This document shows positions 1 to 64,000 of a DNA stretch of 64,000 bases, piece after piece. The stretch is from Closterium sp. NIES-65. Taxonomy: Eukaryota; Streptophyta; Zygnematophyceae; Desmidiales; Closteriaceae. A program made the translations under genes and the position numbers. The notes under the pieces were generated by a model. The model was given only the letters and a program-made list of their open reading frames with translations. It was not told the DNA's origin and ran no database searches. How positions within the stretch are numbered: position 1 is the first letter of the stretch; each line of letters begins with the position of its first letter. The stretch spans positions 604,001 to 668,000 of the forward strand of contig CANXME010002337.1 in assembly GCA_948144175.1 (NCBI GenBank). The letters are read 5' to 3'.

Positions 1-2234
1 GACGAGGGGGAGACGCCACTCATGCTGGCAGCGAGGGACGACCACTCAGAGGCTGCCACGTGGCTGGTTGAGCACGGGGCGGCTGCTGCCACGTCAGCGG
101 AGAAGTCGGGCGCGCAGGCGATACATCACGCAGCGGGGCATGGTGGGTTGAAAACCAACTCTTGTAGTCACATCCTTTAGAAGCACAGGCAAATAAAAAG
201 CTTCATAAGTAATTGATATTCATGATTTGTATTTTTCTTTTCTTTTGCTTCTTCATGCGCGATGATAGTCCTTGCTCTGACTGGCCAACAATGCCGACTC
301 GAATCCTCTCGGACAACCTCATAATCCCTCACAGGTTCGGTGAAGATTCTCGAACTCCTATTGGACCACGGCGCCGACCCTAACGCTCAGAGCGACGCCG
401 GGCCTCCGCTGCTGTGGGCGTGCGGACACGGCAAGGTGGCTGCAGCGGGTGTGCTTCTAACGAGGGGAGCCAATCCAGACACGCCCAGCGAGGATGGCGT
501 GAACTCGCTGCTCACCGCCACTGCTGCCGGGGAGACAGAGATTGTGAAACTGCTGCTCAAGGTACGTACAGGGCATTTTGTTCAGGGTTTGAGGTTCAGG
601 GTTTAAGGTTCAGGGTTTGAGGTTCAGGGTTTGAGGTTCAGGGTTTGAGGTTCAGGGTTTTAGGTTCAGGGTTTGAGGTTGGGTTTGACGTTCAGGGTTT
701 GAGGTTGGGTTTGACGTTCAGGGTTCATGTACGCAGTTTGAGGTGCACGGTGTTTCAAAGTCAGTCCCCTGATCCCTTCCCCCATCACCACAGCACAGGG
801 CCCAGCCCAACCCAGGCGCCCCCACTCTTGCAGGGAGTTTTTGAGAATTCTCAAAAACGCCCAGCCCAACCCAGGCGCCCCCACTCTCCCCACCAATGCT
901 GCTGCTGTAGCAGCTAGTAGTACCAATGGTGCTGCTGCTGCCCCATCCTCCCCTCTCCCCTGTGTGACCGACCAACACCACGCCTCTCATCATTGCCCTC
1001 CTCATCCACGCCAGTGCCGACGCCAGCCTTCCTAACCTGCTTGATTGAATTCCTTACTCTCTGTTCCGTTCTCTCCCCCCCACCACAGCACGGGGCTCAG
1101 CCCAACCCTGGCGGCCCCCCTCTCCCCACCAACGCTGCTGCTGCTGCCGCCGCTGCCAATGGAACCACTGCTGCCCCGTCCTCCCCTCTCCCCTGTGTCA
1201 CCTCCACCACGCCTCTCATTGTCGCTGCCGACGCGGGCAACACACCCGCCGTCTCCGCTCTCCTTGCCGCCGGTGCTGATGCCAACAGGCACGACGAGGA
1301 TGGCATGACGGCACTAGACGCCGCCGCCGCTGCTGCTGCTCATGCCAACCTTCCTAAACCCCTTGCTTCAACCCCCTTCTTCCTGTTTCGTTTCCTTCTC
1401 CCCTTTGCCACAGCACGGCGCGCAGCCCAACCCAGGCGGTCCCCCTCTCCCCACCAACGCTGCAGCAGCAGCAGCAGCTGCTGCTGCTGCTGCTGCTGCT
1501 GCCAATGGAAGCACTGCTGCCCCGTCCTCACCTCTCCCCTGTGTCACCTCCACCACGCCTCTCATTGTCGCTGCCGACGCGGGCAACACACCCGCCGTCT
1601 CCGCTCTCCTTGCTGCCGGTGCTGATGCAGACAGGCGGGACGAGGATGGCATGACGGCACTAGACGCTGCTGCTGCTGCGGGGAATAAAGAGGTTGTCGG
1701 GTTGCTGCTGCCGGTGACTCAGCGGCCCACTGACGTGGCGGAGGGCGATTGGACGGTCGATGGAGTGATGAAACTGGCGGCGGGAGCAGGAGGAGCAGGA
1801 GGAGCAGGAGGGGGAGGAACAGGAGGAGGGAAGAAGGGAGAGGCATCTGCAGGAGGAGGAGGGGGAGCGGGGGGGGTAGGGGCACCACCCCCTGGTTCTG
1901 CTCTCTCTTCGGAAATGGCTGCAGCAGTGGCCGAGGCCAAGGCAAGGGGAGACGCAGCGTTCAGATCACAACAGTTCCAAGAGGCTGTTGATGCATACAC
2001 TCAGGTGTGTGTGATTTTTTTTTGGGTGTGTGTGTGTGCTACTATGGTGCATGGATGGAGGGATGTGGCTGCAGCAGTGGCAGAGGCGAAGGCGAGAGCT
2101 GATGCTCCGTTCAGATCACAGCAGTTTCAAGAGGCTGATCATGCATACACTCAGGTGCGTGTGTTTGTGTGTGTGTGTGTGTGTGCATGCGTGCGTGCAT
2201 GCGTGCGTGTGTGTGTGTGTGTGTGTGTCCGTGC

Positions 2235-2280
<46 letters not shown>

Positions 2281-4132
2281 TTTGGAGGGGGTGGGCTCTG
2301 CTATCATGCCTAACTTAAAGCCCAGCGCTATTGCTAACCAACCGGATTCCAAAACCCTTTCCAAGCACTGCATCTGTATGTAACCAGGGGAGGACCTTGC
2401 AGCAACACCAGCGGATGGCACCCTCCTGGCCAACTGCAGCATCTGTTGGCTGCGCCTGGGGCAGGCGCCCCTCGCCCTGGCAGACGGGCAGATGAGCAGT
2501 TAGGCAAATAACCCCCTCCACCCTTCTCCACCACCCCAAACCCCCCTCTCTATGCACTGGACCTGTACCCCAAGACAGACTTACCAGCAATTCCAGCGGA
2601 CGACAGGGTCATGAGAGGCACTCTGCTGGCCAACTGCACCATCTGCTGGCTGACCCTAAACCCTTTGTCCCTCCACCCCTCAACCACCCCCATGTCCCAT
2701 CACTAGGCAGTGGATTTGTACCCCAAGGCGGACTTACCAGCAACCCCAGCGGACGACAGGGTCATGAGAGGCACTCTGCTGGCCAACTGCACCATCTGCT
2801 GGCTGACCCTAAACCCTTTGTCCCTCCACCCCTCAACCACCCCCATGGCCCATCACTAGGCAGTGGATTTGTACCCCAAGGCGGACTTACCAGCAACCCC
2901 AGCGGACGACAGGGTCATGAGAGGCACTCTGCTGGCCAACCGCAGCATCTGCTGGCTGCGATTGGGACAGGCGCCCCTGGCTCTGGCAGACGGGCAGACA
3001 GGCAAATACCCCTCCCCACCCATCTCCACCACCCGAAACCCCCCTCTCCAGGCACTGGATATGTACCCAGAGGCAGCAGAGCTCGCAGCAACACCAGCGG
3101 ACGACAGGGTGATGAAGGGCACCCTCCTGGCCAACCGCAGCATCTGCTGGCTGCGATTGGGACAGGCGCCCCTCGCCCTGGCAGACGGACAGATGAGTCG
3201 ATCTCTGCGGCCCGACTGGCCCAAGGCTTACTTCCGAGAAGGGACTGCCTTCAGAGCGATGGAGGTGAGTGCTGAGAGGGGAGGGGGAAGCAGGGAGTGG
3301 GGAGAGGGAAGGGAGGGGTAGGCGGACGGGCAAATGAGTCTGTCGCTGCGGCCCGACTGGCCCAAGGCGTACTTCCGAGAAGGGACTGCCTTCAGAGCCA
3401 TGGAGGTGAGTGGGTCTGGAGCCATGGTGACTTTTGAGTCGACTCAAAAGTCTCTTCCGAGAAGGGACTGCCTTCAAAGCGATGGAGGTGAGTGGGTCTG
3501 GAGCCATGGGTGCAGTGCTCGGGAGGAGAAGAGGGGGAGAAGGGGAGAGAAGAGGTAGAAGTAGAAGGGAGGAGAGGACTAGGACAGGCGCCCGGGGAGA
3601 TGGGCAGACGGGCAGATGAGTAGGTCGCTGCGGCCCGACTGGCCCAAGGCCTACTTCCGAGAAGGGAGTGCGTTCAGAGCCATGGAGGTGGGGAGGGTAT
3701 GAGAGGGGGTTTCACGTTGGGGAATGGGGAGAAGTTAGGGAGAGGAGGGGGGGGGGGGGGGGGGGGGGAAGGGCCCAGTGGTCCAGGGGGCATTTGGGAG
3801 AGAGTGAACAGATTCAATCAGAAGGGTTCCCTTCTTTTTTTTTTCCGCACTGTATGGTGTTCTTAGTTTTACTGTTCGGTGTGCTGCAGCGTTACGAGGA
3901 TGCAGCGAATGTGTTCTTCGAAGGGGTTCAAGTCGATCCGAATAACATGGATCTCACGGCAGCATTTCAGTAAGTGGTGAATTTACATAAGCACTACAGC
4001 GTCATCCTTTGGCTTGTATCCTAGTTTCTTACACATGTTGCCTTGGTCGGTCTGTTTTTGTTTTGCAGAGAAGCGATTGAAGCTGGGCGCAAAGCACATA
4101 AACAGAAGCAGGGGTCTAATTCCAGCTCTTGA
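1..4132 (+). CDS. Ankyrin-repeat plus TPR protein (TPR10-like), 5' end missing
   Basis: Exons read from the sequence: 1-142 (open at the window edge), 335-561, 1414-2004, 3052-3264, 3890-3969, 4069-4132. They sum to 1317 nt, 438 residues plus stop, with all phases matching. Residues 1-170 hold ankyrin repeats ([58 protein letters not shown]). A Gly/Ala-rich linker follows, then a C-terminal TPR region beginning [21 protein letters not shown], with [34 protein letters not shown] and [18 protein letters not shown]. This order matches Arabidopsis TPR10-type proteins, whose TPR domain can bind Hsp70/Hsp90 C-termini; chaperone binding here is inference. The introns hold many decayed copies of neighbouring exons. 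The exon at 1414-2004 was chosen over its shorter relatives near 800 and 1089 because only it reads through into the TPR. Confidence 0.85.
575..728. repeat. Telomere-like 14-bp repeat in intron 2
   Basis: About ten tandem units of GGTTCAGGGTTTGA and close variants. The unit is two degenerate heptamers, TTCAGGG and TTTGAGG, each close to the plant telomere repeat TTTAGGG. It lies in an intron of the ankyrin-TPR gene. Either an interstitial telomere-like tract or a chance minisatellite. Confidence 0.7.
790..1340 (+). repeat. Decayed upstream copies of the ankyrin exon (pseudo-exons)
   Basis: Two extra copies of the exon at 1414-2004 lie upstream of it. The copy near 801-1030 has stop codons (TAG after AAV) and is split by a palindrome. 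The copy at 1089-1340 keeps the frame from [13 protein letters not shown] to [12 protein letters not shown], then breaks off into intron-like sequence where the functional exon continues GNKEVVGLL. They look like successive tandem duplications of intron plus exon start. Confidence 0.7.
837..858. repeat. Palindrome, AATT core, at a duplication junction
   Basis: A perfect 22-bp palindrome with core TTTTGAGAATTCTCAAAA. The 28 bases at 800-827 recur at 860-887, directly right of the palindrome, so it marks the join of a 59-bp tandem duplication. Confidence 0.9.
2005..3051 (+). repeat. Copies of TPR exons and a (TG)n tract in one intron
   Basis: This intron holds a second copy of the first TPR exon end with a GT donor (2070-2154), a (TG)n microsatellite (2160-2278), and four partial copies of the next exon (about 2385-2505, 2553-2655, 2707-2808, 2860-3000). 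Two of these copies are nearly identical to each other over about 150 bp. The functional exon is the last, 3052-3264. Confidence 0.75.
3325..3690 (+). repeat. Three copies of the [11 protein letters not shown] exon end with donor
   Basis: After the functional exon at 3052-3264, its last part plus GTGAGT recurs at about 3325-3412, 3450-3500 and 3603-3690. The second copy is joined to the first by a TCGA palindrome. Confidence 0.75.
3431..3450. repeat. Palindrome, TCGA core, at a duplication junction
   Basis: CTTTTGAGTCGACTCAAAAG, perfect over 20 bp. The exon piece CTTCCGAGAAGGGACTGCC and the following GTGGGTCTGGAGCCATGG occur on both sides. Confidence 0.95.
3747..3768. repeat. Run of 22 G
   Basis: Uninterrupted G tract in the intron before the last-but-one exon of the ankyrin-TPR gene. 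Length is likely unreliable in any assembly. Confidence 0.85.
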
Positions 4133-5371
4133 CACTCTAATTCTTGCGTACCATGTCTTTTTTTTCCCCGTTGTGTGTATATTACTAACGGAAATGTTTA
4201 TGAAGCAGAATATTGGCACACTTATGGTGATGTCTAAATTGTGGGGGACATACAACTATGAGTTAGTCTCCATGAGCTACACCCACCAAATCAAAACATA
4301 ATATTTATCGGAAAGTCAAGGTAGTTGGGTGGCGATGCGGCATGCGAGAGAGAGACACGCCAGCTTCAAGCCACGTGCTCGTGCGAAGGCGGCGAATTGA
4401 GTGCGCCACTTCTCCTCTCCCAAAACCTGTGAATTTTTGTGGGCTGACAGAGTAAACGAATCATCGTCGCCGTCTCGTCGCAACCAACCAGAGGGACGAA
4501 TTCGCAGCATTTGACAAGACCAACCGATCTGGCAATGACCGAGCGATGGAACACGAACCCTGAAAGGCTCGCTAGCCTTCGCCGCTGTGTTCTCGCATGG
4601 GGATTCCTCCACTGCCGCGCATGCTTTCCTTCGCAAAAGGCCGCTGCGAACCGCTTGACGAATCCAGCATTCTGGAATTCGCCGCCACGTCGCGCGAATG
4701 GAAGGGCGGGTGCACCATACATCCGTACCGCGCCCGCACTCCATGACCCCATCTTTCGCACATCCACACGTCCCCATTCGCACACGCTTTCGCTTCGCCC
4801 CTCTCCCCACAAACATGTGCGTGCTTGCAAGATTCCACCATCTACACCGCGAAGCGCATGTATGCCATCCCCACGACCCATGTTCTACCACGCCCATCCG
4901 AATTTGGGGCATGGAGTGGTGGGCTCCCAGGTTTGCCCCAGGTCCTGGCCCTAGCTCTTCTTCACCCCACTTATTCGCCCCTTTTTCCAGTCGGAATTCT
5001 TCCCTACACAACCACCGAAGTCATCCTTCCATCTTTCCATGATCTCCTTCGCTTCCGAAACAGCTTGGAGCTGCGGCTTCGTAATGTGTGGAATGAGTCG
5101 GGAGTTCTAGTTGACAGATTTGCAGAAAAGTATAGAGATTCCGGAAAGCGGCGGCCAAGGAATGTCGTAGACGAACTAGTAACGCGTCGCTGCTCGCCGC
5201 TGGAGACTCCTCATGCGGTCGCATGAGTTTTGAGACGTCTCAAAGCTCCTGTGTTCCCAGGAGCTCTCTTCTTGGCGCCGTATTCGGTGAACACAGCTTT
5301 CCACGAACTGAAACTGCCACAAAGTAAAAACGGTTAAGTCTCACCTTTGAAACGAGTATAAAGCGGCGAAA
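4133..5371. other. Intergenic region, no recognised gene
   Basis: Lies between the ankyrin-TPR stop and the LOB-domain start. Short open frames exist on both strands (longest minus, 4316-5011) but none resembles a known protein. It holds an ACGT-core palindrome with one mismatch at 5228-5245. It probably carries the terminator of the first gene and the promoter of the second. Confidence 0.6.
5228..5245. repeat. Palindrome, ACGT core, one mismatch
   Basis: TTTTGAGACGTCTCAAAG. No clear flanking duplication is visible here, unlike most other copies. Confidence 0.7.
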
Positions 5372-6216
5372 ATGACGGTTTCGCTGCTAACGCATCAGCC
5401 ACAGCAGTACCAACAGCAGCTATTTCAGCCTGCGCTCCAAATCCCTCCACGTGGCACTCAATCCGCGGAGTACGGCGCGTTCAACGGAGATGCATCCAGC
5501 GGACACTACAGCTCGTGCAATGGAGCTCCATTGGCGAACGATCCGTTAGCGAACACCTTCGAAAAGCCGGCCATCGATTACCCTCTTTCGCCATCCTGGG
5601 GCTTCGACGCTTTGCCATCGCCTAAGACGGCCATTGATGACTCTTCATTCTACTCGGCTCTCGAAACACCTCAAACGCAACGGGTTCAACCGATTGAACA
5701 AACTCAGCCGAGTCAACATCTCTCCGCCACAGCTACGTCGACTATCAGTAAACAAGATTACACTCCACCACGCATGGAGATGCAATCAATTCAGCAGATT
5801 CAACCAGGCCAACCAATTCAACCAGCTCCGAATCAAATGCGCCAGGATCACGAGCACTCCGCACCGTACGAGGAACCTTCCAGGCGAGTGCGTTCCTGTA
5901 GTGGTATTGGCGGCCATACCGGCGAGACTTGCGACGGTGGAGGCGGATATGGTGTGCAAAGCTCGACCAGTGGAAACCAGGGGTACTGGGTGCAACAGCA
6001 ACCCCAGCCGCAACAGCTGCACCCCCAGCAGCAACAACTTCAATCCCAGCCGCAGCAGCAGCATCAGCAGCATCAGCAGCATCAGCAGCTGCAGCAACAA
6101 CAGCTACAGCCGCAGCAGCAGCAGCAGCCGCAGCAGCAGCAGCAGCAGCCGCAGCAGCAGCAGCAGCAGCCGCAGCAGCAGCAGCAGCAGCAGCCGCAGC
6201 AGCAGCAGCAGCAGCC

Positions 6217-6256
<40 letters not shown>

Positions 6257-9200
6257 TACGCGCCGCAGTTCCCTGGTCAACAGCAGTCAATGGGGTCTTC
6301 GTCTTCAGTCGTCACGTATTCAACTGGTTACTCGTCTGGTTACTCCATGGGTGGTAACTCCTCCGCTGGTTACTCGACTGGTTACTCGTCCGGCTCTGCT
6401 CCGTTATCATCGTCTCCCCAGCCTATTTCGAGTACTGTACCTTTCGATTTAAGCACCGGCAATGCGTCCCTCGGTACAAGCGCGAACACTGCTTATCCGA
6501 ATCACAGCGCGTGTGCCACATCGGCAGCATTCTCCCCGCAGTCCACGTCACAGTTCCCGCATTCCACGTCAGCGTTCCCTTCGTCATCTACCGCTATGAC
6601 TCACAGCAGCGGCGCCACTGCTGCTTTTGCGACTACGCCGTCGTTCCAGCCGCAACAACCGCCGCAGTACGCGCCGATTTATGAGCCGCAACCGCCGCAG
6701 CAGTCACAACCATGGCAGCAGCAGCAGCAGCAACAGCAGAACCGTTCTCAACCACTGCCAGCACCGCCGCATCAGCAACAACAGAATAAGCATTATCAGC
6801 AGCAGCAGCAGGTTCAGCCGCCTCAGCAGCAGCCACAGCAAAAGCTTCTGTCAATTCCTCAGATGAATAGCACCTGGCCGAATACGCCCTCCCCCAGCAG
6901 CAACTGGCCGAATACGCCCTCCCCCTGTACCACCTCGTGGCAGGGTGCATCCAGCACGGCTCAGACGAACAGCAACACGTGGCACGGCACAGCTGCGCCA
7001 GGGGGCCCGCCTCCCGGGACGGCGCAAATGACTAGTAGCGCCGGTGCCGCCCCGCCATTCAGCAGCGCTGGATACAGCGGCGGCATTTCCCCCTCGCCTA
7101 GCGGGGGTGGCTCGCCTCTGGCTGGCGGAGACCTTTCCCGCGCGCCTGCCAGCGGAGACTATTCCCCCGCGGCGGCCCGCCAATCTTCCTGGAACGGTAT
7201 GAGTTTTCCGCCGGCCGCGAATGACTATGGGGCGCAAAGAACGACCACCCCCGTAGGTTCTCCTACTCCCCCGTTTGCGCCACCTGCCGCGCCAGCTGCC
7301 GCGCCCTGCGCCGCGCACCCTGTTACGCCAACAGCTGCTGCTACCGCCGTGCCATTCGGCGCTGCAAGCGGCTCACCTGCCCCTCCTCCCCCTCCTCCTT
7401 CCGCTTCTCCTGCTCACCCTTCTGCCGCTGCTCCTGCTTTCGGCGGCGGCGGTGCTGCTGCTGCTCCTGCTGTACCGGCTTGGACCGTTCCCGCGTCAGC
7501 ATCATCTCCAGCGCCGCCAACAGCAGCGCCGCCAGCAGCAGCGCCGCCAGCAGCACAAGCGTCAGCAGCAGCAGAAGAAGGAGCAACCGCACCAGCAGCG
7601 GCGTCAGCGGCGCCAGATGCGGCGGCGGCGGCGGCGGCGGCGAAGGATCCGCCGTGCGCGGCGTGCAAGTCGCTGCGGCGCAAGTGCACGCGCGAGTGCC
7701 TGCTGCTGCCGTACTTCCCGCGCAACCAGCCGGAGAAGTTTCACGTGGTGCACAAGGTGTTCGGCGCGAGCAATGTATCCAAAATGCTACAGGTGAGTCC
7801 CTTGTGCGGGGGAACATGAAGAAACCGGGAAAGGGAATAAATGTCATAAAGTGTTCCACGTGGAAGTTCCACGTGGTGCACAAGGTGTTCGGTGCCAGCA
7901 ACGTGTCGAAGATGCTGCAAGTGAGTCCCTTGTTAGGGGGGGGGAAATACAGGGGAACCGTGAAATGGGTATATGAAGGGGAAGCTCCTCGTGGCGTGGC
8001 GCACCAAGTGTTCGGCGCCAGTAACGTCACGAAAGGTGAAACGCCCTTGCGGTGACGCTTCGAGGAGTACTTTGCGTGGGGCCCTATCGTGAGTTTCACA
8101 GAGGGGAGAGGGGAAATGCAAGCGGCAGGAGAAGATTTTCGTGGTGCTGCGGTTGAGGCTCTGCGAGGATAGTGTTTCCTCTCGTGAGGTGATATAGCGG
8201 GAAGTACGGATGCTGCCGCAGAAAGTTGCAAGGTGACGATGCTGCAGGTGAGGTGGGCGGTGCGGCTGTTGCAAGTGTTGGTAAAGGTTGGGAGTAACGA
8301 ACGCCCAATCATATTTCGCCGATTTCGTCGCCAACAACGAACTCCAAGATGTTACAGGTAACCCCCCCTCGAGTTGTGCAGCGTGCTGTCCTCGTGGGTG
8401 TCGGGAAAGGAGGGCGTGACTGGGTGAGATCCTCGCTACTCAGAAAGGTGAACGATGTTACAGGTGAGCATTGAAGGTGAGATATACTGAAAGGTCATAA
8501 GTCATCAGAGTCTACACGTGAGTCACATTGAGGTGTTACTGAGATTGACTTGCGCTTGAACATTTAGTTTGTATTACTACAGAAATATATAGTAACCTAG
8601 CAGGTGAGCCCTACATTTTCACAGGTTAGCCTGGGCCTTACAACATAGCACTTGAGCCTTATCACAAAGTGCCGGGCAACCCTGATGGAATCGCAAGTAA
8701 TCCTTGTTATGTAACATGGACAACATTTTTAAATAAATAGGGCTGCACTTCAATTTAGAAAGGCTCATCCCACACTCCTGCCTCTCTCTGTCATCCTGCC
8801 GCTCCGGCCCCTTCCATTCTCTGCCCCTCCCTCCCTCTTTACAGGACATCCCGGTGGCCCAGAGGGAGGATGCAGCGGCCAGTCTCGAGTACGAGGCACA
8901 GGCGACGCTTAAAGAGACCCGTTCAATCGTGAAAAAGCCCTGATATCCCTCAGCTTCTCCCACTCACCTGCCTCTCCTCCTGTCTCCTGTGTCTTCCTCC
9001 CCTCCCTCCCTCCCTCTTACAGGACATCCCGGTGGCCCAGAGGGAGGATGCAGCGGCCAGTCTGGAGTACGAGGCACAGGCGACGCTTAAAGAGACCCAT
9101 CTAACAAATTTTCCTGCCTCTCCTCTCATTCTTCTCCTCCTGCTCCTACTGTCTGTTGTGCGACTGTGCTCCCCTTACAGGACATCCCGGTGGCACAGAG

Positions 9201-10569
9201 GGAGGATGCAGTGGCAAGCTTGGAGTACGAGGCACAGGCGAGGCTCAGAGACCCGGTGTACGGCTGCGTGGGAGTCATCTGCCTGCTGCAGGTACATCCC
9301 ACTCTCCACTCTCGCTCCTCCCTCCCTACCTACCTCCCTGTCATGAGCCCCCTTATCCGCTCCTCTGAGACATCTCAACCACGAGGCTCAGAGATCCGGT
9401 GTACGGCTGCGTGGGAGTTATCTGCCTGCTACAGGTACACCCCTCTTCCCTCTACTCCACATGTATTCACAAACCTCTTAGAAACCCCTCGTGCCTCAGA
9501 AATGGGCACCTCCCCCCTCCCCCCTCTTTGTCTTTCGAGACCCGGTATATGGCTTCGTGGGGGTCAACTGCCTTTGATTTCGACTCAAAAGCTCGAATCT
9601 AAAGCTCAGAGACCCGGTATAAGGCTTCGTGGGGGTCATCTGACTGCTCCAGGTACCTCCATCCTCTAGCAAACCTCGTCTTTCACTTAGCCGCCCTTCG
9701 GCCCTAATTCAATCCCCTTGCCCTGAATCTTCCTGACCTGAATCTCCCTGCCTTGAGATTCCGTACCTGAATTCTGAGTCGACTCACAAGTCATTCCGTA
9801 CCTGAATTCTGAGTCGACTCACAAGTCATTCCGTACCTGAATTCTGAGTCGACTCACAAGTCATTCCGTACCTGAATTCTGAGTCGACTCAAAAGTCATT
9901 CCGTATCTGAGTTCCCTTGCCCCGAAACTCCCTGCCCTGAATCCTCCTGCCCTGAATCCTCCTGCCCTGAATCCTCCTGCCCTGAATCCTCCTTCCCTGA
10001 ATCCTCCTGCCCTGAATCCTCCTGCCCTGAATCCTCCTACCCTGAACCCTCCTGCCCTGAATCCTCCTGCCCTGAATCCTCCTGCCCTGAATCCTCCTGC
10101 CCTGAATCCTCCTGCCCTGAATCCTCCTGCCCTGAATCCTCCTGCCCTGAATCCTCCTGCCCTGAATCCTCCTGCCCTGAACCCCCCTGCCCTGACTGAA
10201 TCCTCCTGCCCTGAATCCTTCTGCCCCATGTCACCAACCTCATCAACGCCCCTCGACCTCTCTCCTTGCTCCCCACTTCCCTTTCCACTTCCTTTTTCCC
10301 CATGACCCAAGGGGACCTCTAGGTTTCTTCCCTCATTGCTCATCCCCATTGTTTCCCCTCTTGCCCCCCTTCCCCATTGTGTCAAACAGAAAGAGATGGT
10401 GGCCCTGCAGGAGCAGCTGAAGGACATAGAGGCTTCTTCCCTCTCGTCCTCTCCCAATGCAACACACAGCTCGACGATTTCTGGTGACGGGGCCATGTAT
10501 GGGATTGAATCATCTGCTGCAGCAGTGCCCAGTGTGGGAGCAGCAAGAGAAGAGGGAGGCGAGTGTTGA
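5372..10569 (+). CDS. Class I LOB-domain (LBD) transcription factor with long Gln-rich N-terminus
   Basis: Exons 5372-7792, 9181-9291 and 10390-10569, all in phase 0, give 903 residues. The LOB domain is near the C-terminus, about residues 760-860: zinc-finger-like CAACKSLRRKCTREC (CX2CX6CX3C), GAS block FHVVHKVFGASNVSKMLQ, then DIPVAQREDAVASLEYEA and RDPVYGCVGVICLLQ, leading into the coiled-coil part KEMVALQEQLKDIE. Intact Cys block and zipper-like tail indicate class I, a plant-specific DNA-binding family. The first roughly 755 residues are low complexity: Gln runs around 6000-6250 and 6710-6840, then Ser/Pro/Ala-rich. In land plants the LOB domain usually sits near the N-terminus. The start at 5372 is the first ATG of the open frame; an internal start would shorten the tail. 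Confidence 0.85.
5990..6252 (+). repeat. In-frame CAG/CAA repeat (polyglutamine)
   Basis: Coding trinucleotide repeat giving Gln runs broken by Pro and His. It also keeps other frames open as polyalanine or polyserine, which are not real genes. Confidence 0.9.
7793..9180 (+). repeat. LBD intron 1 filled with copies of both flanking exon borders
   Basis: The GAS-block exon end plus GTGAGT recurs almost intact at 7856-7927, partly at about 7995-8035, and as short ATG-CTG-CAG-GT remnants near 8240, 8348 and 8455. The start of exon 2 (DIPVAQREDA) with its acceptor appears early at about 8845-8923 and 9024-9103; both run into stops. Thus donor copies cluster at the left and acceptor copies at the right of the same intron. 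Confidence 0.8.
9292..10389. repeat. LBD intron 2: exon copies, 35-bp and 15-bp arrays
   Basis: Partial copies of the exon 2 end (RDPVYGCVGVICLLQ) lie at about 9390-9435 and 9600-9652. The first two are linked by a decayed palindrome (TGAGACATCTCA, 9365-9376), the next by another at 9572-9591. Four 35-bp units carrying TGAGTCGACTCA follow at 9770-9900, then about 18 units of CCCTGAATCCTCCTG from 9940 to 10230. Confidence 0.8.
9775..9891. repeat. Four tandem TCGA-core palindromes, 35-bp period
   Basis: TGAGTCGACTCA at 9775, 9810, 9845 and 9880. Right arms read CTCACAAG in three units and CTCAAAAG in the last; the left arm is shortened to CTGAG. The unit equals palindrome plus a 15-20 bp flank, as expected if junction duplications were repeated. 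Confidence 0.85.
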
Positions 10570-13030
10570 GACGCCTTTCAGATTTGGCCATTAACGAGTG
10601 AGGGCATGTATTGGGATGACTGACGCCGCCGCAGCAGCGGTGCCGAGTGCAGGAGCTGCAGGAGAAGAGTGTTGACATGGTTAAGAATGGGGATGAGAGC
10701 GCAGCAGCAGTCGCAGTCCCACCTACGTGACCTACAAGAGCAGAAGGAGGTGGGGCGAATGGCCGAGCAGACAAACAAGCGGGTGCAGGAGCAAAGGAGT
10801 AGGAGCAGGAGCAGGAGCAGCGGGATCAGCTGCGGGCTAAACTGTAGCAAACCACAAAAGGTTTTGATAGGAGCATAGTAATGCAATGAAAGCTCTCTCT
10901 TGCCTCGCTATAGGCACATACACGAACTGTTGTACGTATGCTTACCAGGCAAATGCTTGCGTACAGCATAGGCCCTTCATAGAATATTATTATGAATGGA
11001 TTGGGCTTAGTTTAGAGCAATAAATATGTGATTTGTGTGTGTTGTTTCGTATAGGTTTCATATAACCATAGATACGTATCTTCAAATTGATACTAAATAT
11101 CCTGGGTGTTTTTTTGTTGAACTTCGGTTTCTTACTATGGATTCGCTTTTTCCTGTAAAAATAAGTGCGAGTACCAGGGCAATATGTTTTTGGCTGGTGT
11201 GGTATTTTTAAAGAAGGCTATTGAGAACGATCAACCGTTTATCACAATTGTATATGTGGTCATATCCAGACTTGTCACATATTCATGACTGTATGCCTGA
11301 CTTAGGCCAACTAAGGCTAAAATATAAAAGGCCTTCTTTGTGAAGATAATGCTATAGCAAAAAAGCTCAGCTCACTATTCTGCTGTGCCTGAAAACAAGT
11401 CGGACGTGGCATCACAATGGTGCCGAGAGCGAATGTATCGCCGCACTTCACGGAGGAATTTTGCGCTTTGTCCATTGCAAGCGCGCCTCGTCGGAAATGT
11501 CAAACCGTGCGCCGACATCTCTACATTTTGTGGGGCGGAAATGCGGGCACAACTAGGCGCCTGCTGAACGGCCCCGCGACTGCCAACAAAATTCACCATT
11601 TGTTTGTGCTGCGCCGTGATTGTGTGAAACCTGAACAAACGCCTGCGCGCTTGGTTGGCTTGGATGGAGCCGAGAGGACAGAGGGAGAGAGACTCGACTC
11701 GACCTGAGGGCACACACCCCTCTGCTATCAATTTCTCCCTCCATTTGTTCACTTCCGAGTTCCTTCCGACGCCCCTTTTCTTAGATGTCTCAGCGACTAC
11801 AGCGCGCGCAACACACGCACATCTAGGTTGAGGCATTCAGCGGTCTTGGCTGTTCATTATGTTCCAGACTCCAGAGCGAAACGAGCCTAGGTGAACCCAT
11901 CTCATCTATCACACACCTCACCTTCTATCGTTCCACCCATCATCACTCGACGCCCCGTATTCTCGAATGGGGATGGGAGAGGTACAAAAGCCAGCCCCCC
12001 TCCCAGCCTTAATGATGATGTGTCGAGACTCGAAAGCCGCGGTTCCAACCAACCGTCGGTTCCACCGCGCAAACCGACGGAAATTGACCATGGCAATGGT
12101 CAGTCGTCGGATTTCCACCGTCATCTTGGACTTGATAGCACAGCTTCCGGGAACCACAACGGCGACAACGCATCCACCCCTCATTTCAACGACCGTTTCC
12201 CCCATTTCAAGGCGAGAGCCTAAGGGCATTCGCAGGATACTAGAGGCTGTGTGATGAAATGCGCGCCGTCACGCCGAGCGACGGTTTTATACGGGACGAT
12301 CATGACCGACTAAGACATAGTTGCGAGAACCTTTATGCGCTTCTACGGAGAACCAGTCCCACCATAAACTGCTGCTGTCTGCGCAGTGCGCATCCCAAGG
12401 CACGCCATGCGCCTATGTGTCGGCGCGAGGCGCCCAGGACATCTCAGCTTTCTTTCTAGAATCTGCGTCAGCTTCCCCTTTCCCACAATCCGCACGGGAA
12501 TCCCCTTCTTCATAATTTGCTCCGAGTATTCTCGCCTGTTGCCACCTCATTCGACGAAAGGCGAGCGCCGAAAATTATCGATGCTCATTAGGTAGTTATC
12601 GTTTCTATTCGCGAATCCCTTCGGAAGAAGTAGCTAGTTCGTACCACGAGCGTATTACTTCGAGCTTCCTATAGTGGTACCATGACAGCTCATATAAACT
12701 AGCAGCTCATATCAAATAGCAAGTCAGCTACTCATGCAGATTACCGTGGTGAGCTTTTGACCTTCGCGTCACTCTATCACGACACGTCATCCAACCTACT
12801 ACTCTCTACTTTTGGCACGATAGCCAAAGTAAAGCAGCTACTTCGTTTGCTTGAGTCCACTCCAATCTCACCCACGCCCTCACGCGTCACGAACCACTGC
12901 AATTCCTTCATCGTAACTCAAACCACTTCAATCACGTCCGCTTCAATCGCGCTGCCAAATCTCGTCGATACGCCTCCGTCCACTCGAAAGTAGCTTCGGA
13001 CTAGGAAAAAAAAAGTCCAGCCCTCAAGAT
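10570..13030. other. Intergenic region
   Basis: At about 10590-10880 lies a diverged copy of the LBD 3' end (GCAGCAGCGGTGCCGAGTG matches the coding region near 10520), starting after a decayed palindrome (TTGAGACGCCTTTCA, 10566-10580). From 10880 to 11350 the sequence is AT-rich. TATAAAAGG at about 11322 could be a core promoter for the TBL gene if its 5' UTR is long or spliced. 11350-13030 holds only short unrecognised frames. Confidence 0.55.
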
Positions 13031-16633
<3,603 letters not shown>

Positions 16634-18525
16634 GCCTTATACGTGCAGCTTGACACATTTGGACTGCGCTGTGAGATATCGCTTAACTGCTTCCTTGTTG
16701 CACAAACACAAGTGCTGGTAGCAGCAGAAGCACCTTGCCGGAAGCAAGAGAGTGCAACCAGCAAGGTCACTTGGCTGGTCGATGCAGCATGGATGCAGCT
16801 TGGCAATCTACCGTAACACAAGGACAGCCCATTCACGGGCTGCTAACAACACATAAAATAATGATGGCCTGTACACTCTCCATCCATGTAGTGTCCATGT
16901 ATGCTGTAGGTGGCATGTAGTGACACTAAGGCGCATGTGTGGTAGGAAAGTTCGCATATATATACATTACGGCCAAGCTGTGTGCCTTGCACAGGATTAC
17001 ACATGTTCTGATTATGCACATTTCACCTTGATATTAGTTCCTCACGACCCAGTGTCCATATCCTGGTGCATGGACAGCTTCTGGGCAATGGAGATATACC
17101 TTTCATTGCAACACTTAACCTCACTAAGAAGCAAACACCTTTCAACCCATATATACATACAGAAGGAAGCAAACGCCATATATACATACAGAAGGATGCA
17201 GTTGCCTCTTTCTGAATCTGCACCAGCCAGAGGTTTTAAAAACACCATGCTGTCTCCTGTCGTACAGCAGTTCCATCAGCTCAGTCCTTGGGCGCAGGCA
17301 CGGGCAGCGGCAGGTGAAAGCCCCCCACAGAGCGCACCGGCCACACCACAATCAGGTGGGCGGGCCTCCTGACCCGCAAAGGTAGGGGGTAGAACCGCAC
17401 TGCCTCCTGTCATACAGCACTTCCATCAGCCCAGCCGACGGGCGCAGGCGCGGGCAGCGGCAGGTGAAAGCCCCCCACAGAGCGCACCAACCACACCACC
17501 ATCAGGTGGGCGGTTCTACCACCCACCAGGACCTCCTGACCCGCAAAGGCAGGTGGTAGAACCGCACTGCATCCTGCAGTACCTCGGGGTGCTGGTAGGT
17601 GGGGAGAAGAGGGTGGGTGGGGTGAGATGGGAGGTGCGGTGACTTAAGAGTCGAATCAAATGCCACACCACCATCAGGTGTAGAACCGCACTGCCTCCTG
17701 CCGTACCTAGGGTCCTGGTGGGTGGGGAGAATAGGGTGGGTGGGGTGAGATGGGAGGTGCGGTCACAGATGCGCATGCCACAGATGGGCATGCCACAATG
17801 CGCGCTATTGCCGGTAGCAGCAGCGGTGGAAGCAAGAGTTCAAGAAGCAAGGTGCCTGTCTTGAGGGTCTCTGAACTCACTCCTAGCAGGATAGGCTCTT
17901 CCGGAGGCAGCACGGAGGAGGACAGGTGATACCGGTTTATAAGAGGTTGTCAGGGTCAGTGACAGTGTGCTTTGCTAATACAGGGTACCTCAGCTCGCAT
18001 GTGTACCTTGCATAATAGGACCCGTGTACAGGAAAATTCTTAACTGTATCAGTGTCTGTCTGTCTGCCCTGTGAAGAAGCACAAAAGCATTTGTAGCATC
18101 AACCCCATTTCAACACCATCTGACAGGTGTGCTGATTCTGGGGTGCGTCACACTGCCAAAAAAAGACGAAATGAAGATTAACCATATCAAAGAATTTCAC
18201 TAGGAACCAAATAGTACATCGCCACCATACAATCAGGTCACATCGGCATACCGTAAAAGGAACACCATTGCCCCTCCTCCGAATCCTTACCCGCACCCCA
18301 TTCCAACAGCAGCTTGCTGCTACCCTCCCTCATCTTGCTGCTGCTCCATCCTCCGCTGCTCCCACACCCCACCATCTGCTGCCATCCTCTCCTCTCCTCT
18401 CCTCTGCCTCCTCACAGCGAAATATGATTGCCCCTCCTCCGAATCCTCACCCGCACCCCGTGCTTTGGTCGGAGGTTCAACCCAGATTCCAGCGGCAACT
18501 TGCTGCTGTCTATCCCTCTCCCGCT
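16634..18525. other. Region between convergent TBL and P450 genes
   Basis: No gene recognised. Diverged copies of the Ser/Gly-rich TBL 3' coding end occur at about 16715-16800 and 17805-17925. A block with TTCCATCAGC and GGGCGCAGGC is repeated at 17270-17370, 17400-17520 and onward, partly joined by a decayed palindrome (CTTAAGAGTCGAATCAAATG, 17642-17661). At 18260-18525 lies a further copy of the P450 C-terminal coding end. Confidence 0.6.
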
Positions 18526-18720
18526 TCACAATGGAATACCATTGCCTCTCCTTCGAATTCTCACACGCACACCATCTTTCGGCCGAAGGTTCAGCCCAGA
18601 TTCCAGCGGCAGCTTGCTGCTATCCTCCCTTGTCTTGCTGCTTGCACTCCGTCTGATGCCCTCCTCTCCTCTGCCGTCTTTCGGCCAAAGGTTCAACCCA
18701 GATTCCAAAGGCAACTTGCT
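18260..18720 (-). repeat. Four copies of the P450 C-terminal coding segment
   Basis: On the minus strand the segment KLPLESGLNLRPKDGVRVRI with RRRGNG recurs, in full or in part, about every 115 bp. The P450 frame passes through two copies before its stop at 18526; two more lie beyond it. Confidence 0.75.
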
Positions 18721-21700
18721 GCTATCCACCCTTGTCTTGCTGCTCGCACTGCCCCATTTGCTTCCCTCCTCCGCATCCTCACTCCCTCCCCGTTTCCTTC
18801 CCCTTTCTTCAGCGTCAGTCTCACTTGCGTTGAGACGTCTGGAAGCATATGGGGTGTCAGATACTGATGTGATGTCAAATACCCGCAGCAGCAGCGCAAG
18901 GCAGAGCTTGATTTCCATCATTGCAAATCGTGCCCCGATGCACATGCGGGGACCGGCACCGAAAGGCAAATACATGGCTTCTGACTCGGCCGTCCACAGC
19001 ACCTCCTCGTGTTCCTTTCCTTCTCCTCTCTCTTCACTCTTGATCGATTCTGCACCCTCCTCGCCCCTTCCTTCCCCCACTTGCCCTTCTGCCTCCTCTT
19101 CCCTCCCTCCCTCCTTCCACCCAACTCCCTTCTCACCTGCTGCCCGCTGACCGAAACGTTCGGGCAGAAAAGAAAGCGGCCGGGGGAAGAAATCCGGGCA
19201 GCGGTGGGCAGCGAAAATCGGGACCACAACGGGTGTATTCGCAGGGATGTGGTAACCAGCCAGAGTCGTTGCATGGACGGGCAGCCGGGCAGCTATAGGG
19301 GCAGCAGGGTACAGCCTAAGTGTTTCTTTTACAACCATATCAAGATACTTAAGCACTTCTAAGCCTTTAAATAAAGACCTATTTTTAAAAACAGGGGGTG
19401 AGTCATCGAACCTTCTTCGCCCAATCTCCCCTGGCCCCCTCTCCCCCTTCCCCTCTCCCTCCTCTTCCCCCTCCCCCTCTCCCTCCCCCTCTTCCTCCCC
19501 TTTCCCCTCCCCTTTTACCTCTCCCGCCTGCTCCCTTTCCTCGAAGTACCTGTCGATTTCAGCCTGAAGCTTCCGTGAAACGTCCGGGTGCTGAGTCAGC
19601 ATGTGGACGGCAAATGCCAGCGTGGACGATGTGGTCCCCACTCCGGCGCCCAGGAGGCCAAAGAGAATCAGAGGCAGGTCGGAATCGGCCAGTCTTGCTC
19701 CTGTGCCCTTGTCTCGGAAGCTGGAAGGCAGAGGGGAGGGGAGGGGGTCCGGGGGACAATCAGAGTAAAGCCAGGGTGGATGATGTGCTTCCACTCCCGC
19801 GCCCAGGAGGCCACATGGATCAGAGGGAAGTCGGATGCAATCCTGCCCCTGTGCCTTTCTCTTGGAAGCTGGGAGGCAGAGGGGAGGGGAGGGGGTCCGG
19901 GGGACAATGAGAGTAAAACCAGGGTGGACGATGTGGTTTCCACTCCGGCACCCAGGAGGCCAAAGAGGATCAGAGGGAAGTCAGACTCGTGCAGACCTGT
20001 GGTAATCAGTTTTGAGAATTCTCAAAAGAGGATCAGAGGGAAGTCAGACTCGTGCAGACCGGCGGAAATCACTTTTGAGAATTCTCAAAAGAGGATCAGA
20101 GGGAAGTCAGACTCGTGCAGACCGGCGGAAATCACTTTTGAGAATTCTCAAAAGAGGATCAGAGGGAAGTCAGACTCGTGCAGACCGGCGGAAATCAATT
20201 TTGAGAATTCTCAAAAGAGGATCAGAGGGAAGTCAGACTCGTGCAGACCGGCGGAAATCACTTTTGAGAATTCTCAAAAGAGGATCAGAGGGAAGTCAGA
20301 CTAGTGCAGACTGGCGGAAGGGGGGCAGATGTGCTGTGGTGCCCTTGTCTCCTTTTGAGTCGACTCAAAAGCAGATGTGCTGTGGTGCCCTTGTCTCCTT
20401 TTGAGTCGACTCAAAAGCAGATGTGCTGTGGTGCCCTTGTCTCCTTTTGAGTCGACTCAAAAGTGATGTGCTGTGGTGCCCTTGTCTCCTTTTCAGTCGA
20501 CTCAAAAGTGATGTGCTGTGGTGCCCTTGTCTCCTTTTGAGTCGACTCAAAAGTGATGTGCTGTGGTGCCCTTGTCTCCTTTTGAGTCGACTCAAAAGTG
20601 ATGTGCTGTGGTGCCCTTGTCTCCTTTTGAGTCGACTCAAAAGTGATGTGCTGTGGTGCCCTTGTCTCCTTTTGAGTCGACTCAAAAGCAGATGTGCTGT
20701 GGTGCCCTTGTCTCGGAAAATGTGAGGCAGGTTGGTAAGGTAAGGGGGGAAGGAAAAAGGGGGCGATTACCCATAAGGTCCCCACACCGGCGCCCAGGAG
20801 GCCAAAGAGGACACAAGGGAGGTTGGACTTGGGGCGAAGTGACATGCATGCTATGTCAATTTAACTTTTGAGAATTCTCAAAAGTGAAATTCACATAGGG
20901 AGGTCGGACTTGGGGCGAAGTGACATGCATGCAGTACAGAATGAAAGACGTGCTTGTGAGTGCGTGTGCCTGTGAGTGCGTGTGCCTGTGAGTGCGTGTG
21001 CCTGTGAGTGCGTGTGCCTGTGAGTGTGTGCTGTCTGTGAGAGCGGGTTTGTGCAAATATGTACACGATGTTGTTTGCGTGTGTGTATTGTTTTGTTTTT
21101 TGCTTTTTTTGTTTTGTTTTTTTTTGTTTGGTCTGTCACCCTGATGTACCTTTTGAGAAAGGTCAGTATGTCAGCAGCGCTGCTGTTGCCTTGAGACGGT
21201 TGCTGCCTCTTTGCTTCCAGCATCCGCTGGTGAGAAAGGGAGGAGTTGGAGGGGAGAGATGGGGGGGGGTTATACGGGGGAGAGATGGGTGGATGGCAGG
21301 GTCAGATGCGGGAGTGGGAGGAGAGTGTTGCCTTGCGACTGTTGTTGGCATAGCGAGAACGTGGTACCTCTGGGCACCGCACTCAACACCTCTCACTCAC
21401 CTTCCACTCCAGCATCAGCTCACGATGTCTCTCCCTCGCTGCACCCACAGTGCTCCCAGGCAGCACACCCAGCAGCGCATGCACCCAGGGGCATAGCGAG
21501 AACGTGGTACCTCTGGGCACCGCACTGAACACCTTAGTTGCTAAGTGCTGCCTCAAACCTCTCACCTTCCATTCAAGCATCAGCTCTCGGTGTCTCTTCC
21601 TCGCTGCACCCACGGTGCTCCCAGGCAGCACACCCAGCAGCGCATGCACCCAGGGGCATAGCGAGAACGTGGTACCTCTGGGCACCGCACTGAACACCTT

Positions 21701-24700
21701 AGTTGCTAAGTGCTGCCTCAAACCTCTCACCTTCCATTCAAGTATCAGCTCTCGGTGTCTCTTCCTCGCTGCACCCACGGTGCTCCCAGGCAGCACACCC
21801 AGCAGTGCATGCACCCAGGGGTGCAGGCACGGAGGGGAGAGGGCCACGAGGAGAAGCTTTCAAGGCACCTCACCTCAAAACATAGTAACACCCAGGCACC
21901 GCACTGAACACCTCCTCACTTTCCACTCCAGCATCAGCTCACGATGTCTATCCCTTGCTGCGCCCACGGTGCTCCCAGGCAGCACACCCAGCAGCGCATG
22001 CACCCAGGGGTGCAGGCGCGCAGGGGAGAGGGCCAGGAGGAGCGAAGGGACGCAGCACAACACACCCAAACCTCCTCACCTTCCACTCCAGCATCAGCTC
22101 TCGGTGTCTCTCTCTTGCAGCGCCCACGGTGCTCCCAGGCAGCACACCCAGCAGCGCATGCGCCCAGGGGTGCAGGCATGCAGGGGAGAGGGCCAGGAGA
22201 AGCGATGAGAGCGCCCCTAGCTTCGCCCCTGCCTGCTCGTTCGCCCCGTATGCCCGTGCCAGGGAGGCAGTGTGCGGTGCAGCAGTGTGTAGTGCGGTAG
22301 AGTGTGCTGCTGTGTGTGGTGGTAATGTGGTGTGAGGAGGTGCAGGTTCAGTAGTGCTGCTGTGCGCCCCTAGCTTCGCCCCTGCCTGCTTGTTTGCCCC
22401 AGTGTCGGCTGTCGCAGCTGTGAGTGTAGCAGTTCTGTCCTGCTGGAACCACAGGTCTTCACCAAAGCAAGCAGCACCAATAGACGCCAGGGCGGCAGTG
22501 TGCGGTGCAGCAGTGTGGAGTGCGGCAGTGTGGGGTGCTGTGTGTGTGTCAGCACTGTCCTGCTGGAACCACAGGTCGTCACCAAAGCAAGCAGCACCAA
22601 TAGATGCCAGCCCCACTGCTTCAAACATGCCCATCAAATCCACCTCCACCCACCCCTTCTCGCTACCTCCTCCCTCTCGTTGCTCCTTTTCCCTTTCCTC
22701 ACCCCGTCCTCCCTTTTGGTTCTCCCTCTCCTCGCCCCGTCCTCCCTCCGTCCCTCCCACCTCTTGTGCCCCCGACCCCCCTCGTCGTTCTCTCCCTCCC
22801 TCCTCTTGCGTCCCTGCCCTCGTTTGTGTCGCATCCCACAACGGCAGCAGCAGCATATGGAGAACGGAACGGTGCATTCCGGAAAGGAAGGAGTGGAGAT
22901 GGGTGGAGCGGTGGAACATGGGAGTGAGAGCGCTCCTCAAACCAGCCCAGTGGTTACCCCTAGAAGGAAGGAGAGAGAAGGGAGGGGGAAGGGAGTGGGA
23001 TTGAGTGAGTGGAAGGGAGAGAGAGAGAGGGAGGGACGGCAGCATCATGTGGACCACAGATAGGTGCAGCATGCCCACTGGTGACTGCATTGGCTGCACC
23101 TATCTGGGGAAAAAAAGATTGGAGATGGGTGGGAAAGGTAGAACAAGGGAGTCAAAACGAGCCCACTGGTGGCTGCTGGAAGGAAGAGGAACAGGGGTTG
23201 GAATAAAAAGCAGTTGTGCATGGGACAAAAGGTGCAACGAAAGGATGGTACGAAAGGTGGGAGGAGGGAATCTGAACTCACCGAGCAAACAGCAGCCCCC
23301 GGCCAGTGGTGGGGCTGGCAGTGGGAGGCACGGGTGCACGGGGCAATCATGGAAGTCGTGTAGTGATTCAGAGTGAACCCACAGCGATGGTGCAAGCAAG
23401 GGGATGAGGGACGGAAGGGATACTCACCGAGCAAACAGCAGCCCCCGGCCAGTGGTGCGGCTGGCGGTGGGAGACATGGGGCCATGGTGAGAGGCAGCGG
23501 CGATTCAGTTTGGAGTGAACCCGCAGCAGTTGGGGATGGGGATGGGGGATGCGGGGGACACTCACCGAGCAAACAGCAGCCCCCGGCCAGTGGTGCGGCT
23601 GGCGGTGGGAGACATGGGGCCATGGTGAGAGGCAGCGGCGATTCAGTTTGGAGTGAACCCGCAGCAGTTGGGGATGGGGATGGGGGATGCGGGGGACACT
23701 CACCGAGCAAACAGCAGCCCCCGGCCAGTGGTGCGGCTGGCGGTGGGAGGCATGGGGCCATGGTGAGAGGCAGCGGCGATTCAGTTTGGAGTGAACCCGC
23801 AGCAGTTGGGGATGGGGATGGGGGATGCGGGGGACACTCACCGAGCAAACAGCAGCCCCCGGCCAGTGGTGCGGCTGGCGGTGGGAGACATGGGGCCATG
23901 GTGAGAGGCAGCGGCGATTCAGTTTGGAGTGAACCCGCAGCAGTTGGGGATGGGGATGGGGGATGCGGGGGACACTCACCGAGCAAACAGCAGCCCCCGG
24001 CCAGTGGTGCGGCTGGCGGTGGGAGACATGGGGCCATGGTGAGAGGCAGCGGCGATTCAGTTTGGAGTGAACCCGCAGCAGTTGGGGATGGGGATGGGGG
24101 ATGCGGGGGACACTCACCGAGCAAACAGCAGCCCCCGGCCAGTGGTGCGGCTGGCGGTGGGAGGCATGGGGCCATGGTGAGAGGCAGCGGCGATTCAGTT
24201 TGGAGTGAACCCGCAGCAGTTGGGGATGGGGATGGGGGATGCGGGGGACACTCACCGAGCAAACAGCAGCCCCCGGCCAGTGGTGCGGCTGGCGGTGGGA
24301 GACATGGGGCCATGGTGAGAGGCAGCGGCGATTCAGTTTGGAGTGAACCCGCAGCAGTTGGGGATGGGGATGGGGGATGCGGGGGACACTCACCGAGCAA
24401 ACAGCAGCCCCCGGCCAGTGGTGCGGCTGGCGGTGGGAGGCATGGGGCCATGGTGAGAGGCAGCGGCGATTCAGTTTGGAGTGAACCCGCAGCAGTTGGG
24501 GATGGGGATGGGGGATGCGGGGGACACTCACCGAGCAAACAGCAGCCCCCGGCCAGTGGTGCGGCTGGCGGTGGGAGGCATGGGGCCATGGTGAGAAGCA
24601 GAGGCGATTCAGTTTGGAGTGAACCCACATCAGTTGTGCAAGGGGATGGGGAATGTGAGGGACACGCACCGAGCAAACAGCAGCCCCCGGCCAGTGGTGG

Positions 24701-26592
24701 GGCTGGCAGTGGGAGGTATGGGGCGGTCGTGGAATGTCTTGAAGCGACGGAGCAGAACCTCTTTCACTAGAGCAGGGGACGACACTGCCACCACTCGGCG
24801 AGGGCCATAGCAGTAGCTGAAGGAATGGCGGGTGTGAGTGCAGGGGGTACGAGACAGGGATGACAGGGAGGACAGGGAGGCAAGGGACTGTCATGGAATG
24901 TTTTGAAGCGACAAAGCAGAACCTCCTTCACGAGAGCAGGGCAGGACACTTCCTCCACACAGCGAGGGCCGTAGCAGTAGCTGATGGAGAGACAGGCGGG
25001 TTGAGAGTGAATGAGGCGCTGCATGGTGATGAATTGATGAGACAAAACCTCTTTCACGAGAGCAGCGGAGGACACTTCCTCCACACGGCGAGGGCCGTAG
25101 CAGTAGCTGATAGAGAGGGTGGGGAAGAGAAAAGGAGAAGCGATGAGATGGAATAGGGGCTGTGGAATGTCTTGAACTGGCAAAAAAGCAAAAAGCAAAA
25201 AGCAAAAATCAAAAAAAGCAAAAAAGGAACCTCCTTGACATGAGTCTGCTTTTGAGTCGACTCAAAAGCAAAAAAGGAACCTCCTTGACATGACGCTACC
25301 TGCCACCACATGGCGAGTACATGGTGGTAGGTACTCAAAGACCGTAGCAGTAGCTGGAAAGACTTTTGAGACGTCTCAAAAGTCGTCTACCTGCCGCCAC
25401 ATGGCGAGTACATGGTCGTAGGTACTCAAGACCGTAGCAGTAGCTGAAAGAAGGGTGGGTGGGAGACATGGCAGTTGAGAGTCGTGGAAGGGGAGGAGCG
25501 GGAGGGATTGGTTGACTTGGAAACTACAGCAGGAGCACCACACATACATGACCGCAGCACAAGACAGAGCACCTTACAGCACCGCACAGAACCTTACACT
25601 CACGAGTAGAGGTGGCCGTGTGCTGCCATCCAGTCCACGTGGCACTGATGGTGACCCTTGCTAACGATCTTGATAACATTCCCCACCACCCCCACTCCCA
25701 CTGCCTGAGTTCACTGCGGGAAGCACCGAACCGCACACCGCACAATACCACCCACAACTGCGCCGTACCACATAGCAACGCACACTCACGAGTAGAGGTG
25801 GCCATGAGCAGCCATCCAGTCCACGTGGCACTGATGGTGACCCTTGCTCACGATCTCTGGCACGTTCCCCACAACTCCTAGAATCCGAAGCCACCACGGC
25901 ACAGGGGGACCTTGCATTTCCCGTAAGCCTCTCACCCTCTCCTCCTTCTCTGCATTTCCCTTCTTTTCCTTTCCCTCGTCTCCCCTTGCCTCTACTTGTT
26001 TCCCTCTTTTTCCCTCTCCACCCTTTCTCTCCCCCTCTTCACTCATTACGCCACTCTCCCTCCTCCCTTCCATTTGTCCATCTCCCCCAGGATCTTTTTC
26101 CGAAATTCCCGCCGTTGATCGCGGCACGAGAGAGCGCAGGTGGAGAAGAAGCAGGACGAGGATCGCGAGGAGAATCACGGCGACGACGGCGAGCGCTGCG
26201 ATGACGAGCGACTGCGCCGGCGACTGCGCCGGCGACGTCGTCGTCGTCGTCGTCGTCAAGCGGATGACCAGAGAGGAGGTTTTCGCGAGCGCGACCGCGA
26301 CTGCGAACGCTGTGACGCCGACGGGAAACGCTGCGCCAGGGAGCGATACTCGAGCGGCGAGGGAATTTCGCGAACTGCTGTTATCTCTGCTGTTATTATC
26401 CATTGCGGAAGATTCTTCATTTGACTGCGAATGCGAAACATTCCTTAGAGAGGATAGAGAGTCGCGGTCAACGGATGTCGTATCAGGGCTAACTCCTCCA
26501 CCCTTAGCAGCGTCGTTTGGGCCTTTGGGAACTGCTCGTCGCACTGGGTTGGTGAGATTCCTAAAGCCGGTGGCCGATTCGGAAGCCATCAC
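18526..26592 (-). CDS. Cytochrome P450, five exons, with large low-complexity insertions
   Basis: Minus-strand exons: 26592-25790, 24816-24670, 22959-22080, 21226-21150 and 19720-18526; 3102 nt, 1033 residues, all phases agreeing. Exon 1 has a membrane anchor (LVIAALAVVAVILLAILVL) and PPVPWWLRILGVVGNVPEIV. Exons 2-3 give SYCYGPRRVVAVSSPALVKE, TTGRGLLFAR and GNHWAGLRSALTPMFH (C-helix WxxxR). Exon 5 has the I-helix GLLGAGVGTTSSTL, K-helix VVKETLRLYPAAP (ExxR), PERF, and haem loop LPFGAGPRMCIGARFAMMEI with the Cys ligand. P450s are haem monooxygenases on the ER; the substrate cannot be read. The style resembles CYP3/CYP711-like clans, tentatively. Usual length is near 500, the excess being an extended N-terminus and acidic/Gly insertions before ExxR and before the haem loop. 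The last codons are duplicated downstream, so the true C-terminus may differ. Confidence 0.85.
20010..20279. repeat. Five AATT-core palindromes, 63-bp period
   Basis: TTTTGAGAATTCTCAAAA at 20010, 20073, 20136, 20199 and 20262, separated by an almost identical 45-bp piece of the P450 exon (GAGGATCAGAGGGAAGTCAG and onward). Confidence 0.97.
20353..20687. repeat. Eight TCGA-core palindromes, 45-46 bp period
   Basis: TTTTGAGTCGACTCAAAA at 20353, 20399, 20445, 20490 (TTTTCAG in the left arm), 20535, 20580, 20625 and 20670. The 27-bp spacer (GATGTGCTGTGGTGCCCTTG, TCTCC) is a piece of the P450 exon 5 region. Confidence 0.97.
20866..20883. repeat. Palindrome, AATT core, at a duplication junction
   Basis: Perfect over 22 bp with ACT/AGT ends. 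GGACTTGGGGCGAAGTGACA plus TGCATG occurs on both sides (20825-20850 and 20907-20932). Confidence 0.95.
20955..21030. repeat. 16-bp minisatellite GTGAGTGCGTGTGCCT
   Basis: About 4.5 units, inside P450 intron 4. The unit begins with a plus-strand donor-like GTGAGT, but the gene here is on the minus strand, so this is probably incidental. Confidence 0.85.
21390..22079. repeat. P450 intron 3: four extra copies of the exon 3 end
   Basis: On the minus strand, HPWVHALLGVLPGSTVGAA, RHRELMLEWKV and a following GTGAG donor recur with spacings of about 150-180 bp at about 21405, 21556, 21735 and 21910 (donor-side ends). The exon 3 border used in the model is at 22080. Confidence 0.8.
23277..24690. repeat. 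138-bp minisatellite derived from the P450 exon 2 donor
   Basis: Units start at 23277, 23423, 23561, 23699, 23837, 23975, 24113, 24251, 24389, 24527 and 24665; spacing is exactly 138 bp from 23423 on. On the minus strand each unit reads PTASRTTGRGLLFAR followed by GTGAGTGT, the end of P450 exon 2 with its 5' splice site. A GACATGG/GGCATGG variant alternates irregularly among units. Since 138 is divisible by three, long false open frames arise on both strands. Confidence 0.95.
25250..25267. repeat. Palindrome, TCGA core, at a duplication junction
   Basis: GCTTTTGAGTCGACTCAAAAGC, perfect over 22 bp; GCAAAAAAGGAACCTCCTTG plus ACATGA lies on both sides. Confidence 0.95.
25364..25381. repeat. Palindrome, ACGT core, at a duplication junction
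   Basis: TTTTGAGACGTCTCAAAA, with arms extended to 24 bp (GACTTTTG, CAAAAGTC). The 60-bp block with CACATGGCGAGTACATGG and CCGTAGCAGTAGCTG occurs on both sides. Confidence 0.95.
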
Positions 26593-27066
26593 CTTCGGGA
26601 TCAGGATTCAAACAATCATCAACTGGATTGAGATTACGGGACGAAGGTACTTAGACAGGGAAGGCAGCTTGGCTTCTTCAATCGTCGTGAGTCTTCGCGA
26701 AATGTAGTCTCTAGATTCCTGGGGGTTTTTATTTCGCAAGTGCGTGGCGGAGTTCCAGTCGTACTTTCCTGTCCTACGTCTGCACTCTGACAGAGGTGGC
26801 GAGTTTTACTCTGACCTCTTGGCAGCCTACTGTGCGGAGCACGGCATCCGCCACACGTTCACTCTCTCGGCCTCTCCACAGCAGAATGGGGTTGTTGAGC
26901 GCCGCATTGGTCTCATCATGGAGGTTGCTCGTACCTCCATGACCCATGCGGCTGCATGTCGCCGATTCCCTATAAGCTCGTGGCACAACCGCCGTAGCGG
27001 TTTTTTACTTTCGGACAAAAAACACCTATATTAACTAATTATTGTACAACAATTTGATGGAAACAA
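26593..27066. other. Gap between P450 and secreted-protein genes, holding a copia relic
   Basis: Upstream region of the P450 (minus) and downstream of the secreted Cys-rich gene (minus). Apart from the integrase relic nothing is recognised. Confidence 0.6.
26731..26966 (+). pseudogene. Ty1/copia integrase fragment
   Basis: The frame reads RKCVAEFQSYFPVLRLHSDR, GGEFYSDLLAAYCAEHGI, RHTFTLSASPQQNGVVERRI and MEVARTSMTHAAA: the middle of a copia integrase core with the Asp of HSDRGGEF and the Glu of NGVVER. Only about 78 codons remain. The upstream catalytic Asp, reverse transcriptase and LTRs are absent nearby, so this is a dead fragment just upstream of the P450 start. Confidence 0.85.
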
Positions 27067-30000
27067 CTAAGGCCCATCTTGTACCCCCACTGATGCCCCT
27101 ACAAGGAAAACGGCGTTCCCGCTTATTCCCTCCATACCGTCCGCTTCCGCAACGTCTTGATTCATGGGCCCATATTTCAAATCCACATTTCTAGTTGCAC
27201 CAGCAACACCGGTACTACTTAGCTTCTTATAAGCCTGAATTGATCGATCGGCTTCAACTGGAGGGCCAAGCTCGCTGCCTTTGAGCCAACACTCATGAGC
27301 GCGTGTGGTAACCACAAGGTTACACCTTGCATCAAGTTTGCATTGCTCCATACATGCTAATGGATGGAGCGGGTAATGATATGTTAGGTTCGAGGCAGTG
27401 GGGAAGTCGATTGCAGGAGGAGCAGGTGCAAAACCGTGACCTGGATGGGAGTGAAAGCAATGGAAAAGGGGGGGGGGAAGGAGGAAGATTGCAAATAAGT
27501 GAGACGGGTAATAATATGTTAGGTTGGTGGGGCAGGTGCAAAGAAGCGACCTGGTTTGAGTAGTGGTGTAGAATAGGGGTTTCAGTGGTGAAGGAGTGAT
27601 GGGCAAGCACACAGGAACATGAAGAATTCAAGAGTGGAAACTAGTTTCATCATCACTCTGATCATATGCGATATCAAATGGAAGAGATGTATGCGGGAAA
27701 CTAGTTGCATGAGGGGAAAAACACAGAGGTTGCAAAGCTGAACACTGAAGCTGAAGCACGTTACTTGCCGGGAGTATCCCCCTGCGTTACCATGGTTTAC
27801 CATGCGAATCACTGTGCTCTCCTTACCATGAGGATCGATGCAAACGGTCGTCTTCCTCTCCACGTCAACTTGACACACCAGCGACCCGCACCCGCCATTA
27901 TTCAACGAGCAACTCTCCGACTCCCGTGCCAGCTCATCCCAATACCCCAAGCTCGTCTCCATATACTCGCGCTCGCTCGTCGCATACACTCCCCGATCCA
28001 CCGCTATAGTCACATTCGGCGCCTCATAGCCCTCGGGAATCCACAGCTTGTCCGCCTGCTTGCTGGCGTAATACGATTGGACGGCCTTGCTGACGCACTT
28101 GCCAGCCTGGCAGTGCCCCGTGTAGGAGTTGCCGCCCCAGTCGAAATCCGCGCAGGCGGACCCGTCTTTTTTCTGCCCGAGATTCACGCACTTTCCGGCG
28201 ATGCACGTGGGGGCAATGATGCATGGGGTGGCCCGGGTGGTCACACACTTGACACAGGCGTCTGGTTTGGAAGGGTAGAGGGGAAAAGAGAAGGGGATAG
28301 ATTGGGCAGGGGAGGGTTTGAGAAGGGATGCGTGTGGGGGCGATGACGCAGGGGGTTCCTCGGGTGGTTACACACTTGACACCTACTGACTGCCCTCCTT
28401 ACTGCCCTGCCACCCACATTGCCCTGCCACCCACACTGCCCTGCCACCCACACTGCCCTGCCACCCACATTGCCCTGCTCCTTCTCTGCCCATCACTCAC
28501 CATCGCGGTACATGGGGTGCACAAACGACACAACCATGTTGAGCACTCCCGAGGGGTCGTACTTGGCCAAGTCCTCCAAATTCACCACCGTGTTTAGCAG
28601 CCGCACCAGGACACGGGCTCTGTCCCGTACCCCCTTACTGCCCTCCATACTGCCCTGCCACTCCCGACGGGTCGTACTTGGCCAAGTCCTCCGCATTCAT
28701 CACCGTGTCTAGCACGCACTGCTGATTGATAGGAGTGCCCCCACTCCTCACATCACACACAGCATCCCTGCTGCCCGTCCCATACCCCCATTACCCCAAC
28801 TACTCACCATCGCGGCACATGGGATGACCGAAGGAGACAACCATGTTGAGCACGCCCGAGGGGTCGTACTTGGCCAAGTCCTCCACGTTCACCACCGTGT
28901 CCAGTAATCGCACTGCTGATACCAGTGCCCTCGCTGCTTTCCTAATGGGTTGGCTCATCACTGAGTGGGAGGCGCGGAAGGTGGAGAACGCTGCTTGCTT
29001 GTCCTGAAGGATAGGAGGGGGGCGGATGTGTGGGAAGAGAGGGGGAACGAGGAGAGAGATGAGAGGGAGTGAGCCAAGTCCTCCACGTTCACCACCGTGT
29101 CCAGTAATCGCACTGCTGATACCAGTGCCCTGGCTACTTTCCCAATGGGTTGGCTCATCACTGAGTGGGAGGCGCGGAAGGCAGAGAAGGCTACTTGCTT
29201 GTCCTGGGGTGTTGGGAGGAAGAAGGGGGGTGGGGAAGAAGGAAGCGGGGATAACGGGGGAGAAAGGAGGGGTAAGGAGTGGGCCCAAACCTCCACATTC
29301 AGCACCGCGTCGAGTAGTCGTACTGTTGATACCAGCGCCCTGGCTGGTGTAAGGGAGGAGAGGCAGTGAGGTAGGGAACAGGCCAAGTCCTCCACATTCA
29401 GCACCGTGTCGAGTAGTCGTGCTGCCAATACCAACGCCCTGGCTGCTTTCCCAATGGGTTGGTGCATCACCAGTGGGAGGCGCCGAAGGCAGAAAACGCT
29501 GCTTGCTTGTCCTGGGGTGTTGGGAGGGAGAGGGAGAGAGGGAGAGAGGGAAGAGGGGAGGAGGGAGGTATGAAGTCAGGTAGGGAGAGAGGCACGAAGG
29601 CAATTGGGACTCCAGCACTCAGTATTCCTCTTTTGAGATTTTTCAAAAATGACTCCCAAATTCTCGAAAGAATTATCAAAAAAGTGCCTTTCAGAGTTCT
29701 CAAAAGGTAGGGAGAGAGGCAAGAAGGCAAGAGGGACTCCAGCACTCACTATTCCCCTAGCCCCCACTTCCCCTACATCCCTTGCCCCCTCCCTTCACAC
29801 TCGCACCAGGGCATGCGGGGAAACCAAGGTGACGTGCGTGCGGCTGTATTTGCTGACAGGCTCCTCGAACGCAGCAAGGAAGGTGGCGGCCTGAGAGAGA
29901 CCGAGAGAGGGTGAGGGGCCTACCTGCGCGTGTGCAGGGACCAAGGTGACGTGCGTGCGGCTGTCGTTGCTGACAGGCTGGCCGAACGCAGCAAGGAAGG

Positions 30001-31864
30001 TGGCGGCCATGCTTCGAGACTCCATAGTCTCCAGCTCGATACTGGCATAGTCCTTGCGCTTCCTGTACTTGGACGGCTTCACTCGCCTGTACAGCTGTTT
30101 GGTTAAGGCGGGACCATAATAGAAAGAAAGAGGAAAAGAAGAAGGCAGGTGGGCAGCTCGATACGGGAATAGTCCTTGCGCTTCCTGTACTTGGACGGCT
30201 TCACTCGCCTGTATAGCTGTTGATTGAGTAAGTAGGAATAACGAAAATAGGTCTGATTATGAGGTGGCTACAGTGAGATCAGGTACCCTACAGCGAAACA
30301 TCATGCAATACCATTCAGTGCCATGCCATGTGCGCCGTTCCCATACCGTGCCATACTGTGCCGTACCGTGCCATACCATGCCATACCATGCCGTTCCGTG
30401 CCAAAACATGCCGTACTGTGCCGTACCTTGGCAGCAAAGGCTCCCAGCTTCATGGCAATGTCAAAGAAAGGGCCAGTTCCCGGTAGGTAGAGCTGGGATA
30501 TGGGGAGGGCAGGGGAAGAGGAGAGGAGAGACACTGTTAAGCGTGTTCTGGCACTTAAAAATATGAAATCAAGGCTCCCAGCTTCATGGCAATGTCAAGG
30601 AAAGGGCCTGTTCCGGGTAGGTAGACCTGAGGAGGGATGAGGGAGGAGGAAAGGCACCATGCTCAACCGAGCTAAACCGTGTTACGACTTGGTTCAAGTC
30701 TAAAAACAAGGCACCCAGCTTCATGGGAATGTGGAAAAGGGTAAGTATAGGTGTTATGCGGTGGGGAAGGGGGGAGAGAGAGAAGAGGGAGAGTGGGTGG
30801 GAGAGATTTCATGGGAATGTGGAAAAGGGTAAGTATAGGTGTGATGCGGTGGGTTTGGAAGGGGGGGAGTGGGGGAGAGCGAGAAGAGGGTGAGTGGGTG
30901 AGGAAGATTTGATCTCTTCTGATTCTCAAAACAAGTAACCCAGTTAGCCCCAATGTCGGGGGCGAGAGGAGGGGGGCGAAGGGAAGGGGGCGAGGGGCGA
31001 GGGCGCGAAGGGAAGGGGGCAAGGGGTGAGGGCGCGAGGGGCGAGGGGGCATACCTTAAAGAAGAAGAAGCTGAAAGCTCCAGCCTGACGGTACGTCGTC
31101 TTGACGCACATGTGGTAATCCGGCGCGCACCCGTACCCGCAGTCCACCCAGCTAGGCCCGTACAGCGTGCATCGCCGCGCGCAAACTGGGCCTTTCCCCT
31201 TATACCCCGGAGCGCAGCTGTCGTAGCACGCGCCGGCGCTTTTCACGGTCCCGCTGGGGCATCGCCGCCGATTGCGGCCCGCTTTTAGCGCCGCGAGAGC
31301 CGCTGGTTGCCGCGTGTACATGTCCCGATAACAGAAGATGTACGAACTCTTTCGCTTTCGCTGCTTGCGCTTTCGCCACAACTGAAGCTCGCGCCGGGGA
31401 CCCGTCGCGGATGTCGCGTTGGTCGGTGGTAACCCGAGAGACGAGCTCCTTATTTCTGGCACATTTCTGTTCGTATCAACATTTTGAGTCGCCTTAACAA
31501 TCACCACGTCGTCTCTTTCCATGGGTGTCGAATCATCCCGACCCGAACTGCTGAATTGCGAATCTTGCACGCTTGCCACGCTGCGGGTGTCGACTCTATG
31601 CGGGGAAAGAGGAAAGGCATGAGCGGCATGACAAGGCGGAGTAATTTCTAGAAAAAGGAGCAGGACTGCTAGTAGTGGTAAGGCTAGCATTCGAGCAAGA
31701 GGGAGCAGCGAGGAAGAGACGTTCGAACGGCGTTGAGAACGTAAAGGAGAAGAGTGCTGGATTTCTTGTTCTCGGACTGCTAACTGTTGTCGAACGTCGC
31801 GCGCAGGATCGCCGCCTTCTCCCGTGCGGGTTTCTGCTAGGAGGCGAAAACGGGAGAAACCCAT
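27067..31864 (-). CDS. Secreted Cys-rich protein with EGF-like and PAN-like segments
   Basis: Minus-strand exons 31864-31055, 30492-30427, 30094-29924, 29003-28808, 28261-27827 and 27356-27067; 1968 nt, 655 residues, phases consistent. A second Met at 31690 directly precedes a typical signal peptide (MLALPLLAVLLLFLEITPP) and is probably the true start. Next come a Cys-rich block (CYDSCAPGYKGKGPVCARRC, SWVDCGYGCAPDYHMC), an uncharacterised middle (LYLPGTGPFFDIAMKLGAFA; KYDPSGVLNMVVSF), a second Cys-rich block (CIIAPTCIAGKCVNLGQ; GHCQAGKCVSK), an EGF-like start (CSLNNGGCGSLVCQ), and a C-terminal PAN/apple-like piece (ACMEQCKLDARCNLVV; HECWLKGSEL). Such modules bind glycans or proteins outside the cell. 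I do not recognise the whole architecture, and no enzyme motif is seen. Confidence 0.75.
28262..30426. repeat. Exon-copy blocks in introns of the secreted-protein gene
   Basis: Minus-strand copies: the exon 4 end (EDLAKYDPSGVLNMVVSF plus donor) at about 28500-28580 and 28660-28700; the exon 4 start (DKQAAFSAFRASH) and middle at about 29075-29205, 29285-29350 and 29385-29515; the exon 3 end (ATFLAAF, SRTHVTLV) at about 29800-29893. A decayed palindrome (TTTTGAGATTTTTCAAAA, 29631-29651) links two copies of TAGGGAGAGAGGCA/CTCCAGCACTCA. Confidence 0.75.
30150..31054. repeat. Exon 2 and exon 3 start copies and a 10-bp array
   Basis: A copy of the exon 3 start (acceptor side) lies at about 30150-30220. 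CCATACCGTG-type units fill 30330-30428. Copies of the exon 2 end (CTTCATGGCAATGTCAA) appear at about 30575-30630 and, more decayed, at 30715 and 30810. Confidence 0.7.
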
Positions 31865-33357
31865 TGGCGGTGCTACCGGGTAGTGCTACTGGCACTAGAG
31901 CTATCGCTGGGTAGTGCTAACGGCAGAAATCTGCGTGAAATACGCCGAGAGCCGAAACGCTAAGAGTGCGGTGATCCGTTACCAGAGGCAGCAGCGCGCA
32001 GCTCTTTTTTTGCCCACGAGTCTGTTTTTGAGCCGAAATGCTGAGAGTGCGGTGATCCGTTACCAGAGGCAGCGCGCAGCAATCCTCAAGTCGTCGAGAC
32101 TTGGTTCCTATAAATGTCGGACCCTTGCGACAGCAAATGCGTGGCAAATGCGTGGCTTTTGGGGTGCTTCGGAATGAACTTCGGCTCAGAAGCTACCTCT
32201 CGGCTAAAAAACAGAACCAGTTTTTATGAATCGAGCGAGCCCTCCTTGCGAGAGAAAAGAGCGCGGGAAATGCCGAGCCTAGAGGGCTTATGTAGAGCGC
32301 GCCATGCGTTCGTCAGCAAATGAACGCCCATGTCCGGGTTTACTTATGTCACTCTAATGCAACTCTGTCTGATGGCTGTTTCATTACTACATTGCGTATC
32401 CAACGACGTGCTGAGATGACTCGTTAGAGTGTGAGTACGAGAGGCACTAGCGAAACGACGTCGTGTGAGACGGAAATCATTGCGCCGCAACCGAAACGCA
32501 TGGTGATGAATGCGTTAGGAGATTCTGGCAAGGTACGTACAGAACGGACCCAAGGAGGGGCCGGCTTTCATCAGCAGAAACTAAAAGACGAAGCAGGTGG
32601 CTAGGTTAGCTAACGCGTTTATGGGGAAGGTGCTTTCTGGCTAGTGCGGCTTGACTGATTAGGTAGGTAAGTGGTTGGGTGGGACTCGGCCCCTCGGGTC
32701 GGGAGGGTGTCTCGAGTTAGTGTTTTGGGACGGAAATCAGGAACACGGAGGGATTTGGTCTGGGCCAGGACAACAGAACCAGGGAAATCACAAATCACTC
32801 CCACAAGCAGGCGCTGGTGTGCTGTATGCCGCTTGTGAGGTGCTTGTTTCGCGATGATTTGGGTTGGGAATGGGAGGGGGCAGGTGGGTGGGGAAGGAGA
32901 GCGAGCGCAATATATTTGTGGGACGAATTGTGAAATTGCGACGCGAGGAAATATCAGGGGTCGGAACCGCGTCGCGTTGTTTGTCGAGCTGAGACGTGCC
33001 TGAGAAAACCTCGGTCATGATGTGTCATAGTGTGGGTGGCGGAGATGGAGGCTGCGTGGTAACCGACCACCACAACAAAAGAACCAGCGCTCACCACGCC
33101 GTGTGTGATGGGTCCGAGACACGCAGATGCGATTACCGCCATACCATCATATTACATCCCATGCGAAACATATAAATATCTACAATACACTCATCCTCTG
33201 CACCTATTTGTGGAGCTTGCACTAAAGACTGAAGAAACCAGCACGCTCTCTAATGTTTCTTTCCTACGCGGCAACTACAATTCACGCTAAATTAATTATA
33301 TCATACCTCCTCAGCAACCGCCTTGTCACATACTCAATACAAAAATCATAAGCAACC
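31865..33357. other. Intergenic region between two minus-strand genes
   Basis: Holds the promoter side of the secreted-protein gene. A 62-bp piece (AGAGTGCGGTGATCCGTTAC plus CAGAGGCAG) occurs twice, at 31964-31996 and 32043-32075, around TTTTTGAGCCGAAA, which may be a decayed palindrome. TATAAAT lies at about 32109 on the plus strand. Nothing else is recognised. Confidence 0.55.
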
Positions 33358-36300
33358 TTACTTCCCCAGTCGTGTATGACCACCTCGGCCAAGCCATGTT
33401 GATGGCATCATGGCAGTAGGCATAGTGCTGGAAACCTTGGACTTCGAATCTGACCAGCCACTAAGAAGCGCAGCCGGGGACTCCCTGAAAGGAGAAGGCA
33501 CACATCACAAAAGGAAGTGCGAAGTGCTCGATGTTGAAGGACATGCTACCACTGCGGTGCTTGAGAGGCATGCTACCCGGACAGTCCAGCTAAACATGGA
33601 AAAAGGGGGCATAAATACATGCACATAAATTAAATGTGCAGTTGTTGTGGACTTACATTGGATCATCTTGAGACGCAGTACTAGGCCACCCAGGGGACTC
33701 AGGCTCAGTGTACATTGGTCCGGCTGTAGAATGCCCCCCCTTCCCTTCATTAGAACCTCCTCCTGGTTCAGTCACAACTGCTTCGGCCACATTGAGTCCT
33801 AGATTCACATCCATCAGCCGTCGGGCTTCTTCCTGCTGTTTAGCATTCGAGTGTGTCAGACTAGCAGCGTAGTTCCCCTGTTGCTGCTGATACTGCTGCT
33901 GCTGCTGGTGTGAGTACTGCTGTTGCCACTGCTGCTGCTGTGGCTGAATGCTTGGATTTGTATGCAGATTCCCAGGCGATACTTCCTGCAGTCCCTTGGG
34001 AGTATCCTCCCCACCAAGCAAACCCCTGCTATCCTCGTTATAACCAGCACCATTACCACTACTGCTCATGCCGGGAATCACAAGGAATGGGTTACTGGCA
34101 AGAATCTTCTGAGCCATGGAAGCAGGTTGTTTCTGAGCCATAGAACCAGCTTGCTTCTGAGTCATCAAGGAAGCACCTTGTTTCTGCCCATTCCCCTTGG
34201 AGCCAGCCCCTTGCTCCATGCTCTGCCACAGCCCCTCCTGCTTCCCCAGCCATTGCCCCTCCTGGTGCGCCTCGGCAGACGATTCTTTATAAGCAGACCC
34301 TGTACTGGCAAACAGGGGTTCAGATTCTCCCACTTTATTAGCCGAGCCGATGCTGCTTGTGCCTGGAGAAAGGAATGGATTGGTCTGTTGCTGGGCTTGT
34401 GACTGTTGCTGCTGTAAAGGAAAGGAATTTCCAGAAGGTGCAAAGGGGCTCATACCACTAGCTGGGGGCACGGGCTGTTCTTTCAAACCTGGATTTAAGA
34501 AGGGATTGGGAGAACTATGAGGAGCAGGAAAACTTGGTCCGGCTATTGGTTTGGGAATGGCAGGAGGAGCGTAGGCAGCCACAGGAGCAGTGGCAGTGGC
34601 AGGTAGTGTGGTGGGCTCAAAGGCATCAAAACGAGCCCAGTTGCTGTTCTCTGATGCCACAGATGCTGCACTGATTGCCGCAGGTGGTTGTGCTGCTGCT
34701 GCTGGTGGTGCTGCAGCTGCTGCTGCTGCTGCTTTGGCTGCTGCGAGTGCAGCTGCTTTAGCTGCTGCTGTTTCTGCTGCTTTGGCAGCAGCTACTGCCG
34801 CTGCCGTTGCTGCCTCCGCTGCTGCTACTGCTGCTGCCTCTGCTGCTGCTGCTGCCGCCTCTGCTGCTGCCAGGCTGTTTTCATGCTCCCAGGTCGCATT
34901 CCCACCTGAAAATCCACCTGAAGTTCCACCTGCACCTGAGCCCCTGCCACCTGCGACCCTCCCTGACTCCCGAACCAACTCATACTGCCTGAACGCCCCA
35001 AGCACCTGCTTGTTCTGCGCCTGATAATCCTGTCCCTGGTTGTTGTTCTCTGCCAACAAGTTCTGTGCTGGGAAATCCTGTGCTAGGCTGCCTTGTGCCT
35101 GCTTCTCCTCCTCTGCCTGATCGTCGTCCCATGCTGTCTCAGTCTCCTCTTGCGCATTAGCAGCGCGCATGGCTTCTCTGAATGACCCGTCGATGGTGTG
35201 ACAGCGACCAAAGGAAGCAAGCAACATGGCATCCCAGTCCTCGCCCTCTGTTCCTGCTCCTGCTGTTCCTGCTCCTGCTGCTGCCGCTCCAGCTGCTGTT
35301 ATTGCTGCGCCGGATTCCACACCACCGCCTCCTCCTCGCCCTCCATCCCCCCCTGCCGCTGCTGGGTCTCCCATAGCACTTAAGAAAGGGTTTGTTGAAG
35401 TGTTTAGGGTTGAAGGATTGGAAGCAGTGTTCCCAAAGGCAGCAAACGCGGCCAAGTCGCCAGCAGGAGCGAGAGGGCCGCGATGTGCTGCCGAATGCTG
35501 CACTGGTGGCGCGATTTTCTTAACAGCTAAGAAATCCCCTCCACCTGCAACCCCACCACTGGTGGCTGTGGTGCTGCGGAAGGGGGCAAAGGAGGCTAGG
35601 TCACCAGCAGGGGACTGGAGAGCCGCAGGAGAGAACAAGGGGAAGCGAGGGGTGGGCAGGTCAAGGTTCAATCGCCCTGCTGCACTGCTGTCTGCAGTGC
35701 TTGCAGCGGCGGCAGCAGCAGTGGCAGCAGCAGTGGCAGCGGATTCAGTGGTGCGGATTGGTGTGGGGATGCGTGGGGGTAAGGTTTTGGGTAAGGGTGT
35801 GGGTATGGGTGTGGCGATGGGCGTGGCAATGGGCGTGGCGATGGGCGTGGGGTCATCAGTGGATGATGTTGAAGCGGTGTTGAGGGGTGTTAGGCCTGCA
35901 TGTGCTCCCAACTGGTGAGGGCGAGGGAATAAAAAAAGGAGAGGGAAAGATTTAAGAGCATAAAAGCTTTAGGCAGTTTCGGCGGGGGTCGTGGATCAGG
36001 TCTGAAGTGTTCCCAACCAGTGAGAGAGAGGGGAGAGAGACGAAGAAAGGCTTACTAAAACAGGAAGAGCCACGATATGATCTCCTACTGAAAGAAGAAA
36101 GGAGTGCTTACTCCCTGGTAAGCCATGAAACGTCACTACCCCACTACACCCACTCCTGACCATGCTCAACCGAGCTCCACCCCTCTTCACCGCTCACCTT
36201 AAGCTTAGCATAAGAAGATCGTGGCATGAAGGAGAACAGCTTTCTAGGAACTGAGCCCACGTTCAGAATCACACTCCCACCTCCCAGTAACCCTGTTCCT

Positions 36301-39200
36301 TTCCCTCCTTTTGCCCCTCCTCCACTCCCCCCTCCACTCCCCTTGGCTTTCCCTCCTGCACCCTCTCCCTCCTTCTCCTCATGACCCTTGCCCTCACTCT
36401 CCCCCTCCTCCTTGCCCTTATCCCTTCCTTCATTCTCCTCCTTATCCTCCCCCGAATTTCCCCCCTGATAAGGCCCCTTCCCTACGACCAAACCATCCGT
36501 TTCACTCTCGCGTTCTCCTCCGCCCTTCTTCCCCTCCTGCTGCCCATCCTTCTCCCCTGTCTCCTCCTTTTCCTCACGCCCGTCCTGCCCGAGTGTACCA
36601 CGAGCACCAGAACTGCCCGGAAAATCCTCAGTGCGGCCTTCTTTCCCAGGGAAGGATGGTGAGACGGTGTCAAGGGTGTCGGGGGGATCATGGGGCGGAC
36701 TGGAGGAGGAGATGATTGGCTGGTGCGCTTCTGCCTTGGGCGCTGGATGGGCAAAAAAGGATGGAGGGCGAAACGGGAATGCAGGGGGGAACGGGAAGGG
36801 AGGGTTTGAGAGGCGTCAAGGGTGTCAGAGGGATCGTGAGGCGGACTGGAGGAGGAGATGATTGGCTGGTGCGCGTCTGCCTTGGGCGCTGGGGGGGGGA
36901 AGGAGGGAGAGAAGGGGAATGGGAAAAAAAGGAGAGATGGGCAGAAAGAGTGTGAGAGGCGTCAAGGGTAAGAGGGGGATCATGGGGCGGACTGGAGGAG
37001 GAGATGATTGGCTGGTGCGCTTCTGCCTTGGGCGCTGAAGTGAAGGGGAGGGAGAGAAGTGGAATGGAGCAAGTCACAAGCATGAAGAGAGAGGGAGTCA
37101 ACTGATCAGTGTGGAATAGAATCGATGAAGATGATCGAATACTGATTAGATTCATGTGCTAAATACCAAGAGGCTGCACGTGTTTCATATGCTGAAGCGC
37201 AAAACTGCCTCATCCTCCTCATATTCTTGACTCATATCGCCCACATTTCCAATACGCTACGCCATATGCTTCGCCTCATATCTGATATTGAGAGGCATTA
37301 GACCTGAACCTTTCCCATAAGATGCCTCACCTGCTACAGTGCTGGACGTCCTTCTGATGAATCCCCACAGGGTCTCCCTCTGCCATGCAAGACAGCAACA
37401 GTGGAAGGACATTGCAGCCGATATCTTCGGATCATGCAGAGGAATTGAAGGTTGCAATGCAAGTCACACAGGAAGCAAGGTGGTGCATTTTCGAGGCGCC
37501 TCAGAAGTCAAGGGTTTCGAGCCACAGCAAGCCAGGCGGTGTAACACTTGAGGTCACCATCACAAATATGGAGTCACATGGCAGTATTGTGAACGTGGCG
37601 TATGCACATTTGTTCTAGACTCGTACTTCCACTCTGCTTGCACTCAAAACTTGCACTATTGCTTCCATTCCACTCGTAATACAAACCCTAGTCTTTCTTA
37701 CCTTCCGCGGGGCAGGTTGGGACTCGCCCTCCGAATCATCCCTTCCATGTGCTGCTCCATCCGCCGAAGCCAGCCCCGAACCTGACGCCGAACCTGACGC
37801 CGAGCCTGAAACCGAGCCAAGTTCCGAACCTGACGCGCTCCCAGCGCTCTCTGTCCCCTTCTCTTCTCTCTCTACCACACCAGAAGCCTCTCCCTTGCCT
37901 CGCTCGGCATCTGTGCTTCGCCTCCTCCCTGCAAGAGCCACTTTTTCTAGTTCTTCCTCCTCCTCCTCATTCTCCTCTCCCTCCTCACGCCTCTCTCCCT
38001 CCTGTCCCTCCTCTCCCTTTACCCCCTCGTCTCCCTCATCTCCCTTTTCTCCCTTCTCTCGCTTGGTTCCCCCACCAAGAGCCCCACCCGTGCTCTTGCT
38101 CTTGAAGAACCTCCCGTCACCAGAGGCCTTCTGGGACTTAGTCCCTGAATCCCTCCTAAAGACGCCAAACAACCCCCCAACCAGGTTCGACTTGCTACTT
38201 GATCTGCCGGTCTTCGCTTTCCGCTCGTCGTCAGGGCTCTCAGTCGTTTCTTGAGTCGACCCAAGAATCGCCTTCCGCCCGTCGTCGTCAGGCGTTTCAA
38301 TCGCGTCGTCGCTGCTCTTCGTGTTGCTTTCTGGCAGTCGGTCTGTCTCGGTCGCCGTGGGAGATTCCAACCCGACTGCGGATTCAGATTCCAGTGGACC
38401 CTTTGCTTTCGTGCTTGCATGTGTCGCTGACTCTGTTGCTGCTGCTACTGCTACTGCTGCTGCTTTTGTTACATCGATTTCTTCTCCTGGTTCTGCTCCT
38501 GCTCCTGCTGCTGTTCCTGAATTTGGTGACGAAGAGTCGTCGTTTGTCCTCGATATAGCATTACCATTCTCACCCGCCGAGTCCTCCCCCACAATCTCCC
38601 CCAATGTCTCCGCATCCTCCTCTTCATCTCCCTCTTCTTCATCCTCCATGCCCGACCCCATACGGCCGAACCCTCGCACTTTTCGACCCGACCGCCTCTG
38701 GCGAATGCGCGTGGAATCTTGCGTGGATGACGCGCTAGAGCTTCCGCGCGAGCGAGAGAACCACCCGGATTTGGTTTCCGCGGGAGCTGTTGTGGGTGTT
38801 GGAGCCTCGGGATCATCACTAAGGCTGGGAGCGGTGCTTGTGCTGCTGCGAAGGCCAGTCACTGACCACATAGTTGCAATGCGGTGATTGTTCCTAGGGT
38901 AATTTACGATTACATCCACCCTTCCTCTGAAATTATTACAGATTGCTGAATCTGCAGAGGTCGCGTCAATGTCTGAGGTCCCGCTAAAAATAAAACGGTG
39001 AAGCCGATGAAATGTTGAAAAGAGTAACGATTATGCAGAGAATGGAGACGTATCCAGCCGATAGTTCGTCAATACGGAGTTGAACCTTGCTGAACCTGAA
39101 AGCAAAGGACCAAGAGTCTGAAATAATGGAGGAAGAAAAGCTGGAAAATTTGGCTCTACCTTGGTTCTGCCTTGAAGTTGGCTCTGCCTTGATGTTAGTT
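33358..39200 (-). CDS. Large disordered protein with four NPF motifs (putative EH-domain ligand)
   Basis: Minus-strand exons: 38983-37702, 37379-37331, 36742-36198, 35911-33657 and 33484-33358; together 1419 residues, phases consistent, needing two bases from an unresolved first exon (a frame with SWSFAFRFSKVQLRIDELSA lies near 39060-39150). Visible parts: RVDVIVNYPRNNHRIATMW, a long acidic Glu/Ser region, GSVILNVGSVPRKLFSFMPR, then a Gly/Ala/Gln-rich part with STNPFLSAMG, SPNPFLNPG, QTNPFLSPG and ASNPFLVIPG. NPF tripeptides are the classic ligand of EH domains, so an endocytic adaptor role is plausible, especially beside the divergent EH-domain gene. SNWARFDAFEP and EDWDAMLLASFG resemble adaptor-type acidic/aromatic motifs. 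I do not recognise an orthologue. Confidence 0.65.
36743..37040 (-). repeat. Three copies of the APKAEAHQPIISSSS exon start
   Basis: The segment from CGCCCAAGGC to GATCCCCC with an AG acceptor occurs at the model exon (36660-36742) and again at about 36820-36890 and 36960-37037 within the preceding intron. Confidence 0.8.
37488..37507. repeat. Decayed GCGC-core palindrome
   Basis: TTTTCGAGGCGCCTCAGAAG, in an intron of the NPF-motif gene. Flanking repeats are not obvious. Confidence 0.6.
38248..38267. repeat. TCGA-core palindrome inside a coding exon
   Basis: TTCTTGAGTCGACCCAAGAA lies within exon 38983-37702. On either side are two copies of CGTCGTCAGG with neighbouring TTTCCGC. On the minus strand the frame reads TPDDDGRKAILGSTQETTES then PDDERKAKTG, so palindrome and duplication are translated in frame. 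Confidence 0.8.
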
Positions 39201-40137
39201 CTGCCTTGATGTTGGCTCCACTGTCCTCTCTGAGAATCCTCGAGACTTGGGAGAATCATTGGTCTTGTTGCACTTGGAGGATGCCTCAACTGAAGTGGTT
39301 CTGGACAGGTGTCCTGTCATCCCGCAGAACCTTGTGAGACCGCACATTAACCCGGAAAAACTCTTTGATTTCTGCCTAGTTATCGCTTCGCATCTCTTTC
39401 TTGAAGTGAACGGAAGGGATGTGTGTTGGCGGTGGCCTGGTCAGGGATTGGCCACATTCTCGGAATTTCGGTAAAAGTAGCCCTTTACGGGCAGATTCGT
39501 TAGTACCACTGTTGCAGTGTAACGCTTTAGAAACGGGCAGCGCTATGTGCGAATTTGTTTGCTCTCGTCCAGTCACAACCAGACTGCCTCCAACTCGGGC
39601 ATGTGACAAAGTTCTATGATAGACACATCAGCCATCCTCCGTAAAGGACGTCACGTAAACGACACAATGCAAGCTTGTGCTTCCGCCATTTATTACTGAT
39701 AGTTTTTTGCCATTTATTTCTCCCCTGATCTGGATTTTGCAGGCTCTGGTCTGCTGCTCCTTGGGATGTGGTCGGCAGAACAGTCATCCTAGGACTTGCC
39801 GAGGTACGGAGAATCCCGATTTCTCTTATCTATGCTTAGCTCTAATCAGTACTCCACTTACGTCATCCAGGACGGTGACAGAGTTGCAGAGCCCGCGTCG
39901 CGAGGTATTGCTGCAGGCATGTCCGTTCTTTCAGAGTCTATGTCAATTTGTTTATCCATAGATGTTCATGGGAGCTCCTCGCGTGCCAAATGTTTTTAGA
40001 ACTCGATCAATGTGCAACGTGTTTTTTGTCGAAAGGGGATCAGGCCATTCGACTACTCACTGGCGTCTGAATACCTCTCTGATTTCTCGAGAAATTCATG
40101 TCCTTCTTTCTAGGTTTCGACGTGCCAGCTTACATGG

Positions 40138-40153
40138 TTTGAGACGTCTCAAA
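40138..40153. repeat. Palindrome, ACGT core, at a duplication junction
   Basis: TTTGAGACGTCTCAAA. GGCCATTCGACTACT with GCGTCTGAATACC and GAGAAATTCATG is present on both sides with about 15% divergence. Confidence 0.88.
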
Positions 40154-40499
40154 ACAACTCTACTTTCACGTGGCCATTCGACTACTTGTTAGCGTCTGAA
40201 TACCCTACTACTTGAGAAATTCATGTTATTGTTTGTGTTCATTTTATCCATCCTGTCCTTTCTGCATCTCATAGTGCTCTCGTTTCTGCTTCTCTATTTC
40301 TTGGGACTACTTTCCAGCTCACCGTATCGCGATCATTTCCACTCGCCTGGCTCTGTAAGCTGCGGCCTTTCAATCGAAAACGCCAGGAACCTTACCCTAT
40401 TCGTGTTTCTTTTTTCTTACATCACGCAGGAATAGCCGTACGGAGGAATAGCATTGCGAAGAAATAGCGCGTTACACAGCAATCGTGTTCATCGCAACG

Positions 40500-40680
40500 C
40501 GCCAGTCATCATCATCATGCAGCCGCACGCGGCTCCCAGCGGCACGGATGCCTTCGAGCGCTACTTCCAAGCGGCCGATGCGGACAGGGATGGCCGGATC
40601 AACGAGGCCTTATTCTCCTTCTTTCCACATGATCTCTCTCTTCTTTCTCATTCTCCCCAGGGAATAGCGGTACGCTGCAG
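40500..40680 (+). repeat. Upstream copy of EH exon 1
   Basis: ATG at about 40518 begins MQPHAAPSGTDAFERYFQAA and DADRDGRINEA, then runs into intron-like sequence. The functional copy begins at 40692. A further partial copy of the exon end (WVRPPSDDPRKGTY region) lies at about 40890-40925. Confidence 0.8.
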
Positions 40681-40691
40681 CAACGGTCATC

Positions 40692-43600
40692 ATGCAGCCC
40701 AGCATGGACGCCTTCGAGCACTACTTCCAAGCGGCAGACGCGGACAGGGACGGCCGGATCAGTGGCGCTGAAGCCGTCGCCTTTTTTCAGGGATGCGGCC
40801 TCCCCCAGATGACCCTCGCCAAGGCACGTATCAGCTGCTGTTGAACCTGTTTGTAAGGCTTTTAAGCCGTAACCTTCGTTTATGGGTGCGGCCTCCCTCA
40901 GATGACCCTCGCAAAGGCACGTATCTTCTCCCATACCTGTTGGCCTGTGGATGCCATGCCTCGGCATGTCTTGATTTTTATCAGATTGTCAGGAGACACC
41001 TTTGGCATTATTGGAACAACCTCTTTTCATGGGCTTGCTACGATTTTCTATCAGACCTTTAAACAACCTCTCAGGTTCCTGTGATTGTTGCGACCACTCG
41101 ACATGTTCTCCTCTCTTATTGCCCACGTAGTCCTCTAAAATTGTGTGTTTTTGTTGCATTTTATGGCGTGTGCTGGATGAATCATTGGCCTGGTCGAATT
41201 TCAAACTTTCTTGTTACTCCGTCCCTTTGCAGGTCTGGCAGTATGCCTTTTGAGGCTCCTAAAAAAAAATTCTAACTTTCTTGCTTCTTCGTCCCTTCGC
41301 CCCACAGGTCTGGCAGTATGCGGACTCGCGCCAAGCGGGGTTCCTCCACCGCCCAGAGTTCTTCCACGCCCTTCGCCTCATCACCGTTGCCCAATCCGGT
41401 CGCGACATCAACCCAGACGTCGCCCGAGCCACCTTCTCAGGCCCGGCAGTGGCCCAGATCCCCGCACCTCGGATTACCGTGCCTCCGAGGCCCGGAGCTG
41501 CTGCCAGACCAGGCGGGCTGCCAGGTCCGGTCGGTTCGGGCGCTCCCGGACCTGGAGCACCGGGAGCACCACCAGTGCAGCAGGTAATTCTGAGAGAATA
41601 GAAGAGGTAAGAACGACTCGACAAAGGTCCATTTAGAGCACCTTTTGAGGCGCCTCTGAAGTAATTCCGAGAGAACAGAAGAGGTCAGAACGACTTAACA
41701 AAGGTCCGTTTAGAGCACCGGGAGCACCACCACCAGTATTGGTGAGTCCAAGAGAACTTCAGAGGTAAGTCCGACTCGAAAATCCACGCAAAGTTTGCGT
41801 GTTGGTTACTTTACTTCAGCTTCTTATCATCAGGAGTATTTTATTGTTGGAACTGCAAAATTGTCTCTGAAAAATCGACTGCCCCTTCCTTCGTCTGCTC
41901 TACCAACGGTCAGGGGGTGTATGAAAAGGGAATGCCAATCCAAGGTACAACAATGTCACAGATGATGCCTGGGATGGCTGGGATGAGCCTCATAGGAGGC
42001 ATGATGATTTGTGACTGTTACTCTCTTTCCTTCGTCTCTCCCTCTCTTTGTTTGCTGTACCACGTCCTGCAGGGCGCGTATGGAAGGGGAATGCCAGTCC
42101 AAGGCGCGCCGATGCCACAGGGGATGGCTGGTATGGCTGGGATGGGCCCTGTGGGGGGCATGATGGGGGGTATGGGAGGCATGGGAGCCATGGGGCCGGG
42201 CCCAGGCGGAATGATGGGGGGAATGGGACCTCGACCAGGCATGCAACAGCCGCAGCAACAGTATTCACAGCAGCAGCAGCAGCAGCAGTACGGGCAGCAG
42301 CAGTTTCAGCCGCAGCAGCAGCAGTACGTGCAGGGTATGCAGGGGAACATGCAGACTGGTGCGCCAGGCACCATGCAGCAATCTGGTGCGTCTGGTGCGC
42401 CGGGGACCATGCAGAGTGGCACACCCGGGGGCTTGCAACCAGGGCCTCTTGGACCCGCATACGGCCGTGGTCAGCCAGCAGGTGCTCCTATGCCAGGTCA
42501 GCCTGGCCCGATGCCAGGTCAGCCTGGCCCCATGCCAGGTCAGCCCGGCCAAATGCCAGGTCAGCCTGGGCCAAAGCCAGGTCAGCCTGCATCCGGGCCT
42601 TCTTGGCAGCCTGCTTCTGCGAAGCCTGCAGCAGAGAAGGATCCGTTTGCGGATTTTGGCGTGCTTGGAGGCAAGAAGTTTGCCGCCCAGACCCAGAGTG
42701 GTGCCAAGGGTTCTGCTGCCGCCCAAAGTGCTGCCACAGGTGCTGCTGCCGCCCAGATGCCTGCTGCACAGCAGCAATTCCAGCAGCAGCAGCAGCAGCA
42801 ATACCAGCAGCAGATGATGCAGCGACAGCAGCAAATGCAACAGCAGCAGCAGATGCAACAGCAGCAGCAGCAGATGCAACAGCAGCAGCAGATGCAACAG
42901 CAGCAGCAGATGCAACAGCAGCAGCAAATGCAACAGCAACAGCAGATGCAGCTACAGCAGCAGATGCAGCAGCAGCAGGCAGCGATGGGAGGGATGGGAG
43001 GGGTGATGGGAACAGCAGGACCTTCTGCTTTTGGTCCTTCTGCTTTCTCCGCCTCCTCTCAACCCCCTCCTTCCCAGCAATCCGCCTCCCGTCCTGCTCC
43101 ACCCACCTCCACTCTACCCAAATCCGCAGACGCAGCAGCAGCAGCAGCACTGGATGCTTTTGTGATGAAAGACGTGGCTGTAGTGCCTCCAGCTGCTGTG
43201 TCTTCCGCTGTGGTAACAGCAGGTGGGGGGCAAGCAGCAGAAGGAACAGCATTCGCGGGAGCAGGGGCAGCAGCAGGGGCAGCAGGGCAAGGGGCGGGCG
43301 CAGCAGCAGGGGGCGCGCAGGGGCAGGAAGGAGAGGGGTTTCTGATGGTCCCGGGGGATCCCCAGCCATGGCCGAGAATGGGGGTGGCGGAGGCACAGCG
43401 GTATGCGCAGGTGTTTGTGGGCATCGATGCGGATAGGGATGGCAAGATCACCGGCAAGGAGGCGAGGAAAGTGCTCATGGCTTCACAAGTGCCTATTGGT
43501 GAGTGCTTGTGCGGTGAGGATGGGGTGGTATGGGTGAGCATGGGTGTTTGTGGGCGTGGATGGGGACAGGGATGGCAAGATCACCGGCAAGGAGGCGAGG

Positions 43601-46600
43601 AAAGTGCTCATGGCTTCACAAGTGCCTATTGGTGAGTGCTTGTGCGGTGAGGATGGGTGGGTGTGGGTGAGCATGGGTGTTTGTGGGCGTGGATGGGGAC
43701 AGGGATGGGAAGATCACCGGCAAGGAGGCGAGGAAGGTGCTCATGGCTTCCCAAGTGCCTATTGGTGAGTGCCTACCTTCCTCTCCCCTTTTGCGCCTTG
43801 GGAATGGTGGGATATAAGGTATTGTTTGTGGGCGTGGATGGGGACAGGGACGGCAAGATCACCGCCTCCTACCTCATCACGCGTTGAGGCACATTTACTT
43901 ATCCTAAACCCGTTGGGACCCCATCAAGTCTTCCTCCCTCGCTCCCCCCCTCCCTCTCTCCTTCCCCCCCTCCTTCCTAAACCAAACCCACCCCTTGTTT
44001 GCCCCCCTTTTCAGATGTACTCAAGCAGGTGTGGGACCTCTCAGATGAGGACAAGGACGGCAACTTGTCATTTCACACTTATTCTGAACATGCACTTTCC
44101 GTTGTCTCGGCACTCACACACCCTTATCCCCATGCTCCTGTCCCGCAGATGTACTCAAGCAGGTGTGGGATCTCTCAGACGAGGACAAGGACGGCAACTT
44201 GACTCTTCGCGAGTTGCATTTTGAGGCGCCTCAAAATCCGCGTGTAGTGAGGTGCATTTTGAGGCGCCTCAAAATCCGCGTGTAGTGAGGTGCATTTTGA
44301 GGCGCCTCAAAATGCACCTTGTTTGCCCCCCTTTTCAGATGTACTCAAGCAGGTGTGGGACCTCTCAGACGAGGACAAGGACGGCAACTTGACTCTCCGC
44401 GAGTTCTGCACCGCCTCCTACCTCATCGAGCGCTACAAGTCAGGACGAAAGCTGCCGCCCACACTGCCGAAGGGCTTCCACGTGGACGAACCGGTGCAGG
44501 ACCAGCGCACGGCCATCGCTGCGAAACGATTGGCCGAGGCGCAGGCGGCGCTGACTCAGCACTCACAGGGGGTGAACGTGCCAACGTGGCAGCGCGATCC
44601 AGGTAAACCACTGCAGCGTTTCCATCCCCCACCTTCCCTTTTCCCTCCCCCCCCTTCCCTCCTCCCCTTTCCCATCTAAAAGCCAATAAACACACAGCAA
44701 AATCAAGGATTTGAGTTCTCTGGTAACGTTGTGCGTTTCTTGGGCTGCTATCCGTATGCTGTCATTAACTAAGGAGGTGACGTGTGCGGCAGCAAGTAGA
44801 AATTGACTTCTATCTCTTTGTGCTGTTGGCGTTGCAGGTGTCCTGGTCTCCCCAACAAAAGGAGCACCCAGAAAGGTAATCATCTATTGATACATCTCTG
44901 GATGGATTTGCTCTTAAAAGAAGTCTGACTGACTGTTTTTTCTCTTTTATGTATGTTATCTTTCTCTGGATGCATCATCTCTTTGACTGGGAATTTCTCT
45001 TCCCGATTGATTTTTTCCCTCTTTTGTGACCGCACTTAAGTTTCCTTCTTGGTGCGATCACTAGCATGGAAGAGTATGGATATGCACTGACTGAGACATT
45101 CATCATGCATCAGCACATGCGTTGTTGGAAGTTGGAACATGCACTGAGAGGGACATGCATTTGGGGACATGTGTTGGGACATGCACTTGTGTTGTGCTTT
45201 CTCATGCCACAAAATGAAGTTTCTTCGTGCTATCATGTCACCTCCTCAACCATCCCTCCTTCCCCCCCCCCCCCTTTTCTGTCCCATTTCTGTTGTCTGT
45301 GCGTTCAGGACGCGATGCACTTGCACACAGTGCTACGAATCTGCTCCCTAACCTAATGCTCCCCCACACCTCCCTACGCCTCCCTGTCGTCTGTTCTGTG
45401 TGCTCAGGACGCTGCCATGGATCAGAAGAAATAGGCTGTGTTTTTGTGCATGCACTTGCACACAGATGTGTGCGTGCATGCGCGCACTTGCACGCAACGA
45501 GTCTGGCTTCTAATGCCCCCTCCCTCCCGCTCACGCCTCCCCTGCTGTCTGTTGTCTGTGTGCTCAGGACGCTGCCATGGATCAGAAGAAAAAGGCGGTG
45601 TTTTTCCGCGACAAAATGCAGGAGATTGTAAGTCGCAATCAATCATGAGGTGACTTTTGAGTCGACTCAAAAGGCGGTGTTTTTCCGTGACAAAATGCAG
45701 GAGATTGTAAGTCGCAATCACTTTTGAGGCGCCTCAAAAGTTGTTTTTCCGTGACAAAATGCAGGAGATTGTAAGTCGCAATCAATCAAATTCTGTTGTT
45801 TTCACTGTGAGAAACGTGGCATTGTAAGGGCGTTTATCAGTGGTGTGGTGATGACACGGTCCCTCTCAATCTGTATCTCTCCTCCTCTATGCATGTGACT
45901 ATTGAGTCGACTCAGAAGTCACCTCAATTTCTGTTGTTTTCACTGTGAGAGTCGCTGTGACCTCTGCCTTGCTGACGTCTCTCAGATTGAACTTTTCCTC
46001 CTCTTTCTGTGTGTCCCATCCCACCCCATCCCATCCCATCCCATCCCATCCCATCCCATCCCATCCCATCCCATCCCCTTTCCAGGTCATGTTCAAGAGT
46101 CGCTGTGACCTCCGCCTTGCTGACGTCTCTGAACAGGCTGATGTGGAGAAAAAGGAGGTGAGCATGCTGACGTGGCGGAAACAGGGGGTGGGCTGGGCAT
46201 GCTGACGTGGCGGCAGAGTACTGGTGATCACAAAAGCAGGTTTGTCTATTTTGGGAGTTTCAAACTATGTTTCACATGATTTTCACAGCTTGAGTCTTGA
46301 ATTCAGTTCGTCTTTGACTGTTTTTTAAATATCTTAGCTTGGGGAGCACGTTGACAGGTTTCTATTGTGCAAGACAGTTCAAATCTCTGCTGGAAGTCTG
46401 TAGTGAGGCGAATTTGAGGCGATTTTGAGGCAATTTTGACGCGATTTTGAGGCAATTTTTTTAGGCGCCTCAGAAATCTGGTTCCACTTTGGGGTGCCTG
46501 CTGGGATGCTACGTGCAAATGCATGGTCTCCATTCTCCATTCTCCTCACCTCTCCCCTCTCCCCGTTTTCCCGGTGCCAGATGGAGGACTAGGTCGGAAT

Positions 46601-49600
46601 TATGACGACAAGTACAAGGCGGCTCAGCTGTCGGCTGGGAAGCTAGGTGCACTGACTTAGGCGCTTAATCTCCCCTCTCCCCGTTCCTCTCCCCGTTCCT
46701 TTCCCCGTTCCTTTCCCCGTTCCTCTCCCCGTTCCTCTCCCCTCCCTCCTATCCCCCTCTTCTCTCCACGTTCCTGGCATGACAGATGGAGGAACTGGCC
46801 CGGAAGTATGACGACAAGTACAAGGCGGCTCAGCTGTCGGCTGGGAAGCTTGCAGCAGAGGAGCGGGCACTGCAGCAGATGCAGGTAGGTGGGTAGTGTG
46901 AACAAGGTGAGATAGACTGTCGTGCGGCAAGTGCAAGTACAAGTACAAGGCGGCTCAGCTGTCGGCTGGGAAGCTTGCAGCAGAGGAGCGGGCACTGCAG
47001 CAGATGCAGGTAGGTGGGTAGTGTGAACAAGGTGAGATAGACTGTCGTGCGGCAAGTGCAAGTACAAGTACAAGGCAGTGACTTTTGAGACGTCCCAAAG
47101 GTGGGTAGTGTGAGCAAGGTGAGATAAACTGTCGTGTGGTAAGTGCAAGTACAAGTACAAGTACAAGGCGGCTCAGCTGTCAGCTGGGAAGCTTGCAGCA
47201 GAGGAGCGGGCACTGCAGCAGATGCAGGTACACTGCATCCCTCTGCATCCCTCTGCATTCCCCTGCATACCTCTACATACCTCTGCACCCCGCTGGCACC
47301 CCTCTGCATCCCTCACATTGCTGACATTGCTCTGCATCTGCTGCATTTCCACCCATCCCTCTCACAGAAGAAGGCTCAGATGGTCATAAACGCCACGTCA
47401 GTCCCTCTCCTCCCTCTGCATCTTCTTTCCTTCTGCCTCCTCTCCACCCTATCCCGCACCCATCTCCACCCTACCCTGCACCCTTCTCCACCTTCTCCAC
47501 CCTTTTCCACCCCTCTCCACCCATCCCTCTCCCAGGAGAAGGCTCACATCATCATGAACGCAACGTCAAGGCTTGACCGAGGAGGCGACCCCAACCAGCT
47601 GCTGCAGGTGTGGTGTGGCGTGGTGCGGTGGGGTGGGGTGGGGTGGGGTGGGGTGGGGTGGGGTGGGATGCGGTGGGGTGGGGTGTGGTGGGGTGTGGTG
47701 TGGTGTGGTGTGGTGTGGTGTGGTGCAAGGGGTTAATGAGTGACAAACCACTTACCTTCTGTAGTGAATGTGAGTGCTGTGCTGTGCAGTGCTAGGGGTA
47801 TTTGCACATGCCACTGCCATCATCACTTCTGTACTCACTCAAGCTATCTCGTGTGATGAGTCGATTCTTGAGTGGACTCAAAAATCGTATTTGCGCATGC
47901 CATTGCCATCATCACTTCTGTACTCACTCAAGCTATCTCGTGTGATGAGTCGATTCTTGAGTGGACTCAAAAATCGTATTTGCGCATGCCATTGCCATGA
48001 TCACTTCTGTACTCACTCAAGCTATCTCGCTCCATGACTTGCTTTTACCTCCTCCTCATCAGCATCATCATCAGGATAAGGCAGACCGCCTGGCTCTGGA
48101 GGTGGAGGAGATGCGCAAGGTGGTGTTCGCGCATGCCACTGCCGTCTTCTCTGCTGCCCATACTCCCTCATGGGTGTCTTGTGCCCCGTCCACATCCCAT
48201 CACCAGGACAAGGCGGACCGCCTGGCTCTGGAGGTGGAGGAGATGCGCAAGGCAGTGTTCGCCCATGCCCCTGCTGTCTGCCCCTCACGTTATTCCTCGT
48301 GTTATCTCACTATCCAACGTCCCTCACTCCTTGACTTGCAGGACAAGGCGGATCGCCTGGCTCTGGAGGTGGAGGAGAGGCCACTCTCGTTGCCCCTCAT
48401 GGTGTTTATATTATCCCTTGATCACTCTTTTCGACAAACAGGACAAGGCGGACCGCTTGGCTCTAGAGGTGGAGGAGATGCGCAAGGCGGTGTTCGCGCA
48501 TGCCACTGCCATCGGGCTCAAAGTGCGGCCCCTTGTGGGATCCGAAACTCCCTTTGGTAAGCATTCGAATCATGACATTGTGCGATCATGGCATCAGTCA
48601 ATCTTGTTACGTGCCTCCTACCATTGTCATTGGGCTTGGGCATTAAGTGGTCCCTCTGTTGCGGATTTCAAGCGCACTCTCTGTTTAAGTGTTGGTTTTT
48701 TCTCCATGTGTTGCTGTGGGATGGGAGTGACTTTGGAGAGTGTAGACTTTTGTGACAAGATATCTTGTAGATATGTTCAGTAGGTTTCTCGTGAATCAGT
48801 GCCGACAAGATATGCGCATGTGCTGAGGAATGATCATTTCATTCGCCAGGAGAAAGCAACAACTGGTGTGGGTTACTGTTGTGTTTTTAACTAATGCTTC
48901 GCCAAGTGGCTTCTCCGTCTTTCTCCGTTTTGTCCAGGCTGGCAGGCGAATCTTCAGGAGAAAGCAACAGACTGGGACGACGAGTGGGACGACGTGCAGT
49001 TTGAAGAGCTGGTGGTGGTGCGGGATATTGGCGACACCCCATTGGCTGAAAACGAAGACCCGTTCCCCAGGCCGAAATCCAAGGAGCAGGAGGAGAAGGG
49101 AGCGGCTGGGGCGTCAGCAGCTGCTGAAACTGGCAAGGGAGAAGGGGAGGAGGGTGGGGGAGAGGGAGAGGTGGAGGATGGGAAGGGGGGAGAGGGGATG
49201 GCAGCAGAAGAGGTTGATGGTGCTGCGAATACAGGAGGGGAAGGGCCAGGAGGTTCCAAGGAGAACGGGGAGAAGGAGAAGCAGGAGAAGGAGAAGGAGG
49301 AGGAGAAGAAGAGGAAGAAGAAGGAGAAGAGCATGGGCTCGGCTCCGTCCGGTCCAGCTGACTTCTTCTCTCCAGAAGAGGATGAGGATGCGGATTCAAA
49401 CGAGGCTATGATTGGCGTGCAGAGGCATGGGGAGGAGGACGAGGAGGAGGAAGAGGAGGAGGTGGAGGAAATTGTGATGGATTCGACGCCTGTGCTGCAG
49501 ATTACAGCAGGAGGAGAGGGAGAGGGAGGGGGAAGGGGGAGAAAGGACGGGATGATGGAAGGGGTGGTTGCGGGAGGGGCAGGAGCAGGAGCAGAGGAAA

Positions 49601-52555
49601 AGCAGACCAAGCAATCAGAAGCAGGAGCTGGAGGAAAGGAAGGGGAGAGAGAGGGGCAGGAGACCGATGGGGAGAATTCGACGTCAGCAGTGCAAGAGGA
49701 GAGTGCAGCATCGGCCTCACCTGGTGATTCCAAGGAGATTCTTGGATTCCCCTTCCAAGGCTGGTCCCGTGGCAGCGCGGGTAAAGCAGGAGCAGCAGCA
49801 GGAGGAGCAGGAGGAAGGGGGTCAGGAGGAGCAGCGATGCCGAGTTTGGCTGACCTGGCGTCATCCTTCTCTCTCTCTCCAACATCTGGCGTGTCTCCGG
49901 TTTCTCCTGTATCTGCTGCTGCATCCACCAGCAGTAGAGCATCTACTACTGCTTCTCCCTTCAACCCTGCTTCGGTTGCAAAGAGCCTGGCAGCTGCTAA
50001 TGCTGCTGCTGCAGCAATTAACGCTGCTTCTGGAACGCCTGATTCCATCCCTGCTGGTGTTGCTGCTGGTGGCGATGCTGCTGCCTTGTCAGCAGGGAAG
50101 TCTCCACCCTCGGCCACGTCTGTGCGTCGAACCTTGGATTTAGGTTCGGTGGACTCCCCACAGCAAGATAGCACGGCGAGCGGAGCGAGCAGCGCTGGAG
50201 GCTTGGGTTTTGGTTCGGTGATGACGGCTGGTCCGGGAGGGAGGTACGGCGAAGGAGCAGGAGCAGGGGCAGGAGCAGGAGCAGGAGTGGGGGCAGTAGC
50301 AGGTGGAGGAGGGGGAAGGGATGGGTATGGAGAGGGAGAGGAGGTGTCACGGCCCTACACAGCCCATGGGCTTGTGTCCGAAGATATGGTTGAGAGTGAT
50401 GCAGAGAGTGACAGTGGAAGGAAGGGCTATGGGTCGGGGGGGAGAGGAAGGGATGAGGAGGAGGACGAACAAGCAGCAGATTCGTCTGACACTGCTGCAC
50501 CTGCTGCTGGTATCCCAGCAGCAGCAACAGCTGCTGCTGCCGCCGCTGCTGCCACCGCTGCTCCCGCTGCCTCCTTCGGCCTATCTCCCAGTGCCGACAG
50601 TGAAGGTGGCGCTGCAGTAACAGAGACCAAATCCGGGTCCTTCGCGTTTGATTTCTCGGCAGAGCCAGAGGACCCGTTCACCTCAGGTGCAGCAGCAGCA
50701 GCAGACCGTTCAGAATCCGCATCTCCCTTCCCCACCTCGTTCAGCACTGAGGGGCGGCGGAGGAGTGGAAACGACGAGGCTCAGTCACCTCTCACGCACG
50801 CTGCTGTGGGTCAGGAAGATAGCCCTATCCACTCCCAGCAGCAGCAGCAGCTGGGTGGTGCTGCCGATACTTTTGAGTCCTCGCCGTTTCACGCCAATCC
50901 GGTTGACGCCGCGCCGTTTGATGCCTCTCAGTTTGACCAGGGTTTTGGCCGCGATTCCAGCTTTGGCCGGGACCCGAGCTTCTCCAGGGATTCAAGCTTC
51001 AAGGGGTATGGGGGGAGCATATTTGATTCTGCCACCGGTGCGGCAAGTTTCAAGGGTGGATTCGACGCGAGCGCGTTCGATTCGGCCACGGGTGCGGCGA
51101 GCTTCAAGGGCGGGTTTGATGCGAGTACGTTCGACCAGCATTACGGTGGAGTGGGGGCGTTTGACCAGCATTACGGTGCGGGCGGTGCTGCTCTCGACAC
51201 CTCCTCCTCCTTCCGTTCCTCTGTGGACTCCCCATCCGGCTCTCATGCCCGGGTGAGTGTGTAGACTTCATGTGCTCAGTTGTTCCAAGTGGGGCCGTTT
51301 GTTCAGCATTACGGTGCTGGTGGTGCTGCTCTCGACACCTCCTCCTCCTTCCATTCCTCTGTGGACTCCCCATCCGGCCCGCACGCTCGGTTGAGCTGAG
51401 AGTGAAGTGGAGTGGTGTATATGTTTCAAAGTGGGGTCGTTTGACCAAGCTATGGGGTAGGGGGTGCTGCTTTGTGTGTCAAGTCGATTTTTGAGTCGAC
51501 TCAAAAATCGGTTCGACCAGAGCTATGGGGTAGGGGGTGCTGCTTTGTGTGTCAAGTCGATTTTTGAGTCGTCTCAAAAATCGGTTCGACCAGAGCTATG
51601 GGGTAGGGGGTGGAAGGAAGAGCAGCACCCCAGAGCTGTGCTCTCGACACCTCCTCTTCCTTCCGCCCCTCTGTGGACCCCCCCTCCGGCCCACACGCTC
51701 GCGTGAGTACAGAATTCACGTGCTGAGGAGCCTAGTCTGGCGAGTTTCATCCCGGCCAGCTCCAATCGTTCGCCAGTGGCTTCGATAATAATTCGCTCTC
51801 ACTCCCCCGCCCGTCCCCTCCTCCCCTCCCACTGTCCCCCCCTTCCCCCTCCCAGCCTGGCGAGTACCATCACGGCCATTTCCAACTCGACCACTCCCCC
51901 TTCAGTCTGATCACAGTCTGATCGTATTGACTCAAACTTTGAGTCAACTCGAAAATTCCTCACTTCCCCCCACCCTTCTTCTCACACCCACTCCCTCCCC
52001 TTCCCAGTCTGGCGAGTTCCATCCCGGCCAGTTCCAATCCTTCCCCAGTGTCTTCGACGATCATGCTATCTCACTCGCCCAGCTTTGTACTTCCCCCATT
52101 TTCCCCCATCTCCCCCCATCTCCCCCCCATCTCCTCCCCCATCTCCTCCCCCATCTCCCCCCCCATCTCCCTCCCATCCCTCATTCCAGTCTGGCGAGTT
52201 CCATCCCGGCCAGTTCCAATCCTTCGCCAGTGGCTTCGATGACCATTTCGACTCAAACCCCTACGGTGCAAGTGCGGGGACGGTGGGAGGAGGAGGAGGC
52301 CGAGGAAGGGGAGAGGAAGAAGAGGAGGTGCATAGCAGCGAGGAGGAGGACAGTGGAGGGGACCCCTTTGCCAATCTCCGAAGCAGTGGGGGTGGTGCAG
52401 GCGGTAACCAGCATGTTACCGCGTCGCATTTCGACGCGTACAACTACGACAAGGCGGCGGAAGAGGCGGAAACACCCGGGGCTGCGAGGCAGGGGGGGGT
52501 GCAGCCGGGTAGTGCGAGCGCGTTTGACTCGTATGGGTGGAATGCGTTTGAGTGA
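40692..52555 (+). CDS. EPS15-homology (EH) domain protein, AtEH/Pan1-like, TPLATE-complex type
   Basis: Twelve exons: 40692-40823, 41308-41583, 42073-43498, 44339-44602, 44838-44875, 45568-45627, 46086-46157, 46786-46884, 47536-47607, 48442-48556, 48938-51252 and 52190-52555; 5235 nt, 1744 residues, all phases consistent. EH1 (about 1-95): FEHYFQAADADRDGRISGAE, FFQGCGLPQMTLAKVW, GFLHRPEFFHALRLI. A Pro/Gly/Gln-rich linker with long CAG runs follows. EH2 (about 580-690): YAQVFVGIDADRDGKITGKE, VLKQVWDLSDEDKDGNLTLR, EFCTASYLIERYKSGRKLP. Exons 6-10 encode a coiled coil. The rest is acidic, disordered and rich in FDxS repeats, ending FDSYGWNAFE. Plant AtEH1/AtEH2 act in clathrin-mediated endocytosis at the plasma membrane. 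Both Ca-loop-like EF motifs are present. Intron 1 appears to be GC-AG. The earlier ATG at 40518 belongs to a duplicated exon copy. Confidence 0.9.
41249..41268. repeat. Decayed GCGC-type palindrome at a duplicated acceptor
   Basis: CTTTTGAGGCTCCTAAAAAA. CTTTCTTGTTACTCCGTCCC...CAGGTCTGGCAGTATGC on its left recurs on its right as the real acceptor of EH exon 2. Confidence 0.75.
41643..41660. repeat. GCGC-core palindrome between two 59-bp copies
   Basis: TTTTGAGGCGCCTCTGAA. The whole 41584-41642 segment (exon 2 donor GTAATT to GAGCACC) recurs at 41661-41719 with about six substitutions. A very clean case of palindrome-linked tandem duplication. Confidence 0.92.
42240..42980 (+). repeat. In-frame CAG/ATG-CAG repeats
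   Basis: Gln-rich coding tracts of the EH protein, including repeated QPGPMPGQ units (42500-42590) and QQQQM units (42780-42980). Confidence 0.9.
43499..44338 (+). repeat. EH intron 3: copies of both EH2 half-exons
   Basis: The end of exon 3 (VFVGVDGDRDGKITGKEARK to PIG, GTGAGT) recurs at about 43540-43636 and 43676-43770. A chimeric piece at 43828-43887 joins its start to the ASYLI part of exon 4. The start of exon 4 (DVLKQVWDLSDEDKDGNL) with its acceptor occurs early at about 44014-44070 and 44148-44215. Confidence 0.88.
44219..44319. repeat. Three GCGC-core palindromes, 38-bp period
   Basis: TTTTGAGGCGCCTCAAAA at 44219, 44257 and 44295. The third is extended to a 32-bp perfect palindrome (44288-44319) because the left flank AGGTGCA is mirrored on the right as TGCACCT. 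They separate two copies of exon 4 acceptor sequence. Confidence 0.97.
45300..45790 (+). repeat. Copies of EH exon 6 with two different palindromes
   Basis: Acceptor-side copies at about 45308 and 45407 (the second with an in-frame TAG). The real exon is 45568-45627. Two donor-side copies (FFRDKMQEI plus GTAAGT) follow at about 45672-45720 and 45742-45788, joined by a TCGA palindrome (45655-45672) and a GCGC palindrome (45722-45739). Confidence 0.92.
45899..45918. repeat. Decayed TCGA-core palindrome
   Basis: CTATTGAGTCGACTCAGAAG. TTCTGTTGTTTTCACTGTGA lies on both sides (about 45790 and 45929). Confidence 0.85.
46016..46078. repeat. CATCC pentanucleotide repeat
   Basis: About twelve units just before the acceptor of EH exon 7; could act as its pyrimidine-rich tract. 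Confidence 0.9.
46457..46476. repeat. Decayed GCGC-core palindrome
   Basis: TTTTTTAGGCGCCTCAGAAA in EH intron 7, next to repeated GATTTTGAGGC words. Confidence 0.65.
46570..47225 (+). repeat. Copies of EH exon 8 (coiled-coil exon)
   Basis: A decayed upstream copy at about 46580-46660 (stop after MED) and two downstream copies with donor at about 46938-47025 and 47160-47230 surround the real exon 46786-46884. A decayed palindrome, TTTTGAGACGTCCCAAAG (47083-47100), joins the downstream ones. Confidence 0.85.
47615..47730. repeat. GGGGT/GTGGT simple repeat
   Basis: Directly follows the donor of EH exon 9. Confidence 0.88.
47862..47976. repeat. Two imperfect palindromes, 89-bp period
   Basis: Arms CGATTCTTGAG/CTCAAAAATCG around TGGA, at 47862-47887 and 47951-47976, separating three copies of the CACTTCTGTACTCACTCAAG block. 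Confidence 0.85.
48065..48441 (+). repeat. Three upstream copies of EH exon 10
   Basis: DKADRLALEVEEMRK recurs with its acceptor at about 48072-48140, 48208-48265 and 48343-48380, before the model exon 48442-48556. All are open, so alternative or multiple inclusion of coiled-coil heptads is possible. Confidence 0.85.
51253..52189 (+). repeat. EH last intron: donor and acceptor copies, palindromes
   Basis: The exon 11 end (GGAALDTSSSF...SGSHAR plus GT) recurs at about 51296-51392 and 51637-51705. The exon 12 start (SGEFHPGQFQSF) recurs upstream at about 51735, 51855 and 52005. Palindromes with CGATTTTTGAG arms lie at 51485-51510 (TCGA) and 51558-51583 (TCGT), and a decayed one at 51936-51955. 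Confidence 0.88.
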
Positions 52556-53372
52556 TTTGTGAGCAGTATGAAGGAAACACTCAACAGAAAAGGCAGGGTG
52601 AGGTGCATTGCATTGGCTCACCTGGCAGTAGAGGTCTGGAAGGCAGGGTGAGGTGCAGCCGGGTAGTGCGAGCTCGTTTGACTTGAATGGGTGGAACACG
52701 TTTGAGTAATTTGTGAGAAGTATAACACATCTCTAGGCAAGGAAATATCATGCAGATTTGGTTGCTTGCTTACTGTTTACTATCTAAGAAAGTTAAAATG
52801 GTCTTCTTGATGAATGATTTGAATTTGGGGAGCTATACTGCATAATTAGTCCTTAGTAGGCTTCTTCTGATGCTATACTTGTGAATGCTAATCTGATTAT
52901 GTCTTTTAATTTGCATGCTATTTCAGTCAGAAGCCCTAAAATTAGTGTGAGCCTGCTATAATATGCATCATATCCCCTGTTTCTGTGTTTAGGAACTTGA
53001 TATATGGAAAACAACGACTTAATAAACTCGCAAAATTAACACAAGAATCTATGAGTTCTTCTGTGTCGAATGGACAGCTCATAGCGGGCTGGTCAGGCAA
53101 GATCAAACTCGCCCCTACAGAAGAAATTCCATCAGCGAACGAACCCATCGGCCGGCAATCCCAAGGTTGGTTCTCGTCAATCCCCAGTCCCTTGAGAAGC
53201 ATGGCAGTCTGTCAGGAGGATTCAGGAAGCTCTGAGGGAAAACAGTGTATACAGGGCCAGTATCAGGAGGAATACCGTAGGGATGATCGGAACCTGATAG
53301 ACGTTCAGTTAGCTGTGTATGTGCACGGCTGTGACGCTTCCAGTTCAGCTTCTCTAGGATTCGACTGGCAGA
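52556..53372. other. Intergenic region with a copy of the EH 3' end
   Basis: GTGCAGCCGGGTAGTGCGAG through GGGTGGAA and TTTGAGTAATTTGTGAG at about 52650-52720 is a second copy of the EH stop region. The rest is AT-richer and probably holds the upstream region of the next gene. No other gene recognised. Confidence 0.65.
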
Positions 53373-56300
53373 ATGACAGACGCTCGGCGGATTCCGTTAG
53401 CTCGAGGGATCCCGTCACTTGAGCGGTTTCTGTTTCTGGCTTGCGCTATCGCCGCTCTGCGCGTGAGTCTCGCTATTCCCATTTATTTGTCGACTGATGA
53501 TCATGGTCAACTCATTATCAATTTACGAGAAAAAGGCTTTAAAATGGCATCCCAAGATTGTCACTTGTCCGTTCTCACGACCACCGGTGCTTCTCTTTTA
53601 TTCTTTCTTCTTAGCGCAAGTTCTGGACATTAGTCTTTGACTAACCTTGTATCTCCGCCTGGCAATCCGTGTATCCCGCCTGACAAAGCCCACAGTAGCG
53701 TGTCTGGAATAAATGGTGTTAGCTCCTTGACTCACTGAGTATTATCTGCCGTTCCGCACACAACATGATACATCCCTGCACAAGAAATGTCCATGCATTC
53801 GCGTCCACATCCGCATCCGAATGCTCATGGCTTTTCTCTCCTCCCGGCCACTAAGCGTCACCCGGACACCCTCCTCCCCGTTCATTGTCGCATCAGGCTG
53901 GGAATGCAGCAGCCGAGCGCATTCACCACGGCGATGCCCTTGTGAGTGAGTGTATGGTGTGATGTGATGTGATGATGCGAGTGCAGCACCATCAGATGAT
54001 GCGAGTGCAGCATCATCAGATGATGTGAGTGCAGCCGTTTATGCAGCAGCCGAGCGCATTCACCACGGCGATGCCCTTGTGAGTGAGTGTATGGTGTGAT
54101 GTGATTATGTGAGTGCAGCATGATGTGATATGTGTGTGAGGCATTATGTGATGAGGAATGCAAGATGAGGGTGCAAGAATATCACCTGTAGATATGAGTA
54201 CTCTTAACCAATATCACTTGTAACAGCCACCTCATCCTACTCACGAAAACGTGGCCAATGGCCATGTTACAACAGCAGGTGGTTTTTTCCACCAAAAACA
54301 ACAATGTGCTATTTCTCCTTCAGAAATATTAAAATATATATAACCTTTTTTTACGGTCGTTTTTAAGGATACCATTCGTATTTTTGCCCCTTGATCATTT
54401 GAACAATCGGAGGATGGCCATGGAGTTGCCTCTCTGAATAGATGTTGTATCTTACCCACGTACCTTTGTTAACATTGGAAAGTTCTCATGCCATTTTTTT
54501 CTCCTCGCAGCATTTCCAAAATCCTTTTCTCCACTTCCTGTTCCCCTTTCTGCTACCCTTTCCTCCTCTTCCCTCCCGCTTCCCCCTTCCCCCCTCCCTC
54601 CCCCCTACTACCTTTCCCCCCACCTCCCCCCTTCAGTCTCGAGCCATCATTGATGGGTTTCTTGATGACCCCACACTCATCGATTTCAGTTTTCCCGACC
54701 AGATATGTGGCACATGGCACCACAACTACACTCGCATGCACCAGCAAATCCGGGCAGCCAGCAAAAATCCCTCTGGCGACCCCCCGCCCGACACGCCGCC
54801 CGTGAAATTTCTCACCTTTGACGGCCTCAGCCACTGCGACAGCCTCGGGGAGACCCTCATGGGGCTGACGTCAGCGTTCACTGTAGCTATCCTCACTAAC
54901 AGAGCTTTCGTTATAAAGCACCCGTGCATCCCCATGGCGTTTGAACCGGCGCTGATCGACTGGCAGCCCACAGAAGACGTGGGATTCGAGCCCGTCAGAA
55001 ACGAAACTTTTCCGCTCGAGCATCCTGACCAGGCGGTCACGCCACCAATAGGAGCGAGCGATATTGTGGAGATCAATCTAGAATTACGTCCCGAGGCGCA
55101 CCCGGAAAAGGTGTTTCTGCAGGTAGAAGCTGCAAGGAACCTGTGTGTGGTGTGGAATAAAGACCTGCTGGTGCATATGCTGAAGGGGGCAAATGAATCG
55201 GTGTGGGGAGGGAGACTCAAAGACATGGGTGTCAGTATCCCGTACGCTTTCGGCTGCTTTGTGCGATACCTGCTGAGGTGAGACGGCGAGAGGTGGGAAG
55301 TGAGAGGTGGGAGGTGGGAGGATGAATGGATATGTTTGAGAGTTGGTTATGTTCATGATTGGCAGATTATCAAGCCTCAGTGGCCCCACCCCACCCCCCC
55401 CCTTGCCTTTGAGTCGACTCAAAAGCAGAGGATGAATGGATATGTTTGAGAGTTGGTTATGTTCATGATTGGCAGATTATCAAGCCTCATTGGCCCTTTC
55501 TTTATCTTTTCTGAAGGCCCACTCCGTAGGTGCGTGTGACGCAGGATGCAAGATGGGGAGCACAGGCTTACCTCAAACATCCATCCCCCTGTGTCTCGCC
55601 CTCTTCTCCCCTCCTCGCCAGGCCCAAACCAGAGGTGTGGCACAGGATGCAGCCGTTTGAGAAGCAGCTGAGGGGCGACAAGGTGGTGAGCATCGGCATG
55701 CACGTGCGGCACTTCGGCCGCGGGTCCCTCCCACCCAGCACCACCATCAACTCAGGCGACTTGCGGAGGGCTATGAATGACATCGTGTGGCCTGCCATAA
55801 AATGCGCCAAGGTGGGTGTTGTTTTGAGTCGACTCAAAAGGCAACGCATTTCACGCTTGCTGCGGAGGGCTATGAATGACATCGTGTGGCCTGCTATAAA
55901 ATGCGCCAAGGTGGGTGTTTTAATCAGGATTCAGGGGAAAGGGTCGTCTGCTCAGGAAAGAGCAGCAGACGAAAAGACGCAGTTTGATCAGGAAAGAGTA
56001 GACGAAAGGACGCGGATAGCCAGCCCCTTTCCCCCCACCCTCCCCCACGGGGCAGCGTGTTGAAGGAATTTCTGTGATTCGGACGGATTGTTTCTTGAGA
56101 TGACTTTTGAGTTGACTTAAAAACCCACGGGGCAGCATGTTAAAGGGTTTTCTGTGATTCGGGCAGTTTGATTCTCTCTTGCTGCTTGTTTTGAGGCGCC
56201 TCAAAACTAGATTGCTCGTTTTGAGGCGCCTCAAAACCACCCTTCCCCACGGGGCAGCATGTTAAAGGATTTTCTGTGATTCAGGCAGTTTAATTCTCTC

Positions 56301-58054
56301 CCATTGCTCGCACAACAATCTGCTTTCAGTGTTCCCTCCTATTTTTCTCACCTCCAACCCCACCAATCTTCACACACGGAAGAATCTTGAGAACTGGTGG
56401 TAGCGTTCTCTCGTAAATCTTCCCACCTATGACAAACCCATCTCCACCCCTTCCCACACACACACATGGTAGTGTATAAGAACCCGCCATTCATCAATAT
56501 GAAGTGGCTCATTAACAGTGACTGGTGGCAACTCAAACAGTCCGCTGTTCTCCTCGTGCTTGCGCGCACGCCCTCCCCCGTCCCCCCAAACCCACAAGAT
56601 GTCAAATACTGGTGGTACCCGCCATTCCTCAATGTGAAGTGGCTCGTTACTAGCGACTCTAAAGATGTCTCAGAAGTCACCTCTGACACCCGCCCCTACC
56701 CCTCCCCACGCACGTGGCAGGATGTCGAAAACTGGTGGTACCCGCCATTCCTTAACGTGAAGTGGCTCATCATTAGCGACTCGCTGCAACTCAAACAGAA
56801 GGCGGCCATTGACGTGAACGATTCCAAGGTGATGTGACCATAACGAGTCCAAGGTGATGTGACTATAACGAGTCCAAGGTGATGTGGTTCATGACGAGCT
56901 CAATATGATGTGATTCTTACAGGTCTAAGGTATTGTGATAATAACAAGTCCAAAGTGTGTGACTATATGTCTTCTTTTTACCTTTCCTCTCCTTCCCTCT
57001 TCTCTCATCTCATTTCCTCTCCTCTCTTCTCGTCTCCTCTCCTCTCCTCTCCTCTCCTCTCCTCTCCTCTCCTCTCCTCTCCTCTCCTCTCCTCTCCTCT
57101 CTTTCTCTTATTCCCACCGTGCCTCTGCCCTCTGTCATCATTGAATCCAACCAATGGGTACTCCCTCCCCACCATCATCTCCACCACCCCCAAGCCCCCC
57201 ACCACCCAAGCCCCCCGCCACCCAAGCCCCCCTCGAGCTCTGATTTCATCCTTTTTCTGAACCATCTTCTTCCAACTTCATTTCCTCCATGCAGACCTAT
57301 CACCACATTATGTCGGTTTCCCATTCCGCTTTCTGATTCTCTCCAGGGGTTTGACAAAAGCTTCGCTTACTCCCACCCCTCTATGCAGATCGTAAACACC
57401 CCATTTAATCCTGTGGGTCCCAACCCCCCCTTACTCCTCAACAACAGTGCCATCCAAGGCTCTCAGCATCAGTTGCTAACGTTCAAGAGAACTGTAGTTT
57501 GGTAGAAAAAAACCCATCCCGTTTCCTCCCCATTCCCCTTTCACCCGTCCCACCTCCTTTAAAGATCTCATCACCCATGGGTCCCGCCCTCCCTCCCCAG
57601 CAAAAGTACCACCCGAAACATTCAATACTGAACTGATGTCCCCATCCCCCCTACTCCCATTCGCCCGCCTCACCTCCTTATGCAGATCGTCATGACCGAA
57701 TTTGACCCGTGGGTCCCGACCTCCCTCCTCAACATCAGCCAAAGTCCGCCACCCGCGCCCGCTCCCTCCTCCGACCCTTCTTCTGATCCCACCACTACCA
57801 CCACCACCACCACCACAACCCCAGACGGTTCCCCTCTCTCTGATATCCCCTCTGTGCAAACGTTCCAAGAGACAGTCACTGAGTGGCTTCTCCTCTCCTC
57901 GTGCAACTCCTTTATTGTTTCGACCTCCGCCTTTGGTCGCACGGCCGCCATGTACTCGATGCATCCTCTGAGCATGTACATGCCTCATTCCTGCGACCCT
58001 CAGACTCCCGTCCGCGTTAGCAGCTTTGGAGAAGAGTCCAAGCGGCAATTTTGA
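53373..58054 (+). CDS. Fucosyltransferase-like glycosyltransferase, paralogue A
   Basis: Exons 53373-53462, 53897-53941, 54637-55277, 55622-55811, 56721-56828 and 57686-58054; 1443 nt, 480 residues, phases consistent. A short N-terminal hydrophobic stretch (RFLFLACAIAAL) fits a type II Golgi anchor. Key stretches: DQICGTWHHNYTRMHQQI, DGLSHCDSLGETLMGLTSAF, TVAILTNRAFVIKHPCIPM, VVSIGMHVRHFGRG (an HxR motif as in fucosyltransferases of the GT23/GT37/GT65 type), and ETVTEWLLLSSCNSFIVSTS, AFGRTAAMYSM, which resembles the donor-site end of that fold. The exact family is not certain. The enzyme would transfer sugar, probably fucose, to a glycan in the secretory pathway. Gene B next door has identical exon structure. 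Confidence 0.72.
53950..54160. repeat. Exon 2 copy and GATGATGTGAGTGCAGCA repeats (gene A)
   Basis: A second copy of exon 2 (NAAAERIHHGDAL plus GTGAGT) lies at about 54043-54082. Around it are degenerate units related to the array in the matching intron of gene B. Confidence 0.8.
55278..56720. repeat. Introns of gene A with palindrome-linked duplications
   Basis: 55319-55392 and 55428-55495 are copies around a palindrome (55408-55423, TCGA). The exon 4 end (RRAMNDIVWPAIKCAK plus GTGGGT) recurs after a palindrome at 55822-55839 (TCGA). CCCACGGGGCAGC with TTTCTGTGATTC occurs three times, at about 56043, 56126 and 56246, with a decayed palindrome at 56105-56122 and two GCGC palindromes at 56189-56206 and 56219-56236. 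Copies of exon 5 (WWYPPFLNVKWL) precede the real exon at about 56470 and 56610, with a decayed palindrome at 56657-56680. Confidence 0.88.
57010..57105. repeat. TCTCC pentanucleotide repeat
   Basis: About 18 units in the last intron of gene A. Further downstream, at about 57294 and 57388, are decayed copies of the exon 6 start. Confidence 0.88.
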
Positions 58055-58764
58055 GACGCGTGTGAATTGCACTGGATGGCTGCCTGTAGTTAGTTGAAAT
58101 GGGCGCTGCCGTGCTGCATCTTAGTTTGTCGGCCATATCACTGCGCTGCACTCAACTGGGTTATTTTATGCATCCCATGCATATGCAAATACACCTTACA
58201 CAGCAGAGTGAGATGTGCAAGGCCCACTGCAATAATAATGTAGCATCACTGCACCTGACACCAGTCTGCATCAGCAGCAGTCTGACAGGGGTTGAAATAG
58301 CAGTCCTAAGAGCCGTTGCTAATATCAAGTATTGGCAAGACACAAGTGTGGGCAACCCAGAATTAATGCTGTATGGATGTTGCGCTGGTTACTGTACAAG
58401 AATTACTTAAAGCGGAGTTTCCAAGGTTGGCTGAACCGTCAGGGTACAAGTCGAGTCAAACCAGTGGGTTCGGTATGGAAAATTGGCAGACAGTCAGCTT
58501 CCAGTCAGCTTTTTGACGGGAAAAAAACTGGCGGGTATTTCGAGAAATCGAGGTGATGCATCCTGATCTGCTAGTTCCAGCTTCACCCTTTTTCGCTCAT
58601 GCAAAGTCCACTAACTACTACTACCTTGTTAGCTAGTTGTTCACATAGACGGGAATCTCTAAATTATTCCGCTGTAGTCGAAGCAGCTGTGTTGTCTCTG
58701 TCTTTCAGAGCACGTGAGTCGGGAGATGCTGCCTGTTCAAGGACTTCGTGACTCGACTGACAGA
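58055..58764. other. Intergenic region between the paralogues
   Basis: No gene recognised. The last 60 bases before gene B resemble the corresponding region before gene A (GACTCGACTGACAGAATG against ATTCGACTGGCAGAATGA), so the duplication included upstream sequence. Confidence 0.6.
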
Positions 58765-61700
58765 ATGCGAGTCGCTCGACGGATTTCGTTAGGTCGACGA
58801 ATTTCATCAGCTCAGCGTTTCCTGTTTCTTACTTATGCTATTGCCCTTATACACGTGAGTCTCGTTACTGGCGACACTTTCGGCGACGCAGTTATCATTG
58901 TCACGTAGTATTCATTAAAGAAAAGCTGTTTTAGATCACCCATGCAGTTTTTCGTCATGTTTCATGATCGCTTTTCTATTATTTACGTTTGTCCGTTCTA
59001 AAGGTCACCCATGCAGTTGTCATAGCGGAAGTTCGAACGTTAATCTGTCATTAGTTATGAGCTTCCTCTTGATTCGATTCCACACGAGGTTGTCCGAAAT
59101 AGAAGCAGCTGGATTTTTTACTCAATGTTTATGCTTTGGCGTTCCGCATCCCTCGTCTCTCCTCGCAGCCACTTAGCCTTTCCCGGCCTTTCCCTTACCT
59201 TCCCTTATTGTCACATCAGGTTGGGAATGCAGCAGACGAGCGCATTCACCACCGCGATGCCCTTGTGAGTGGATGAATGGCATGATGTGAGTGCAGCATG
59301 GTGCGATGACGTGCGTGCAGCATGATGCGATGGTGTATGTGCAGCATGGTGCGATGATGTGCATGCAGCATGATGCGATGGTGTATGTGCAGCATGGTGC
59401 GATGATGTGCATGCAGCATGATTCGATGGTGTATGTGCAGCATGGTGCGATGATGTCCGTGCAGCCTGATACGAGATGTGCGTACAGCCTGATGTGTTGT
59501 TTCGAGTGAAGCATGATGTTTCTCTGGGAGTTTTTTTGGCTAACTCCCCCCTCCATGCAAATTGCTCATGTTTCTTACGCCTCTGCTTCCCAATACACCC
59601 GCAGTGACCCAATTACTTCATCCCTCCCCAACCCCGTCCCCTTCCCCACCGCCAACTTGCTCCTCCCCTTTTCAGTCTCGGGCCATTATAGATGCTTTCC
59701 CGGACGTCCCCACTCTCATCGATTTCGGTTTCCCCGATCATTTATGTGGGACATGGCATCACAATTACACTCGCATGCACCAGCAAATCCGGGCAGCCAG
59801 CAAAAATCCATCCTCTGCCCCGCCGCCTGACACGCCGCCCGTGAAATTTCTCACCTTTGACGGCCTCAGCCACTGCGACAGCCTTGGGGAGACCCTCATG
59901 GGGCTGACGTCAGCATTCACTGTAGCTCTCCTCACTAACAGAGCCTTCGTTATAAAGCACCCGTGCATTCCCATGGCGTTTGAACCGGCGCTAATCGACT
60001 GGCAGCCGACCGAGGACGTGGGATTTGAGCCGGTCAGAAACGAAACTTTTCCATTGGACCCTCCTGACCGGGCAGTCACGCCGCCAATAGGAGCGAGCGA
60101 TATTGTGGAAGTTAATCTGGAATTACATCCCCAGGCGCACCCGGAAAAGGTGTTTCCGAAGGTGGAAGCTGCGAGGAACCTGCGTGTGGTGTGGAATAAG
60201 GATCTGCTAGTGCATATGCTGAAGGGGGCGAATGAATCGGTGTGGGGGGAGAGACTCAGGGCCATGGGCGTGCGAATTCCATACGCTTTTGGCTGCTTCG
60301 TTCGATACCTGTTGAGGTGGGTGATTGGAAGGGTGAGGTTGTATCTAAGGGCGAAAGTGGGTCGGAGTGGACGCAAATGCATGTTGATGTTGTAGTCCCA
60401 CCCTCCCTTCCTCCCTTATGTAATCCCGTTCATTTTGAGTAGAGCTTTTTATCCCTCTTCTCCCTTCTCGCTCTCCCCTCCTCGCCAGGCCCAAGCCGGA
60501 GGTGTGGCACAGGATGCAGCCGTTTGAGAAGCAGCTGAGGGGCGACAAGGTGGTGAGCATCGGCATGCACGTGCGGCACTTCGGCCGCGGGCCCCCCCCA
60601 CCCAACACCACCGTTAGCCCGGAGGAGGTGAAGCAAGTAATGGACGACGTCGTGTGGCCCGCCATTGAGTGCGCCAAGGTGGGTGCACAGAAAACAATAC
60701 CAAGGAAACTACCAATTCGTCCCATCTCTAACACTCACTCAGCCCAAACCCCCTTTCCCCCAGACGCATCTTACAGAATTTGGAAAACTGGTGGTATTCG
60801 CCAACTCTTGACGTGAAGTGGCTCGTTATTAGCGACTCGTTGCAACTTAATGTTTTATGAGACGATTTTTATTCAACTTATAAATCTTCTGTTCCCACCC
60901 CACACATGTAACAGAATCTGGAAAACTGGTGGTATCCGCCAACTCTTGACGTTAAGTGGCTCGTTATTAGCGACTCGTTGCAACTCAAACAGGAGGCTAC
61001 CAAAGTGAACGATTCTAAGGTGATGTGAAAATATTCCAGGGTGATGTGATGCAATATATCTGAGTTCAAAGGTGGTGTGATTATAGCGAGTCCAAGGGCA
61101 AGTCTTGTCTCAGCCCCCCTTCCCCCCGTGCTAGAGATCTTTCAAATTGAGTCGCATTGAAGTTACCCCTCTTGCTAAACATTTCCTGTTCTTTTTCAGC
61201 CACCCTTGGTCTCGTGATAAAAGTGTAGTTTTGAGACGTCTGAAAACTACACTTTTATCACGTGGCTACATTTCCTGTTCTTTTTCAACCACCCTTGGTC
61301 TCCTCCCTCGGCTCACTGCAGATTGTGATCACCGAATTTGAACCGTGATTCCCACCCTCCCTCCTCAGCGTCAGCACCACCAAGGCTTTCTGTTAAAAGA
61401 AACCCATTCCCCCACCTCCCCCTTACCTCCTTTCCCCACCCTGCTTCCTTTGCAGTTTGTGATCACCGAATTCGAACCGTGGGCCCCACCCTCCCTCCTC
61501 AGCGTCAGCCAGTAACACCCATGGCCCCCAATAACAAACTCCTCACCCCTTCTCTCCCCGTGTTTCCCCTCTCACTGCAGATTGTGATCACCGAATTTGA
61601 ACCGTGGGTCCCACCCTCCCTCCTCAGCATCAGCCAAAGCCCCCCTCCCCCACCCGCGCCTGCACCCCCTCCCTCCTCCGACCCTTCTTCCAATCCCACC

Positions 61701-61937
61701 ACCCCTGAGGGACCCCCTCTTCCTGCAATCCCCTCTGTGCAAACCTTTCAAGAGACAGTCACTGAGTGGCTGCTGCTCTCCTCGTGCAACTCCTTTGTCG
61801 TTTCGACATCCGCCTTTGGCCGTACGGCTGCCATGTACTCAATGCACCCTATGAGCATCTACACACCGCAGTCGTGTGAGCCTCAGACTCCCGTCCGCGT
61901 CAGCAGCTTCGGAGAGGGGTCACAGCGGCAGTTTTAA
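58765..61937 (+). CDS. Fucosyltransferase-like glycosyltransferase, paralogue B
   Basis: Exons 58765-58854, 59220-59264, 59676-60316, 60489-60678, 60915-61019 and 61581-61937; 1428 nt, 475 residues. The first four exons have exactly the same lengths as in gene A. The protein carries the same blocks: HLCGTWHHNYTRMHQQI, LMGLTSAFTVALLTNRAF, VVSIGMHVRHFGRG, ENWWYPPTLDVKWLVISDS and LLLSSCNSFVVSTSAFGRTA. The main differences are a shorter Thr/Pro stretch in the last exon and SPEEVKQVMDDVVWPAIECA in exon 4. Introns differ much more than exons, so both copies are probably under selection. Confidence 0.72.
59275..59500. repeat. About 62-bp minisatellite in intron 2 of gene B
   Basis: Units of GCATGATGCGATGGTGTATG/GCAGCATGGTGCGATGATGT repeated about 3.5 times; the open frames here (HHAAHTPSHHAACTSS on the minus strand) are repeat artefacts. 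Confidence 0.88.
60770..61580. repeat. Exon 5 and exon 6 start copies in gene B
   Basis: An upstream copy of exon 5 (NLENWW region) lies at about 60770-60852. Copies of the exon 6 start (ITEFEPW) with AG acceptor occur at about 61321 and 61456 before the model exon at 61581. Confidence 0.82.
61213..61262. repeat. 50-bp near-perfect palindrome, ACGT core
   Basis: Centre TTTTGAGACGTCTGAAAA, with arms extended by CGTGATAAAAGTGTAG and its complement; one mismatch in 50 bp. CATTTCCTGTTCTTTTTCA plus CCACCCTTGGTCTC lies on both sides. Confidence 0.95.
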
Positions 61938-62125
61938 AGCACATGGCATTGCACGTTGCACATTGCAGCTTCGGGGAGGGGTTTTAGAGGCATTCCTGAG
62001 GAGCATGCTATTGCATGTTGCACCTCTTAAGCTGCATGTTAAAACCGCAATCTCTTCCCATGTTTTCGTTGCATCCCATTACTGGCTCGGTCTAGCTAAG
62101 CAAAGAAACAAGGGTGGCTTGCAAT

Positions 62126-62769
62126 CAGGGCCTCAGAAGTCAGCGAAAAAAGGCTGATTTAGGGTCTGGACGCTAATTTCCCAGGCATATGGCTGATGTG
62201 TTGGCTGATAATTCAGTTTTTTTTTATTTGTGTTGGCTGATTCTTCAGGTTTTTTTTTTAAGTATTGGCTGATTTTCCAGCGTTTTTTTACAAGTGTCCG
62301 CTGATTGATCAGACTTGTAACGAGAGTGTAGGCTGAACTCACGCTAGTACAGATTCGTGCCGGAGCCGTGTTTTTCGGCTGTCCATGTACATCCACCGTC
62401 AATCACGCAAAAGTAGCCACGTACAGCGCCGACGCGGCGGGAAAACGAATTTCCCCGACGAGTCGGTTGCTTCGTTGTCACCGACAGAATGCTTCAATTG
62501 ATGTGATTGGTTGTTTAACCAATCACATCCCTTATGCGCCATTCACCAACCACCAGGGCAGCACAGCACAGCACCTGCTAAACTTAATGAACAAAGTGCT
62601 TAAACATAGATCAGCCTGCATTTTTTAGTGAGGCTGATTAGTCAGCGTTTTTTTAGGTGACTTGTCTGAAAAATCAGATTTTTTTTTTGAACCAACTCTG
62701 ATTGATCAGCCTAGCGTAGCCTGCTAAGGCTGACGTCTCAGCCAAGCTAAAAACGAATCTGAGGCCCTG
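62126..62769. mobile_element. Non-autonomous hAT-type DNA transposon (MITE), complete
   Basis: Perfect 12-bp terminal inverted repeats CAGGGCCTCAGA (62126-62137) and TCTGAGGCCCTG (62758-62769), flanked by an identical 8-bp target duplication CTTGCAAT (62118-62125 and 62770-62777). A CAGGG terminus with an 8-bp duplication is diagnostic of the hAT superfamily. The 644-bp body has no transposase frame. Many GGCTGAT or GCTGATT words lie within 250 bp of the left end and related ATCAGCC words near the right end, fitting subterminal transposase-binding repeats. It inserted just 3' of paralogue B. Confidence 0.9.
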
Positions 62770-62987
62770 CTTGCAATCATTTACATGGAGCCTGTAGGAA
62801 CACTAGCAGCGCCAGTGCTGTTGTAATGAGACTCGATGATGCAAGGGTTCCATTCAAGTACAGAAGCAGGAGAATACATCATACAATGCAACAGTGTCAC
62901 ACAGTCTTTTAAATTGACTTGAAAGTCAGCTTGTTGCATTCATCTGTTGTGTGCTACATAGGATACAGAAGCAGGATACATCAATAC
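62770..62987. other. Spacer between the hAT element and the copia LTR
   Basis: AGAAGCAGGA with ATACATCA occurs twice (about 62863 and 62970). Between them, AGTCTTTTAAATTGACTTGAAAGTC (given as CTTTTAAATTGACTTGAAAG at 62905-62924) may be a strongly decayed TCGA-type palindrome. Confidence 0.45.
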
Positions 62988-63423
62988 TGTTGGGCTGAGA
63001 AGGCCCTTAAGGATCTTTGCAGAGGATAACTCTGGGTAGGAAACTTGTAATAGCGGAAGCGTTTAATGAATCTTGTGAACCGACCTTGCACTAGTGTGTG
63101 AGAGCAAAGTAGATTGAATTAAACAAGCAAATACAAGGTTTTATATAAGAGTACAGGGAATACGAATGGATAGATAACTGTATTTGCTGTTGCGATCCGA
63201 TACAGTGCGACTCGGGCAACTGCTCTGTAACGAGTCAGTTGTGTGTCCTTAACTGTCGCGCTGTAATTGTCGAGTCAAAGGTCGCTGACCTTTGACTTTC
63301 TCGTAACCTCCAGGCGGTTACCCTAACCTCCGAGGTTTGACTCGATGCTTCGATTCGGACTGCTTCGCTAGTGTCTTGGGTTTTGACACGACAGAAGCGC
63401 ACTAAGACTTATTGTTTCCAACA
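62988..63423 (-). repeat. 3' LTR of a Ty1/copia element
   Basis: 436 bp bounded by TGTTGG and CCAACA, the 6-bp inverted ends typical of copia LTRs. On the minus strand it is directly preceded by a polypurine tract GAAGGGGAG, as expected at the start of a 3' LTR. The matching 5' LTR lies beyond the window. Confidence 0.88.
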
Positions 63424-64000
63424 CTCCCCTTCGCTTCTGGATCGCCGCAGGTGACGTGGCCTTGTCCAGTCAGCATCATGCAGTATTCGAACTTCTGCTT
63501 TCCGAGCTTCTTGGTCAGGTAATCGGCTGCCATCTCAGATGTTGGACAGTATGACAGATCGAGTTTCCCCTTTTCGATCTCGTCCTTCACGAAGAAATAG
63601 CGCAGGGCGATGTGTTTCGTCCTGTTTGCGAAGCCGTTCTTGTTGGCGATGCGAATTGCTGACTGGTTGTCGCAGAACACGGTGAAGCTGGGTAACTCGG
63701 CTAGCTTCGCTTCTTCCAGTAGTTCGCGAAGGTAAAGTCCCTCCTTGGTGGCTGAGCAGAGTGCAATATATTTCGCTTCAGCTGAAGACATTGCGATTAA
63801 CTCCTGCTTACTCGACTGCTAGGAGATAGGACCGATAGGTTCGAGGCGGTAGACATAGCCGGTGCGTGAGCGTCTGTTATCGGTGTCGCCAGCGTGATCG
63901 GCGTCGACGTAGCCGATTAGCTTGGTCGGTGTAGTTGCGTTTTTGTGATAGGTTAATCCGATCGTCGCGGTGCTGACGAAATAGTGGAGTTGTCAGAATA
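63402..64000 (-). pseudogene. Ty1/copia pol, RNase H end, with in-frame stops
   Basis: The minus strand reads LIGYVDADHAGDTDNRRSRT, GYVYRLEPIGPIS, stop, QSSKQELIAMSSAEAKYIAL, then VFCDNQSAIRIANKNGFANR, TKHIALRYFFVKDEI and ADYLTKKLGKQKFEYCM. These are the conserved copia RNase H blocks (DADxAGD, SSAEAKYIAL, DNQSAI, RTKHI). TAG at 63819-63821 replaces the conserved Trp of ISWxSSKQ, and a TGA lies near 63992, so this copy is inactive. The pol stop falls about 20 nt inside the LTR. The element continues beyond the window. Confidence 0.9.

Follow-up and report, generated by a model that had tools for sequence, protein, structure and literature searches.

Ordinary transposons have fixed ends and a free middle, and target duplications of variable length are typical of target-primed reverse transcription. 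Tiny palindromes present in high copy number and organized in composite arrays are known as the REP sequences of tyrosine transposases, which are bacterial, unlike those studied here, and are not known to make a target duplication. In plants, paired-nick work has yielded tandem duplication of the stretch between offset nicks. In mammalian cells, CST-Pol alpha primase generates small tandem duplications from breaks with complementary 3' overhangs via fill-in and end joining; the outcome, tandem copies of a tens-of-bp stretch between two offset nicks, resembles what we report below, while a specific palindrome at the join does not figure in the available account (PMC8355091). Among eukaryotes, the organelle palindromes of Volvox carteri (14-79 nt, mean 50 in plastid DNA) are short, multi-copy hairpin repeats in non-coding DNA, often nested through insertion into one another (PMC2670323). 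They differ in that they have spread in organelle DNA, their nuclear copies being inert transfers (~0.06% of the nuclear DNA examined), in their motif (plastid TCCCCTTTAGGGA), and in that the portion of the source available describes no long flanking duplication (PMC2670323). The yeast mitochondrial GC clusters (GC42) are likewise tiny, gene-free, palindromic mobile sequences flanked by direct repeats and subject to merging and shuffling, but they are mitochondrial and, as described, flanked by AG or ACT rather than by a target of tens of bp (PMC4478555). MITEs and foldback elements, including pithovirus M1/M2, share the non-coding, high-copy inverted repeats, yet are described with fixed outer ends and short target duplications (putatively TA in M1/M2) (PMC10664404), whereas the inserts studied here combine a common centre with variable ends, and their duplications are long and of no constant length. 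Finally, the introners of Amoebophrya are hairpin-forming repeats with direct repeats that have spread in genes; these, however, are introns, with direct repeats of 3-5 nt overlapping the exon/intron borders, according to the source as available (PMC7789003).

The window, that is, the whole stretch of 64,000 nucleotides from Closterium sp. NIES-65 analysed here, spans positions 604001-668000 of contig C2039 in an 874-Mb eukaryotic assembly of 2,400 contigs. It encodes LOB, cytochrome P450 and PC-esterase domains, and the occurrence of such domains on the 2.66-Mb contig that carries the palindromes argues against an organelle location. LOB domains are not known outside streptophytes and by themselves suggest a streptophyte alga or plant as host. 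The host genome is rich in tandem repeats. At the locus that gave rise to this study, the original prediction of two 59-bp copies split by a palindrome was borne out, TTTTGAGGCGCCTCTGAA lying exactly between them (Table 1). The same arrangement had been proposed for 15 other sites; over all 16, it is clear at 14, weak at one and absent from one. Ten of them (837, 3431, 14766, 20866, 25250, 25364, 45655, 55408, 55822 and 61213) are single palindromes with both copies no more than 30 bp from the core, 15075 and 51485 proved to be two-palindrome arrays, and at 56189, which forms a doublet with 56219, the duplication is found only if the search allows 60 bp. Position 40138 shows a weak duplication (79% over 67 bp, with gaps of 27 and 17 bp), while at 45899 neither the 30-bp nor the wider-limit search found a flanking duplication. 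With regard to splice sites, two events were looked at: the left copy at 41584 starts at GT, and, read by eye, the insertion at 55822 is placed shortly after the beginning of an intron, its left copy comprising an exon end and the start of the intron.

Table 1. Palindromes and their flanking target copies (A1, left; A2, right) in the window
Feature	Positions	Strand
Left copy A1 of the 59-bp target duplication	41584..41642	.
Core palindrome TTTTGAGGCGCCTCTGAA, 18 bp, GCGC family, 2 mismatches, 0 extra bases on either side	41643..41660	.
Right copy A2, 90% identity to A1	41661..41719	.
A1 29 bp, arm, core 839-856 (AATT family), AC, A2; 100% identity	800..887	.
A1 56 bp, TGAC, core 3432-3449 (TCGA family), GTCT, A2; 96% identity	3372..3509	.
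A1 50 bp, GCC, core 14767-14784 (TCGA), right arm 20 nt, A2; 92% identity	14714..14853	.
Array of 2 palindromes, ACGT family, unit 65 bp	15075..15157	.
Array of 5 palindromes, AATT family, unit 63 bp	20010..20280	.
Array of 8 palindromes, TCGA family, unit 45-46 bp	20353..20688	.
A1 40 bp, arm 14 nt, core 20866-20883 (AATT), arm 8 nt, A2; 95% identity	20812..20932	.
Two adjacent insertions: core 25250-25267 (TCGA; A 26 bp, 100%) and core 25364-25381 (ACGT; A 65-67 bp, 94%)	25218..25451	.
Overlapping targets of two families: core 45655-45672 (TCGA) and core 45722-45739 (GCGC; A 43 bp, 100%)	45594..45784	.
A1 61 bp, arm, core 47083-47100 (ACGT, 2 mismatches), A2; 93%; missing from the original list	47014..47161	.
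A1 69 bp, 20 nt, core 55407-55424 (TCGA, 1 mismatch), GCA, A2; 99% identity	55318..55496	.
A1 59 bp, core 55822-55839 (TCGA), 21 nt, A2; 98%	55762..55919	.
Three palindromes, 56105-56122 (TCGA type, degraded) and doublet 56189-56206/56219-56236 (GCGC), among A copies of 52-65 bp	56044..56310	.
A1 35 bp, long-armed palindrome 61214-61267 (core 61229-61246, ACGT family), A2; 97%	61179..61302	.

The window contains 52 palindromes within two mismatches of TTTTGAGNNNNCTCAAAA, a pattern of 14 fixed positions, 30 of them perfect, and several had escaped the earlier list (e.g. 9772, 20010, 20353, 47083, 47866 and 56105). Genome-wide, perfect cores number 30,327, versus 4 for the reversed control pattern, and their centres are unevenly represented: TCGA accounts for 13,080, ACGT for 5,047 and GCGC for up to 8,369 (TTTTGAGGCGCCTC; 8,369 forward and 7,808 reverse), with only 8 CNNG centres. 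For the analysis of individual events, a sample was assembled from the window, locus L001 and 20 stretches of 10 kb each (200 kb; 6 from C2039, 13 from C21 at 100-kb steps and 1 from C6). No palindromes were present in 12 of the 20 stretches, one of these 12 being half N, and the densities in the sample are not genome-wide estimates, because the contigs were picked as already known to hold palindromes. Altogether, 78 events were recorded, consisting of 63 single palindromes and 15 arrays. Their centres were TCGA (n = 23), GCGC (n = 22), ACGT (n = 9), AATT (n = 8) and others (n = 16), so that four centres account for 62 of the 78. Judged by their sequence, the palindromes are thus a family and not random filler. 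Free fold-back of arbitrary sequence was rejected, since the centres are discrete. Mixed-centre hybrids (TCGC, 2; ACGC, 1; ACGA, 1), considered as joins of two templates, make up 4 of the 16 off-family events, about the level of single substitutions, and we make no claim for them.

Flanking duplications were assessed on the 63 single palindromes only, by a loose score (both target copies within 30 bp of the core) and by a strict two-copy criterion from which third copies and low complexity were excluded. Under the loose score, 50 of 63 palindromes were flanked by a duplication, compared to 86 of 400 nearby control positions; under the strict criterion, the figures were 36 of 63 and 18 of 500 (P = 2e-26). 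Hence palindromes lacking flanking repeats are the lesser part of the sample (13 of 63 loose, with none within 30 bp of the core; 27 of 63 strict). With wider limits, 4 of these 13 are clearly duplicated (29631, 51937, 56189 and L027:475), the other 9 being negative or borderline. An unconstrained flank search, in which array members are counted separately and two L028 sites twice (also as L005), found a duplication at 93 of 161 palindromes versus 119 of 1,104 controls. The duplicated target measures 20-120 bp (median 47.5 bp; n = 50 loosely scored cases), a variable length as in LINE/SINE-type insertion, and not the short, constant one of MITEs and cut-and-paste elements. Two tandem copies of one stretch are also what a small duplication at a staggered break leaves, but such a join would be free of recurrent foreign sequence, and here it carries the same palindrome family. 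The palindromes had been said to sit exactly at the junction; this is so in about half of the events, the bases between core and copies totalling at most 12 in 19 of the 36 strict cases, while the others have more arm or filler. No nick-site motif was evident in 38 events.

Viewed from the duplications, a palindrome occupied the spacer of 27 of 89 two-copy duplications (spacer 12-110 bp), against about 2% expected by chance as estimated from palindrome density. The other 62 spaced tandem duplications had no palindrome in the spacer, and therefore duplication also arises without a palindrome, as a wider habit of the host genome. By eye, a few of the palindrome-free spacers resemble decayed palindromes. 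Palindrome mutations rise with A1/A2 divergence (rho = -0.43; P = 0.002; n = 50), and given this linked decay, palindrome and duplication look as if they arose together.

A before-and-after comparison was provided by the gene copy at 59618-60319, a paralogue of 54567-55280. Its counterpart of the 55822 site, at ~60619-60683, lacks the palindrome and contains A only once, in diverged form, whereas 55822 itself reads A-palindrome-21 nt-A. A second assembled copy of the window was found on contig C957 (33,457 aligned bases, ~1 kb of them counted twice); such second copies are probably the other haplotype. Comparison of assembled copies over ~32 kb of the window, and over 6.5 kb at L026, showed no gain or loss of a whole single insertion; the agreement with C957 makes assembly error an unlikely source of the duplications. 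The C957 copy does differ from the window in an array and in small indels: the 20353 array is shorter there by 90 bp, equal to two units, near 20420. Similarly, two L026 sites read A-P-A in one copy and A-P-A-P-A in the other, the extra units of 43 and 59 bp standing out against 8 mismatches in 6,491 aligned bases. In the simplest order of events, the insertion precedes the growth of an array. By a crude test, 10 of the 15 arrays are bounded on both outer sides by A (at least 11 of 12 bases). As side observations, the array L026:3 runs off its own locus, L019:6189 is an array without spacer, a 42-bp array holds no palindrome, and L028 has two further assembled copies, on C1658 and C347. At L028:4156 and 4215, palindromes of two families have target borders in common within 1-3 nt, and the doublets 56189/56219 and L001:1501/1530 seem to share one border each; random breaks would not predict these common borders, which count against the reading favoured below.

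Taken together, insertion with target duplication is well supported. The two explanations originally offered are not mutually exclusive. The first, insertion of a palindrome accompanied by a target duplication of unusual length, is sustained by the two-copy statistics, the paralogous empty site, the genome-wide sequence family and the joint ageing of palindrome and copies. From the second, fill-in at two offset nicks can be retained as a natural source of tens-of-bp duplications, with experimental precedent as described in PMC8355091; its hairpin-derived filler found no support, as the palindromes fall in a few centre families with common outer boxes and are not built from local sequence.

These boxes belong to a longer element. 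Its longest recognised form, of ~54 bp, runs CACGTG-N12-TTTTGAG-NN up to the midpoint and NN-CTCAAAA-N12-CACGTG beyond it. CACGTG (with up to one mismatch) was located exactly 12 nt beyond CTCAAAA in 12 of 155 distinct arms, versus 0-4 at each of the other 59 offsets. Genome-wide, TTTGAGNNNNCTCAAAA-N12-CACGTG matched 1,175 times (578 + 597; control 0), an element with two full arms being counted twice, while the arm pattern without the left core part matched 1,598 times (control 6); the excess of the latter leaves room for some half elements. One 23-nt arm had 20 exact matches. Within N12, position 6 is C (88%) and position 7 is T (95%), the other positions being more variable (59 distinct strings among the matches listed of the 1,175). 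The cores are perfect palindromes, and as in MITEs, inverted repeats can extend outwards: the arms matched at 10 or more of 12 positions in 7 of 18 elements boxed on at least one side, compared to 3.0% of different-element pairs, which agreed at a mean of 5.46 of 12. When both boxes were present with up to two mismatches, four of six elements matched at 10-12 positions (61229, L027:9461, L040 and L042), the unmatched ones being 40137 (5/12) and 44257, which lies inside an array (4/12). The N12 arms of the element at 61214-61267 are identical, with the CACGTG box on the right and the same box with one mismatch on the left, and the arms of 20866 are complementary at 7 of 8 positions. In the complete case L042, a 53-bp insert stands between two 19-bp target copies (borders by eye); L040 is a second complete case, with target copies of 29 bp. 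At L041, again by eye, one element is inserted into another, the target copy being a 28-bp half element and a common CACGTG serving as both target start and arm box.

With up to 30 bp beyond the core allowed per side, the inserts between the target copies measured 18-62 bp, and the outer ends lay 0 to ~30 nt beyond the core, with none of the fixed outer termini of a MITE. Some copies are armless on both sides (41643, L014:6665 and L026:5242), L026:5440 bears a single, long arm, and 61229, L040 and L042 have long arms on both. Half motifs outside palindromes numbered 29 in ~267 kb, where simple arithmetic with equal base frequencies predicts ~33. It thus appears that the centre is kept and that the outer arms stop at different places from copy to copy, contrary to what ordinary transposons show; this statement rests on the half-motif count and on the count of arms without the left core; the sample was itself selected by the core and so mostly misses centre-less copies. 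Free ends of this kind are expected if synthesis starts at a variable point in the arm and stops at a fixed one, the centre, from both sides. Pairing at the border was analysed by letting the longer arm predict the continuation of the shorter and comparing the target bases at the short-arm border. The match averaged 1.63 nt in 27 events versus 0.40 nt with shuffled flanks (0 of 2,000 shuffles), a null that is too easy because the aligner also assigns matching target bases to the copy. Against a two-sided null, the match was 1.23 nt versus 0.67-0.78 nt in 26 events (P = 0.005-0.025 depending on base composition), L042 being dropped because its arm had been aligned as part of the target copy. 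The excess of microhomology at the border is modest and depends on the null. With L042 included, the short arms were complementary to the long arms at 73 of 84 positions.

The reading that we tentatively favour, with a confidence falling a little short of even, is that a minimal mobile sequence, palindromic and non-coding, inserts by being copied onto both 3' ends of a staggered break, whose fill-in duplicates the overhang. Two offset nicks, usually ~20-90 bp apart, would produce a staggered double-strand break; each protruding 3' end would anneal over 0-3 nt somewhere along the arm of a template copy, to be extended inwards as far as the template midpoint. The two identical tails would then join head to head into a palindrome, and fill-in of the complementary overhangs would yield target-palindrome-target. 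A palindrome would come to lie between the two overhang copies whatever the tail, because the same templated tail on both 3' overhangs meets head to head. Unequal exchange or slippage between the target copies could later give rise to arrays, and many copies would be cut back to, or near, the 18-bp core. Beside the family, the boxes, the variable outer ends, several matched arm pairs, the flanking duplication, one empty paralogous site and the unit-number changes, all of which were observed, we infer the staggered break, its 3' polarity, the priming by short pairing, the enzymes, and what served as template, be it RNA, single-stranded DNA or a copy in the genome. A bolder form, possible but doubtful, would make this a new class of mobile DNA in which only a palindromic end-tag moves and break repair is the replication cycle. 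A dedicated or host activity would tail both 3' ends of a staggered break with TTTTGAGNN, after up to ~18-20 nt of arm, and the tails would be joined tail to tail, each copy leaving its target duplicated and new minisatellites seeded. The analysis came upon no RNA that could serve as template, no enzyme and no autonomous element. To look for a long parent transposon with TTTTGAG ends, TTTTGAG...CTCAAAA pairs within 9 kb of each other were screened for an 11-mer common to their 60-bp flanks; among the matches listed, all start at a palindrome, and such a parent was provisionally rejected.

Several of these observations would also follow if a ready-made duplex or hairpin palindrome of ~54 bp were captured at a staggered break, nibbled and end-joined, with the overhangs filled separately. 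Capture accounts for both duplication and palindrome as well as for outer ends that vary, agrees with the 18- to 62-bp inserts seen under the 30-bp limit per side, and can call on fill-in of 3' overhangs followed by end joining, as documented in PMC8355091. Nibbling, however, would be expected to run into the core frequently, whereas half motifs outside palindromes occur at about the chance level, and capture gives no special reason for the short pairing at the border, though end joining can also use microhomology; we consider it rather unlikely. A retrotransposon enzyme could instead have reverse transcribed a small hairpin RNA by target priming, both nicked ends priming on one RNA (twin priming). 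Besides the variable target length, this would explain each full arm as one 27-nt template with its 5' end fixed at the centre, and CACGTGGCT does recur at some right-hand ends (61229, L039 and L040). Nevertheless, by eye no A-rich tail was seen in the listed events, the palindrome is symmetric and so lacks the polarity that a directional LINE/SINE tail would give, neither a longer parent copy nor an enzyme was found, and Rfam returned 0 matches at gathering score in the window, all of which makes this origin improbable.

If the palindrome came first and acted as a mutagen, cruciform breakage and faulty repair would later copy the neighbouring flank and generate A-P-A. The units are indeed unstable, as the two missing units near 20420 and the extra L026 units attest, but the divergence of A tracks the decay of the palindrome, the arrival of the palindrome is left unexplained, and one empty site with a single A, while not decisive, also counts against this order, to which we attach a quite low probability. 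That a minisatellite repeat unit merely happens to contain a palindrome could be entertained from the 15 arrays among 78 events in a genome of this repeat content. Ordinary minisatellite evolution is nonetheless contradicted by the core counts, the event list and the strict duplication statistics: at tens of loci, the same palindrome is enclosed by A sequences that are unrelated from locus to locus, and a single core is common to the 30,327 perfect copies, leaving this explanation with next to no credibility.

Searching the open-access literature, we found no such element; subscription papers or the species' own genome paper may hold one. A nuclear palindrome of 18-54 bp with free ends and a target duplication of tens of bp is a combination present in none of the systems compared above, as far as their available descriptions go, and the palindromic inserts look like mobile DNA of a kind not yet described, arising in the course of break repair. 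If this is right, they would rank with the shortest mobile sequences so far put forward for any nuclear genome, and would invert the usual rule by combining a conserved middle with free ends. Staggered-break repair would then be recorded naturally tens of thousands of times in one genome, with duplication length, end pairing and filler directly measurable, and this genome would show the birth of minisatellites and of extra exon/intron copies, as exemplified by A-P-A versus A-P-A-P-A in L026.

In one sampled stretch (L028), three copies of a single target lie in series and hold palindromes of two families, with the target borders of the two palindromes only 1-3 nt apart; this is insertion more than once at an almost identical pair of break points. 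Two palindrome doublets, one in the window and one at another locus of the genome (L001), have 11-12 bp between their members. By eye, these spacers appear to be a shortened piece of the adjoining target copy, and one target border seems to be common to both events. At a further locus (L041), where one element sits inside a second, the duplicated target is 28 bp long and runs from the CACGTG box of the host element to slightly beyond its dyad. Within the window, a duplicated gene region serves as an internal before/after comparison for palindrome insertions.

Coordinates of repeat features in the window and at other loci of the genome
Locus	Positions	Feature	Details
Window	17250-17513	Spaced tandem duplication	No palindrome
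Window	28873-29206	Spaced tandem duplication	No palindrome
Window	41911-42165	Spaced tandem duplication	No palindrome
Window	51150-51395	Spaced tandem duplication	No palindrome
Window	23276-24731	Large tandem array	138-bp period; coding-like, several frames open
Window	53333-56903; 58725-61095	Duplicated gene region	Longest aligned piece 86% identical
Window	56189-56236	Palindrome doublet	
L001	1501-1547	Palindrome doublet	
L026	3-1316	Minisatellite	36-bp unit, near-perfect; 37 palindromes
L026	2141-3512 (C21:1102141-1103512)	Distinct C-rich tandem array	42-bp spacing; no TTTTGAG-type palindromes
L028	4096-4310	Three target copies	41-44 bp; GCGC and ACGT families
L041	about 1466-1590, reverse strand	Nested elements	

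GGCT or GGCC follows the right-hand CACGTG box in five elements (L039, L040, window 61229, window 40137 and L021:2805), which hints that the full element has an asymmetric outer end; this feature is absent from L026:5440, L027:9461, L041, L042 and L043. The L026 minisatellite, which begins at the edge of the sampled stretch, is probably a satellite born from a palindrome between two target copies.

The palindromes are very unevenly distributed, being absent from 12 of the 20 sampled 10-kb stretches (L009-L028). G+C is 0.55-0.58 in the four richest stretches and 0.58-0.64 in most palindrome-free ones; L013 (0.54) and L018 (0.53) are likewise palindrome-free.

Spaced tandem duplications without a palindrome are numerous, the four tabulated for the window being examples, and some apparently copy an exon and an intron. 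Among the 89 spaced tandem duplications sampled, 62 lack a palindrome, and tandem duplication seems to be a widespread habit of this genome.
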